Part shown: piece by piece, positions 1 through 64,000 of the stretch | How positions within the stretch are numbered: position 1 is the first letter of the stretch | How the letters are laid out: each line of letters opens with the position of its first letter | From: Bryoerythrophyllum caledonicum | Taxonomy: Eukaryota > Streptophyta > Bryopsida > Pottiales > Pottiaceae | NCBI GenBank assembly: GCA_963971425.1 | Contig: OZ020515.1 | Location: 32,685,856-32,749,855, forward strand | Length of the DNA stretch: 64,000 bases | Direction: 5' to 3' | The notes under the pieces: model-generated | The model's database searches: none | What the model saw: only the letters and a program-made list of their open reading frames with translations | Told to the model about the DNA's origin: nothing | Program-made: the position numbers and the translations under genes

Positions 1-155
1 TAAACACAAGCAAAGACACAAAGAGGGAATGAAGATACAAAGAAGGAGTGTAAAGACACAAAAACACAAGCAAAGACACAAAGAGGGAATGAAGATACAA
101 AGAAGGAGTGTAAAGACACAAAAACACAAGCAAAGACACAAAGAGGGAATGAATT
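1..155. repeat. 60-bp tandem repeat at the window's left edge
   Basis: About two and a half copies of a 60-bp A-rich unit (containing AAAGACACAAAGAGGGAATG) run from the first base and probably continue off the window. The units are nearly identical. They lie in the 3' part of copy 1 of the protein-coding element family, whose gene reads leftward. No coding content is seen. Confidence 0.85.
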
Positions 156-546
156 AAAAGGAGCACCAAGCCCCCCTTAAGTACACCAAGGCCACTCACT
201 AAACTACGAAAACCTAGATCCACAAATCATGGAAAAAAGAATCTAGATCCTATAATCTAGGGTGGCCTAGTCACCGGGACACTGGGAAATCCCGGTTTCC
301 CTTCCCGGTAACCATATCCTCAACAATAAGAGGAAAATGGAAGAATTCACTTAAGTGGCAATGACCGGGTGCACAATAGGGCCCCATCGACATCATTACT
401 CTCACTTAGTTCAATCAACCACCTTCCAAAATCTTCCCACCAATGGTAGGAAAATTACATAACAAAACATAACATTTAACAAAAAAAACATAACGAAACA
501 TAACATGACATAACCAGTAGCATTGAAACATAGACTTCCGGTAAGT

Positions 547-1436
547 CTAGTCGGAGAAATAATAAACATCCTCCTCTTCCTCCGATATAGGAGAGACCGG
601 GAGGCTGTCCCGGAAAAGCTTGTTGTCACCGCATCCCGGTGGTTGATAAACTACCATCCGAAGCTCCTTAGGCTTGTTCTCCGTAATGTGAGTATCATTC
701 CTCAACTCTTCAAGTATAACCTTCGAAGACTCCCCCAAAGAGGAAGAAGGGTGTCCCGGGACTTTCCCGGTGGAATTTCCCGAAAGCCCTTTTTGCCTCT
801 TGTAAACTCTTGCCTCCAAATGTTTTTCTCTTCCTCCTCTAAGCATTCAAAATGCTCGTAAAGGTGAAATAGGTATGGCGTGAGGAAAACTTTCGTATTC
901 TCACCTTCTTGAATGACACGAATTTGAGGTGTTAACACTTCTTGAAGAAGAAGTGCCCAATCCGGAGAGGAGACGTCGAAATAAGCTTGCACATAAGCCG
1001 TTGCCAACCTCACTGGGATTCGCTCCTTCCGGTTGGGATGGAAAATCGAGTTTAAAAACTCAATCACCCTTCTCAACCTTAAATCGATGAAGCATGAGCT
1101 ATGATATCCCTCGGAGGAATCATAGCTCCGAGAGGTGTGAGAATCTAGCAATACCTTGTTATTTCTCGGCTTCCAACCCTCCCGGTTTTCGAATGAGTAG
1201 ACCTTCCTCCATTTCCTTCGAGTCCATACCCGAGGCTTGGCCCGGTAAGCTCCCCGGGAAGTCCCGGGTGATGCCAATTCTTCCACTACTCCACCTCCCG
1301 CCAACTTCCAAGGCTTCTCGTATAATCCTCCACACCCCATCCGAATGAGATCCTCTTCAAGTTGCCTTCCTTCTTCCGTCCCTTCCCGCTTGTTGGGATC
1401 CACTTTCAACAACTTGAAAGTAGCCGGTAAAGCCAT
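547..1436 (-). pseudogene. Element-encoded family protein, copy 1 (frame broken near the C-terminus)
   Basis: An open frame of 244 codons starts at 1436 and ends at 702. A second frame overlaps it and continues to 547, ending in an acidic SEEEEDVYYFSD tail, so a frameshift (or short intron) probably lies near 750-850. The protein shares with copies 2-4 an N-terminal MGC motif, a central FHP/LHP motif followed by a run rich in R, V and A, and a LxxLYxHF-like segment. This layout resembles the 'putative plant transposon protein' class of plant retroelements; that assignment rests on memory of the family pattern, not on a search. The coiled-coil half with the ANAS motif seen in copies 2-4 is not found downstream. 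Function is unknown. Confidence 0.55.
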
Positions 1437-2970
1437 GTTGTCCCGGGAAATTCACCGGGACACCTATGTCTCAAAAATACTACTTGACTTACACAAAAAC
1501 AACACTTAAGTACAACACCCCTTTTGAAGTAAAGAGGTTTCTCAAGGGTTTACCGGTGACCACCGGGAGACCGGGACGAACTTAGAATTTGTGCAAGACA
1601 AAGTTATGCAAAATTTGCATAACTCTTCTCACAAATCCAAACAATCACAAGCCTTCTTACGAAAGAAGAGAAACAACAATAGAAGTGAGAGTAGGAGTTT
1701 TTATGACAAACAAGGAGATTTTACAAACAAGCAATTGTACAACTAGAAGTTGCACATACACAAAAGATGAAATTTACAAGGTGGAGGCACTTTGCTTACA
1801 AAGATTCAAGTGCCTTGGAGTTGCTTCCGCCACTCCTAGTCTCTTTGCGCTTCTCGCACTCTTACAACCTTCAAACCCCAAAAACCCTAATCTAAAATAG
1901 ATTTAGGTTTTTGGATTTTCTTCCGTCTTCTTCTTCCTTCAAGCTCCAAGCTCCACCAAGGTTTTTAAGATTCAAACCCTAACTCTAAATCTCTCAAAAC
2001 TTAGTTTCCTCACTTCTAAAATTTAAAGACACAAAAGAGGAAATCCTTCCTTTTGTAATTGTGCAAGCCTCTTTACTCACAAACCCACCAATTGTATCTA
2101 CCCTAGACACTCCTCGGTCTCTTACTTCCTTGCATCAAAGAGAACAAGAAAATGGAGAGACAACCCAAGAAGAACAACAAAAAAAAACAAACAACCTCTC
2201 CTCCCCTTGGTGTCTTCGCGGCCCTCCTCTTCTTCCTCCTCTATTAAAATAAAAGCTACTGTCCGGGCCGGGGGATAGGGTCCCGGTCCCGGTCCCGGTC
2301 CCGGTCCTTTCTTTTTTTTTCTTTTTTTTTTTTTTTTGACACAAAGTCCTGTCCGGGCCGGGGGATCGGGTCCCGGTCCCGGCTGGTGGTCGGGCCGGGG
2401 GTTGTGACCCGGTCCCGGCCACCACAGGGTCGGGGTTGGGATCCCGGCCCTGGGCCATTTATTTATTTATTTATTTATTTATATATATTTTTAATTAAAT
2501 AAAAATCTAATTCATTTACAAAACAAAACATAAAGACTAACTAACTGACTAAAAGAATTTGAAAAAAAAAACTACAAATACTAATATAACTAATCTATCT
2601 TCTTACTAATCTAGTTAAATAAGGTATTAACTAATATGTGAAAACCTTAACTATAAAAATTTGATTAGAATGGTGGTTCCACATAAAGAAGTACCGGGAA
2701 GGTTTTCGGACTATCCCGGGAAAGGTTTTCCCGGCCTCCCGGGCATCTTTCATAGTGTTTCCGGGTATAGGAATTTACTAGTTTAAGACCCGGTATTATT
2801 ACCATTCTAAAACTAATTAAGAGGTTAAGCATTTTCCTATTTTACCTAATTCTTATACTAACTAATTATATGTACAATTAACTACTTTCTAACAACAATT
2901 AATCAAAACAAATACTTTTAACTCATTTTTTTAGTGGGGCCTATAAAGTGGGAGTTTTCACACTCCCACA
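1437..2970 (-). promoter_or_regulatory. Upstream half of copy 1: CCGG-dense, GC-rich promoter-like region
   Basis: No gene is recognised on either strand. The stretch lies upstream of the copy 1 gene. It contains many CCCGGG/CCGGGA motifs (for example 2700-2745), and at 2258-2450 repeated GGTCCC units interrupted by a T-rich run. The minus strand could form G-rich structures there. It probably holds the element's promoter and leader; no TATA box was placed with confidence. Confidence 0.4.
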
Positions 2971-3189
2971 GAGACCGTGGTTTCTTATCACCCACCTTTA
3001 CCCTTAACCTTTTAGAGCCACCACAGGATAGGCCAACGGGGAAGAATTTGAAGACTGAAGACTGAAGACTGAAGACTAGAGACTGAAGACCTGAAGATTT
3101 GAAGATACGATTGGATTCCCGAGCAAACAATCTCCAGTCGCAGCCAGATTCCCTGCGAATTCTCAAGGCGCTCCCCTCTCTACACGACA
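2971..3189 (+). repeat. 5' LTR remnant (219 nt) of the gypsy element
   Basis: Nearly identical to 10844-11062, including a run of GAAGACT repeats. It ends in GACA immediately before the primer-binding-like site. The upstream part of the LTR is displaced by copy 1; homology to the 3' LTR starts exactly at GAGAC, the inferred TSD of copy 1. Confidence 0.88.
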
Positions 3190-3207
3190 TTTGGTGCTTC
3201 CACTGAG
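3190..3207 (+). other. Putative tRNA primer-binding site
   Basis: TTTGGTGCTTCCACTGAG begins directly after the LTR's terminal GACA. It contains TGG near its start, as expected for pairing with the CCA end of a tRNA. I could not name the tRNA with confidence. Confidence 0.5.
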
Positions 3208-3238
3208 AGAGCTTTGAGGCGACTGGCGTGGTTTTGCT

Positions 3239-5722
3239 ATGGGAGACGCTGATGGGACCGCTGGTGGTAGAGGAAGAGGCACTGGTGGAGTCCAAATGCC
3301 TATGGAGGACATTTTAGGGGCGTTGGCCCTATTCATGGAACAACATAGAGCAAATCAAGGTGGGCAAGGTGCCACTAAGGCTCTTAAAGCTGTTGTTTCC
3401 AAGTTTGGAAGGTTCGATGGCAAGAACATCTCTAAGTTCTTGCGAACCTACGTGTGTGAGATGGAAGTGCATCAGGTTGATGACAATCAAATGATGCACA
3501 TCTTTGGTATGGCGGTTGTACCTGACATTCGCGATCGGGTGCAAGAGATCCGCGAGATGGTCATTTCATGGCCAAATTTTGCTGAGCGACTCCGAGATGA
3601 ATACTTTGATGAAGACTCTGAGAGAATGACAAAGAGGTCATTTCTTGAATGGGTGGAGCAACGGCCTGGGAATTCGATGGGTCCCAACGAGCTGTTGAGA
3701 GACTTTGAGAAGAAGTTCAGTCAACTATCCATGGCAGAGAGGCGCCTTTTGGATTCTAGGAAGGCAGAGCTTTTTCTCCAAGCAACAGATGCTGCACTTG
3801 AAGACAAGCTGCTTCTACTCCTTGGAGATCGTACGATAGAAGAGGGCTTTACCAATGATTGGAGGAGGGTTGAAGAAACGGTGATTCTCTTGGCCAAACA
3901 ACGGCGTGTGAGGTCAAGAGGCGTTGAAGTGGAGTCTATTCAGACACCGAAGTCTCTTAAGGTGTCTTTTGCCCCAACACCTTCGACAACTTTGGGACCT
4001 ACTTTGAAAACCACTAAGACCACCGAAGGAAATGCCCTCGATGAACTTATTAAGGATTTTCGAGAGCTAAGGGTGGAATTTACTGAGTTGAAGAAGGCTA
4101 GAGGAGCTTCTTCTTCCCAACCATCCGAAGGTGCGAGAAAATATTCAAGTAGATGTGTTTGGTGTGATGAGGAGACTGAGCACAATCTCACAGGCTGTGA
4201 ATCCTATGAAGAGGCACTCAAGAATGTTCATGTCTACTACAAAGATGGGAAGATTCACGATGCTTCAACAAACTCTCCATTGGGGACCAATTTTGGAAGA
4301 GGAGGAATGAGGAAGCTCATGGAAGAGAAGATGGCAAGATCCAGCTACGTACAAGTGCATGAGGCTGATACTTACCACATTCAAGTCGAGCACCATTCAG
4401 ATAAAGTTTTATCTGTTCAAACTCAAATATTAATGAAGAGAGGAGCTCAAGCCATCAGAAATGCAACTGGATGGGAAGATCCAGTTGATGCAAATAGCAT
4501 CAGGGCATTTATGTATGAAGAAAAGGGCAATGATGAGCTCCGCGAGGCCTCTGTTGAAGAAAAACGTGTAAGACTTGATGCTGACGAAGGTGTTGAGTCA
4601 GAAGCAAAGAGAAGATCTCCAGTGCAGAATGAGCCTGCAAAGGAGATGAGAAAGAGGGTTCCTACACGTTCAAAGCTGACGGACCCTAGTATTGTGCGCC
4701 CTAGTGATGCACCGTTACCAAAGGAATGGTGGGAGAAGAATAAAGAAAAAGAGAAGGATGGACCAAGCAGACAATCCACTGATAGCAAAAGAGGAGAAGA
4801 GAAAGGAGACTCTACCAAAGTCAAGGGAAAAATGCCTGCTTACAAGCTCCAGTCAGACATTGAGACCTCTATTGACCTGAAAGGGGTATTGGAGGAAAGG
4901 ATCTTGGATGCTAAGATCGAATTTACATTGAGAGAAGCACTTGGCATAGCCAAGAAAGATTTCCGTGAGTTAATCATTGATATTATCAAGAGGGAGAGGC
5001 AGATGACAGTTGAGGCTGTGATGGTCAGAGCTTTAGATACTCACATGACCGAAGATGAAGAGACAGAGATTGGCGAGATATTTGCTATGATGGGTGAGCC
5101 AATAGGTCAAGAAGAAGAAGTTTCAAAGGAGGAAGCACGAACCTTTCAATTCTCTTATGATCTTCCCAACATGAAAGAAAATGAAGAGAAGATTGAGTTC
5201 GATCTACCATTCTGGGCTAGGGCCACTACTGAAACGAAGTTAAAGCTCGGAGGGATCGATGACCATATTTTAGCCCTTGTTGATCATGGTTCAGAGATTA
5301 ACATAATATCTCGAAATATCTATGAGAAGGGAAAATGGCCAATCGACACGGACCATGGCTGGGTCATGAGAGCAGCTAATAGTGGACGGACTCGGTTGCA
5401 TGGTGCTTGCCCTGCAGTACTCACGAAGATTGGAGATGTAGAGGTTGAACAAAATTTCTTTGTTCAAAATGTTAGCGCCTTTCCGATAATTTTGGGCCAA
5501 TCATTTATCACCGCTTCACGAATGGAGACCAAAGTGTTGGATGACGGGTCTCATTATGCCCGTATCCGAAGTGTTGATGGAAAGAGGTTAGTGCAGTTCT
5601 TAATGGTGAGGCCTGACAATGAGAGGCATCGACTTCAACTCAGAGAAATTCTTTACCAACTTCTACGAACTTCTCGGATTTCTAGAGGGCACACGTGGGA
5701 TGTGGGGATCCACGGGTGCTAA
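3239..5722 (+). CDS. Gag-protease polyprotein of the gypsy element
   Basis: An 827-codon frame starts at an ATG 50 nt after the LTR. Residues about 55-230 form a helical capsid-like region of the retrotransposon Gag type. Residues about 305-320 hold a zinc-knuckle-like CX2CX5HX4C, one residue longer in the middle than the usual CCHC. A charged linker follows. An aspartic protease lies around residues 665-800, with active site LVDHGSE near residue 681 (instead of the usual DTG or DSG) and a later ILGQSF segment. After about nt 5610 the conserved sequence moves to another frame, so the last 35 or so residues are probably out-of-frame read-through. The shift may be programmed or a mutation; one copy cannot tell. 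Confidence 0.88.
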   Translation: MGDADGTAGGRGRGTGGVQMPMEDILGALALFMEQHRANQGGQGATKALKAVVSKFGRFDGKNISKFLRTYVCEMEVHQVDDNQMMHIFGMAVVPDIRDRVQEIREMVISWPNFAERLRDEYFDEDSERMTKRSFLEWVEQRPGNSMGPNELLRDFEKKFSQLSMAERRLLDSRKAELFLQATDAALEDKLLLLLGDRTIEEGFTNDWRRVEETVILLAKQRRVRSRGVEVESIQTPKSLKVSFAPTPSTTLGPTLKTTKTTEGNALDELIKDFRELRVEFTELKKARGASSSQPSEGARKYSSRCVWCDEETEHNLTGCESYEEALKNVHVYYKDGKIHDASTNSPLGTNFGRGGMRKLMEEKMARSSYVQVHEADTYHIQVEHHSDKVLSVQTQILMKRGAQAIRNATGWEDPVDANSIRAFMYEEKGNDELREASVEEKRVRLDADEGVESEAKRRSPVQNEPAKEMRKRVPTRSKLTDPSIVRPSDAPLPKEWWEKNKEKEKDGPSRQSTDSKRGEEKGDSTKVKGKMPAYKLQSDIETSIDLKGVLEERILDAKIEFTLREALGIAKKDFRELIIDIIKRERQMTVEAVMVRALDTHMTEDEETEIGEIFAMMGEPIGQEEEVSKEEARTFQFSYDLPNMKENEEKIEFDLPFWARATTETKLKLGGIDDHILALVDHGSEINIISRNIYEKGKWPIDTDHGWVMRAANSGRTRLHGACPAVLTKIGDVEVEQNFFVQNVSAFPIILGQSFITASRMETKVLDDGSHYARIRSVDGKRLVQFLMVRPDNERHRLQLREILYQLLRTSRISRGHTWDVGIHGC

Positions 5723-8700
5723 GGGAACTAAGACTGGTAGATTCCCCAATGTACATACTAGTGTTAAGTGTGGATTTTTAAGTGTGACAAAGTGTGGCTT
5801 TGAAAGATTTACGGGTGTCAAAGACTTGGACCCTGTATATAGAAATCTTGTGAAAAAGATGGAGAAAAATCTCAAAAAGATGAAGGTTGTAGAGGGAGAT
5901 GAAAGCATTTCTGGTATTTACGAAGAAAATGGAATACCAGATGATATCTTGCAGACTTTGCAAAATCTAGAGGCATATAAGGATGATGAGAAGACTCATT
6001 GCATTGTCAATGTCCATACAAGTTCAATGTATCATGAGATTTCAACAGCAATGACAAGGCTGTGTGACTTCAAAATTGATGGACAGAGGCCGGAGGCTGC
6101 AGTTTATACAAAATATAAAACTGTGGCCAAGAAAGTGAAGCCAGTGGCTACTCAGCTACCATCTGATACTGATGATCATATCAAACAAGCCGAGAAAGAG
6201 CCAAGTTAGAGAGAAACAAGAAGGATTGGACACAAGTTCACTAAAGAAACTTTGTCAAACTTGAAGATTGGAGGAGATAATTTCTTGACTGAGCCGGAGA
6301 AGAAGAAATTTCAGGACATGCTTTCTATGCATGGAAAAGCCTTTGCTTCTTCGCCAGATGAGATTGGGTGCGTTCAACCAAGTGTTGTGGCACCAATGGT
6401 TATTTTTACAGTACCACATATACCATGGGATTTGAAGCCAATTCATGTTCCTCGAGCTCTACTTCCAAAGCTTGTGGAGCTGCTTAAGGAAAAGACACGC
6501 ATGGGCATACTTGAGCCTTCGATGGCTCCATATTCCAACCGATGGTTTACAGTACCAAAGAAATCGGGAGCATTGAGGTTCATTCAAGATATGCAGCCAA
6601 CAAACGGAGTGACAATCAGAAACAAAGGCTCAGGGCCTATTGTTGATGAAGTAGCTGAAGCATTTGCGGGGCATGCAATTTATTCCATTGGAGATCTATA
6701 CTCTAGTTATGATCAATTTCAATTAGCGGCTGAGAGCAGAGATTTAACAACCATGAAAACTCCACTTGGATTAGTACGCATGTGTACATTGCCTCAAGGT
6801 GCTACCAACTCGGTGGCACATATGCAGAGCGCCATGAATCAAATCCTAAGAGACTTTGTGCCTCAGAAAACCATACCTTTTGTAGATGACATTCCCATGA
6901 AGGGGTGTGAAGAGAAAGATAAAGATTTAACCATCCAAGATGATGGTTGCAGAGCCTTTGTGAGTAATCATATTGAAGATGTGGCCAAAATCTTGAGCAA
7001 ATTGGAGGAGGTCAATTTGACTCTCTCCATTGAGAAGTCCTAGTTTGGGGTTGATGAGATTTTGGTGGTTGGACACTTGTGTGGTTCTTATGGAAGAAAA
7101 CCTAACTCTGAGAAGGTGGATGCTATTGGAAGAATGAAGGCCTGTAGCAATGTCACTGAAGTAAGGAGGTTTTTAGGAGCCTGTGTCTTCTACCAAATTT
7201 GGATCCCTCATTTTGCTCATATATCAGAACCTCTTTACAAGCTATTGCGCAAGAGGAACAAATTCGTTTGGCAATGTGAGCAAGATCAAGCTATGATAGA
7301 GCTGAAGAGAATCTTGGAGTCACCATCAGTTCTTAAACAAGTGAGTTATATTTGTGGAAGACCGGTGATTGTAACTGTTGATACGAGTTCAATTGCAATT
7401 GGATGGGCTGTTGGACAAGATGATGAAGAAGGGAAGAGATTTACTATCCGATTTGGAGCAAGGATCTTGACAGAGCGACAGAGGGCTTATCCACAAGTTA
7501 AAAGAGAACTCTGGAGCGCCCTCACAGCTCTAAAAGCAGACAGAAACTACTTGATTGATGCGGAAGTAGTTTTAGAAACTGACTGCTTGCCTTTGCTGGG
7601 GATGATAGCAAATTGTTCTTCACCAGACATTGCAATGTTACGTTGGATAGCCTACATCAAGTCTTTGAATCCTGTTCTAGTTCACATTGAAGGCAAAAAG
7701 AATTCAGTTGCCGATATGTTGTCTAAAGCAAGGTATTTCAAAGAAGATGAGATGATGGCTCACGAACATGGTGAAGAATTGTTACACGGAGCCTATGTGA
7801 TGAACATAGATGGTGAAAGTTCGTCCAATAGAGCATTACCTTTCAAGGATGAACTATACGAAGGAAAGCTGAGAGATATTGGGCTCTACTTGAACACAAT
7901 GGAGCGGCAAGGAAGTTGGACGGATAAGGCATTCAAACACATCAGACATCAGTCTTATGGATATCTGTTGAAAGATGGATTTCGATGGAAGAGGGCAAAA
8001 AGAGCTGGTGAAGTGCCATTAAGAGTGGTGGGAGACTCTTTAACCAAGACCAAAATTTTACGAGAGTTTCATGATACACTTTGGGCCGGTCACAGAGGCA
8101 TTCGGGCCACCTACACGAAGGTCAAGGAGCGGTATTGGTGGAAGGGGCTATACAAAGATGTTGAGGAGTTTGTAGCCTCTTGTGTGGTGTGCCAGTTACA
8201 ATCGAAGGTGCGGCGCAGAGATGAACTGCATCCCACTTATCCTATTGCAATCCATTTTCAATGGATGATCGATTTGGTTGCCATGCCAAATGCAATGTGG
8301 GGGATGAAGTACCTTGTTTTGGCTCGAGAAGAGCTCTCAAACTTTGTTGAAGGAAGAGCTTTGAGGATCAAGACAACAGAAAATGTATGCCGATTTATAC
8401 TTGAAGACATTTTTAGTCGGTATGGCAGCATTGGCCGGATGAGAGCTGACAGAGGAGAATTGAACGCCATTGAAGCCAAAGAATTCTTCAAGCGATATGG
8501 TGTGCAGTTAAAGCTGACAACAGCTTACAACCCTGAGGCTAATGGCAAGATTGAGAGGGGACATCCTCCAATCATTCATGCTTTAGTCAAGGCTTGCGGA
8601 GGAAAGCCTAGCTTGTAGCCAAAACTGCTACCATTTGCTCTTTGGGCTGACAGAACTACACACAGTATTGTTACCGGTTATATGCCCGTGGAGCTTATGT

Positions 8701-9260
8701 ATGGTCAAAAACCAATCATGCCGGCGGAGGAAGATGTACCCACATGGGTGTTTCTTTCATGGGAAGATGGCATAAGTACTGAGAGACTGCTGGAGCTTCG
8801 CATTCAACAGCTGCAAAGGTTACCAGAGGATCTTGAGATTGCATTACAGAAGATGAAAGCTGCAAGGCTGGGCAATAAAGAGCGTTTTGATAGAACACAT
8901 CGGTTGAGAAAGATAAAGATCAGAGAGGGTGATTGGGTTCTCGTGTTTGACAGCACGTTAGAGCATCAACACAGTACGGTGCGGAAATTTGCTAGGAGGT
9001 GGATTGGACCATATGTGGTGAACAAAGTGCACTTGAATGGCACTTATTTACTCCGAGAGCTGGACGGAGCTTCTTTGCGTGTGCCAGTAGCTGGGAAATG
9101 CATCAAACTCTTTCAGAGAAGAGGGAGGTTTCAGCTTCAAGACCTTGAAGAGATTTTTGATCCTCAGGACCCTGAGGATGGTCAGCAAGCTGAAAACAAA
9201 GATGAGGAAGAAGAATTGGGAGATGCAGTTGACAATAGCCAAGATATTGAAGATGCTTGA
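5619..9260 (+). pseudogene. Pol polyprotein (RT, RNase H, integrase) of the gypsy element, with three in-frame stops
   Basis: One reading frame holds the whole of Pol but is interrupted by stops at 6207-6209, 7041-7043 and 8616-8618. Reverse transcriptase covers about 6290-7140, with the catalytic FVDD box near 6880. RNase H follows (VTVDTSS near 7370, LETDCLP near 7575, a HIEGKKN segment near 7690). Integrase starts near 8060 with an HHCC finger (FHDTLWAGHRG ... CVVC). Its catalytic core has D in MIDLV, D in RADRG and E in GKIERGH, and a GPY motif (RRWIGPYVV) lies near 9000. No chromodomain is seen; the C-terminus is acidic. The three stops and the gag-pro/pol frame change make it non-functional as it stands, but the conserved motifs show recent decay. 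Confidence 0.9.
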
Positions 9261-9303
9261 GCATGGCACATACCGGAGGATGTGCAGGTTTAGAGAGGGT
9301 GCA

Positions 9304-11062
9304 TGTCCTGATGGAAATTCTTCCATCATGTAGATATTAATACCAGTGTGGATATGTTTTGATTACAGCTAGCGGTTAGATGAGGTAAAAAGGTTTGGTC
9401 GTGGTGAGAACCACGGTTTGAGGATTTGGGCAAGTGTTAGCATGTAGGTGCTGCACCGTTCTTGTCACTGTTCAGGGGGGTAGGTAGCGGGTTGACTGGT
9501 ATTTTTCCTGCCTCACTAGCGAGCCAAGCCGTGGGCCGCACAACCACTCAACGGACTCGATCGGGTTCGAACCCGGACCGGCGGCGGCCACTGACCACGA
9601 CATTTCCAGCCAACCAAGTGCACGACTTGGCGATCAGGTTGTGCGAATCAACACCTTTATACGTCCGTACCATCAGCTATCTTACGATAAGTTTTATTTT
9701 TTTATTTTTATTTAGTTATTTTTTTATTTTACTTATCTTGTTGGTTGGAAGGTCTAAGTTTTTAGTCTTCCAATAAATAAAAGACTAGGGGATTTTATGT
9801 GGTTGAAAGTGGAAAGGATAAGAAAGTAATGAAGTACCTTGTGGGGTACTTTGGGTAGGGTGACATGGGCTGAAGTGCCCACGTCCACTTGAGGTGGAAA
9901 AGTGGGGAAAAGAGATTCCTTAGTGAGTGTGTGTGTATGTGCGGGTGAGAGAGCAAGGGGTTTGGAGCAGAACTTTGACTGTATGTAGCTCAGCGAATTT
10001 TGTTTGCATGGAATTGAAAATTTTAGGATTTGTTCTTTGTCTTCAGAGATTTCTATATTCGTTTCAAAAATTGAATTCGGAGTTATGTAGCAAAAGTTAT
10101 GAAGGTTTGTTTTTCTGTGAAAACCCGAGGCCATCCATTGAGAGGCAGAGGTTTGACAAGCTATAACTTTTGCTGTAGTTCTTAGTTTTCTTTGAGATTT
10201 GGAAGGTGTATGCGTCTCTATCTTAGCTTTCTAGAAAGATATCACAATTGAAATTCGGAATTGTGAGCAAGAAGATATAGAGATCTGAATGAATAGGGGT
10301 AGGCAGAACTTTGATTGTCCATAACTTTCGGACAGTAGCTTAGATTGACTTGAAATTTGGAGGAGTGTTAGTTGTCTGAATTAGCTTTCCAGAGAGCTAT
10401 TACACTTAGTATTTCAAGTTTTGAGTCATCTGTGTCACTTGTTTGAAGGTTACAGCCTTGGTGAAACTTTTCCATTGTGTTATTGAACACTTCTTTTGAG
10501 TTTCTTAGTGTTTTTAAACACTTGAAGACTTTGGAGTTGAAGGATGGAGGAATTGAAGACTTGAGGCTTGACTTGAAGAGAAGAGAAGATGGAAACAAGT
10601 GTGTTGTGGCTTGTGGTCCGATTTCTTTTTTTGTGATTCCAAGCCAGCTTTGGAGGCTAGTTGTATTTCAATTCTGTTCTTGTAAACTCTGTTGCGGCGA
10701 AGTGGGGTTAATTGCCCACACGGTCGTGTTTATGTCGTTCCCACCGGCGAGGCACGTTTGCTGGTCACCGTGGGTTTGAATTTTAGGAGCCAATCTTTCG
10801 GACGGTTTCAGCTTGTGGTCTGGCCGTCCCGTTTTTCCCGTCCGAGACCGTGGTTTCTTATCACCCACCTTTACCCTTAACCCTTTAGAGCCACCACATG
10901 ATAGGCCAACGGGGAGGAATTTGAAGACTGAAGACTGAAGACTGAAGACTAGAGACTGAAGACCTGAAGATTTGAAGATACGATTGGATTCCCGAGCAAA
11001 CAATCTCCAGTCGCAGCCAGATTCCCTGCGAATTCTCAAGGTGCTCCCCTCTCTACACGACA
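9304..11062 (+). repeat. 3' LTR of the gypsy element (about 1.76 kb)
   Basis: The 3' boundary is firm: the segment up to GACA at 11062 matches the 5' LTR end at 3189. The 5' boundary is inferred from TGTC at 9304, the inverse of the terminal GACA, preceded by a short purine tract (TAGAGAGGG). ORFs inside it are short and unconvincing. The internal T-rich and GAAGACT-rich parts suit a transcription control region, but no TATA box was fixed. Confidence 0.7.
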
Positions 11063-12456
11063 CCGCATGAAAACTATATGAGATACCCGGTTGTATGACG
11101 GTATCAATCATTTTTATTTTTTGTTGCAATGTTGTCGGACATAGTGCGAGTTCATAACATTGTTTAATAAGTTTTGTAGTAGTAGCGTGGGTTTGAATTT
11201 TCCATTTTAACGATGGAACTAGGTTTATTCCAAGGTACATGTATGGTTGGTTTTGGTTCAGTACCGGAATTGGTTGGTTGCGATAGTGGATATTGGTAGC
11301 TTGGATAAGGGCTTTGAAGGTGGTTGGATTTGTTTTGGATTTGTTTGGGCATCCAATTACTGTACACTTTTGGACCCCGAGTTCCATCCCGGTCCATAGA
11401 TAGAATTTGTCTATTTTGTCTATTTGAATTTGGAGTGATTTAAGACGTCCGGAGATGGCAGCTAGATTGTCGGCATATGCGGCCGAGTTTACGGTGACTT
11501 TTGAAGTGCCAAATGTGTAACCATTATTACCTCTTTGAAGCCATCTCAGTAGAGGTTCTAGAAAAATAATAAAGAGGTATGGGCTCAGTGTGTCGCCTTG
11601 GATGGTGCCACGTTGGATGGGGATAGGGCGTGTGTTACCAAAGAATTCCCTAGCGTATGTAGTGGTAGATTGGGAGTATATAATGCCAAGTAGAGTGACT
11701 GCGTCTTCTGGGTATCCAATATCGCTCATAATGGCTAGCAGTGGAGGGTGGTCAATGGAACCGAATGCGTTTTTGAAATCAATGTAGAGTACGTAAATGT
11801 CTTTATTAGAAAATTTTGCATCCTCAAGAGCGGCAATGAGGGTTTGAAGTTGTCGTGTGGTACTTCTCTTGGCTCTAAACCCTTCTTGGCTTTCGTGTAG
11901 TATTTGGTGTATTTCCCCGTAGGCCGATAATATTGATGAAAATGTGCAAGTATATAATTTGTAAATGGTGTTAATTAGGGCAATGGGTCGGTGGTTAGAT
12001 AGCATGGATGGATTGCCTTTTTTGTATAATAAGATTGTTAAGCTTGTTTTCCAAGATGTGGGAATGGATTTTTGTTTGTAACAATGAAGGAAGAATAATG
12101 ATAGAAGGTCGTGGAATCTTGGGGGCATGTTTTTAGGATTGAGTTAGGTATATGGTCTGGGCCGGGGGCTTTGTTGGTTCCCAAATTTTTTAGGCACATG
12201 TTGTAAGTGTCTCTGTTGTAATATGTGTGGAGGGGTGTTGTTGGTTCTCCTCTTTTATCCATGGTAAATCCGTCCAAGTCATGCCACGGGTACTGTCTGA
12301 CTCCACATGTGCATGTTGATATATGTTGTGGTTGGAGGTGACATGGGGGGTGGATGGTCTATTGTTTATGGATTGTTGAAAATGTATTTCCTTTGCGATG
12401 TCATCTGGGTTGGTTAGAATGTTATTGTTTTGATCTAAAATATAGTCTAACGGCAA
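11063..12456 (-). pseudogene. Reverse transcriptase region of LINE A
   Basis: The N-terminal RT motif (NLGTNKAPGPDHIPNSIL) is in a frame around 12200. The rest, from about 12128 on, is in another frame, so there is at least one frameshift. It holds GFRAKRST, motif A (YIDFKNAFGSIDH), motif B (GTIQGDTLSPYLF) and motif C reading AAYADNLA. The second catalytic aspartate of YADD is thus asparagine here, which should abolish polymerase activity. The frame runs straight into the gypsy 3' LTR at 11062/11063, so the apparent C-terminus beyond that is LTR sequence, not LINE. Confidence 0.88.
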
Positions 12457-13090
12457 ATTCGTGTTATTTTTAAAGACTTTTCTATTAATCTTTTTTGGGC
12501 TAGTTTCGTATAATTGACGATATTTAGAGATGGCTTTTTTGACGCATTCTCTTGCATATTTTGTAGTAATTTTCCGAGCTTCTTTAATGGGAGCTTTGGC
12601 AATGATTGCAATGTCTTTTAGCCAGTCTTTGTGAGTTGTGTTGGGTAGTGGTACTTGTGGGATTTGAGGGTGACGGAGGTTTTGTAGTTCGGAGAGTATG
12701 GGGTGGGTTCGCCAATTTTGGTTAGTTTTAGCAGTGTAAATTGTTTTACGAATAGTGTGGTATGTGGCAAGATGTTGTTTCCACTTTTTGGCTAGTTTCT
12801 CGGGAGGTACCTCCCTTGTTTCGAGGTTCTAGGTATGAGTTGTGGAATCGGGGGTGCTTTACAAGTCTTTTCTAATGTAATAGAAATTTCATTAATAAGT
12901 TTGTCAAGAGTTGTGCAAGCTTCTCGCCATTGTGTGTGTGTGAGGTGTTGGTGGTTAGAAAGAATATCTGTGAGGGAGTCTATTTGTAGTGAGTTTTTTT
13001 CAAAGAATATTGTATTAAAGTTATCAAGGTTTTCTTTTGGGATGGGGTTTAGTATTTTAATATCATTTTAGTTGATGGTTGTATGAGGTC
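12457..13090 (-). pseudogene. LINE A segment between endonuclease and reverse transcriptase
   Basis: On the minus strand this continues ORF2 from the endonuclease side of the transposon insertion. A stop lies within 20 nt of the insertion junction, after which a frame rich in L, I, N and K runs through about 13060-12830. No enzymatic motif is expected between the endonuclease and RT domains. It is LINE linker sequence with several stops. Confidence 0.6.
13081..13090. repeat. Left target-site duplication of the MULE-like transposon
   Basis: GTATGAGGTC, identical to 24711-24720. Ten base pairs fits the 8-11 bp usual for Mutator-like elements. Confidence 0.92.
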
Positions 13091-13141
13091 TGAGCGACGC
13101 TATCTTGTGAGCGGTGAGCGGCGAGCGGCGAGCAGGGAGCC
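13091..13141 (+). repeat. Left terminal inverted repeat with five 7-bp iterons
   Basis: After TGAGCGAC comes the 21-bp core shared with the right end. From 13107 the sequence tiles as 7-mers: GTGAGCG, GTGAGCG, GCGAGCG, GCGAGCA, GGGAGCC. Such iterons are plausible transposase-binding sites. The outermost 6-8 bp differ from the right end. Confidence 0.85.
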
Positions 13142-13508
13142 TAAAAATCTCTGGAAAAAAAAAAAAAAAAGTGTTTTTTTCAAAAAAATGTGAAATTCAA
13201 GGAAAAATCCACAGAAATGAAAAAATTGCACACAAAGTTTGATACAATTTACTAAATTAAGAATGAGTCCTATAACCGTGGTCACCTCAGCTTTGTCAAA
13301 ACAACTTCTGATTTGGGGTCTTCTCCTCTCTCGTGACTACGTTTCTATGAACATTCAATTTATTACTTAGTACAATATCATGTCTCATAAATTCTGAATT
13401 CAGGATTTTGATCCCCAATTCAAAAGTATAATTTGATATCTTGCTCACTCTGTGATGCTACTTAGGACCAAATCTTGACGTCTGATCTTTGCTACAAACT
13501 CTGACTAC

Positions 13509-16500
13509 TCATGCTTGTTCTGCAATGTTGGCAACTTCGAGAATGCGCATCACTTCGCTGAAGCTATAACTGGGAGCGTGCATGAATACGTCCACCTTGT
13601 AATCCATCTTACACAAGTAACGAAGGATGTAGTACACATGCTTGCAATACTTCCACTGCCCCTTTTTTCCCAATGCCTCCGACTGCATTTTCAAGAAATC
13701 AGGGCAAGAACACCCCGGGAGGTCCGTAAAGGTGATGCAGTAGGACTTTTCAAAGCATGTGTCAAGGGTAATAACACATCCCCAACCTGGGTATGGTATG
13801 GCAACGACGTTCGAAACGTAACAGTTATTCATAAGAGCCGCGCTTGACCACTTATTGCGTTGCTCAATTGTGGGAACGTCCGAGGCCCTACGGATCGCAT
13901 AGCCGTGCCGAAATGTGTGGAATGAATTTGGATTCACGGGAACCGGGAAGTGGGAACGCGGAAGGGGCATGTCCAAAGACACTTGGAATTGTCTACGTGG
14001 TGAAAGAGCACCACGTTGCTGCAATTGGAAACCGGCTTCCTCTAACACCAATACCTCTTGCACTGTTAGGTTTGTGCCAAACTTCACAGGCCACGTCATT
14101 GGAACTGCTGGCCAATCCAGTACAAATGATCGCTTTGATCCCTTCACACAACGGCTAATGTCATCAGGGCAAAACCAGAACTCCGCAGCAACATTTCGTG
14201 GACTCCTGAAATCCTTCTTAAAACCAGCGTATGTTGGGGCCGGAGTTCCATAACTTCCACGTTGTACTCGAGCGTTGCATTGCTGACCTGTATGAGCTTG
14301 CAATGCCTGGCATCTTCGAGCGGACTTCTTTGGAAGACGAGCAATGTGCCACTTCATTGGATCACAGTCCGACTCTTGGACGGAGGTTGTGTGTTGAACT
14401 CCGGAGTTTTGACCGCTAAGGGACTCCTCGATACGTGCCCGAGTCACCCTTGTCCCATCTCGTGGAATAGAGTAGTTCACCGTATCGGAACGGTGAGAAT
14501 CATGTTCGGACCCTGGGGGCAAATCAAGCTTGCGCTTCGTTGACCCAAAAATCTCCGAACCTTCTAGTCCGCCAGTTCGGTTTAATAGATCTGCAGCATT
14601 TGGAAAGTTCCTAATAGCCTCAGCAATGAGTTTGGGATCACCTGAACGTTGAGCAGAACGAAGCCTCAGCGTGCCTTTGTCCGGTCCAGTACCAGATGTT
14701 CTACCCTTCAACCATGCACGATATGAAGTTATCTGCATGAAAGCACGGATGAGATCGTCCACGGTGGCAGCGTACAAGCATGTCATCGTGTTCCCTGATT
14801 GTTGAAGCCACCGGTTGTGGACGGTTTCAGCGAGGTTGCATGAAGGCATGTCCGCCCTCTCATCCAGCGTCAGATCCTATAAGGAGTCAACGAGGGTCAT
14901 AAAATGATTTCAAAGCACTATAACAGATAGAACTGGAGAATAGATTGTATGAAAAGTACAGAGAACTTACAAGTTGCATTGCGCCGCCCCACTGTCGATA
15001 CCGAAAGTGCCAAAACGCCATCCAATCCTCAAGAGCTCGTCGCCCTACTTCGGTAGTGGCACCAGAGGACACCCACCACCCTCTTATTACATTATATTGC
15101 GCTTCAGCCTCCTCTTGTGACTTTGCATTCTTCCAGATCTTGCAAAGGGCAATATGTTGGTCTTGGAAGCCGGCAATAATGTTCCGAACGGTGGCTCGCT
15201 GGAGGCATTTCGTCCAATGGAATAGACAAGTCCGTTCCTTGTTGTCCATGGGCTTGTCTTTGTCGCCGTTGCCGTAAACTCGACGAACTGCGTGCCAGTT
15301 AGCTCCAGCACTATCCGCCATGAAGCCCTTGAAGTTCGTCGCCTCCAATCCATGGTTCTTCATCGTATTATTCAAATTCTCCCAGAAAAGCTGTTGTGCG
15401 TCAGCATCCTCGGATTGCATATCGCACATGGCAATTGTCATGACTCGACAATACTTACTATCGTATACATGACATGCCATGGTTGTCCATTCTTTGACCC
15501 GCTTGACATGATCGAACATCAACCAACAATCTTGTAGGTCATTCCCGGGTTGCATACGCTTGACAAGATCCACACCACTACCTGCTCGATCGACTGACAT
15601 CTTGAAGACAAATACTTTACCTTTGGATTGACCAGGGAACTTGTTCTCGTGTATGAACACGAACTTGGACGATTCTTTTAGGGCCATAATGTTGTCCATC
15701 ACTCCCTTACCACCACTATAGAACCTCTTGCAAGTTGACACAAGGTTTCTAATATTTGGAGATGAGAGTGTCTCGAATTGATCCAGGACAACGTCCATAG
15801 AAGCTCCTTCCAAAGTAGATGACCCGGATGTCGGACGAATCAAGTAGTCAGAAAGAAAGTTCTTGCTCGCTGCCATTATGATTGCGGAGTTCGTAGCCTT
15901 CGGTGTGCGCTGGACTTCTTTGGCAACACAGTCGTGGACAATGTCCATCGCGCACTGGTCGACGCCTTTTGAGATGGGATGGTCATGGTGCCCAAGATGA
16001 ATGGCCGCACGAGTGCGTGACGGATCGGTCGATGTCACGTAGTAGATACGAGCATCACAGAGAGATATACAAATAGGAGGAGTCCGACAAAGCTTACATG
16101 CCAATGTTGACTTCTCGGAGGGTGGTCCGTTGACAGGAAACGGGATGAAGGCGAACCCGCTCCACTCGGTTTGATTCGTGCGCCCTTCATTTCTGCTCTT
16201 ATAGTCACAACTTGCGTTGGGACACTGGAGATGCCCGGTACACGTTGACTTCCGGTATGTGAGGCTGAAGTCATTCTTGATGTTTGTAGTCATCGTCCTG
16301 CACCAAGCGTGACCATCGTACTGCTTACTCATACCATCGAGCCCCCCTCCAAACTGTGGGGGGATACCCTCTGGAAGTGGCGGTAGTTCAAAGATTTGGT
16401 TTCCATTGTAATCTGGAGGCAAGTACTTCACACTTTTCAGATCTAGACTATCTAGATCAATTCGTGACAACTCCGACCTGGACCCCTTCCTAAGACCTGT

Positions 16501-17070
16501 TTTACGCACTTGCAGAAGAATACTCCGTATTCTTCTGGATTTAGGATCAACTGGTGGCTTTCCTATTGAAACAGATTGGGACGTATCGGATATCGATGCA
16601 GGTGAAATAGACATACTGGGAAGGAATGACTTGTGACAATTGGTGAGATTTTGTGAGTTACCTACGTTGGGATCAGTGAAATCTTCTTCCTCTGTGTCGC
16701 TAAGTGTATGGACAATTGGGATAGACCTCGTGCCCAAACCAGGCAGGAGTATCGTATCTCCGGAATCCTCTGAAAAAGTGGTGACGGCTGTAGATGCATG
16801 ACCAGACATCTGAGCATCTAACACACCGTACACTTTGAATGAACCTGAACATAAATTCCACACAAATCCTACCGCATCACGATCTTTGACTTGATAAATG
16901 GATTGCGTGTGAATCCCGTTACTATCAAATACTTCCTGTTCGACTTGAACTGTTCCACTCTTAAATCCGAAACGAAGACAAAGCAAAGACTCTGCGACAA
17001 TGACAGTGCCACGTTCACCAACAGGCATGAGAAAAGGGATGCCCCCTCGACATGATGAAAGAGACGCCAT
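13509..17070 (-). CDS. MULE-like transposase with zinc finger, DDE core and SWIM domain (2 exons, 1155 aa)
   Basis: Exon 1 runs 17070-14971 and exon 2 14876-13509; the GTAAGT donor and ATAG acceptor join in phase 0. The predicted role is cutting and rejoining the transposon ends in the nucleus. Residues 277-365 hold paired cysteines and a HLGHHDHP segment resembling the WRKY/GCM1 finger of MULE transposases. The DDE candidates are D520 (WLMFD), D586 (GFMADSAG) and E681 (RALEDW), at spacings of 66 and 95 residues. A C-x-W-like HW pair (CLFHW) follows D586. A SWIM finger lies at C1089, C1091, C1111 and H1113. The N-terminal 250 residues are Ser/Thr-rich with no recognised domain. It is divergent to the ParB/methyltransferase-like gene, 603 bp apart. 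The assignment as MULE-type is supported by TSD length, domain order and SWIM; the exact E residue is less certain. Confidence 0.85.
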
Positions 17071-17673
17071 GTTCCAGGGGTCTCAGAGAAGGTTGAACAA
17101 CTTCGCGAAATGACCTTGGGTTGACGAAAGAGAATGAGTCACTGCTTGCGTCCACATTCAAATAAGATGGTTCATTGGCCTTTTTCCGGCGGGATAATAA
17201 ATTAATATTACACGTAGGATGCTCATGCAGCAATTCTCTTTCCTCCTGGACGGATACGACAAAAAGCAATGAAAGTCATGCTTGTAGTAGTCCGTGCATA
17301 TCTTAATATATCAAATTATCTAATCGGGGCTCCTTGAAACGGAAGGGTTGCCCATTGTTTTAATACCATGCCTGCAGTCTTTTTTCAATAGTGATGCTCG
17401 GTATACCTGTAAATATGAAGTTTGTGCCAGACGGTGGGATATATATGGTGAAAGTAACATTATTAGAGACTACAACGCTGTCTCTATTCAAACTAAAGAC
17501 TGTCAAGATCCGATATTTTCGAGAACTGAATCTATCCCCCCCGTCGAAGGTAGCATGATGAGATAAGTATTGCACGGTTGCGACCTTGCAGTTGTGACTA
17601 TTAGTGAGTGCTATACCTGCTAGTTTGTGATGTTTCAGAAGTGGAGATAACAGTCTAGGGTTGAGTGCTGAGG
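17071..17673. promoter_or_regulatory. Divergent promoter region between the transposon's two genes
   Basis: About 600 bp separate the two start codons and should contain both promoters. No coding frame of interest is present; a short minus-strand frame (17269-17015) is off-register with the transposase. I could not fix TATA boxes or operator-like repeats here. Confidence 0.45.
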
Positions 17674-20600
17674 ATGACTAAGAATGCTAGACAGAGGAGA
17701 AGACCTACAAAGTTTTCAAATCCTAAGCAAGTACGCGCTCAGAAGAAACGTCGAGAGAAGCTAGCATTATTAGCTTCTCAGAATACAGTAGTAGTGGGCG
17801 CAACATCAAGTAAGGAACTCAGGGATTTGACAACTATCCACAAAGGAGCTTCATCATCCCGTTACAGAGATCAGGTATTATTTGATTGGTGTTATTGATT
17901 TGCAGAGATTATTGACTCATATAAGTTGAGTAGTGTTAGGGCTTGACTACAGTCGTTCCAAGATCGTGCAGGTAAATAGGCCTAGTGAGCATATTTGTGG
18001 GAAGACACTAGAAGAGGACTTACTTCAAGCTAATACGATGAGTCAGTATCAGAGATCTGGTGCCTCGGATACCTCTTTGGAAAGAGGTAAGGAGACTGAC
18101 GACAGTTCTGAGGAGTCTCAGTGTCAAACGATGAAGTCAACTATTGCATCTGGAAGCCGAGGAAATCCATCAAGGTCTATAAAGATCAACTCCACTTCCC
18201 CAGCTCAAACACTCCCTAGTCTAGCTAGATTTCATCATCGAAGTAAGAACAGCAAAACCCCATCACAACCTGAGCCAGGACCAGGCTCATCGCCTCAGGT
18301 ACGTATCATAGCCTCCCTATCCGGCGTCTGCAGAACCTGATTGAATGAATAGTACTTCTAGAGTCTCAATGTCTCACATCGTACATATAGTTCATTCAAA
18401 TATTCTTGGAGCGCCAGGATTACCCGGGTGCAACCGATACCGTGAACCATGGGTCAACCAATAATTATAATATTCACTTCCTCAGCCACATCCTCAAGCT
18501 GCTCAGCCACTTCGATTAGGATTGCTGCTCTTCAGTTGCTCGTCGGTTTTCTTATCTCCAACTAGTGATAGACCACGTGCTGGTCCTCCTCGTTTAGGGC
18601 TTGGAGAAATAAAGTCAGGTGCTCGCGTGGAGCGGAGCTCGCTAGTAAGAGCAAGTTGCAATGCTCGTGGTGGAGGTACGCGCGTTTTTTTTTTGAAATT
18701 TTGGTTGCACAATTTGACCCTCGGATCCGAGGGTGGTCTGGGGAGTCGTGGTTTTTTTTTTTCCTCTTCACGAGTACTGCAGCTCGTCGGTTTTCTTATC
18801 TCCAACTAGTGATAGACCACGTGCTGGTCCTCCTCGTTTAGGGCTTGGAGAATTAAATTCAGGTGCTCGCGTGGAGCGGAGCTCGCTAGTAAGAGCACGT
18901 TGCAGTGCTCATGGTGGAGGTACGCGCGTTTTTTTTTTGAAATTTTGGTTGCACAATTTGACCCTCGGATCCGAGGGTGGTCTGGGGAGTCGTGGTTTTT
19001 TTTTTTCCTCTTCACGAGTACTGCAGCTCGTCGGTTTTCTTATCTCCAACTAGTGATAGACCACGTGCTGGTCCTCCTCGTTTAGGGCTTGGAGAATTAA
19101 ATTCAGGTGCTCGCGTGGAGCGGAGCTCGCTAGTAAGAGCAGATTGAAGTGCTCGTGGTGGAGGTACGCGCGTTTTTTTTTTGAAATTTTGGTTGCACAA
19201 TTTGACCCTCGGATCCGAGGGTGGTCTGGGGAGTCGTGGTTTTTTTTTTTCCTCTTCACGAGTACTGCAGCTCGTCGGTTTTCTTATCTCCAACTAGTGA
19301 TAGACCACGTGCTGGTCCTCCTCGTTTAGGGCTTGGAGAATTAAATTCAGGTGCTCGCGTGGAGCGGAGCTCGCTAGTAAGAGCACGTTGCAGTGCTCGT
19401 GGTGGAGGTACGCGCGTTTTTTTTTTGAAATTTTGGTTGCACAATTTGACCCTCGGATCCGAGGGTGGTCTGGGGAGTCGTGGTTTTTTTTTTTCCTCTT
19501 CACGAGTACTGCTGCTCGTCGGTTTTCTTATCTCCAACTAGTGATAGACCACGTGCTGGTCCTCCTCGTTTAGGGCTTGGAGAATTAAATTCAGGTGCTC
19601 GCGTGGAGCGGAGCTCGCTAGTAAGAGCACGTTGCAGTGCTCGTAGTGGAGGTACACGCGTTTTTTTTTTGAAATTTTGGTTGCACAATTTGACCCTCGG
19701 ATCCGAGGGTGGTCTGGGGAGTCGTGGTTTTTTTTTTTCCTCTTCAGGAGTACTACTGCTCGTCGGTTTTCTTATCTCCAACTACTCCTCGTTTAGGGTA
19801 CGCGTAGCAAGTTGCACGGTCGCAGGATGACAGAATCCGTAATAGGGGACTATCTCATACGCTCGTGGAGAATGTACGCTGATTTTTTATGTTGATTGCA
19901 TGCTTGGTGCTGAGGTTTGTATGTTGGTTTCAGGTGGAGGCCTCGGGTCAGAAGCGCTTAAGGAACGTTGGGTCCTTTGGGATGTCCATGACTAGAGGGA
20001 GCGTCCCCCTCGATGAGGTAGGCTGCTGCGTTCCGAGTGAGAGAGATTTATAGGCTCACTGTGTTTCTATGGTAACGTTCCTTTGTGCTTTAATATTTCA
20101 GGCGGCACCGCAAGAACAAGGGACGGTATCCTGTAGGGAGAGCTTAGATCCGATGAATCAACCTGAGGAGGAAGAGATCCATGACTTTGAGGGCGACTCG
20201 AGGATGGAATCGACCGAGCAAGCGTTGAGGAAGTCCATTCGTGGGACAGCGTCAGATGTCCTACAGAGGTCACTCTACCCTTCAATCGAGGAGCTCCTCA
20301 TTCCACTATGCCGCATGCTACCTATGACGGAAGTTCGTCTCCCCTTGAAGAGTGATGTTGAGAAGCTCAAGGCGGAGTTTGTGAAGGGATATCGACCCGG
20401 ATCCGCATGTTTCTATGTTGCGTCGAAGAGTTTCTCAATGACCGAGCAGGAGGTACTCCCTTCTGAGCGAGCCAACTGGTCTACACTTTGGCAAGAGGAG
20501 GATCGCAAGTTTGAGATGATGTTGCAGATGAGGCCGGAGTTGCAGTCGTTCTCAAACAAGTACTTCTTTATCTGGGATGGCAACCACCGCCACATTGCGT

Positions 20601-23600
20601 GGATGGAGGTGATATCCCAGATGCACTCTCGAGACTTCATCTTCCATTCACCGGTGAGGGCAGTGGTTCTAGAGCCGTGTTTGGAAAACCGCCATATTCT
20701 TCTCAACGCCATGACTGATCTTAACAAGTAAGATGCAATCCTCCTGGTTTTTGTTAATAATAATTCTGCAATTCTCCAATTATCATCGTTGCCATGGTCG
20801 TATTTGGTGGTTTAAATCCATATTGGTCATGCACGTATCTAAATTATGGTTTGTTTATTATAGGCAAAAAGAGGCTGATCACGTCACGCAACATTTATCA
20901 CATGAGTTGAAGAGGGTCCAACATTTCGGATTGTTGGACTTTGAGCAGTTGAAGGGCTTGATTAGTGATGATGATTATGAAGCTAGTGTGCACGAGTGGG
21001 GGAAGAAGACTACAAAGAAATGGTATCACATGACGTATGACGCATTTCAGAAACTCATGTTTGAGGTATGTTTATCAGCCTACACTTGAACTGAAATTAT
21101 CATTGCATTTTTGTTCAGTAACTGTTAAATTTTCATTATGTATTTCTGATGAATGTTGGTTTCCAGCGGGAGATTATTGCTGCCCAAGAGGAGTGCATAC
21201 GCAATTACAAGGATAGCCTTGTCACTGGTGTTGGTGTTGATCGCGTTGGAAGTCCAGCAGAGTTGGTGAGACTCTGCACTGATGCCGTGCACAAGAAAAA
21301 AATAGCTTGTCAAACAACATTCACACGGATGTTGGCGGTTGCAAACCCGGCGAACGGTGAGGAATTCTTCAAGGAGGTATGTGAATTTCAAATTTTATGG
21401 CATCTGTTTATGTTTTATCCATGTTGTTTCAATTTGTTTTAGTTTCGAACCATAACTGAGTCCAGTTATTCGTGCTCTACTTTAGGTGTTGCGTCATTTC
21501 GATATTTACCAGACTAAGCCAGAGATGACACTCGAGAAGCTCCAACTCATTTGCACGGCGAAGGTGGCTGGGAAGTTCAAGGGAAGATGGTGCAAATGGT
21601 GGAACATGAGCAAGGACAGTAGGGCGGAGTACAATTTCCCCAAATCGCCAGCTTCAGACACGAGTCTTCGGGGATGGATCGATACTGCAGCCTTTTGGGC
21701 AGGGGTGAGTTTTCCAAATCTCTATTGTCTATTGCAATTACAAGTAACAATTTTGGATATTGATTTTGTCTAAGAGATTGTACTGTATATTATAGTTGGA
21801 GGAGGAAATTGAGAAGAAGTTCTCGGAGCTAATTGAAGAGGACAACGTCGTATTGAAGAATGACGGGCTCCCTAATCCCATCCAAGACATTGGTTCTTGG
21901 ATGGAGGCTTGGAGCATCATGCTGTGGGCGAAGGCATTCAAGGACCACCTTGGGAGAAAAGGTGTGTTCTCGAAGTCAGAGGAGTTTCTAAAGCAGGAGG
22001 GATGCGAGAAGACCATGAAGCGGGCGGTGCTTCGCTACTTCTGGAGGGAGCTAGTGGTTAAAGGAGCGTTGGTGCCAAGTCAAATGCCCATCCGCTTCAA
22101 GAAGTGGACGGACCCTACTTCACCAGACTGTATCTTCACCGAGCAGCAGAGGCAGCGTTTTTCTCGTCATCACTTGGTGCAGTGCCCTTGGTACTTGGAG
22201 TTGAAGAATTCGGATCCCACACCGGGTGAAGAGCTTCAGCTTCGAAGAGACTGTGATTCCTTAGCCACTGGTGGAGATGGCGACATGCTTCCTTCTTCAG
22301 TTTCTGCCGTAGTTGAGGCAGTTGACGGTTTGCTTTTAGAGAAGGATCGTGCAAAGGCTGCGGAAAGGGCGACGAAGGCGGCGCTCAAGGCGGCAGAGAA
22401 GGAGGCATTGAGGGTGGAGAATCTCAAAGCGAAGAGTTTGAAGAAGGAGACGAGGGAGAGGAACAGGGAGTTGGCGGCATTTGTGGCAAAGGAGGGGCCT
22501 GAGAAGTTGTTTGCTCAGCTTGGAGGGGCAGCAGCGTTCGCTATTCCAGCTGCCATGGGACCGACGCAAGGCATTTCTCCATCGGGCAGCAGCCGACCCT
22601 CCACCTACGTGGCAAAGCCCTCGCAGACAATCTACACGATTCCTGCAGTGGAGCATTTGGAGTCTACTGTCGGAGTGGAGGTGATTTCTCAAAGCGCTCT
22701 CAGCATTATGACTTTGTTCGATAGTATTGCTGAAGAGGATGACCTGCCATCTCTTTGGTTAGAGATGCGGCAGTTTATGAAGGTGCATTCCGGGTCGCGT
22801 TTGCGGCATCACCGCGGAGAGCCTTGCGATGACGGTTTGGTGGACATGATACTCTTTGATGTCCCTGAGGATTTGCCCGTCCCTGGAATTGAGGGCGGTG
22901 GTTCGGTGCCGAGTTGGAACAAACTTCCAACTCAGCACTCTACTGGAGGAAAGCTCGAATCCCCTTGGATTCACCGATGTTTCGAGATGGCAGAGGCCTT
23001 GCTTCGCGATGGGGCACCGCTCATCGTGTTCTACCCAGACTCGAAGTTCATCTCGAACGAACTTCATGCTTGGGCTGAGTGGGCAGATTTCCGTGAGGAG
23101 ACAAAGTGGTTTGCCATTAATGGCTTGTCTCTCTCGCGCGAGGGCCATCCCGGGCGCACTCACAAGTGCTTCATGGTGAAGTGCTATGTGAGGAAGTTGG
23201 AGCCTTGGGTTCCATTTTCATTTAATGATAGGATGGAATTGTTGCTGGAGGGGATTCAGTTGTCATCAGATGGTCACTTGACCAATCTGATTACACAGGA
23301 GACGCTGACGATGAGGGGATCCACCAACCAGCCATGGCGTGGAGCACGAGAGAAGTCCTCCAACCTCATGGAGGCTCTTATCGACCTTTGTACCAAAGAA
23401 GATGAGATTGTCCTCGATCTTACAGCATCCACAGGTAAGTGTTCTACAGACTTCTTCTTCTCTCATGGTTTTTTTCCCTCATTTGCTAACTTCTATTAAC
23501 TTGTTTCATTATAATAGGTGCATCCATCAAGGCTTGTAAGGCCCTTAAGCGCCACATCCTCGCATTAGAAGAGGACGCTGGTTTGGTTGATGAGGTCCTC

Positions 23601-23853
23601 CGCCCTTTGATTCCGAGCACCATGGAAGTAGAGTCCGGAATTCAGCCACCGTTGCATGAAGGCTCTAGAAAACGCCCATTGGAGGTCGATGATGACGAGC
23701 CCGAGGTGAAGACCGCTCGCAAGAGGACTTGTAAGTACGTTTAGGGTCCCATCTTATTTAATTGACTTTCCGTTGAAGTTTACTGCCTTTGAAAATATTC
23801 AGTCGTTGACATCACCATTCCACTTGATTAATGCAGTCGGTCGACGTCGTTGA
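17674..23853 (+). CDS. ParB-like / beta-class DNA methyltransferase-like protein (10 exons, about 1245 aa)
   Basis: Exons: 17674-17874, 17972-18298, 19934-20017, 20102-20727, 20864-21065, 21167-21376, 21486-21704, 21796-23434, 23518-23730, 23837-23853; all GT-AG with matching phases. Residues 6-29 are basic, a likely nuclear signal. Residues about 265-395 resemble a ParB N-terminal domain, with DGNHR at 363-367 where ParB has GERR. Residues 806-855 are an Ala/Lys/Glu coiled coil. Residues about 965-1205 follow the beta-class N6/N4 methyltransferase order: motif IV-like VDMILFDVPE (DVPE at 978-981), a LLRDGAPLIVF strand, a GAREKSSNLMEALIDL helix, then motif I-like VLDLTASTGAS at about 1162-1172 and an acidic LALEED. 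Canonical DPPY and FxGxG are both altered, so activity is doubtful. The last exon could instead use the acceptor at 23803. Role inferred: DNA binding or modification in aid of the transposon. Confidence 0.8.
18539..19800 (+). repeat. Five 244-bp tandem repeats plus a truncated sixth, inside intron 2
   Basis: Units begin at 18539, 18783, 19027, 19271 and 19515, with a deleted sixth from 19759. Units differ at only a few positions, so the array is recent. Each holds an 18-bp perfect palindrome ACCCTCGGATCCGAGGGT (18717, 18961, 19205, 19449, 19693), two T-runs, and splice-like signals: a pyrimidine tract ending CAG before CTCGTCGG, and GGAG followed by GTACGCG. These would make a 137-nt exon and 107-nt intron per unit. 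Tested frames hit stops or lose phase, so I leave the array in an intron. ORFs on both strands here are by-products of the repetition. Confidence 0.92.
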
Positions 23854-24661
23854 TGGCTTCATCATCCACATCGGAAACCGGAGTGTTATCGCGCTTGTCG
23901 AAGGAGATGATGAGTCCGCCTCGTTCGTATCACATGAATCCTTGGGATTGGGGCATCGCACATGCGATGGCTGCCCTACCATCTCCTCCTCCGATTTCAC
24001 GAGTACCCCAACGCAGGTCCGCAGCAGAGCGCTTCATAGATGGGGAAGCGGTTGGTAGTGGTACGGATAGTAGTTCGCCTGGTATTTATGAGGATAGCTC
24101 AGAGGAGCTATCAGGGGAGGAAAATTGAATTATCCATTTGGTTGTATTTTTTTTTAACAATGCATGTTGTTTTTTTATATCTTTATTAAAGTCTTCTATC
24201 TATTGTGTTTTATTCAGGAATATCGATTTGTTTCTTTATATACTTAGCCAACGTAATTATCATTTGTGTTATGTTAATACATTTTATGTTTTGTGCCACG
24301 AGATTTTTACAATCTCAAACCATATTTATTGAACATGCCAATACTTTCAAAGTATCTAACTTTTCCAAATCAAAGTAGTAAAACAACACGGGTATCGCCT
24401 AGGTATTAGATGGATGTCACCCATGTATTAAAAGGATAAAGTAGATCCAATCCACGGCCATAGATGTCACTCCAGGTTTTTAGACGAATTGTTACAATCC
24501 TAAACATCAAGAATTACGTAGTCACAATGTCCAAATATCTTGTCGTTGTTTATTGTTGCATGTTATTAAATTATTGCCAAAAGTTTGTAAATTTAATCCA
24601 CGGCCTTAGGTACCATATATTTTTTTAGATTTTTTGGGCAAAAAAAAAACCAAAAAAATTG
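23854..24661 (+). other. 3' flank of the methyltransferase-like gene and subterminal region of the transposon
   Basis: A 92-codon frame (23850-24128) with acidic Ser/Glu-rich sequence lies out of phase with the preceding exons; it could be an alternative last exon. Beyond 24130 the DNA is AT-rich with no gene. Segments around 24390-24500 recur, diverged and inverted, near 46450-46530 next to another transposon end. Confidence 0.5.
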
Positions 24662-24710
24662 TGCTCACCGCTCGCTGCTCAAGGCTCACCGCTCACAAGA
24701 TAGCAATCCT
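24662..24710 (-). repeat. Right terminal inverted repeat with five 7-bp iterons
   Basis: Read on the minus strand from 24710 it starts AGGATTGCTATC. The iterons, from 24696 down, are GTGAGCG, GTGAGCC, TTGAGCA, GCGAGCG, GTGAGCA. The 21-bp core at 24684-24704 is the exact inverse of 13099-13119. Confidence 0.88.
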
Positions 24711-24720
24711 GTATGAGGTC
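24711..24720. repeat. Right target-site duplication of the MULE-like transposon
   Basis: GTATGAGGTC, identical to 13081-13090. LINE A sequence resumes here. Confidence 0.92.
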
Positions 24721-26246
24721 TACTTATAAGGGTGTTGTGAGGTATATTGAGTTGGATTGGGAAGTGGTCCGAGTTTAAGTTGGTTGTGGTATTGGTAATA
24801 GATGTATAGTGGGTATGGTTAGGTGTTTTAATGTAAAATCCATCTATTAGGCTAGTGTGTGTGTAATTAAGTCCACCTTGATGAGAGTATTGTGTATATG
24901 TTGGGATTAAATATAGTTCTAGGTTTTCTATATAATTCTGCCATTGATAGTCTATGTCAAGTGGGGGGGGTAAAAACCCCACCGTTTTGTCGTCCGATAA
25001 GGGCAATGTCGCGGTTAAAGTCCCCGCACAGTATTATTGTATGGTTAGTGTGTGTATTTATTTGTGAAGTGATGGAGTTTTGGATCTCCGGAATAAGCCT
25101 AGAGTCTTCTATATGCGAGGACATGTATAGATGAAGAATGAGCCATGGTTGGAGAGGTCCGTTGGTAATTTCAATAATTTGAAGATATGGTGATATATTA
25201 GCCGGGGTGGGGATTTTGGTAATATTTCCGGGCAAGGCATATGTTTGGTGTATGAGCATGAGTAAACCTCCTCTTGCCGGTGTATATGGCTTGCGTTGAT
25301 GGATGCATCGTGTGAGAGAATGAGTGTTATTAAATATAAGTTTATAATCTGGGAATGTTTTTTGGATGTATTTTGTGGATTTAGTAGCGGTTAGTTTAGT
25401 TTCTTGTATGGCAATTATGGCGGGTGGTGTGTTGGTGTGGGTGGTTAAGTTGTGGATACATGATAAGGCAGTGTTTAGCGTTGAGGCGTTCCATGTAGTT
25501 ATATATGTGTTCCTATTACCTATATTGTCATGGTTACAAAGTGGAGGGGAAACGTAGGCGGGTGTCGGAGTGGGGTGCGTATAAGCGTGAATAGGTTTGA
25601 AACATCTAAGAGCTTCAAGGATAAGACTGTGTGGGAAGTAGGGAAATTTTTGTTGTAGTTCATCGGAGGAGGGGGGTGGGGTTTGGCTATGAATGAAGTT
25701 GTAAAGGTCATTATGTAGAGAGGTTTTGTGTTCAAAAAGGTATTGATTTTCCTCTAGGAATTTGGTGTATGGGTGAGGTGTATCTATATGCCTTTCAGGG
25801 GGATTATGTAAAGAGGATAGGGTGTTTAGTAGCATGTTTGTCCAATGTGTTGGGTTTGTGTTGGTTGAATGTTGGTTGGTAATATTGTTGCATCTGTTAA
25901 TTGAAGGGTGGACGGTGGTAATTATGGCGAATAAGATAGGAGTGGATGGATGGTTTTTTTTTTGGTTTATGTAGTGAGAAATGTTGGGGTAGAGGGTGGA
26001 ATAGGTTTGGTGAAGTATGTGATTATTTTTTAGAAGTGGTGCAAAAGAGGATGCTAGGTGTTGATATTCGGGATAGAGTTTTATAGTATTCGGAGTAAAG
26101 TATATTTTAGATATTTTTTTGTGTGTTTTTGGATGGTTGTGGAAGATATTTGGCATTGCGCCGGGGTTAGTTTCTATGTCTCCGCAAAGTATAATTAATA
26201 GTTTACAATGAGTAATGTTTATGGCTGCTAGTGGGAGGGGTGTGGA

Positions 26247-26247
<1 letters not shown>
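24721..26247 (-). pseudogene. LINE A ORF2 N-terminus: 2A-like motif and endonuclease domain
   Basis: Reading from 26247 down, the frame leaves the glutamine-coding repeat and passes through LLIILCGDIETNPGAMP (2A-like), then a linker of about 200 residues. The apurinic-endonuclease-type domain follows: TTWNASTLN, AIQETKL, PARGGLL, and ILCGDFNRDIAL near 25020. The frame breaks at a run of eight C's (24961-24970 on the minus strand); the end of the domain (LNSDHFPIQLNIPHNT) is in another frame and stops at the transposon's insertion site. The enzyme would nick target DNA for target-primed reverse transcription. This copy is frameshifted. Confidence 0.85.
26154..26183 (-). other. 2A-like motif GDIETNPGA at the start of LINE ORF2
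   Basis: The encoded GDIETNPGAMP matches the 2A ribosome-skipping consensus DxExNPGP except that the last proline is alanine. It is preceded by a hydrophobic LLIIL stretch, as usual in 2A-like leaders of LINE ORF2 proteins. The substitution would be expected to prevent skipping. Confidence 0.75.
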
Positions 26248-26894
<647 letters not shown>

Positions 26895-27021
26895 ATATTT
26901 TGTTTTATAGTATATAGGTATATTATTCTTTTTTTCTTTTTTTCTTTTTTTGTTTTTTTTTGGTGTATTTTAGAATATATGTATACTATATTGTTTTTGG
27001 CTGCAGCGTTGTTTGACGCTA

Positions 27022-28611
27022 TTAGTTTGACGTGTCCATCTTGTTTTCAATAGCTCGTTGTTCTCGTTCTGATGCTTGGGTTTCTGCCGCCATGATGGTT
27101 ACAATGAGCTGTGATCGGAGAGTCGACATTTCTCCCCTGAGAGATTTGATTGTGTTTGTTTGTACCATGTCCGCATATTGCTTTGCTTCTTCAACGATTT
27201 CTCCTTTCATAGTCTTCAGTTCTCTGCTAAGTTGTTGTAGGGTGACACCATGTTCTTTGTTTGGGCCATTTTCCATGGCTATCACAGCGTTTGCAACCGC
27301 CGAGTTTACATCCGTGAATCCTAGTCTCGATAGTTCATCGGCGTTTGGTTTGTTGCTCCCGTCTAAGCTTTTAGGGTGGGGGGTGAACATGACATATTTA
27401 CCATGGAGTTTTTTACTTTGTTTGACAAACTTTTTATACACCGCTGCATTTAGACATTCAATGTTGCAAGTACCTACATGCCGCCCATGTTCAAGTTTAA
27501 AGAACGTATTAACCACATTCTCAACCCCGATTATGGATTTTATCCCAATGTCTATTAGTTCTTTTTTGCTTTTCGTTTTGTTGAGGTTTTTTGCAATAAG
27601 AATTAGACAATTCTTTTTGGCAATTTCATCTTCATCCATCTTCCGGGTTGCAAAGATTGGAACAAAGATCTCATTATCAAATGATACTTTGTAATCTTTT
27701 ATTTTGGCTACTTGTACCGGAGAAGGAGTTTTGATCCATGCAAAGTCAGAAAAACCTTTCTTTTCTACCCCTGTTACCACAAAGTCATATCCCCTCGCAA
27801 AGCTATCTTTTACTATTTCAACATGCAAGTTGTATGGTTCTTTATTGACAAGATTCGGGCCTGAGATTTTGACTGATAGTAGATGCGAGTATGCTAGGGC
27901 GTCCTATGATTTGCATACTTTCCCTTTGTGTGGGATTCCTTCACTTAAGATAAGGATGAAGGGCCTTATCCCTTGTAATAGTCCCTTTGCATCTATTTTT
28001 GGATTTTTTAGGTGTAATTTAATAGTTCCATTCCAATTTTCAGTTTGGTAGTAGCAAAAGATGGCTATCGGCTCACCAATGCGGGTTCCAATAGGGATTC
28101 CGATGGTTTTGAGTCTTAGTTTTATCATCTCTGAGATAACATCTTTTGCCCATATTTGATTACCAAGTTCAAAGTGTATTGATACTTGGTAATCTAGGGC
28201 GAATCCATCTTCATCTACCTCAACTTCACTTGGAAGTTGGGTGAGATTGAAGTGATTGCCTTATTTTCCATCAGTCCTACTTGATGGCCACTCCTCTTGG
28301 GGAGTATATGAAAAGGAGAGCAAAGCTTCAAAGCTTTCGGCCGCTTCTTTAGTACTTAATCCACTTTTGACCAATTCTTCCAAGGATAGAATAGGGATTT
28401 TTGGATTACCTTTTTACTTTGCGATTGTGTTCATTGTGTGGAAGCCTAACCAATATTCAGTGTGAGGCAAACTTGTTGCCTTCACTTTCTTTTGAGTAGT
28501 GCTAGTCACAACTAGAGTACTTTGAGTACCATTTGTAACACATGCATTTTGTTCCAAAGCATCAACAAATAACCTTTTGGACAATGTAGCTGCAGCTTGG
28601 AGTTGAGACAT
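27022..28611 (-). pseudogene. LINE A ORF1 (RRM-like plus coiled coil), one frame with three stops
   Basis: A single reading frame from the ATG at 28611 to the stop at 27022 is broken only by stops at 28414-28416, 28261-28263 and near 27901-27903. The central part (LILIAKNLNK ... GIKSIIGVENVV ... GTCNIECLNAAVY) has the strand-helix pattern of an RNA-recognition-like fold, common in LINE ORF1 proteins. The C-terminal 90 residues form a charged coiled coil. No CCHC knuckle is seen. The role would be RNA binding and chaperoning. Three stops without other frameshifts suggest point-mutational decay. Confidence 0.72.
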
Positions 28612-30630
28612 ACTGTTCCTAGCAAAAACAAGAGTGTTACTAGAGAAGGTATAGAGTGTTTCTTTAGAGTTACTCTTTATCACCTTGATTTTAACTTCTC
28701 CCCTCAACATAAGTTTAAGGCTTGGTGAAGTTAAAATGCTCAAGAAAGAGTAAGAGCTGTCAATATCATTGACATACAAATAATGGACATATAAACAATT
28801 GACATACAAACAATTGCCATGCAAACGATTGACATACACACAATTGTCATCCTCCATTCTATCTAACAAATTTAAGTGTGGGGAGTTAGTGTTATGATAC
28901 TTAGAGATTATTACGCATACACACACAATGAAGGTGCCATAAAAAAAGTCACCTCCCCAAATCAAAAGTTGTAGTATTAAATTTTGTATACACTTCCATA
29001 GGTTTGCATAATAAACCTGGAGATGGTAAAGAATGACAAATTGTGAAAGGAGTGAGAAAGAGCTATAACCTGGGTGAAGGAAACCCACTTGGAAGTTGTT
29101 GTGCTGAGTCTTAACTTGTGATCTCCACCTTGTTGTGTTGGTAATCGTGGATTGACTAATCTTCACCCGGTTCCTTTTCTCTTGTACTTCTTGGTCAAAC
29201 GCTTGGGTGGCAACTAAGTTGTCCGTTGAGATGGGCTTACTCTTCCTTGGGCATGGTACTCTGTCGTCCCTCGTTTCCTTCGTGGCCGAGCTAGGGTTTG
29301 TGGGTGCCTGATTGTCGGCTTCTCCCTTCTTCGAGCTTGACTCACCCTCCTTTGAGCTAGTCTCCCCTTTCTCCGTGCACGACTCTCCTCTTGTTCTTGT
29401 CCTGGGTGTGCCTTTTGCTGTTCTCGCTTCTTTGGTTGTCCCTCTTTCCACAGCTACGACGACTTGTGTCATTTCCTTCCCTCCTCCGTCTCTCACTTTG
29501 ACGTCTATGAGTCTTCGGCGGAGTTCTTGGTCTCGGCACCTCCGACTCGGCTCTTCGGTCGCGCTTCTTACGTACGGCACCACTTTCGAGTATTCCACCT
29601 TTCTCACAGCACCTCCTTTCGTGTATCCCTCCTTTGTCTCCTGGGTTTTGCTGCTGGATCTTCGGTTATGCGCATCTCTCGTTTCCGGGTTGTGGGTCGG
29701 TCTGCTTGAGATTGGGGTTGGTTTGGGTGGGGGCCGTTGGTTCTGGCAAGCTGTGGTTTTGCCTGGTGTTGCACCTGCTCCAGATTGCCTGCTGTTGTCA
29801 CTCTTCTGATGTGCGGGCGCCACATGTCGTGGGGAGGCGCAGCTCGGAGTCCGAGTGCAGAGTGGTTGTCTTGTGAGTCTTGGTCTGGTGCTCGGATTAA
29901 GGATCTTCGCAGCTATTCGCTCTGCAGATGAGGGATTGGTTACCCTTGACGTCGTGTTTCTTGATTCTGCTGCTTTCGTTACTCCCGAGATAGTGCGTAC
30001 TGGGCGTCGTGTGAGTCTTGGTCTATTGCCTTTGTTTCTAGACGTTGTGAGAGTCTTGGTCTGCTGCCTTTGTTTCTCCTGAGATCGTGTGCATTGTTTT
30101 CTTGTATCTCCTGATCTAACTAATTTGGGTCTTTTCTGCAGGTACCATGCAACTTGTGTGAAGTATACTAGTTGGTTTGTGAGTGAATAACAATTGTCTA
30201 TTGCATGAAAAAAGATCCAGATGAAAGGATTTTGAGAAAGATAGGTTAGAGGTGCTTCACTGTGGTGTGTAGTGCTCGATGGCGGCGTGATCGGAGTTGC
30301 GCTGCCTCGCTGGTCTTCTGGCTGAGTTGACGAGATCACCTTCTTCACCTGGGGTTCTTGTTGTGTGGTCAATGGTGCGTTCTCCCTCTGGCCTCCACGC
30401 TGCGATGGTACCAACGCGACCTCCTTCTGAGCTCTTTGCTGTCTAAGCCGCATCACTCTCTCCAGCAAGGCTCCTGGTTGGTAAGCACCCTTCTCTCTAT
30501 TTGTGCGAGTGGCACGTTCCCATAGAGTAGAGAGTGGGGGCTTGCGCTGTAAGGAGAAGTGAGAGGATTTGAGAGTGGGGAAGGGGTGGGATATATACCT
30601 TGAAATATGTTGATTTTTTATGAATGTCAT
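28612..30630 (-). other. Long open frame upstream of and in frame with LINE ORF1
   Basis: The frame stays open for about 670 codons from 30630 into the ORF1 start. The encoded sequence is low-complexity: basic, Ser/Thr/Pro/Arg-rich up to about 29100, then Tyr/Val-rich with 17-bp direct repeats (28765-28855, units such as ACAATTGACATACAAAC). It may be LINE 5' UTR, an N-terminal extension, or chance. No domain is recognised. Confidence 0.3.
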
Positions 30631-33600
30631 TTTTTGTAATGAATGACTCCGTCTTTGATTTTGTGGATGTTTAGGGTTGTCCTCTCCATAGTTCCGTTTG
30701 GTTGTAGATCTACTGTTTCCTAGGTTGTTGAGTCAGCTAAGGTTGTATTGTAGTGGCGGCTGGTGGTGAGGTCTTCTGAGCTTTGTGTAGTCCCTGCCAT
30801 TTTTTAGTAGCGAATTGCAATAATGAAAGAGGGAGGTTGATAGGTTGGGGTAGGTACTTACTAGAATTTGTCCATACCTTAGTTTTATATGGTGTTTTGA
30901 GGGTCTCTAGGTGTCTCCGGGTCTTCAAGTGTTGCTGGCTGTGTGGAATATGAGCGTTGAGGTCTTCAAGTTTATGTAAGGTGAGTTCCCATTCTCCTAT
31001 CCCTTCGGATTGCTTAGTTGGAGTGGCATTTTGTTCTTGGTCATATTTTGGATATTTGGTGGTGTCCGAATTGGTCTTGAACACGCGCTTGATTCTGCTG
31101 AAAGAAAGTTGCAATGATGTTAGTTTTGGACGATAGGTTAGGATGCTTACCTCACTTGCTGTGACATTGTTATTTTGGCCATGTGTTGACTGTTCGGGGG
31201 TGACCAAGTCGTTCTCAACGGATTGTTGGGGTTGGTTTTGTTGCAATTGTTGGAGGTGCCGTATGATGGATATATGTGCGGGTGCTGTATTGGGGTAGGG
31301 CTGTTGTTGGTACTTCATATGTGCCTTGTATCTTTGGGTTGTAGCTGCCTCTGTCTCGATGTGGCGTAGGATTCGTGAAGGGCTGCTGGTCCTGTGAACA
31401 TCGTGTGTGCCTTCTCTGTGTGATTGTTGCTGAAGCGAGGTGATTGCTTCGTGACTCCATGTTGGATCTGATGGCCTATGTAAGCATCTGTAGTCTTCTT
31501 TGTATGTAGATATTGAGTCTTGACGGCTGGTACGGTGTTCTTGTGTCTGTTGCAGAGTACCGTCATTTACTGTTCTGTGGAAGTCGTCTGTCCTCGGCAG
31601 CTGCAGCTTGTGCGGGGTAGCTCCGTCTTGTCTCGTGTGTGGTTCTGCTTTCTCATCACCCCCCACTGTTGCGGAGTACCGTTCTTTTCCATATGTAGTT
31701 CTTTTGCGTTTGCCAATTGTGGCTGCTGCAGAGTGCGCTTTTTTCCATACATGTTCGACTCTACTTCCTCTGTGTAGAAGGGGTTAAGCAGTAGATCTAC
31801 TCCTATTCTGTTTACTGATGTATGTGAGCTTGCAATACTTACACTAATTTGAAAATATGCAATATGTAAAGAATCACAAAATAACTTAGCTGGTTTTGCA
31901 GAGTGTCGTCCATTGTAAAATCTTGTGTCTTGGCAGCTGACTTGAGATTCGTGAAAGCAATAGTTTGACTTCATGGGGATGCTAGGGTCCTGGTTGAGGG
32001 GGGGTTTGGTGTGCGGTATTACGATGATGTAATGGTACCCAGATCTAGATCTAACTGACTTAGAGCTGATATGAAAAATGCAACATCCAGATCTAGATCT
32101 GAGCCAACACAGAGCCCCGCTTCAGATCTGCTCTCCCAAACAAGTACTAGTTTGTTGCACCTTCACACGACTCTATCAATTGATCTAAGATTTGTAATCC
32201 CTCCCAACATTCTACACATCATACGCATACCATTCAGCACCAAAAAATACACACCGGGATTCACAATGAGCCCAACAGCCCTCATTGTTGTGTGTAGTGC
32301 ATTTGCGCCTAACATCAAGGGCCCCTCCTCACCAGGATTTGGGAAGCTACTCTTCTCTCATTTTTGCCTTCAAACGAGCAACGTATAAAACAACTCATAT
32401 CTCGGACATATTGACTCATTATTTTAACCTCAAAGATCTAGTGACTCTTAGACTTGGACAAAAGGTTTATCGTCCTCATGAAAAGATATCTACCAAATTT
32501 TATAACTATTGACTTGGTAACCACCAAGATACACTCTCTCAAAATATTTTGCCTCCCTTCAACTTCCTTCTTCATTACTCTTAAAAACATTATTTGCAAG
32601 CAGCTCAAAATTTATACACACAATACTTACAAAACACTAAACACATCCACAAAAAATGGAATAAAACCAATACTTAAATCTTCTCGTAAAGCCTAGATTA
32701 CCTCACCCAAATTCTGCTCTTGAATGTTCACAAAATCCGATTACAAATTCTCCCATAACTTTCAGCTAAAAAGACCTATGCATCCAAGATTTTGACACAC
32801 TATTTTAAAGGTAATTACAATATTACACTTAAAATTTCACTTTGTAATTTATCAATGATCGCTAAGAACCACCTTTTCAAAGTCTAAGTACCCTATTGCC
32901 ACACTTTCTGAAACCCCTTTTATTCAAAACTTCACCACGGCTTCATTTTCATTCCAATTGGAGTGTACAGTATACCTATGAAAAGCCAACAGTAAGGAAA
33001 ACAACGCTTCAAAAACTAAAAATCAAAGTTTAAAAACTCGCGATGTTACACCTCAAAATCCACACGCTATTTGTAGTCCTGGGAGAAGGATTCAAACAAG
33101 GGAGGTTTGAAAAGAAAGTCAAGGATCTACATTAGCCCATGTCTTTTTAGCCACTCTTTTGACCATACTTTGGTCTCCTAAGTCAATTTATCTCCAAATT
33201 CTTGCCCATATCTCTCCATTTAAGCCTAGATTTCCTCTTATTTTTGATTTATTACTTCTACTACTCTATTTTTCTCCCTCTAGTTTTACGCCAAATACTA
33301 ATATTTATTACTTTTTTGCGTATTAAAATACCATAGCACTCTGTTTAGGTTTTTTGATGTTTAAATAATTGAAAAATAACTTAAATGTCATTAGAGTGCA
33401 GTTATTGTCATCAACTGCTGCTTAGTTTGGCTGGCTAAGGATTTTGTCGCACCTTGCTAGACCGGATACGATCATTGGCTTGTCAAAACAAGTGACGCAC
33501 GCGTGATCCAAGAACTATTGGAATTAGTAGCAAATCAACCAATAGACGTTCTCATACCCTAAGTTAGTGATAGGATGTAAAAAATACATTTTAAGATAAA

Positions 33601-33740
33601 GATGCCGTTTGGTGGAGTATAATATGATTGCGTAATTGATGATAAATCCGCTAGTCATGTCTTTGCCATGAGTTTTAACCATTCCCTTTTCCTTCTTTTC
33701 TTTATAAATCTGTCTTCTTATAATATCTATTGAATGCCTC
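30631..33740. other. No recognised gene
   Basis: A minus-strand frame (31666-30737, 309 codons) is rich in Gln, Thr, His and Ser with no recognisable domain; I do not call it a gene. The rest is AT-rich and full of stops. A short duplication of an AGATCTAGATCT-containing segment lies at about 32040-32105. The stretch lies between the possible 5' end of LINE A and LINE B. Confidence 0.5.
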
Positions 33741-34255
33741 TACAACAACAAGGAGGTCTAGAGGGAATGAAGCTCTAGACCTAAATGTCCATTTTTAAGA
33801 GATTACTGGCCACTTTGACGAAAGAGTGATGAACACTCTAGAACCTCCTGAAGGTCTGGCACAATTGGTAAATGATTTCACCTCCCTTCTTGTACGTGTG
33901 AGTTCCACTCCCTCTCATTTCTTAGATCTACTAAGAAGACTGAAGAGAGACCTCATTTTTTCCACTTTTCTAGAGGTACAATTTTTATGGGCCACACGAG
34001 ATAAAGATAGGATTATTCCCCTTTCTTAGCACCCAAGTGCTTGGTAGAAAGGATTGGAAGGAAAAAATTAGTCGGAGGCAGTAGATGGAAGGCGATCCAA
34101 AAACCTTACCAGATAGGTATTTTTTGAGTATGAAGGTTCTTAGACTCAAGAGCTGGCCCTACCCCTTTGGGGTGAGAAAAAGCTACCAAAATTAGTGAGG
34201 CCCCTCCTCCCTTAAATCCCTCTTTTCACTTCGATAGTCATGAATTTACAAACTT

Positions 34256-36130
34256 TGATTCAAAATGTTCAGGGCTCAAACAACCTTGACAATATGGCAA
34301 GACTAGGAAATTATTTCAAACCTTATATACATCATCTAGACATTATATGCATACAAGAACATAAGCTTAGAGGCCAAGCCCTAGACGCCTTAGAACACAA
34401 ACTATAGAGGCATGCCAAGCCCTTTCTTTGTGAGGAAATAAAAGCAAATCATGTAGAGGCGGGATCGCCAAGATGTGGTGGTCTATGCACTTTTGTCTCT
34501 TCAAGGATTTAACACCTTCAAACTCATGGACTTTCCCAATATGACGAATATGGAGTTCTATTCAATTTGGAACTAAAGTTTACCCGGTCCAAAGGGACCA
34601 AATGTAAAATGAACACCTTTTATCTCAATGATGAAGAAGTAGTGACCTTACTCAAAGATAGACGACTTTCATGTCCACCGCACTCTAGTCCTCTGGAAAA
34701 ATTAGGCGTGAATTTAAGTAGTTTAAGGTATATTGTAAAGAAAAAGCAATGTTCCGTAGACTAAGAGAAGAGGAGGGAAGAGAGGCATTAGAAAATGATC
34801 GTATTAACCTTTAACTCTACCCTAATGATCATGAGGCACAAGAGAGAGAATGGAGAGCTAGAGAATCTCTACATCAACATGAAGTGTGGAAGCTAGAGGG
34901 TCAACAAGTGCGAGGAAGAACACGAAGGGCCATGGCAGTTTAAACAATTGGCGGCCAACAACTCTTTTGAATGTCTCCTACAAGATACATGCCAAAGCTC
35001 TTCATGTAAGATTACAACCTATACTCATGGGTCTAATAAGCTCCAATCAATCAGCTATTTTGCTAGTGAAATACATTTTCGATAATATTTTCTTGACCCA
35101 TGAAACAATCATGCTAAACAATCACATCAACCTTTATTCTTTCTTGAACTAGATTTTCCAAAGCCTATGATAGAGTTAATTTAAAATTTCAATTCAAAGC
35201 TTTAGAGACTATGGAATTCCCAGAGGAAGTCCTTGAAATGTTGACATTATTGTTTCAAGGAGCCAAGTCTAGGGTTAGTATTGATGGTCGAGTCACAAAA
35301 CCTTTCAACATAGAGCAAGGGGTCCATCAAGGATGTCCGGTAGCACCCTATCCCTTCCTTGTACAATACTTGGAGAAATTCTAAACGTGTGTATTAAACA
35401 AGAAGTCACTAGAGGTGGAAATAAAGGAATAAACTACCTAGAACAAAATAACAAGTTATCATACAATATGCCCATGACACCTCACTCACTATACTAGTGG
35501 AGGAGGTAGTAGCGCATAACACGGTTGAAACTTTGGAACTATTTAGTGATGCTTCAGGATGAATTATGAATTCTAAAAAATCAATAGCTTACTATTGGAA
35601 TAACAATGGTCAATCTCGGCCCCAATGGACGAACAATTTCAAATTTAAATCGGCAAAAGAAGGCGAGATATCCAAATTCTTAGGTATGACCTTTGAATTA
35701 GATTTAAACACTCCTAACCTGGATTTGTTTCTTGAGGAGAAGATTGACAAAAAACTAAAATATTGGTCTATGGTTAAAGCAAACAACATTGCAAGAGCCA
35801 TCATTGATAATAGTGTCCTGGTGTCGACTATACTATTCTATTTAGCAATTTGGGGTGGAAGCACACAAGGCATTAAAAAGGTTACTAGCAAGATTAGGAA
35901 TGACATATAGGCCGTCATCCCTCACCCTTCTTGGGCTAAAGTTGTATGGAATGCAATCTATCAAAAGAGACCTTTCGGAGGACTTGATGTAGTAGATTCC
36001 TCCAAGGCAATGGTAGCCCTTATGTGCAAGTGGATACTGACAACATGTATGCCTAATCGATCAAATTTTACTTCCCTTATGAGATTCCGTTTATGATTTA
36101 TCACATTGTCAACCAAGACTAGGCTCTAAA
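34256..36130 (+). pseudogene. LINE B ORF2: endonuclease and reverse transcriptase remnants
   Basis: Endonuclease start near 34256 (LIQNVQGSNN, then DIICIQEHKLRG). RT motifs follow: NWRPTTLLNVSYKIHAKAL near 34940, DNIFLTHE near 35075, AYDRVNLKFQF near 35165, GVHQGCPVAPYPFL near 35320, and a YAHD box near 35470 in place of YADD. Downstream, VVWNAIYQKRPFGGLDVVD (near 35950) is typical of the L1 region after RT. Many stops and frameshifts make it clearly dead. Confidence 0.8.
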
Positions 36131-36902
36131 TGGCCCACTAGCCTATGGTTATGCATAAGGCTTGAAGGTTTTCAAGGCCCAATTGGTTCTAAGCTGCTGA
36201 ACAAAACTAAATTGTCCTGGAGAAAGATGGTGAAAGAACTTTCTGTAACCCCCTCCAAATACTTCTAAGGAACGGCTTAGCTCCCTCTTATGGAATGTCA
36301 AGGCTTTTTTCATCGTAGGCATTTGCTTCTCTAAGCAGTGTATAGGAGCTTTAGCATGCCATGGTCTATTTTTCATGCGAGACATATGGGTGCAGAGCGA
36401 ATGTTGATTCTTGGATTTTCAGAAAGGTGCTAAGTGATTTGGGCTCATCAAACAAGAAAGACTGATTTGGAAAGGCATCATAGATGGCTTCAGCAAACGG
36501 ATTGTTGTTGAATGTAGAGAAGTACCCATCCCCTAAAAACAAAAGAATGGCTTGGCATTTTTTATCTAGGTAATGCCCAAGTACCCATCTGCGCGTTTAC
36601 TGGGCAAGAAATTGGGGACTGAGGGGAGATAGGCAAATCAGGTGTCTAGAATGTGCCGGAAAGCGAGGGTCTCTTTGCCGCCGTTGCTAAATCTAACATT
36701 CTTCTATGCAAACCACTCGTCACGGGCCAGAGTAACATCATTTTTTGCGGTCGATTAGATAGAGAAGGCAAGAAAGGTATCCTTCTATATTATGGAAAAA
36801 CGAGTTCACTGACTTGGGACCCAGGACGAATCAAATGGTCTCCACCTCTAGCGTCCGGTACTTCAAGTCCTTGGAGTAACAAAAGTGATGTTTTATTCCC
36901 TA

Positions 36903-36907
36903 GTTAT
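36903..36907. repeat. Left TSD of copy 2 (GTTAT)
   Basis: Matches 40781-40785 exactly; five bases, as for retroviral-type integrases. Confidence 0.85.
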
Positions 36908-39900
36908 TGTTGCAGTTCGTAGAGACAGTATTCCTCCGGAATGCACCTAATCGCCACTAAATGCTTCCAAAGTAACCGCTCCGGTTTCGTTCCGCAGAGA
37001 CCTAGTGTTCTTCTCTTAATATCCCACCATATTAAACTTTACCAAAACAATCGTTCATGGGTTAGCTATTTTATTCACATACTTGCTACAGATCCGGATC
37101 CTTTTGGAGTCCGGAATTTGTACAACGGCTTCCGGAAATAGTTTTCGGAAGTCCGGAGGGTAGTTTGCTTTGTCTCTATTCCTCCTCAGAGAGTCTTCCG
37201 GAGTTTTTAAGCAACTGGCCGGGGTCCACTGATCCTGTTTTGTGTAAGTGGCTGGATTTTCCACTGCCTTCTGACTTTAAGTGGCTAGACACCCACTGCT
37301 CCGAACTTATAGTGACCGGACACCACTCTCCCTACTATGCTAACTGGTGATTTGATTGCTGTTGCTAGACTTAGACTCTCACGACATCCGGATGGCCTTC
37401 CGGACATGGTAACATAGAGACAAGTCCGGACTACAACAACATTCCGGTAAGTACTGTTGTGATTCTCTGGAGCAGATGTTACTATCTACCAAAAGTATTC
37501 CGTCTAGACCTATGCATCAGGCTTTTTCCTATCTTGGGGGAAAACTCCGGCCTTGAGCGGAATCCAGGTTGACACGGATTCTCCCGTATCCTAGAGGTTA
37601 CCAAGAACACCTCTATAATTCATCTCTTCCCCTCCTGGCTAATTCCGGACCCTGGAGACTACGAGGAACACCTCTGCAATAGCCCTCCAGCTCTCCCTGG
37701 CGATCTCCTGATACGGATCCTGACCGGTTTTTCTCTTAGCAAACAATTTACCACTCCACTCCGGAAGAATACTTACACAACCGCACACACAAGAATGGAT
37801 CTATTGCTCACAAAGACGACACTCCACACCAAAGGTACAAGGAAGCAAATCTAGTAAAATAGGTGCCAAGTATATTCAGCGTGAGAAAACAAAATGAGGG
37901 GTTTTCTCCAAAATCCCACTACTAAATACTAACTAAGTTCCTTCTAAACTTAGCCTTCTACCGCATCTACAGGAAATCCGCTAGATCTTATCTAAAAGAT
38001 CTGAGAAATCCAGAAAAGTTCCAGATTGGATCTCAAATTGTATAATCTCGGAAAAGTTTCCGGACTCCGGATTTTCCTGACCTAACTACAAAAATTGGCC
38101 GCTGTTTCCGCCAGCAGCCAGGTGCATTGGAGCCCCATCGTTAATCGCTCCCAGTCTAGAATTATAGCCCAAAAATGCTACACCTAAACTAATTCTAAGT
38201 CGGAGCACCCAGTGCCCGATTTCTCCCACTTCTGCGCGAGATGGAGATCTCCACCGGAGCCCGCGGCTTGCCCTTGGCCTTCTTCGCTCTTGCCGACGAA
38301 GAGTTGCCCTTCCGGGTCGATGGTTCAGCTACTCGAGAAACCCTTGCCGCCGGAGCTCTGGAATCCAGAGGTGGAGGTGGCTTCTCCGGTGAACCTTCCG
38401 GAATTAGAGGTGTCGGTCGTTCCGGCTGGGAAGCTGTTTTGGTCTCCTGGACCAAGTCCCTGTAACTTCCGGAAGGATTCCCTCGTCCGGGCGCCAATCT
38501 CCGGGACACAGACTTGGGTGGTGCCTGGGGGTCGGCTTCTGCCGGAGGATCTCGCTGGCGCATGGTCGGGGGCGTCAGCAGATCCGGATGGTTCTTGAGT
38601 ATCTCACCCTTGCTCGGGTTGGGAGATATGATGCCTTCTGCCGGTGTCCGGGGCGACGGAGTATTGAGGATCTCCGGATTGGCTAAGGTACTTGGGCCTG
38701 CAGCCGGATCGGACTGTGGCGGTTCCGGAGGAGCTGTGGTCCGATTCGGGGTCATGAAGTCTTCCGGTACTTGAGCCGATTGGTGCTCCGGGTCCGTCGA
38801 AGTGATGTTGCTCATCAGCAGCTTCATCTGCTCCGAAGTCCGGCCCATCTTCTTCGCTTAATCAAGGAGAAACCGGAAGATGTTGGCCCTGGTCACCTTC
38901 TTCTCATTCTCCACCAATTCGGTGAAGAGTTGGCTTTGGTTGACCGTGTCCACCGGAAAGGTCAGAGCCCCCCGGACCTCGGTCAAGGCGGCTGTCGATG
39001 CGTTGGCTCTTGCCTCCGCCTGTTTTCGGCCCACCACTGCCAGCTGTGTCTCTTGCCGCAGTTGCTTTGTCTTTTTCTCCAACTCCGTGTTGGATTTGTA
39101 CATGGTGGAGACCTGTAGGTGCAACGCCTTCACATTAGCCTCCTTGCTCCGGAGATCCTCCACCCGGTGGATCGCGTCTTCCAGCCGGTCGACTCCTAGA
39201 CTTCGGAAGATTTGTGCCACACCGGTTGTTACGATGTAGTTGGTCTCCTTAGGGGCTGCCACTTTCCAGCCAACCTCGCACATGAGGTCATCCATCTCTT
39301 CAACTGGGCCTTGGAGTCTTCCGGGTCGAGCTTCCTCCTCTTCTGGCTGGCTTCCTCGGAGGGCCCAGACTCGTCTTCACCGGACAATCCGGACGAATTG
39401 CTGTTGTCCAGACGCTCCGGTACTGGCTCTTTTCCTCGAGGCCTCTTCTGGGTCCTCCGGTCTTCCTCCGGAATATCCGTGGTTGTTGGTTCCGGCACGA
39501 GTTCCGCTGCCCGTCCGGATTCTTCTTCTGACTCTTCACCTCCGTACTTCTGGAAGGTGAGGATTTTGTCGTACTACCTCTGCTCCGTCTGGGTGAGATG
39601 TTGGTGGTGGCAGTACAGATGCACCACGTAGGAAGCTAGGGGGGTCGCCGATTTCTTCACCTTCTAGAGGTTGGCCACGAGTTAGTTGATCATTTCGCTC
39701 ATGAGCGTCTCCTTGTCCACGACAATCTTTCCCCGGAGTGCTCCGAGGAAAGTACAGGCCCATTTTGCCACTACCCGCTTTGGCTTTTCTGGATGGAAAA
39801 TAGGGTTTAGAAACCCTAGCACCAACTGGGCATCCATGTGCCGTAAGTCTTGCATGTTGTAGCCCTCCTTCGGCTCGGCTTTCCTCCTGAATTCCTCTCC

Positions 39901-40780
39901 CAGAAACTCGTCTCTCCGTTCTACCACCTTGGTGTGGCCGGCCCAGAAGTCGTATGCCTGTGTCAATTCCAGAACTCCCCAGAGTTCCGGATGGGCTCGC
40001 AGCAAGCCTTCGTACTTGGGGTCCGGGGTGCCTATCAGCTCCCGGACGTATGGCTCCTCCCGGATGCCCCAAGCGACTTCGAGAAAGCCGTCGCAACCCA
40101 TGGTCTTCAGACTTTCCTTCAGAAGGTTGTACTCGTCGAAGTCTGTAGGGATTTCTGGAAGAACCCGTGTTATGGGCGGGAGCGCAGCGACCGGCTCTTC
40201 ATCTCGCTTCCCGCGCCCATCTCTATCAGTTCTCTTCTTCTTCGCCATAGTGACCGTCTTCATTAGGTTTGCCTACTTCCTCGCGTTCTCTCAAGGTTGT
40301 CCCTACATGCACCAACCTCAAAAATCCCTCCCTAACGGACACACGGCCGTTCTAACCGTCCAACTAACAAACCCTAACGGTCAGCAGTTAGGAGAATGGG
40401 AGAGAGAGAGAGCGCCAAAGTGGAAGCACCACACGCGACGAAGATAGAAAAATAAAGAGTTTTCCCTCGCGCCACAGCCTTTTGTAGTCTAGTCGTTAGT
40501 ACGGCTCATGATGACAGCTGATGGTGACAGCTCCGGATGAGAGTTTCGGATGACAGTTCCGGATGACAGACTATCCCATAATTCCGTTAACTACTTCGGC
40601 TGTCCGTTTTGCAGCTTTAGGCTTAATTAGGGATTTCAGCCGAGTCCATCCGTCTTTACTCTTACAAACTGATTATAGGTTTTATTCTAGCACAAACTAT
40701 CGTAACTACTTAACTAATTTTTTTGTTTTTGCTGGATTTTTAGGTTATCTTCCAGCACCATGTGGGAGCGGATTTCCATA
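36908..40780 (-). mobile_element. Protein-coding LTR-like element, copy 2 (3.87 kb, complete)
   Basis: Plus-strand ends are TGTTGCAG... and ...GATTTCCATA, flanked by GTTAT on both sides. Read on its own (minus) strand it starts TATGGAAATCC (copy 3: TGTGGGAATCC) and ends CTGCAACA, so the ends approximate TG...CA. Homology to copy 3 is visible at both ends and through the 3' third. No long terminal repeat is seen inside, so it behaves like one giant LTR. TCCGGA/TTCCGGAA motifs are packed throughout. It is inserted in LINE B. Confidence 0.85.
38195..40263 (-). pseudogene. Element-encoded family protein, copy 2 (stops and a frameshift)
   Basis: The N-terminal half starts at 40263 (MKTVTMAKKKRTD), with PITRVLPEIP, MGCDGFLEVAWG and FLNPIFHPEKPKRVVAKW. 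Its frame meets stops from 39682 but continues in frame to about 39229 (EEDRRTQKRPRGKE). The frame then shifts. The second half (39295-38858) is a coiled coil ending in ARANASTAALTEVRGALTFP and VDTVNQSQLF. After one stop the same frame continues (38848-38195) as a Pro/Ser-rich tail closing with basic SISRRSGRNRALGAP. Domain order matches copies 3 and 4. Function is unknown; the basic tail and coiled coil suggest a nucleic-acid-binding oligomer. Confidence 0.72.
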
Positions 40781-40785
40781 GTTAT
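40781..40785. repeat. Right TSD of copy 2 (GTTAT)
   Basis: Matches 36903-36907; LINE B resumes immediately after. Confidence 0.85.
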
Positions 40786-41540
40786 ACAACCAAGTATGCC
40801 TGGGAAATTCTTAGAGCTGCGCAAAGACCACCTCCCAACGTGGTTATGAAGAAATGGAACAATATCCTTCCTAATTCATTCAAGTTCAGATGGCGCAATC
40901 ATTGTGGGACTTGGAGAGAATTGGTAAGGAAGTGGGCTTCAGTTGGCAGCTATGGCATAAAGCCATTGATGTGAACCAGTAGCGGAAGCGCGCTTCTCCG
41001 GAGATTGATGGTAGGTGCATGGTCCGCAACTCAAGTGAGCAAAAAATAAATTTGCATAGATTTTGGAGCAACGAGCAAGCTCGAACGGCCTCGGACTATG
41101 TACTGAAGATCTTGAAGCGACTCGGGGACGCCTCCCATCAACATTGGGAGAAGCTGTCTTTTAAACAAAGGTACTACCCCTGGACTTTGTGGTTAGCTAG
41201 AAATGATTGGGTGTTCAATCAACACTAGTGGACCCCCGACAAGGTTGAGAATGTTATATGGCAAGGCTTAACCGATTACGGGAGGATTGCATGGGGGCAA
41301 GACCCGTACTACCAACTCGGAATTCAACAGGCTCAAAGTGGCCAAACGCTTTGAGGAAAATTGGAGTTGTCACAAGGCGCTGTGTAGGAGGCAAGGCAAC
41401 CATGTAGTGTAGGTTTGGGAGATTCGGTAGGATTCTGCCTCTTGCGCTGCCGGTTCAGGGGCGCTCTTCTTTGTTATCTTGGTTCTTTTTTTGCAATCAA
41501 AACTCTGTTTTGTTTTGTGCCCATAAAAATAAAAATAAAA
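40786..41540 (+). mobile_element. LINE B, 3' portion
   Basis: Continues the LINE B frame (TTKYAWEILRAAQ, later WLARNDWVFNQ). It ends in an A-rich tail (AAAATAAAAATAAAAC) near 41540, typical of a LINE 3' end. Confidence 0.72.
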
Positions 41541-42943
41541 CAGACTTTAAAGGAGACTTCACCCGCTCCGCCCTCCTCTGTAGAGTAGCTACAATAAAAC
41601 TTGTAATTTAGAGCGTGAAAAGGACATACCGGTTTTCTGGGGATAGGTTCGCTGGAGATAAAAAAAGCAAATTCCTGATTTGGGGAGGTCGCGCCGCCAG
41701 GCTCGTGCTCTGCATTGTATGTTTTATGCCATTTGTCTTCGAGGATTTCTGTTTAGTATGAGCTTCCTCGTGGACAGATGAGTCTGATAGTTCCTCATAC
41801 AACTGACATTAGTGAATTCCGATGCAGTCATGGTTCTGAAAGTTTACCTGCAGAGGTACAACCTTGAAAGAAATATAACCTTTGCACTTCTGAATCTTGT
41901 TAATATCATGATAAGCCTTATTGACGTAGAAATCAGACAGTCAAAATTGCATCTTATAAGCTGAGGGACTAGTAGATGCACTTTGAGGTATGTCCCTTCA
42001 GTTGCTTCAATGATTTAAGGTTCTACATGACAGGGTTTAGGGTTTAGAGTTTTAGATTCACCGACATCAAGGGCACCAGCAGTATGGAACCCATATGGAA
42101 CTCAAGGTCAATCTGAAATGAATTCCGAGCTGCAACGATGGGTTCAACTAAGAATACTGAACCAAAACATTCGCAGAGCAATCCCAGACATCAATATACC
42201 AATATCTAAGCTTTAGAGTGTAAGTTGAAGCACCCAATCTAGGGTTCGGAGTTTAAGAAAGTGGGCCAGACACCCGGATTATCGTCTTCATGATAAAAAC
42301 GTCAAACAATACAACGACTTGTGATCAGCTGAAACTTGTCAGGTGGGTTTGGTTGCGTCAACGTGGACTTCCAGGCGAGTGAGATCATGAGGTCAGCTTT
42401 GTGTGCCAGCTCTTGCACCGATAAGATCTCATCGCACGAATGAAGGCCGTGAAGCCTGACTCTTGGATCGAGTGAGAGCTACGCAACCGGGAGTTGCTGC
42501 TCTGGAGTTCCTTCCGGGGCGCATCAAAGTCAGCTGCAACAATTTATTATGGCAATAATCTTCTGTCTCCAGCATAAGGCGTACGGTATAACTCGCGGTT
42601 CCTGCAGATAGAAGCTTCACCGCTTTCCACACACGACTTGCTGAGCAATCTACGTTTGAATTGTTGACCATCATTCTCTTCTATAAATGGACTTCAACCT
42701 TGAATGCTTCCAATGTGCAAGCGACCGGCTCGACCACACTCCTTCAAGCAGGCTCCTGAACTTTGTGGTAACCCATCACGCAACGGTGACACCCTTCCAA
42801 TTGTGTGACTCATTGAACTTAGATTGTGGAACATAGCTCGTGAGCTTTGAGGTAAATCATCATACACCTAAGACCTTGCAGCGTCGGTGACAGCCTTCAT
42901 TAATTGCACGCATTGACTCGTCAAAGCTGGATTGTGGTCAGGC
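41541..42943. promoter_or_regulatory. Intergenic region upstream of the LRR gene
   Basis: Short frames only, none resembling a protein. A GGGTTTAGGGTTTAG run, like the plant telomere repeat or a telo-box, lies at about 42033-42050. Part of this stretch should hold the LRR gene's promoter. Confidence 0.45.
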
Positions 42944-43728
42944 ATGAAGATGGCAGAATTCAAGCGTCTGAATCTTCTTCTTCTGCTGGCAGCTCTATCA
43001 CTCGGCCATTTCAAGACATCCGTAATCGCAATCTGCGCGCCAGGAGACAGAGACGCTCTCCTCCAGTTCAAATCAGGTACTGCGCCTCTCGCTGCACACT
43101 TATGTGAAACCCTAACGCGAGCTTCAAACCCTAACCATGTGCAGAACTCGCGGACCCATACGGCGCGCTATCCGACTGGGACACGAACCCGGACTGCTGC
43201 ACCTGGCTGCAGTCGCACCTCCACCGTGTGACCTCCTGCGACGGCGCGGGACGCGTGACGTCGCTCTCGATGGGCACGGCGCTGGAGTACAAGCCGGGCC
43301 CGGTGTACACAAAGGCCTCCGGCGGCCTGTACGCCGCTTCGCTGGGGAACCTCACGCGCCTCCAGAAGCTAGACTTGCGCACCATCTACTCCGGCGACGC
43401 GCTCCTCGCGCCGACGTGGGCCGCGCTGACGCGCCTCCGTAACGTGACGCTCGACGTGAAGCTGGCGGGGCCGCTGGTGCCCGCAGTGGTGGGCGCGTGG
43501 TCGCAGCTGGAGTACCTGGTGCTCACCAACAACGATCTGAATGGGAGCTTGCCCGTGGAACTGTGCAGTGCAACCTCGCTGAAAACGCTCAACGTGAGCG
43601 GGAACCGATTCTCGGGGGAGATCCCGCGCTGCTTGCGGCGCTTCCCGGCGGCGTCGTTCAACGATTCCTCCACCGGGCCTTCTGGAAATGAGGGCCTTTG
43701 CGGTGCACCTCTTCGCCCGTGCACCTGA
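42944..43728 (+). CDS. Small secreted leucine-rich-repeat protein (2 exons, 238 aa)
   Basis: Exons 42944-43076 and 43145-43728 join across a 68-nt GT-AG intron in phase 1. Residues 1-27 are a hydrophobic signal peptide. An LRRNT_2-like cap follows: DRDALLQFKSG, then SDWDTNPDCCTW with paired cysteines. About four LRRs come next (LGNLTRLQKLDL, LTRLRNVTLDV, WSQLEYLVLTNNDL, SLKTLNVSGNRFSGEIP). The C-terminus GNEGLCGAPLRPC is the capping motif usual in plant extracellular LRR proteins. It is shorter than polygalacturonase-inhibitor-like proteins (about 330 aa, ten repeats) and has no transmembrane or kinase domain. The frame is intact and markedly GC-richer than its surroundings. It probably acts in the cell wall or apoplast in recognition or inhibition; the ligand is unknown. 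A downstream ATG at 42950 is an alternative start. Confidence 0.85.
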
Positions 43729-46078
43729 TAGGATTATATGCGCGTGTGGTTGATCGATCGAAAGCCGTCACTGTCGTGGTTTTGTCGTGGAGACTTTGAT
43801 TGTTTATGGATCTGACGTGGGAGGAGGTGGGGATCTAGGATGTAAGGTGGAGAGAAAACAAGCTGTTGCTAAGTTAATGTTGTTGGGCTTCGATTGAAGA
43901 GTGCTGCAGGGGTTTTGATGTACGTAGTTGATAAAAGGTAGGGCTCTGATGAAAGTGGGGTCGCAATGAAATGTACCCTCTCGTGCATATTGATCAATGT
44001 GTATATACTGAGTGATTTGTGTTGCAGGAGGAGCTCAGAAACCAGTTGAGGTGTACTTCAAGATAAAATAGACTTGTTGGGCAATGGGCTTTGATTTAAT
44101 CCTTAACCCTTAAGCGACAATCGGGAACCGTATGTACATGCACATATTTTACTAATGTAAAATTCAAAATATGTATTAAATTTTAGCAAGACTAATTTCA
44201 CCTTTGGATCGAAGATTTTTCAAATGACATCTTTCATATGGAGGTCATTTCAATATCTCAACCTTAGCATGTTCAAATACAACACCATACATTTAGAATA
44301 CAATGGCCACAAGTGGGTTGTTCTGACGCTTAAGGATTAAACGTCAATAGGGAACCGTATATATAGGCACACATTTTACTCTATAGAATACAAAAAACGT
44401 ATGAAAGTTTATCACAACTTATACCTTTGAATTGAAGATTCTTCAACTAACATCATTTATTTGGAGGTCATCTCAATATCTGAACCTTATTATGTTCAAA
44501 TACTACACCATACATGTACCATATTGTGGCCACCAATGGCACCTTCTGACATTTAAGGATTTAAACTTATTGAGAAAAGCAAGTTTGTTCCAAGAAGAAG
44601 AACTCCGGTCCCCAAAGGAGGCCAGAGTGAATAAAGTGTTTGTTTGTTCCACCACTAAATCCATGTCCACCAGGTTTGTTCCAATATATATTGTAACATT
44701 ACAATCTATGAGATGATGTATATAATTTCTAGCACAAATAGGGTTGTTTTAACACTAATTCAATTTGACACTATCATAGTACATAAGTTATTGACATTTT
44801 TTCAACACCCCACCAAAAAGTGTCAAATTTAGAGTGTAAAAAACAACTCCATTTGTACTACACTAAACTTAAGATTAAGTGCTATACTACATTTAATGTA
44901 ATAACCTCAATTGTCCACAATACTCTCATTGTGTATTTGTTGGAATTTAGTGTAACGCTCTTTGATAAGCCACCTGATAATGAGGGACAAGTGTTGAACT
45001 GTGTGTCTATTCTCCGAATTTAGTTTTGTTCTCCAAAATTAGAATTCTTTCCAAAATGAGAGTTTTCCTATATTTTTTCCAAAATTAGTTATTTTCTTCC
45101 ATTTTTTCCAAAATTAGGATTTTTATTCCAAAATTAGATTTCTTCAATAGGATGTGAATTCATGAATGTATTTTAACTCCATATTTGTTGGATTTAGGGA
45201 CAAAGCGTTTACCAAAAAAATACACGCTGTGAATTAGAGCTGAAACGCACATCCAAACTCTACACTAGGGAGGGCTATGAGTTTCCATTAAATTGGGAGG
45301 TAATGTTTACCACGGAAATCCCTAGGCAATAGGTACTAGGGATGACATTACATTACAAATCAAACTATAATATTTGAAAGAAACATATTAGTCGGCACTT
45401 CTTTTAGACCACATATGCTCAGTAAATATGTACAACTTAGTTTTCAAACTGAAGCTTCAGAAGTTACCAAATTCACTTCAAGCTACTATACCGGATTAAC
45501 ACCCTGCTTAAAGTTTAGCTCAAAACAAGCTACATGATGGACAAAAAGCGAGTTGTAATAGATATAGCTAAATATATTTTTAAAATTGTATTTAAACTCA
45601 AAAGAATTTCAATTCATCGTGTAGAGTACATGACTATGAAGAAAAGTAGCAATTTTTAAATGATGGTGTCGAGAAGTTGAAAAACACATTGCACACACAT
45701 CGGCTTGGTTCAAGCTAAAGTGTGCACCATCACTAAGTGCAATGAACTAAAAAGAAACTTTGCACACAGTTTAGCTCTACTAGAGCTAAAGTGTGCACCG
45801 GCATTTACTTCCTATCAAAAAGCATGAAGGCAATTACTGAAATTATTGGTTCCAAGAGTGATATATAGGATATTTGAATACAAATATCTACCAACTCAAC
45901 ACCAATGGATCTAATCATACTATATGAAGTATTACGCATGACAATCTGATATCCTATAAAATAAAAAATCAATTATTTGAGTCTATTACAATTTGGACGC
46001 AACAAGTGCCTCCAAAGTGGCCTTGATAATCACTACTTGCCCCCTTGGAGTTTTTGTTGTTGGATCTTGTCCTCGACC
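43729..46078. other. AT-rich intergenic DNA with no recognised gene
   Basis: Contains the LRR gene's 3' flank, a diverged tandem duplication (44100-44570), short CAAAATTAG-type runs near 45040-45140, and two related stretches near 45690 and 45770 (GCACACA, AGCTAAAGTGTGCACC). No frame resembles a protein. Confidence 0.6.
44100..44570. repeat. Diverged tandem duplication, about 230-bp period
   Basis: 44100-44335 and 44336-44570 share GGGAACCGTAT, TTCTTCAACTAACATC-type, GGAGGTCAT, TATGTTCAAATAC and CACCATACAT blocks in the same order. Divergence is clearly visible, so the duplication is old. Confidence 0.7.
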
Positions 46079-46560
46079 AGGATTGCTATATTGTGAGCGG
46101 CGAGTGGCGAACGTTGAGCACTAAATTATTTCACTTTTTTTTTCCACACTTTTTTAAAATTTGAAAGCAATGCCTATGGCCGTGAGTTATTTTTAGTCTA
46201 TCTTAACATGTGAAAAAAAAACACATAAAAACCTACAATAAAAAGATACTTGGAAATATTGAAGCCTGAATTATTAATGGTTTAGGATCAACAGTTCTTA
46301 AAAAAATCAAATCGGACACTTAAGGTTGCCAACTTTTTATTAGGATAATTTGATATGTTGGACTAGTCATTGGTCAAATTTGTACATAATTAATGGACAA
46401 TAAAGAGTGTTTGAATTTTTGGAATATGGAAGGGATTTTCGGGAGTTACCCATGTAATGCTACCGTCGTACCTTTACAATATCTAGGTCATATCCACTTC
46501 ATACCAAGGTGATATCTATGGCGTTCAAACGATATTGAATTGAAAAAATGAATTACTGTG
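46079..46560 (+). mobile_element. End of a second MULE-like element
   Basis: AGGATTGCTATATTGTGAGCG at 46079 matches the right end of the 11.6-kb transposon read inward (AGGATTGCTATC...). It is followed by diverged 7-mers (GCGAGTG, GCGAACG, TTGAGCA) and by subterminal segments resembling inverted 24390-24640. The other end was not found; no transposase frame follows. Confidence 0.6.
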
Positions 46561-46684
46561 ACAGAGAATGTCCAAATTTGACCGATGCGAATGGTACCAA
46601 GCATGTAAACATGCGAGAGACGTTACAAATTTGAAAGACATCATTATTAACTTTGGCATCATTTTTTTGTGAAACTTTCAAAAT

Positions 46685-46795
46685 ATTTAGACGCTACTGT
46701 CATGAGGTTCTTTAACCCCTAAATTTCTTTGACAATTTCACACCAAAAACACTTCAAAATTGCTAGTTTTAGTGCAATGAGTAAGGACAAAACAA
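46685..46795. repeat. Left arm of a roughly 110-bp inverted repeat
   Basis: Contains CACCAAAAACACTTCAAAAT and CAATGAGTAAGGA; its inverse is at 52548-52655. Copy 3 lies between the arms. Confidence 0.65.
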
Positions 46796-46800
46796 AAAAC

Positions 46801-47450
46801 TTTTAATTCTAGTTTTAACCGCAGGGTCTAAATTAAAACTTAGTAAATAACCGACGACAAGAAATTCATAAAGTTTGACTGCACGGATTGTAAGATTATA
46901 GTGTTTGAAGTAGTGAAAAGAGTCCATTTTCTTCCCTGCATTTAGTGGATCAGCAGACTTTGACTTCACTTGGTGTCAAATTTTTACACTACACAAGGTC
47001 TAAATTCAATACCATCATGTTAAACATGATATGAACTCCTTAAACTCCAATTTTTAGAGGTAGAAAAAAGATGTAGCATAATCAAAAAAGTTGTGCAAGG
47101 AGTAGAGGTTCAAAAATTGTCAATTTGCGTTATAATTTTTTGTGAACTTAGTATGTTTTAGAATGAGAATCCAAATGGTCAATAAGAAGGTTTACACCAC
47201 ATAATGCTGCAAACAAAATAAAAAGTAAAAAATATGGTGATCTCAAAGTTTTATGTGAAAAAGAAGAATTTTTTTGGTACCTTGCCCAACAATGTGCGAT
47301 AATGTGTGAAAATGTTTGACGTGGATTTATATGCCTTTTTTTGACTAAAGGCAAGAGATTTTTTTGATAGAATGAAAGGAAATAATATTACTAGTTAGTA
47401 TTGGAAATTTCACATTCAATAGAGTGTCCTAGAAAAAGATTTTGGAATTG
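46801..47450. other. AT-rich DNA, no gene seen
   Basis: Only short frames with no recognisable protein. It ends at the CCCGA flanking copy 3. Confidence 0.5.
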
Positions 47451-47455
47451 CCCGA

Positions 47456-50400
47456 TGTGGGAATCCATTCCCACAAGGTTCCGGAAGTTAACCTAAAAAT
47501 CTGGCAAAAACAAAAAAAATTAGTATTAGAATGTTAGAAAGATAGATTTAAACCATAGCAAATGGAATTAGCAAATAAGACAAATAGGGGGTAGACAAGA
47601 TCCTTAAAAGCTCTTATGGAATGCTTAAATCCAAAAGGTCCGGATCAGGTAGAAGTCGTCACGACCGGAACCTTCCGGAAATATCCGGAACTGAAAGAAA
47701 CCAGAGCCGGAAACATCCGGAACCGAAGACGATCCGGAACCGGAAACGCCATCATGACCGCAACGGCCATCCGTACATCGACAAAAGTATAAGAGCAAGA
47801 AGCTATTTTTGGCTTCCCACACTTCTTTGCTTACTCTCTTTCTCTTCCCCCTTGTTTCTTACCTTCTTGATTCCGTTAGACCGGAAGTGTTTCCGGTAGA
47901 GAGGGTTTTTGGTGAGGTCGGTGCGTGCAGGTGTTATCGGAAAGGTTGTGAGGTATTACTGTAGATATGGCAGAGGAAGGGACTGCTTGGACAACTCGGG
48001 GTACGACAACGCAACCATCTGTACAGCGGGTGATTCCGATCATACCGACAGACCCGGAGGAGCTGGCCGTCCTCGAGCATTACCTCAGCAACATGGGATG
48101 CCGCGGGTTGCTCGACGTTGCGTGGGGCGTGAAGGAAGCGAAGTTGGTGGTAGAGCTGCTCGGAGCGCCGGACAACCAATACGACGGCACCATCCGAGCT
48201 CACCCCAAAACCTGGGGTATACCGAAATAGCAACGCACCTACTCCTTCGCTAGCGGAAACGTGAAGATGGCGGAGCGGAACGATAAGATCCTTGGAGACA
48301 AGTTCACGAAGCAAGCCGACCCAAAGGAAGGCTACAACTCCGATGATCTGTAGCATCAAGACGCGCAAATTGTGGTAAGGTTCTTGAACCCCATCTTCCA
48401 CCCAGAAAAACCTAAACGGGTGGTGTCTAAATGGGCCACCACCATTCTAGGGTCGATGAGAGGTAAGTTGAGCGTAGATTGGACCTCGCTTAAGAGCGAG
48501 ATGATAAACCGGATGGTGAGAGGGCTCAAGAAGTCGAAGAGAGTTGGAACCCCCCTCCCCTCTTACCTTATCCATCTCTACGCTCAACACGACGTGCTTA
48601 CACCGGACGAGCAAGACGCATACAAGGAGATGCTAAGCATCCAGACCTACGACGGTCCGGAAGCAGCATCCGACGACGAAGGTATGGAGATCATCGAAGT
48701 TCCAGCACCCGAGTCGGTTCTCCAACACCGGAAGGAGAGCCGATCGGTACAACGGGAGTCAACACCGGGACCCACTTCATTGAACCAACCCACGGGTGTT
48801 TAACCTCAGGGAAACCCCAGACCAGTTCCAAAGAAGGTTGCATACCTTCAGCGGAGCCACCGACACTTGTAGGACTCAACAGACCCGACCTGCTGGAGCT
48901 CATCCAACATGTGGGATGGCCTGTGGCCATCGTGTGCCAATCCGAGGTAAGACATGTGCAAATCCTTAACGGCATTCGAAAGGAGTTGGAGGTGGAGAAG
49001 ATGGTGGACATATCGATAGCAATCGCGGAGCTTCGGAAGAACACCCTCCGACTTCGGGAATTAGAAGATCAACAAGCAGCCATCATCCGGTGTCGCGACC
49101 AGTTCGTTGCCAAGTGTGACGAGACCTTTACGGCGCTGGCGGAATCCAAGAAGAAGGTGAAGGAAGTGGAAGATCGAGCGAACGCTTCCGCTTACGCCTT
49201 GATAAAGGTAAGATCAGCTCTTACGTTTCCGGTTGACACTGTCAACCGAAGTCTCCTCTTCACAGATCAGCTGGAAAAGGAGGACAAGATGAACATGGTC
49301 CAGATTATCAGATTTCTCCACGACCACAACAGGAAGATGTAGAAGACGTGGAGCCGGATGTAAGACCTGGTGGCCAACATGACTACGGAAGGACCGGACA
49401 CTCGTAGTACCCAAGCGCCAGAGTACCCAAGCGCTGGAGGACAGCGCCCTTCCGGTCTGAGCCCAGACCGCTCCGGATGAAGCCGGATCATCGAGAGTGC
49501 ATCTGGAGCGTGCTGGAAAACAAAAGGTGATCATGACCCAGCGAGAGCCCGCTACACCCATGAGTTGCAGCCCTCCTAGTAATCCAAATGCAGATACAGA
49601 CAAGCACTGGACGGATTTACTTCTGGAGGTAAGTCCGGAAGAAACACCTTCTCCCATCCAGCCTGCACCTACTCCTCCTCCATCGAGCCGCTGGAAGTCG
49701 ACTCCCCCACTTGCTAGGCACTTGGCGACGGATCCTCCCAATCCCGGAGCCCAGTTCTAGGGATTTTCTGAAGCTCCAGAGACTACCGTGGTGGAGACCA
49801 CCACCGAACCAACTCCGCCGGCAGCACCACCGGTACCGCCTTCCGGAGCCGGATCACCGAAGAAGACGGCAGCTACGACGCCCCACCAAAAGAAGGCCGA
49901 CAAGTCCAAAGCGGAGGCTTCCATGAGGCGTACCAGCCCCCGATTCAAGAGGGTTGGATCACCCCCTTAAATAGGTTTAGATTTAGAATTAGGAGTAGCT
50001 TAGTAATCGAGATTAGGTAGCGATTAACAATGGGGCTCAAAGTTGCACCCGGCTACTTAATTTGGAAGCTAAGACCTTTTGTAACTTCCGGACTTTTTCG
50101 TTTTTTTTGGATGTCCGGAATCCGGACTTGGAAAAATAGAATCTGAGATTCACTTTTCCGGATTTTCAGGGATAAGTTCCTTGCTTTTAGAGATAAGATC
50201 CTCCGGATTTCTTGCAGATAAGATTAGCCTAAGATTAGGAATGTTAGTTAGTACTTAGTAGATGAGTTTTAGCAAACTCATCATCTTGTTTTTCCTTACT
50301 TTGAATATACTTTCAGATCTATTACTAGAATTGTTCCCTAGTTCTTATGACAAGAAGTGTTATCTTTGTAAGGGACAGGATCCTTTGTGATAGTCATTGT

Positions 50401-51299
50401 TGTAGAGAAGTTCTTTTGAGGTAATTGGTACTTGATTTATTGGAGAGTGAGCCGGTTGGGATCTACAGTGGGAGAACACCCGGAAGAGCTAGAGGGTATT
50501 GCAGAGGTGTTCTTGGTAACCTCCAGGGTCCGGAAGTAGCCAGGAGGGGAAGAGAGTTATTGTAGAGGTGTTCCTAGTAAATCTCTAGGGCACGGATTCT
50601 TCCGTGTGAACCCGGATTCCGGTCAAGGCCGGAATTTACCCCCACGATAGGACAAAAGTTTGTTATGTAAGTCTAGAAGGAGTCCTCTCTAAGTAAGTTG
50701 TGCCAATAGCTTCCGGAGAATTACAATAGTGCTACCGGAACGTTGTTGTAGTCCGGACTTGTCTCTGCATAACCGCGTCCGGAATGCCATCCGCGTGTTG
50801 TGAGAGTCTAGGTCTAGTAACAACAATCAATCACCTGTTAGTGGAGTAGGGAGAGTGGGAGTCCGGCCACTATAAGTTCCGGGGCAGTCGGTGTCTAGCC
50901 GCTTAAAGTCACAAGGCAATGGGGAATCCGGCCACTTACACAAAATAGGATTAGTGGCCTTCTGGTCACTTGTTTAAACCTTCCGGAAGTATCTCTGAGG
51001 AGGAACAAAGGTAAATCAAACTACCCTCCGGTTGTCCGGAAACCAGTTCCGGAAACCCCTGTACCTATATTCCGGAAACTAGTTCCGGAAAGCTTTGTAT
51101 GAGTTCCGGAGTCCAGAAGGATCCGGATACGTTGCTGAATAGAATAGCTAACCTAAGTGATTGATAGTTTAGTTGTCTTTGGATAATCTTAAAGGATCAA
51201 GAGATCTCTATGGGAACAAAACTGGAGTGGTTTACTTTGGAAGTACTTAGTGACGATTGAGTGCATTCCGGAGGAATACTGACTCTACAAACTGCAACA
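47456..51299 (+). mobile_element. Protein-coding LTR-like element, copy 3 (3.84 kb, complete)
   Basis: Begins TGTGGGAATCC with the inverted ATTCCCACA just after it, and ends CTACAAACTGCAACA. Flanks are CCCGA (47451-47455) and TCCGA (51300-51304), a 4-of-5 match to a 5-bp TSD. Same family as copy 2 in the opposite orientation: shared blocks include CTAAAAATC.GGCAAAAAC at the 5' end and GCATTCCGGAGGAATACTG at the 3' end. TCCGGA motifs are dense over the whole length, including the non-coding 3' third. No internal terminal repeat was found. Confidence 0.78.
47967..49970 (+). pseudogene. Element-encoded family protein, copy 3 (stops and frameshifts)
   Basis: Starts at ATG 47967. The first frame has MGCRGLLDVAWG, then in-frame stops near 48228 and 48351, then FLNPIFHPEKPKRVVSKW and an acidic stretch (AASDDEGMEIIEV), ending at 48803. 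The coiled-coil half is in another frame (48911-49342) with EDRANASAYALIKVRSALTF and PVDTVNRSLLF. The basic tail (ADKSKAEASMRRTSPRFKR) ends at 49970 in the first frame. All blocks align with copies 2 and 4. A TATA-like GTATAAGAGC lies at about 47785, 180 nt upstream of the ATG. Confidence 0.72.
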
Positions 51300-51550
51300 T
51301 CCGACTTGCCCGCTCTCCCCATTTGAACTTCAAAACCCTATCACTTTTTCATTAAATGGATTTAAAAAAACATTGGACTCACACAAAGCTTTTAGTAATG
51401 TCCGTCTATATTAAAAATTCCAAAGAAAACTATTACAAAATAACACCATAGGAACCTGCTTGAACCTTCTAGAGTCCTCCAAGGGGACTCTTGGGAATTT
51501 AGGGGTTAAACAAAGGTAGTCTTTATTGCCTCTTGCGCAATCTTAGCCCA

Positions 51551-52338
51551 TCAATTTCCGTCCACTCCAAGGATGTATTGAGGCTCGTTTGGATTCTGTG
51601 GCACAAATGTAACCATACTTGAATTCCTTGATCCATCATAGCCCCAATCCTTCCGCCATTTAGATGCAAGTGGTGTTTGATACCACAATGCTAAGTTGTT
51701 GGAAGGCAGCAGCATAGCGCCGTCGGATCTTTGTGAGGTTATGGGATTCTCGAAGAGTTTATCCAAGGAGTCTAGTTGCTGAATCGTCAGAGTTTTGAGC
51801 TCACGTCCAAGGGGTGCGGCATCGTCCTCCTCGTAGTTGCAAATCCACTGACTACGGCTAAGCCGATCGATGCCGACTTCGCAAACGCATGTAAGAGTGG
51901 ATACTCCTTCAATCCACGTTGTTTCTCATCGGTTCTTGCAATGTTTCCATGACAAAAGCCTGTCTCCACCCTCCATAAAGCTAGTTGTAGAGATGCTCCA
52001 ACAATAGTGTTATCAACAAGCCGGTGGATATGCTTAGATGTGAGTCCGAATTGCATTGCTTGAAAGATACATGGCAGAAGAGCATCAAATTGAAGTACAT
52101 TGACGCGGGTCCCATCAAGTGGACAAAAGTACGACTTCCAGATTGCGACAAGAAGAATACATTCGTCCACATACTCGTGGAAGTCTCCAAGGAACAAAGG
52201 TGGCGATGTTGTGGTCCACAAAAAGGCATCTATCTCCAAACCTAGCATCTTGAACAGATTTGAAGTATAAGAACGACTTCCAACAGGAACTACTGTAAAG
52301 CAGTTATCTAAGGAAAAGATCAAGGTGGAACAAAACAT
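51551..52338 (-). pseudogene. Unrecognised protein, frameshifted
   Basis: Two minus-strand frames abut: 52338-51787 (from MLGLEIDAFLWTTTSPPLFL to AVVSGFA) and a second that takes over at about 51835 (NYEEDDAAPLGRELKTLT) and ends at 51551 (EPQYILGVDGN). Read together they give about 260 residues with balanced amphipathic composition, unlike the random frames around them. One indel or a tiny intron would join them. No family is recognised; it may be a gene fragment or part of an unknown transposon. Confidence 0.45.
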
Positions 52339-52547
52339 ACCAACTAAAGAACAATCTCTCGATTACCTCCGCAAACAACCTACACAACTACAAACCACAA
52401 CTTCACTCGCAACTCTATCAGAATGTGTCCCTAACCTTGAATCTGACTGGGAATCCTTCCTCAACGACTTGACTTATAAAGGTTTAATGATATATTCCTC
52501 TTCCAACTAATACTGTGATAATCCAAAGTGTTAAAGCTCAAGGATGG

Positions 52548-52655
52548 TGCATAGTTTTTTGTTTTCTTCTTTACTCATTGCACTGAAATGAGCAATTTTG
52601 AAGTGTTTTTGGTGCAAAATTGTCAAATTAATTTTGGGGTTAAGAAATGGAGTGA
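52548..52655. repeat. Right arm of the roughly 110-bp inverted repeat
   Basis: Contains TTACTCATTGCACTGAAATG and TTTTGAAGTGTTTTTGGTG, the inverse of 46685-46795 with a few differences. Confidence 0.65.
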
Positions 52656-53189
52656 ATTGTCTGAATGATTTTAAGTTGTTAGAATTCACCGACAATAAAT
52701 AACGTGTAAGTTTATTAAAACAATGAGGTGATTGATGAATGAATTGATCATTGGATTAAACTAGAACCTACATTTAGTAATTCATTGGAATGACATACCA
52801 AGATAAAATGGGAAACTCAACTACAATGATGATGTTAACAAATTGAAAGTCGGATGAGAAGACAAAACAACAAACCAATACTAAGGAAGCACAATTCATG
52901 TGCTGAGAAGTGATCGAAGTCACCCTTATTCAAAGGTTGATCACTACTATCAGAACCACTAGCTCTAACTCCAAGCCTATGAACAAACATGCGGCAAACC
53001 TCTGTCTAGCTACCTTTGGAAGACGTGGAGGAGATGCAAGCGCTGCCATCGCCTCTGCAACACTTGCATCCCACAAATTCAAACTAGTAAACGGCAGCGG
53101 TAGACTTCCAACCCTCCTCCATCCTACACAATACAAAAGTGATTTTACCATTAGCTGTTGCATCAAGTGCATCAAATTTTTGTATTTTG

Positions 53190-53860
53190 AAAAATAAATA
53201 TGACCCATGAAGACCCCTCTTTGGATACGAAGGTGGGTCTGTGGGATCAGATTTTTTTGTAACACCACAAATCTGTTGTTGTAATGACTGTCATGTGAGG
53301 TAAATTAAATAGTAAAATAATTGTGACCTTTGAGACCCACCTTTGGATCCAAAAGTGGGTCTCTGAGGTCACAATTATTTTTTAAAATCTCAGAATCCTA
53401 CCGAACTAATCTAATTCAAGTCATGTTTGAGGAATTCCAATGATCTGAAACACTAGCATCTGCATCGACGTAACAATCAATGACCTTTGATTAACGTGAT
53501 TATCATGCAATATGAGCCCCATGACATGCATGACGTGCTTTGATCTGTATGAAAGTATAGACGTGCATTCCAAGAGATCATCCAATATATGCAAGAAAGT
53601 GAACTTAGGAATTCATCAAACATGACTTGAACTAGAGTAGTTCTGTAGGATCCTGATTTTTTAAAAAAGAATCGTGACCTTGCAGACCCACCTTTGGATC
53701 CAAAGGTGGGTCTCAGAGGTCACGATTCTTTTTTATTATTTAATTCACCTCACATGATAGCCATCACTACAGTAGATTTGTGGTGTTAAGGAAAAAAACA
53801 TGATCCCACAAACCCATCTTTGGATCCAAAGGGGGGTCTTTAGGGGTCACTTTATTTTTT
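53190..53860. repeat. Foldback element: long inverted repeat with about 250-bp arms
   Basis: 53190-53440 is the inverse of 53605-53860 at roughly 85-90% by eye. Shared inverted blocks include CAAACATGACTTGAA and ACCACAAATCTG/GATTTGTGGTG. Each arm also contains the short GGATCC-centred hairpins described separately. Arms of this size fit a foldback or MITE-like element; no coding sequence is present. Confidence 0.75.
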
Positions 53861-54565
53861 AAATAACTACAAAATCCGCACACTAGTTAGAGGAGACTAG
53901 ACCAATATGAGGTCTACATGACTTGTATGACCTAGATGAAAGCAAAGACGTGCATTAAAAGAGATCATCCCATGCATGCAAGGAAGTGAACTTGAAAATT
54001 CATCAAACATGACTTGAAGTGGAGTAGTTTAATTTTTTTAAAAATATTTTTTAAATTAAAAAAATATTATTTTTTAAATTAAAAAAATATTATTTTTTAA
54101 ATTAAAAAAATATTATTTTTTAAATTAAAAAAATAGTTGTGACCTTTGATATCCACCTTCAAATCCAAAGGTGGGTATCCAACGTCATTTTTTTTTCAAA
54201 AAAATAATTTTAATTTTAAAATTTTTTAGAGAACTAAAAAAATAGTTGTAACCTTTGATATCTGTCTTTGGATCCAAAGGTAGATAGCCGAGGTCATTAT
54301 TTTTTTCTAATTTTTTTTTGTGACCTTTGATATCCACCTTTGAAACTGAAGGTGAGTAATCCATGTCATTGTTTTTTTTTTCTTAAAAAAATATTAAAAA
54401 AATAAAATAAGAATTAATAACTAAAAAAATAATTGTGACCTCTAATATCCACCTTTGGATTCAAAGGTGGGTCTCTTGGATCAGTATTTTTTTTAAATTT
54501 AAAAAGAATTTGTAACCTTTGAGACCCACGCTTGGATATGAAGGTAGATATGAGGTGTCATAAAT
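53196..54565. repeat. Array of nine short hairpins centred on TTTGGATCCAAA
   Basis: Approximate positions: 53196, 53323, 53673, 53805, 54139, 54249, 54320, 54430 and 54510, each about 50-60 nt. The consensus stem reads GTGACCTTTGAGACCCACC, then TTTGGATCCAAA, then the inverse. The best copies (53323, 53673) are near-perfect palindromes; later ones have decayed arms and centres. They are separated by A/T runs. Confidence 0.85.
54030..54135. repeat. 23-bp AT-only tandem repeat
   Basis: Four to five units of TTTTTTAAATTAAAAAAATA-type sequence sit between hairpins of the array. Confidence 0.85.
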
Positions 54566-54570
54566 TTTTT

Positions 54571-55925
54571 AAAAATTGAGAAATCCGGGAGTCTAGTGGA
54601 CAAAAGTAGATGATGTAGAGAAGATATTGCATGACAATGAAGACCATGATCATGAGCAAACACAGACGGCCACATGGCCACGTTGCTGCCCTGTCGAGGC
54701 TCCTCTTTGTCTTCCAATAAATGGCCCCCAAGAAATGGAAGAGACCCCACAATGAAGACTTCACATTGAAGGCTTTTGAAAAAATGGCACAAGACTCCGT
54801 GATAGATTATCACAAGATCAACGTGCAATACCTCCACGCTAAGAGTTTGTGCATGTCCTACTTTGATGTCCATCTCCGTATAAGAGCTGTCCCTAAAAAA
54901 TCGAGTGACCACCACTTGCAAAAGCCGCCCAAGGTTTATGAGAATTGTATCAATGAAGTGAACTCTAAAACCTGAAGTAGAGACCCCTATGATTGGCGCC
55001 ACTTACTAGTCTCGGTATGAAGTTTCTAGACTTAGTAGAAAGCTCCCTGTGAGCCGCAAAAACAGCTTACAGTGACGAAAGGACCACGCATCGTGTCCAT
55101 TAAGGTGAACAAGTAGAGGAAATGGGTTATCCCATTGGTTAGCTCATGGTTTTTGATCAAAATGGCTAAATAGCCTTTCCATGCGCTAATTCTTTAATTA
55201 GGAGCCACATGGTGGCAACCAAGAATTTTATGAAGTTAACCAAAAAAGAAATAGAAAGGAAAAAATAGAGAAAAGGTTGGAAAAAACAAAAACAATAGAA
55301 AAGAAGTAGAAATTGAAGTGGTGGAGAAGAATGTACCTCCTACCTAGTCGGGGACCACAAGTGGCCACGGTGAAGAAACCACGGGAAAAATTAGAAGAAG
55401 AAGAAGAATGGTGGAAAAAAAAGGAAAAAAAGGAATGGGGCCTAAAAAAGCCATGAAAAAATAAGTAGATAGGGTCGAAAAGAAGTGGGAAAAACCCTCA
55501 CCATCACTTGGTAAATTAATCCTAACTCCAAGCAAGGGGAATTCAATTTAGGTAGATTAGTTAGATTTGGCATCCTTGAATTTAGCTAAAAAGCTCACTT
55601 ATTGGAGATCATGCACAAACCATGTGGCATAGAGTTAAAGTTAAGATTTAGATATTCCTTGGTTAGTGGGACACCCACTTTTGTTAATGCAAGGGTGGCA
55701 CGGACTTAGGTAGATATAGATTAATGGTTTTTTATTCAAAAGGTCACTTATGGAGGAAGGAAAAGACCGCACCGAACATCCTTGGGAACGCAAGGGAAGC
55801 AAGGGCTTGGGAGTTACCCCCAGGAAGAGCTCATTAGTAAGTGTGCAAGCAATGTGGGGAGAAAAGAAAAAAACTAGAGAGAGAGACTAAGAAAAGAGAT
55901 AGAGCCAGATCCCCAGTCACACACA
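54571..55925. other. No confident gene
   Basis: A plus-strand frame of 84 codons (54721-54975, Lys-rich) and an overlapping minus-strand frame of 167 codons compete for the same DNA; neither resembles a known protein. The rest is A-rich. Confidence 0.4.
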
Positions 55926-58900
55926 GGACGAGCTGAAGGCGAGGAAGAACACGAAGATCAACACGAAGAGGACAAGCTAAAGGCGAGGAAGAACACAAAG
56001 ATCATCACGACGAGGACAAGCTGAAGGCGAAGAAGAACACGAAGATCATCACGAAGAGGACGAGCTGAAGGCGAGGAAGAACACGAAGATCATCACCAAG
56101 AGGACGAGCTGAAGGCGAGGAAGAACACGAAGATCATCACGAAGAGAACAAGCTGAAGGCGAGGAAGAACACGAAGATCATCACGAAGAGGACGAGCTGA
56201 AGGCGGGGAAGCACACGAAGATCATCACGAAAAGGACGAGCTGAAGGCGAGGTAGAACACAAAGATCATCACGAAGAGGAAGAGCTGAAGGCGAGGAAGA
56301 ATAGATGATCATCACGGAAAGGACGAGCTAAAGGTGAGGAAAAACACGAAGATCATCACGAAGAGGACGAGCTAAAGGCGAGTAAGAACACGAAGATCAT
56401 CATGAAGAGGACGAGCTTAAGGCCAGGAAGAACACAAAGATCATCACCAAGAAGACGAGCTGAAGGCGCAAAAGAACACGAAGATCATCACGAAGAGGAC
56501 GCGCTGAAGGCGAGGAAGAACACGAAGACCATCACGAAGAAGATGAGGTGAAGGCGAGGAAGAACACGAAGATCATCACGAAGAGGACGAGGTGAAGGGG
56601 GGGAAGAACACGAAGATCATCACGAAGAGGAAGAGCTGAAGGCAAGGAAGAATACAAAGATCATCACAAAGAGGACGAGCTGAAGGCGAGTAAGAACACG
56701 AAGATCATCACGAAGAAGCCGAGCTTAAGGCGGGGAAGAACACGAAGATCATCACGAAGAGGACGAGCTGAGGGCGAGGAAGAACACGAAGAACATCACA
56801 GAGAGGACCAGCTGAAGGCGAGGAAGAATACAAAGATCATCTCGAAGAGGACGAGCTGAGAGCGATGAAGAACACGAAGATCATCACGAAGAGGACCTGC
56901 TGAAGGCGGGGAAGAACACCAAGATCATGACGAAGAGGACGAGGTGAAGGCGGGGAAGAACACGAAGATCATCACGAACATGACGGGCTGAAGGCGAGGA
57001 AGAACACGAAGATCATCACGAAGAGGACGAGCTCAAGGCGAGGAAGAACAGGAAGATCATCACGAAGAGGACCTGCTGAAGGCGGGGAAGAACACCAAGA
57101 TCATGACGAAGAGGACGAGGTGAAGGCGGGGAAGAACACGAAGATCATCACGAACATGACGGGCTGAAGGCGAGGAAGAACACGAAGATCATCACGAAGA
57201 GGACGAGCTCAAGGCGAGGAAGAACAGGAAGATCATCACGAAGAGGGCGAGGTGAAGGCGAGAAAGAACACGAAGATCATCACCAAGAGGACAAGCTGAA
57301 GGCGAGGAAGAACACGAAGATCATCACGAAGAGGGCGAGGTGAAGGCGAGAAAGAACACAAAGATCATCACCAAGAGGACAAGCTGAAGGCGAGGAAGAA
57401 CACGAAGATCATCGCGAAGAGGACGAGCTGAAGGCGAGGAAGAACACGAAGATCATCACCAAGAGGACAAGCTGAAGGCGAGGAAGAACACGAAGATCAT
57501 CGCGAAGAGGACGAGCTAAAGGCGAGGAAGAACACAAAGATCATCATGAAGTGGACGAGCTGAAGGCGAGGAAGAACAGGAAGATCATCAGGAAGAGGAC
57601 GAGCTCAAGGCCAGGAAGAGGACGAGCTCAAGGCGAGGAAGAACACGAAGATCATCCCGAAGAGGACGACATGAAGGCGAGGAAGAACACGAAAATCATC
57701 ACGAAGAGGACAATCTAAAGGCGAGGAAGAACACAAAGATCACCACGAAGAGGAGGAGCTAAAGGCGAGGAAGAACTCGAAGATCATCACGAAGAGGACC
57801 AGCTCAAGGCGAGGAAGAACACGAAGATCATCGCCAAGTGGACGAGCTGAAGGCGAGGAAGAACATGAAGATCATCCCGAAGAGGTTGACATGAAGGCGA
57901 GGAAGAACACGAAGATCATCCCGAAGAGGACGACATGAAGGCGAGGAAGAACACGAAGATCATCACGAAGAGGACGAGCTTAAGGTGAGGAAGAACACAA
58001 AGATCATCGCCAAGTGGTCGAGCTGAAGGCGAGAAAAAACATGAAGATCATCCCGAAGAGGACGACATGAAGGCGAGGAAGAACACGAAGATCATCACGA
58101 AGAGGACTAGCTCAAGGCGATGAAGAACACGAAGGTCATCGCCAAGTGGACGAGCTGAAGGCGGGGAAGAACACGAAGATCATCAAAAAGAGGACGGACT
58201 GAAGGCGAGGAAGAACACGAAGATCATTACAAAGAGGACAAGCTGAAGGCGAGGAAGAACACGAAGATCATCATGAAGAGGATGAGCTAAAGGCGAGGAA
58301 GAACACGAAGACCATCACAAAGAGGACGAGCTGAAGGCGAGGAGGAACACAAAGATCATCATGAAGTCGACGAGCTGAAGGCGAGGAAGAACAGGAAGAT
58401 CATCACGAACTGCACGAGCTGAAGGGGAGGAAGAACACAAAGATCATCCCGAAGAGGATGACATGATGGCGAGGAAGAACACGAAGATCATCACAAAGAG
58501 GACGAGCTTAAGGCGATGAAGAACACGAAGATCATCGCCAAGTGGACGAGCTGAAGGCGGGGAAGAACACGAAGATCATCAAAAAGAGGACGGGCTGAAG
58601 GCGAGGAAGAACACGAAGATCATTACAAAGAGGACGGGCTGCTCCCGAAGAAGAACACGAAGACCATCACGAAGAGGACCAGCTTAAGGCGCGGAAGAAC
58701 ACGAATTTCATCACGAAGAGGACTCGTTGAAGCCGAGTAAGAACACGAAGATCATCACCAAGAGGACGAGCTCAAGGCGAGAAAGAACACGAAGATCATC
58801 GCGAAGAGGACGAGCTGAAGGCGAGGAAGAACACAAAGATCATCATGAAGTGGACGAGCTGAAGAGGAGGAAGAACACGAAGATCATCACGAAGAGGACG

Positions 58901-60555
58901 AGCTCAAGGCGAGGAAGAACACAAACATCATCACGAAGAGGACGAGCAGAACGGCACCAAGAAACGAAGATCATCAGGAAGAGGACGAGCTCAAGGCGAG
59001 GATAAACACGAAGATCATCACGAAGAGGAGGAGCTCAAGGCAAGGAAGATAACGAAGATCATCAGGAAGAGGAGGAGCTGATGGCGAGGAAGAACTCGAA
59101 GATCATCACGAAGAGGACCAGCTCAAGGCGAGGAAGAACACGAAGATCATCGCCAAGAAGACGAGCTGAAGGCAGGGAAGAACACAATGATCATCAAAAA
59201 GAGGACGGGCTGAAGGCGAGGAAGAACACGAGATCATTACAAAGAGGACGAGCTGAAGCCGAGGAAGAACACGAAGACCATCACGAAGAGGACTTGCTCA
59301 AGGCGAGGCAGAACACGAAGAACATTACGAATAGGACGAGCTGAAGGCGAGGAGAATACAAAGATCACCGCGAAGAGGACGAGCTGAAGGCGAGGAAGAA
59401 CACAAAGATCATCATGAAGTCGACCAACTGAAGTCGAGGAAAAAGAGGAGATCATAACGAACAGGACGAGCTGAAGGGGAGAAAGAACACGAAGATCATC
59501 ACAAAGAGGATGATCTCAAGGCGAGGAAGAACATGAAGATCATCACAAAGAGGAGGAGCTCAAGGCGATGAAGAACACGATGATCATCGCCAAGTGGACG
59601 AGCTGAAGGCGGGGAAGAACACGAAGATCATTACAAAGAGGACGGGCTGCTCGCGAAGAAGAACACGAAGACCATCACGAAGACGACGAGCTTAAGGCGA
59701 GGAAGAACATGAAATTCATCACGAAGAGGACTCGCTGAAGCCGAGGAAGAACACAAAGATCATCACCAAGAGGACGAGCTCAAGGCGAGAAAGAACACGA
59801 AGATCATCACAAAGAGGACAAGCTTAAGGCGAGGAAGAACACGGAGACTATCACGAAGAGGGCGAGCTGAAGGCGAGGATAAACACGAAGATTATCACCA
59901 AGAGGACGAGCTGAAGGCGAGGAAGAACAGAAAGATCATCACGAAGAGGACGAGCTAAAGGCGAGGAAGAACACGAAGATCATCACAAAGAGGACAAGCT
60001 TAAGGCAAGGAAGAATACGAAGATCATCACGAAGAGGACGAGCTGAAGGCGTGGAAGAACACGAAGATCACCACGAAGAGGACGAGCTGAAGGCGAGGAA
60101 GAACACGAAGATCATCACGAAGAGGACGAGCTGAAGGCAAGGAAGAGCACAAAGATCATCACCAAGAGGACGAGCTTAAGGCGCGGAAGAACACGAAGAT
60201 CATTACGAAGAGGACGAGCTGAAGGCAAGGAAGAACAGGAAGATCATCACGAAGAGGACGAGCTCAAGGTGAGGAAGAACACAAAGATCATCATTAAGTG
60301 GAGGAGCTGAAGGCAAGGAAGAACTTGAAGATCATCACGAACTGGATGAGCTGAATGGGAGGAAGAACACGAAGATCATCACAAAGAGGATGAGCTGAAG
60401 GGCAGGAAGAAACGAAGATCATCAGGAAGAGGACGAGCTTAAGGCGAGGATGAACACGAAGATCATCACGAAGAGGATGAGCTCAAGGCAAGGAAGAACA
60501 TGAAGATCATCATGAAGAGGAGGAGCTGAAGGCGAGGAAGAACACGAAGATTGTC
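55926..60555. repeat. 4.6-kb minisatellite, 44-bp unit, about 105 copies
   Basis: The unit contains GACGAGCTGAAGGCGAGGAA followed by GAACACGAAGATCATCACGA. Copies differ by substitutions and a few indels, and higher-order blocks recur (for example 56880-57000 and 57060-57180). The plus strand is strongly purine-biased. Because 44 is not a multiple of three, reading frames rotate each unit; Lys/Arg/Glu-rich ORFs here are artefacts. The array ends just upstream of copy 4. Confidence 0.96.
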
Positions 60556-61138
60556 GTACCACAAATTTTTTGTTTTTTTTAGTTAGGTACATATAAGTAT
60601 TAAAATTAGGTAACGTAGCTAGGCTAGAAGGTTATTCCTACCCGGGATTAATCTTTAAATAAGATTAGGATAGGAGGAATACGGGGCTTTTATAAAAGCC
60701 TTATTAGTAGCAAGAAGAGACCTAAAGCTATGACTTAGACTCTAGCCTAAAAACAGTCCCTCGGGCCAACCCGCACAAATCTGGCCCGGATGATGGACAC
60801 CATCCAATCTGGCCCGGAAGGTGGGAAGAAGCAGGACTGGAAGAGACCCAGGAGGTTCCCAAGACACGGCCACCGGGCATAAAAGTCAGCCCAGATGAGG
60901 AAGAATCAAGCCAGGGAGTAGCAGGCTACGGAGAGCACGAGGACGACCACCACACCAGTCGGCCACGAGCAGGGAGAGCACGAGGACGATCATCACCCCA
61001 GTCGGCTCCGGGCCAGGGAGTGAAGGCTCCGGGCCAGGGAGTAGCAGGCTAAGGAGAGCACGAGGACGACCACCACACCAGTCGGCCACGAACAGGGAGA
61101 GCAAGAGGACGATCATCACCCAAGTTGGTAAGCCAGGC
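60556..61138 (+). promoter_or_regulatory. Putative promoter region upstream of copy 4, with a 123-bp duplication
   Basis: A TATA-like CTTTTATAAAAG lies at about 60687. GGCCCGG/CCGGGCC motifs appear from 60773. From 60913 a 123-bp unit (AGGGAGTAGCAGGCTA...) is repeated at 61036; its ACGAGGACGA.CATCAC content resembles the 44-bp unit. No protein-like frame. Confidence 0.5.
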
Positions 61139-61613
61139 TCCAAGCCAGCCCTTGTGTGAGCGAGCTCTTGTTGTGAGTGAAGGCTCCGGGCCAGCCCTTG
61201 TGTGAGCGAGCTCTTGTTGTGAGTGAAGGCTCCGGGCCAGCCCTTGTGAGCGAGTTCATGTTGTGTGAGCGAGTCCCTATGTGAGTCAAGGCTCCGGGCC
61301 AGCCCTTGTGAGCGAGTTCATGTTGTGTGAGCGAGCTCTTGTGATGAGTGAAGGCTCCGGGCCAGCCCTTGTGTGAGCGAGCTCTTGTTGTGAGTGAAGG
61401 CTCCGGGCCAGCCCTTGTGAGCGAGTTCATGTTGTGTGAGCGAGCTCTTGTTGTCAGTGAAGGCTCCGGGCCAGCCCTTGTGAGCGAGCTCTTGTTGTGA
61501 GTGAAGGCTCCGGGCCAGCGCTTGTGTGAGCGAGCTCTTGTTGTGAGTGAAGGCTCCGGGCCAGCCCTTGTGAGCGAGCTCTTGTTGTGAGTAAAGGCTC
61601 CGGGTCAGCCTTG
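61139..61613. repeat. Tandem repeat containing GGCTCCGGGCCAGC
   Basis: About ten units of 40-65 bp, each with GTGAAGGCTCCGGGCCAGCC and a TGTGAGCGAGCTCTTGTTG tail. Variants have one or two tails. It lies in the presumed leader of copy 4 and concentrates its CCGGGCC motif. Confidence 0.9.
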
Positions 61614-61708
61614 TTCAAGGACACCTACGGTGTGACGAGAGCATCAGCAGTAGGACGTAAAGAGCAAGATCCAACCCGTTTTACACGCCTCAAAACCCTC
61701 GACATCGA

Positions 61709-63214
61709 ATGGACTCTAATCTGGTACCCTCAGGAAAGAAGGAGATTTGCCCGGTCATTCCTAAGGATTCTCTGGAGCTCACCGAGCTCAAGGAGGATCT
61801 CCTTCGCATGGGCTGTCTCTCCCTAATGGATTTTTGTTGGAGCTTTTGGGTGAAATCCACGGTGCAGGAGATGCGGCAAGATCCCTTGCCGAAACCTGAT
61901 GGAGATAGCATCCGGGCTTGCCCGAATAGATGGACCATGGGGAAGTGGCAAGAGGTGTACAACTTTCCACGACAAGGGGCGGGGTGGACAAGTACGAAGA
62001 AGGAGGAGTATGCCAAGGGGAGATTCGGTAACAAGGATGCCAAGAACGGTTATGCGGTACAAGATTGCACGGACCCCCGCGCCCGACGGGTCTTCGCATT
62101 CCTTGTACCAATCTTACACCCCGAGAAACCGACCCGAGTGACGGTTACTCTCGCTAACACCGTGTATGGTTCCTACCTTGGTGAGAGGGTGGTGAATTGG
62201 GCCATCATTGTGAAGGATGTGGTGATTCGGTTGGCCAAGAGCATTCACAATGTCAAGCGTGCACCCCTGTGCCCGTTTCTGATCCACATGTATCACCATT
62301 TCAAGGAGACGACTCCGGAGGAGGATATAGCGTATGGGACGCAACTAATGATGAAGAAGTTCGAAGGGACGGAGTCAGAATCCGAACCGGGGTCCGAGGG
62401 GGGAAGCAGCTCATCCCAGTCAGGAGAGGAGGTTGTACCACCTCCCAAGCGCCAGAGACCAAGACAGGGAGGAGCCCCCTCCACCCGCACTCGTGCAGCC
62501 ATCCGCGCCGCAGCCACCGGGCCGGCACAACTTGGAGGCAAGTCTTATCCAGCCTCCGAGCTACTCGAGGCCATCCGCATATATGTGGAAGACGCGGATA
62601 GAACCTTGGGACAAGCAAGCAGCTTGGTGGGTAACCCTCCACGTGAAGGATTGATCGCTGCGATCAAGGAGAAGGTCGGAGGAGCTGGCAATCTTCGCCT
62701 CATGGAGCAGAAGGTTAACCGACTAACGCTCGAGGTGACAAAGGTAAGGAGTCGAGCGTTGGAGGCAGAGAAAAGTTGCAAGGCGGCTCTTCTCCAAGCC
62801 AATGCCTCGGCGTCAGCGTTACAGCAAGTGGACGAAGCATTACGTTTTCCCGCAGATGTGGTACTCAAAGCCAAGATGTTCGATGCTCGATTGGAGAGGG
62901 ATGACCACATTTCTAGCAAGCGGGTGATTGCCTTCGTGATGGAGCAAACCGTGAAGGTTGAGGCGGCTTATGCCAACATGCGGTTATTGGTGAGTAATCT
63001 CACTCACATTCTTCCCAAATTTGTGGAAGACTCTAACAGTTCCGGCAAGGATGAAGACTGGGGTTCGGAGACCAACCCGGAGGATCGTCACCTCGGCGAT
63101 CACGGCCCACGGAAGGAGGTGGTGGACCTTGACAGCCCGGATCTGCCCCCTCCACTCGTGAATTCGAGGGTCCCGGCAGGACCATTCCCTTCCGAGGTCC
63201 ACGCACCGATGTAG
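61709..63214 (+). CDS. Element-encoded family protein, copy 4 (intact, 501 aa)
   Basis: An uninterrupted frame from ATG 61709 to TAG 63212-63214, the only whole member of the family here. Residues 1-230: VIPKDSLELTELKED, MGCLSLMDFCWSFW, VFAFLVPILHPEKPTRVTV and a FLIHMYHHF segment, resembling the 'putative plant transposon protein' pattern. Residues about 230-265 are Glu/Ser-rich and acidic, then basic. Residues about 320-400 form a coiled coil with ANASASALQQVDEALRFP (about 365-382). The C-terminal 100 residues are acidic and Pro-rich. The basic tail present in copies 2 and 3 has a counterpart in a different frame at 63413-63691 (SSKKRKRREERKRLEDLARK). Function is unknown; a nuclear, self-associating DNA- or RNA-binding role is inferred. 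Confidence 0.78.
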   Translation: MDSNLVPSGKKEICPVIPKDSLELTELKEDLLRMGCLSLMDFCWSFWVKSTVQEMRQDPLPKPDGDSIRACPNRWTMGKWQEVYNFPRQGAGWTSTKKEEYAKGRFGNKDAKNGYAVQDCTDPRARRVFAFLVPILHPEKPTRVTVTLANTVYGSYLGERVVNWAIIVKDVVIRLAKSIHNVKRAPLCPFLIHMYHHFKETTPEEDIAYGTQLMMKKFEGTESESEPGSEGGSSSSQSGEEVVPPPKRQRPRQGGAPSTRTRAAIRAAATGPAQLGGKSYPASELLEAIRIYVEDADRTLGQASSLVGNPPREGLIAAIKEKVGGAGNLRLMEQKVNRLTLEVTKVRSRALEAEKSCKAALLQANASASALQQVDEALRFPADVVLKAKMFDARLERDDHISSKRVIAFVMEQTVKVEAAYANMRLLVSNLTHILPKFVEDSNSSGKDEDWGSETNPEDRHLGDHGPRKEVVDLDSPDLPPPLVNSRVPAGPFPSEVHAPM

Positions 63215-64000
63215 AGCGGTTGGAAGGAACGCCCAGGGGTTGTGATGGAGCCACCCCTTCCCGTACACCCTCACCAGCTGCCACTCGGTGGTTCCCCGCG
63301 CACTACGCCGATGGTGACCCCTTTGCAGAGTGGGCTTCACATTGGGAAGACCGCAAGTGAGAGTTCCTCTTACTTGTACACTCCAGGATAGATATCTGGC
63401 CAGGATATCATCATGGGCACCCCGAGTCAAGCATCGGCCCCTCCGACACGAATCGGGCCCCATCCGGGCATGACTACCGTGTCAATCACCCCGGATGGCC
63501 CGGATTCCTCCTTGCCTTCGAGGGACACCTTGTTGAGGGCAACGATTGGCCAACCCACGCCCTCCACCGACGTGTTTGCGCCATTGGTGGCACTTGCAGC
63601 AGCCGCGCCCACCCCGACTTCAAGCCGGAGTTCCAAGAAGCGCAAGAGGAGGGAGGAGCGAAAGAGACTCGAGGATCTGGCCCGGAAGTAGGCCAGGATC
63701 TTGGTTTGTAGGTCACTGTTCAGTCCGGGATTTGGCCCCCGGTTGACTTTGGTTTTGACTTGGTTTTGCCTTGGGTTTTGTGTAATAAGTGACCTCTGAC
63801 GGTGCACGTCGTGTGTAGTAGCAGCACCGCCGCCAAGAGTAGTTATTGTCACCGTTTTTAGTTAGAAGGTATCGTTTGAGTTTGGACTCTTGTGTGAGTC
63901 TTTCGCAGTATAAGAGAGGAGTCTCGTGGCCTCTCTCTTCACTGCTTGATGTGTGTACTTGCTTTCAGTTCAATTCTAAACCTACGCTCTCAGAAAACCT
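63215..64000 (+). other. Downstream part of copy 4
   Basis: Holds the out-of-frame basic tail segment (63413-63691) and a strong TATA-like GCAGTATAAGAGAGGAG at about 63907 near the window's end. A promoter in this position could mark a second LTR-like unit starting off the window. GCCCGG motifs continue (63440-63510). Confidence 0.45.

What the first reader, a model, noticed from the sequence alone, without database searches (positions are those of the whole stretch)
17674..23853. A plant DNA transposon carries a ParB-like plus DNA-methyltransferase-like protein
Seen: ten exons with consistent GT-AG signals and phases encode about 1245 aa, including a DGNHR-centred ParB-like segment (residues about 265-395) and a C-terminal region with methyltransferase motifs in beta-class order (IV, V, then I at the end). 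Known: ParB fused to N6/N4 methyltransferases is familiar from phage and mobile-element proteins of prokaryotes. Inferred: this is a transposon accessory system that binds and marks (or reads) DNA, perhaps to protect the element from silencing, mark its ends, or time transposition. I know of no established description in a plant MULE.
Basis: partly seen in the sequence, partly recalled or inferred. Interest (0 to 1): 0.95.

Follow-up and report, generated by a model that had tools for sequence, protein, structure and literature searches.

The report
Plant transposon with bacterial-type DNA-binding gene
An 11.6-kb jumping gene in what looks like a plant genome carries, besides its transposase, a second conserved gene that looks like a bacterial DNA-binding protein joined to a DNA-methylating enzyme with an altered active site, and an array of mirror-image DNA sites that this protein may bind.

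Summary
Positions 13092-24711 are one 11,620-bp DNA transposon (10-bp target duplication, inverted repeats) inserted in a LINE. It holds a 1155-aa transposase (minus strand) and, divergently, the reported gene. Exons 4-9 are confirmed by relatives with the same introns; exon 10 is longer than reported (to 24128; 1338 aa); exons 1-3 have no outside support.

The C-terminal domain is beta-class N6/N4 methyltransferase-like (PF01555, E=1.9e-5, just under cut-off). Its catalytic motif is D[VIM]PE, not DPPY, in 11 of 11 sequences covering it, yet dN/dS is about 0.1: constrained, but probably not an ordinary methylase. The ParB-like part rests on the DGNHR motif; no profile or confident fold supports it.

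New here: GGATCC-centred palindrome arrays 5' of the DGNHR exon, in this element (five 244-bp repeats, intron 2) and in one relative (four units); a third lies beside a decayed copy. This resembles VANDAL/VANC anti-silencing in Arabidopsis MULEs.

The kind is not new: ParB+methyltransferase accessory proteins are in print for brown, red and green algal transposons. The MULE-like setting, altered motif and arrays make this a new variant.

The parts
13082..13091 (.). left target-site duplication TATGAGGTCT
   Evidence: identical to 24712-24721
24712..24721 (.). right target-site duplication TATGAGGTCT
13092..24711 (.). whole transposon, 11,620 bp
   Evidence: TIRs, TSD, terminus CAGGATTGCTAT seen again at 46078, empty site in a LINE
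13099..13140 (+). left terminal inverted repeat (core)
   Evidence: 86% complementary to 24663-24704
24663..24704 (-). right terminal inverted repeat (core)
14971..17070 (-). transposase exon 1 (spliced protein 1155 aa, no stop); D residues in LMFDHV and FMADSAG, C..H in CLFHW, by eye
   Evidence: no Pfam hit for the spliced protein
13509..14876 (-). transposase exon 2; NLAETVHN and SWIM-like CxC...CxH, by eye
17674..17874 (+). predicted exon 1 of the accessory gene, basic N-terminus; no relatives found
17972..18298 (+). predicted exon 2; no relatives found
18538..19784 (.). 244-bp tandem array (5.1 copies) in intron 2, each of five units with the 18-bp palindrome ACCCTCGGATCCGAGGGT
18717..18734 (.). 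palindrome 1 (others start at 18961, 19205, 19449, 19693)
   Evidence: 5 found, 0.00 expected in 100 shuffles; the units are copies of one another
19934..20017 (+). predicted exon 3; no relatives found
20102..20727 (+). exon 4, ParB-like region with DGNHR at 20576-20590
   Evidence: 14 relatives, best E 2.2e-80; alignment A3
20864..21065 (+). exon 5
   Evidence: 67% identical in L002
21167..21376 (+). exon 6
   Evidence: 61% identical in L001 and L002
21486..21704 (+). exon 7
   Evidence: 72-73% identical in L001 and L002
21796..23434 (+). exon 8: linker and methyltransferase-like domain; motif IV DVPE at 22858-22869; motif I from 23416
   Evidence: 9 relatives, best E 4.9e-225
23518..23734 (+). 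exon 9 with the end of motif I (GAS) and motif II-like ALEED; end corrected from 23730
23837..24128 (+). exon 10, corrected frame and end (reported as ending at 23853)
   Evidence: same frame in L001, L002 and the relic; L001 has a stop in it
46078..46143 (+). terminus of a related element
   Evidence: 77% over 73 columns to the right end; sequence
52978..53082 (-). decayed piece of exon 10 of a second accessory gene
   Evidence: 51% over 35 aa, E 3.4e-5
53185..54575 (.). array of nine diverged palindrome units beside the relic, four of them with an exact GGATCC centre

Best explanation
SHOWN: an 11.6-kb DNA transposon, inserted in a LINE, carries a transposase gene and a divergent gene for a ParB-like (by motif) plus methyltransferase-like protein that is under purifying selection in relatives. 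INFERRED: the protein is an element-specific DNA-binding factor. Its ParB-like part, possibly as a dimer, recognises arrays of GGATCC-centred palindromes carried by the element. Its methyltransferase-like domain keeps the fold and perhaps the cofactor site but, with D[VIM]PE in place of DPPY, serves as a DNA-reading or regulatory module and not as an ordinary methylase. By loading on the arrays it marks out the element's own copies, and there counters host silencing or controls expression and transposition, in the manner of VANC proteins of Arabidopsis VANDAL MULEs.
For: Element limits. Conserved gene: 9 relatives of exon 8 and 14 of exon 4; all six introns between exons 4 and 10 shared with L002; dN/dS 0.10 for exon 8 between L001 and L002, 547 codons, and 0.11 for its methyltransferase part. 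Methyltransferase homology: PF01555 E 1.9e-5, phrog_3008 E 1.7e-6, PADLOC MTase_II E 1.6e-7, hhalign probability 85% over 62 columns (motifs X to II); motif IV aligned by eye. Catalytic change in 11 of 11 sequences covering it. Sites: core CTCGGATCCGAG in 5 of 5 window units and in 3 of 4 L002 units, both arrays 5' of the DGNHR exon. In the window, TGACC...GGATCC...GGTC occurs only in the two loci of this family, 7 sites (11 matches over both strands), 0.08 expected (pattern chosen after seeing the sites). [quoted passage not shown]
Against: Binding, anti-silencing and loss of catalysis are untested. ParB membership has no profile support and the model has pLDDT 42. Only three arrays are known, the five window units are near-identical copies and so not independent, L001 has no 5' flank, and the cores differ (TCGGATCCGA against TTTGGATCCAAA); only four of the nine units in the third array keep GGATCC, and only one of four L002 units fits the wider pattern. 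L001 and L002 show no transposase and no terminus of this element, so linkage to a transposase rests on this one element. Palindromes of any kind with arm 7 or more are not in excess by number (9 against a mean of 3.8, largest 10, in 60 shuffles). D and P of motif IV are kept, so some activity cannot be excluded.
Confidence: 0.45

Rival explanations
1. The protein is an active N6-adenine or N4-cytosine methyltransferase that methylates its own transposon, perhaps at GATC in the palindromes, to protect it or time transposition.
For: Methyltransferase motif order and conserved motif X, I and II regions; strong purifying selection; the authors of PMC12477816 propose self-modification for the brown-algal gene.
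Against: The aromatic residue of motif IV is replaced by E in 11 of 11 sequences covering it, where three phage enzymes have DLPY, DPPY and DLPF; motif I has STG where those enzymes have GSG.
Confidence: 0.22
2. The palindrome arrays are not sites of this protein but of the transposase or a host factor, or are hairpin repeats; the accessory protein does something else.
For: Arrays differ in unit length, spacing and core; inverted repeats are common in transposons (recalled).
Against: In the 64-kb window GGATCC-centred perfect palindromes with arm 7 or more lie only in the two loci with this gene or its relic (4 after collapsing the array; mean 0.08, largest 1, in 60 shuffles), and L002 has them at the matching place on a contig without a transposase.
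Confidence: 0.2
3. The ParB-like part is a nicking or NTP-dependent nuclease that helps excision, replication or segregation of the element.
For: ParB-like domains, one fused to a methylase, have nicking or nuclease activity (passages of PMC5512222).
Against: No test here; I identified no nuclease signature beyond the DGNHR motif.
Confidence: 0.08
4. The gene is a captured passenger (Pack-MULE-like) with no role in the element.
For: MULEs are known to capture genes (recalled; Pack-MULEs are also named in PMC12477816).
Against: Low dN/dS between diverged relatives, introns kept, relatives on several contigs.
Confidence: 0.05

Closest known systems
Sola1-1_Ec32 accessory protein of the brown alga Ectocarpus (PMC12477816), with green and red algal cases that it cites
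   Same: ParB-like plus N4C/N6A methyltransferase-like domains in one protein (1104 aa there, 1338 aa predicted here), on the strand opposite the transposase of a large DNA transposon
   Different: Sola-1, not a MULE-like element. Whether its catalytic motif is intact and whether it has palindrome arrays could not be read here.
VANC proteins of Arabidopsis VANDAL MULEs (PMC5735166, PMC10398659)
   Same: Accessory gene in a MULE; short motifs in tandem arrays in non-coding regions, including introns of the accessory gene
   Different: Target motif YAGTATTAY for VANC21 against GGATCC palindromes. VANC is not described in the passages read as ParB- or methyltransferase-like; its sequence was not compared here.
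Phage and plasmid ParB-methylase fusions (PMC5512222)
   Same: ParB-like domain joined to an adenine methylase
   Different: Prokaryotic. The window's DGNHR exon has no match in the phage collection; its relative P0022 has only chance-level matches in plasmids and phages. Catalytic motif altered here.
Phage DNA methyltransferases (OM638088 and OL348188, annotated adenine-specific; MT939242, annotated DNA methylase)
   Same: VDMILCDLPYG, VDMVLADLPFG and VDMVLTDPPYG resemble VDMILFDVPED; same motif order
   Different: Stand-alone enzymes of about 250 aa with an aromatic residue in motif IV; tblastn matches are weak (E 0.009-0.4)

Membership tests
ParB/sulfiredoxin superfamily | D-G-x-H-R signature | tested here: met
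   Exact DGNHR in 11 of the 13 exon-4 relatives that cover it (variants in P0014 and P0021; P0023 does not reach it), and in the window and L002. That the signature is ParB's is recalled.
ParB/sulfiredoxin superfamily | match to a ParB profile | tested here: not met
   No ParB family listed for the 15 members in Pfam at E up to 10; none for the members tried in PHROGs, NCBIfam (3 each) and PADLOC (2)
ParB/sulfiredoxin superfamily | ParB fold | tested here: inconclusive
beta-class N6/N4 DNA methyltransferase | motif order IV, then X, I, II | tested here: met
   motif IV placed by eye
beta-class N6/N4 DNA methyltransferase | profile match | tested here: inconclusive
   PF01555 25.2 bits against cut-off 26.7, E 1.9e-5; phrog_3008 1.7e-6
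beta-class N6/N4 DNA methyltransferase | catalytic (D/N/S)PP(Y/F/W) or DLP(Y/F) | tested here: not met
   D[VIM]PE in 11 of 11 sequences covering it; the general consensus is recalled
Mutator-like element (MULE) | TSD of 8-11 bp (recalled) and TIRs | tested here: met
   10-bp TSD, 42-nt TIR core at 86%
Mutator-like element (MULE) | MULE transposase profile with DDE and SWIM | tested here: inconclusive
   No Pfam hit for the spliced protein; Transposase_mut E 0.22 for the first ORF; DDE- and SWIM-like motifs seen by eye only
ParB-methyltransferase transposon accessory proteins of algae | both parts in one protein, inside a transposon, opposite in strand to the transposase | tested here: met
   the ParB part by motif only
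ParB-methyltransferase transposon accessory proteins of algae | sequence homology to the Ectocarpus protein | not testable with these tools
VANC-type anti-silencing | short motif in tandem arrays in the element's non-coding DNA | tested here: met
   arrays; that they are targets of the protein is untested
VANC-type anti-silencing | protein binds the motif and causes loss of DNA methylation | not testable with these tools
   needs experiments
VANC-type anti-silencing | sequence homology to VANC | not tested
   no VANC sequence was fetched

The most novel reading that the evidence does not exclude
A DNA transposon of a plant or streptophyte alga has turned a bacterial-type ParB-methyltransferase fusion into a self-recognition system. 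A conserved, catalytically altered methyltransferase joined to a ParB-like domain loads on parS-like GGATCC palindrome arrays in its own gene, and switches chromatin of its own copies, a VANC-like function reached from an unrelated protein.
Probability: 0.3. Interest if true: 0.85.

Novelty: new variant of a known kind. Interest (0 to 1): 0.62.

Why it matters
It would extend transposon-borne ParB-methyltransferase proteins from brown, red and green algal elements to a MULE-like element of a plant-like genome. It gives the class a concrete candidate DNA target, which makes its function directly testable by DAP-seq. It also suggests that methylation need not be the function, since the catalytic motif is altered in every member of this branch seen here while the protein is under strong constraint. 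If confirmed, sequence-specific self-recognition by MULE-like transposons would have evolved at least twice, from unrelated proteins.

Tried and rejected
Full-length protein search scored nothing at E up to 0.001, probably because its length filter excludes single-exon ORFs; exon-wise searches worked. Rejected: 'no precedent'. Rejected: the reported 3' end. Rejected: exon 18486-18675 as coding, since it breaks the frame. Pattern scans of viral contigs confirmed no relative; two exact palindrome patterns were absent there. PDB profile searches gave no ParB or methyltransferase; the hits were weak and looked unrelated. A single-sequence PDB search of the methyltransferase part gave adenine-specific methyltransferase DpnA (5hfj, 5hek), E 0.011. 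The Wolbachia phage WO record and a Nostoc plasmid were fetched to find a ParB seed for profile comparison; none was used. AY129337 and the Petroll 2025 and Iyer 2011 papers are not held. PMC12695648 (6mA in eukaryotes) holds no 'ParB'. CpG observed/expected of the element (0.84) against the window (0.74) was not informative. Rfam and tRNA scans were empty.

Full report
1. The element. Inverted repeats at 13099-13140 and 24663-24704 (42 nt, 86%) lie just inside a 12-bp exact match shared by the flanking regions (found in 6 of 100,000 pairs of shuffled 36-bp flanks). An independent terminus at 46078 begins CAGGATTGCTAT, exactly as the right end does, which places the element at 13092-24711 (11,620 bp) with a 10-bp target duplication TATGAGGTCT. 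On either side, on the minus strand, lie an ORF with a weak endonuclease match (24957-26969; E 2.5e-4 for the part scanned, under its cut-off) and a reverse-transcriptase ORF (10668-12143, E 1.8e-26), in the order of one LINE. Joining the flanks at one TSD continues the same reading frame across the junction, with a stop seven residues on and a later frame change, so the LINE was already decayed; the same frame alone would occur by chance one time in three. I conclude that both genes lie inside a mobile insertion.

2. The transposase. Two exons on the minus strand (17070-14971, 14876-13509) give 1155 aa without a stop. DDE-like and SWIM-like motifs are visible by eye, but no Pfam model matches the spliced protein; Transposase_mut reached only E 0.22 on the first ORF. 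With a 10-bp TSD and TIRs I call it MULE-like, not proven MULE.

3. The gene model. The reported ten exons reproduce exactly as 1245 aa. The search for related loci gave two loci, L001 and L002. Their records are named as a cyanobacterial MAG, but the gene has spliceosomal introns, so I read them as eukaryotic contamination. All six introns between exons 4 and 10 in L002 are at the window's positions. Their 3' donor TGTAA|GTAAGT corrects the window: exon 9 ends at 23734 and exon 10 is 23837-24128, a frame shared with L001, L002 and a relic at 52978-53082. L001 has a stop within that exon. The protein is then 1338 aa. Exons 1-3 have no support: no match beyond chance in L001 or L002.

4. Relatives and constraint. 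Exon 8 has 9 relatives (39-66% identity), exon 4 has 14 (45-69% in alignment). dN/dS is 0.10 between L001 and L002 over 547 codons, and 0.11 for the methyltransferase part (254 codons). Against the window it is 0.17, with dS near saturation; for exon 10 it is 0.34; for exon 4 dS is saturated and no ratio can be given.

5. Methyltransferase-like domain. PF01555 (E 1.9e-5, below its cut-off), phrog_3008 (1.7e-6), PADLOC MTase_II (1.6e-7) and NCBIfam CcrM (1.8e-4, far below its cut-off) match, mostly over the motif X to II region. A profile of three phage methyltransferases aligns over 62 columns of that region by hhalign (probability 85%). Their motif IV reads DLPY, DPPY and DLPF; aligned by eye, it is D[VIM]PE here in 11 of 11 sequences that cover it: the window, L001, L002 and P0001-P0008 (P0009 ends before it). 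Motif I reads D[LI]TASTG in 7 of 9 sequences that reach it (six to its glycine; the window's glycine comes from the splice); P0007 reads DLTTTTG and P0003 DLTASTC at the exon end. That these replacements abolish catalysis is inference; METTL14-like pseudo-enzymes are recalled as a precedent.

6. ParB-like region. DGNHR is exact in 11 of the 13 exon-4 relatives that cover it. No profile library tried recognises it and AlphaFold gave pLDDT 42. 'ParB-like' is thus a motif resemblance plus the precedent of the domain pair, not a demonstrated membership.

7. The palindrome arrays. Intron 2 holds five near-identical 244-bp repeats, each with ACCCTCGGATCCGAGGGT. L002 has, 5' of its DGNHR exon, four units spaced 106, 107 and 109 bp; three of the four carry the same core CTCGGATCCGAG, inside perfect palindromes of 14 to 30 bp. 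A third array of nine diverged units, four with an exact GGATCC, lies at 53.2-54.6 kb beside the exon-10 relic. Collapsing the 244-bp array to one unit, the window has four GGATCC-centred perfect palindromes with arm 7 or more (60 shuffles: mean 0.08, largest 1), all in these two loci; palindromes of any kind are not in excess by number (9, mean 3.8, largest 10), though the longest arm is 15 against at most 11. TGACC...GGATCC...GGTC occurs at 7 sites, all there (0.08 expected, pattern chosen after the fact). In L002 that pattern is met at one of four units.

8. Mechanism. A gene under constraint, with a DNA-binding-type domain pair, an altered catalytic motif and conserved palindromes next to it, is best read as an element-specific DNA-binding regulator. 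[quoted passage not shown] I rate a VANC-like role most likely (0.45), active self-methylation next (0.22).

9. Prior art. [quoted passage not shown] neither of those two is held). PMC5890265 (listing only) reports cytosine methyltransferases in retrotransposons of charophytes and dinoflagellates, a different enzyme and element. In the listings (20 of 23 papers shown; 20 of 2,365; 20 of 212; none; 10 of 152) I saw no report of a ParB-methyltransferase gene in a MULE or of palindrome arrays with it.

10. Limits.

Noticed in passing
L001 1-3103 and L002 1-4691 (CADCWO010000134.1, CADCWO010000058.1): A species genome named as a Synechococcales cyanobacterium (AVDCRST_MAG81) holds contigs with a spliceosomal-intron gene of this family: apparent eukaryotic contamination of the MAG.
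   Followed up: partly
46078-54600: A second, decayed relative, if its pieces belong together: a terminus at 46078, an exon-10 relic at 52978-53082 (-) and an array of nine palindrome units; the stretch between holds other repeats, one 73% alike to 36908-37998.
   Followed up: partly
2971-3189 and 10844-11062: A 219-bp segment 98% identical in two places, beside a Ty3-like element and within the LINE reverse-transcriptase ORF; a recent shared insertion or duplication.
   Followed up: no
26248-26894: A 647-bp TGT microsatellite inside the LINE-like ORF on the minus strand, read as long Q, N or T runs.
   Followed up: no
55925-60551: A 4.6-kb satellite of 44-bp units, about 106 copies at 82% match.
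   Followed up: no
3218-9260: Ty3-like LTR retrotransposon polyprotein in several ORFs, with reverse transcriptase, RNase H and integrase domains.
   Followed up: no
18484-19784: Each 244-bp unit also holds an exon-like stretch ending in a GT donor, open in one frame; it may be spliced alternatively.
   Followed up: no
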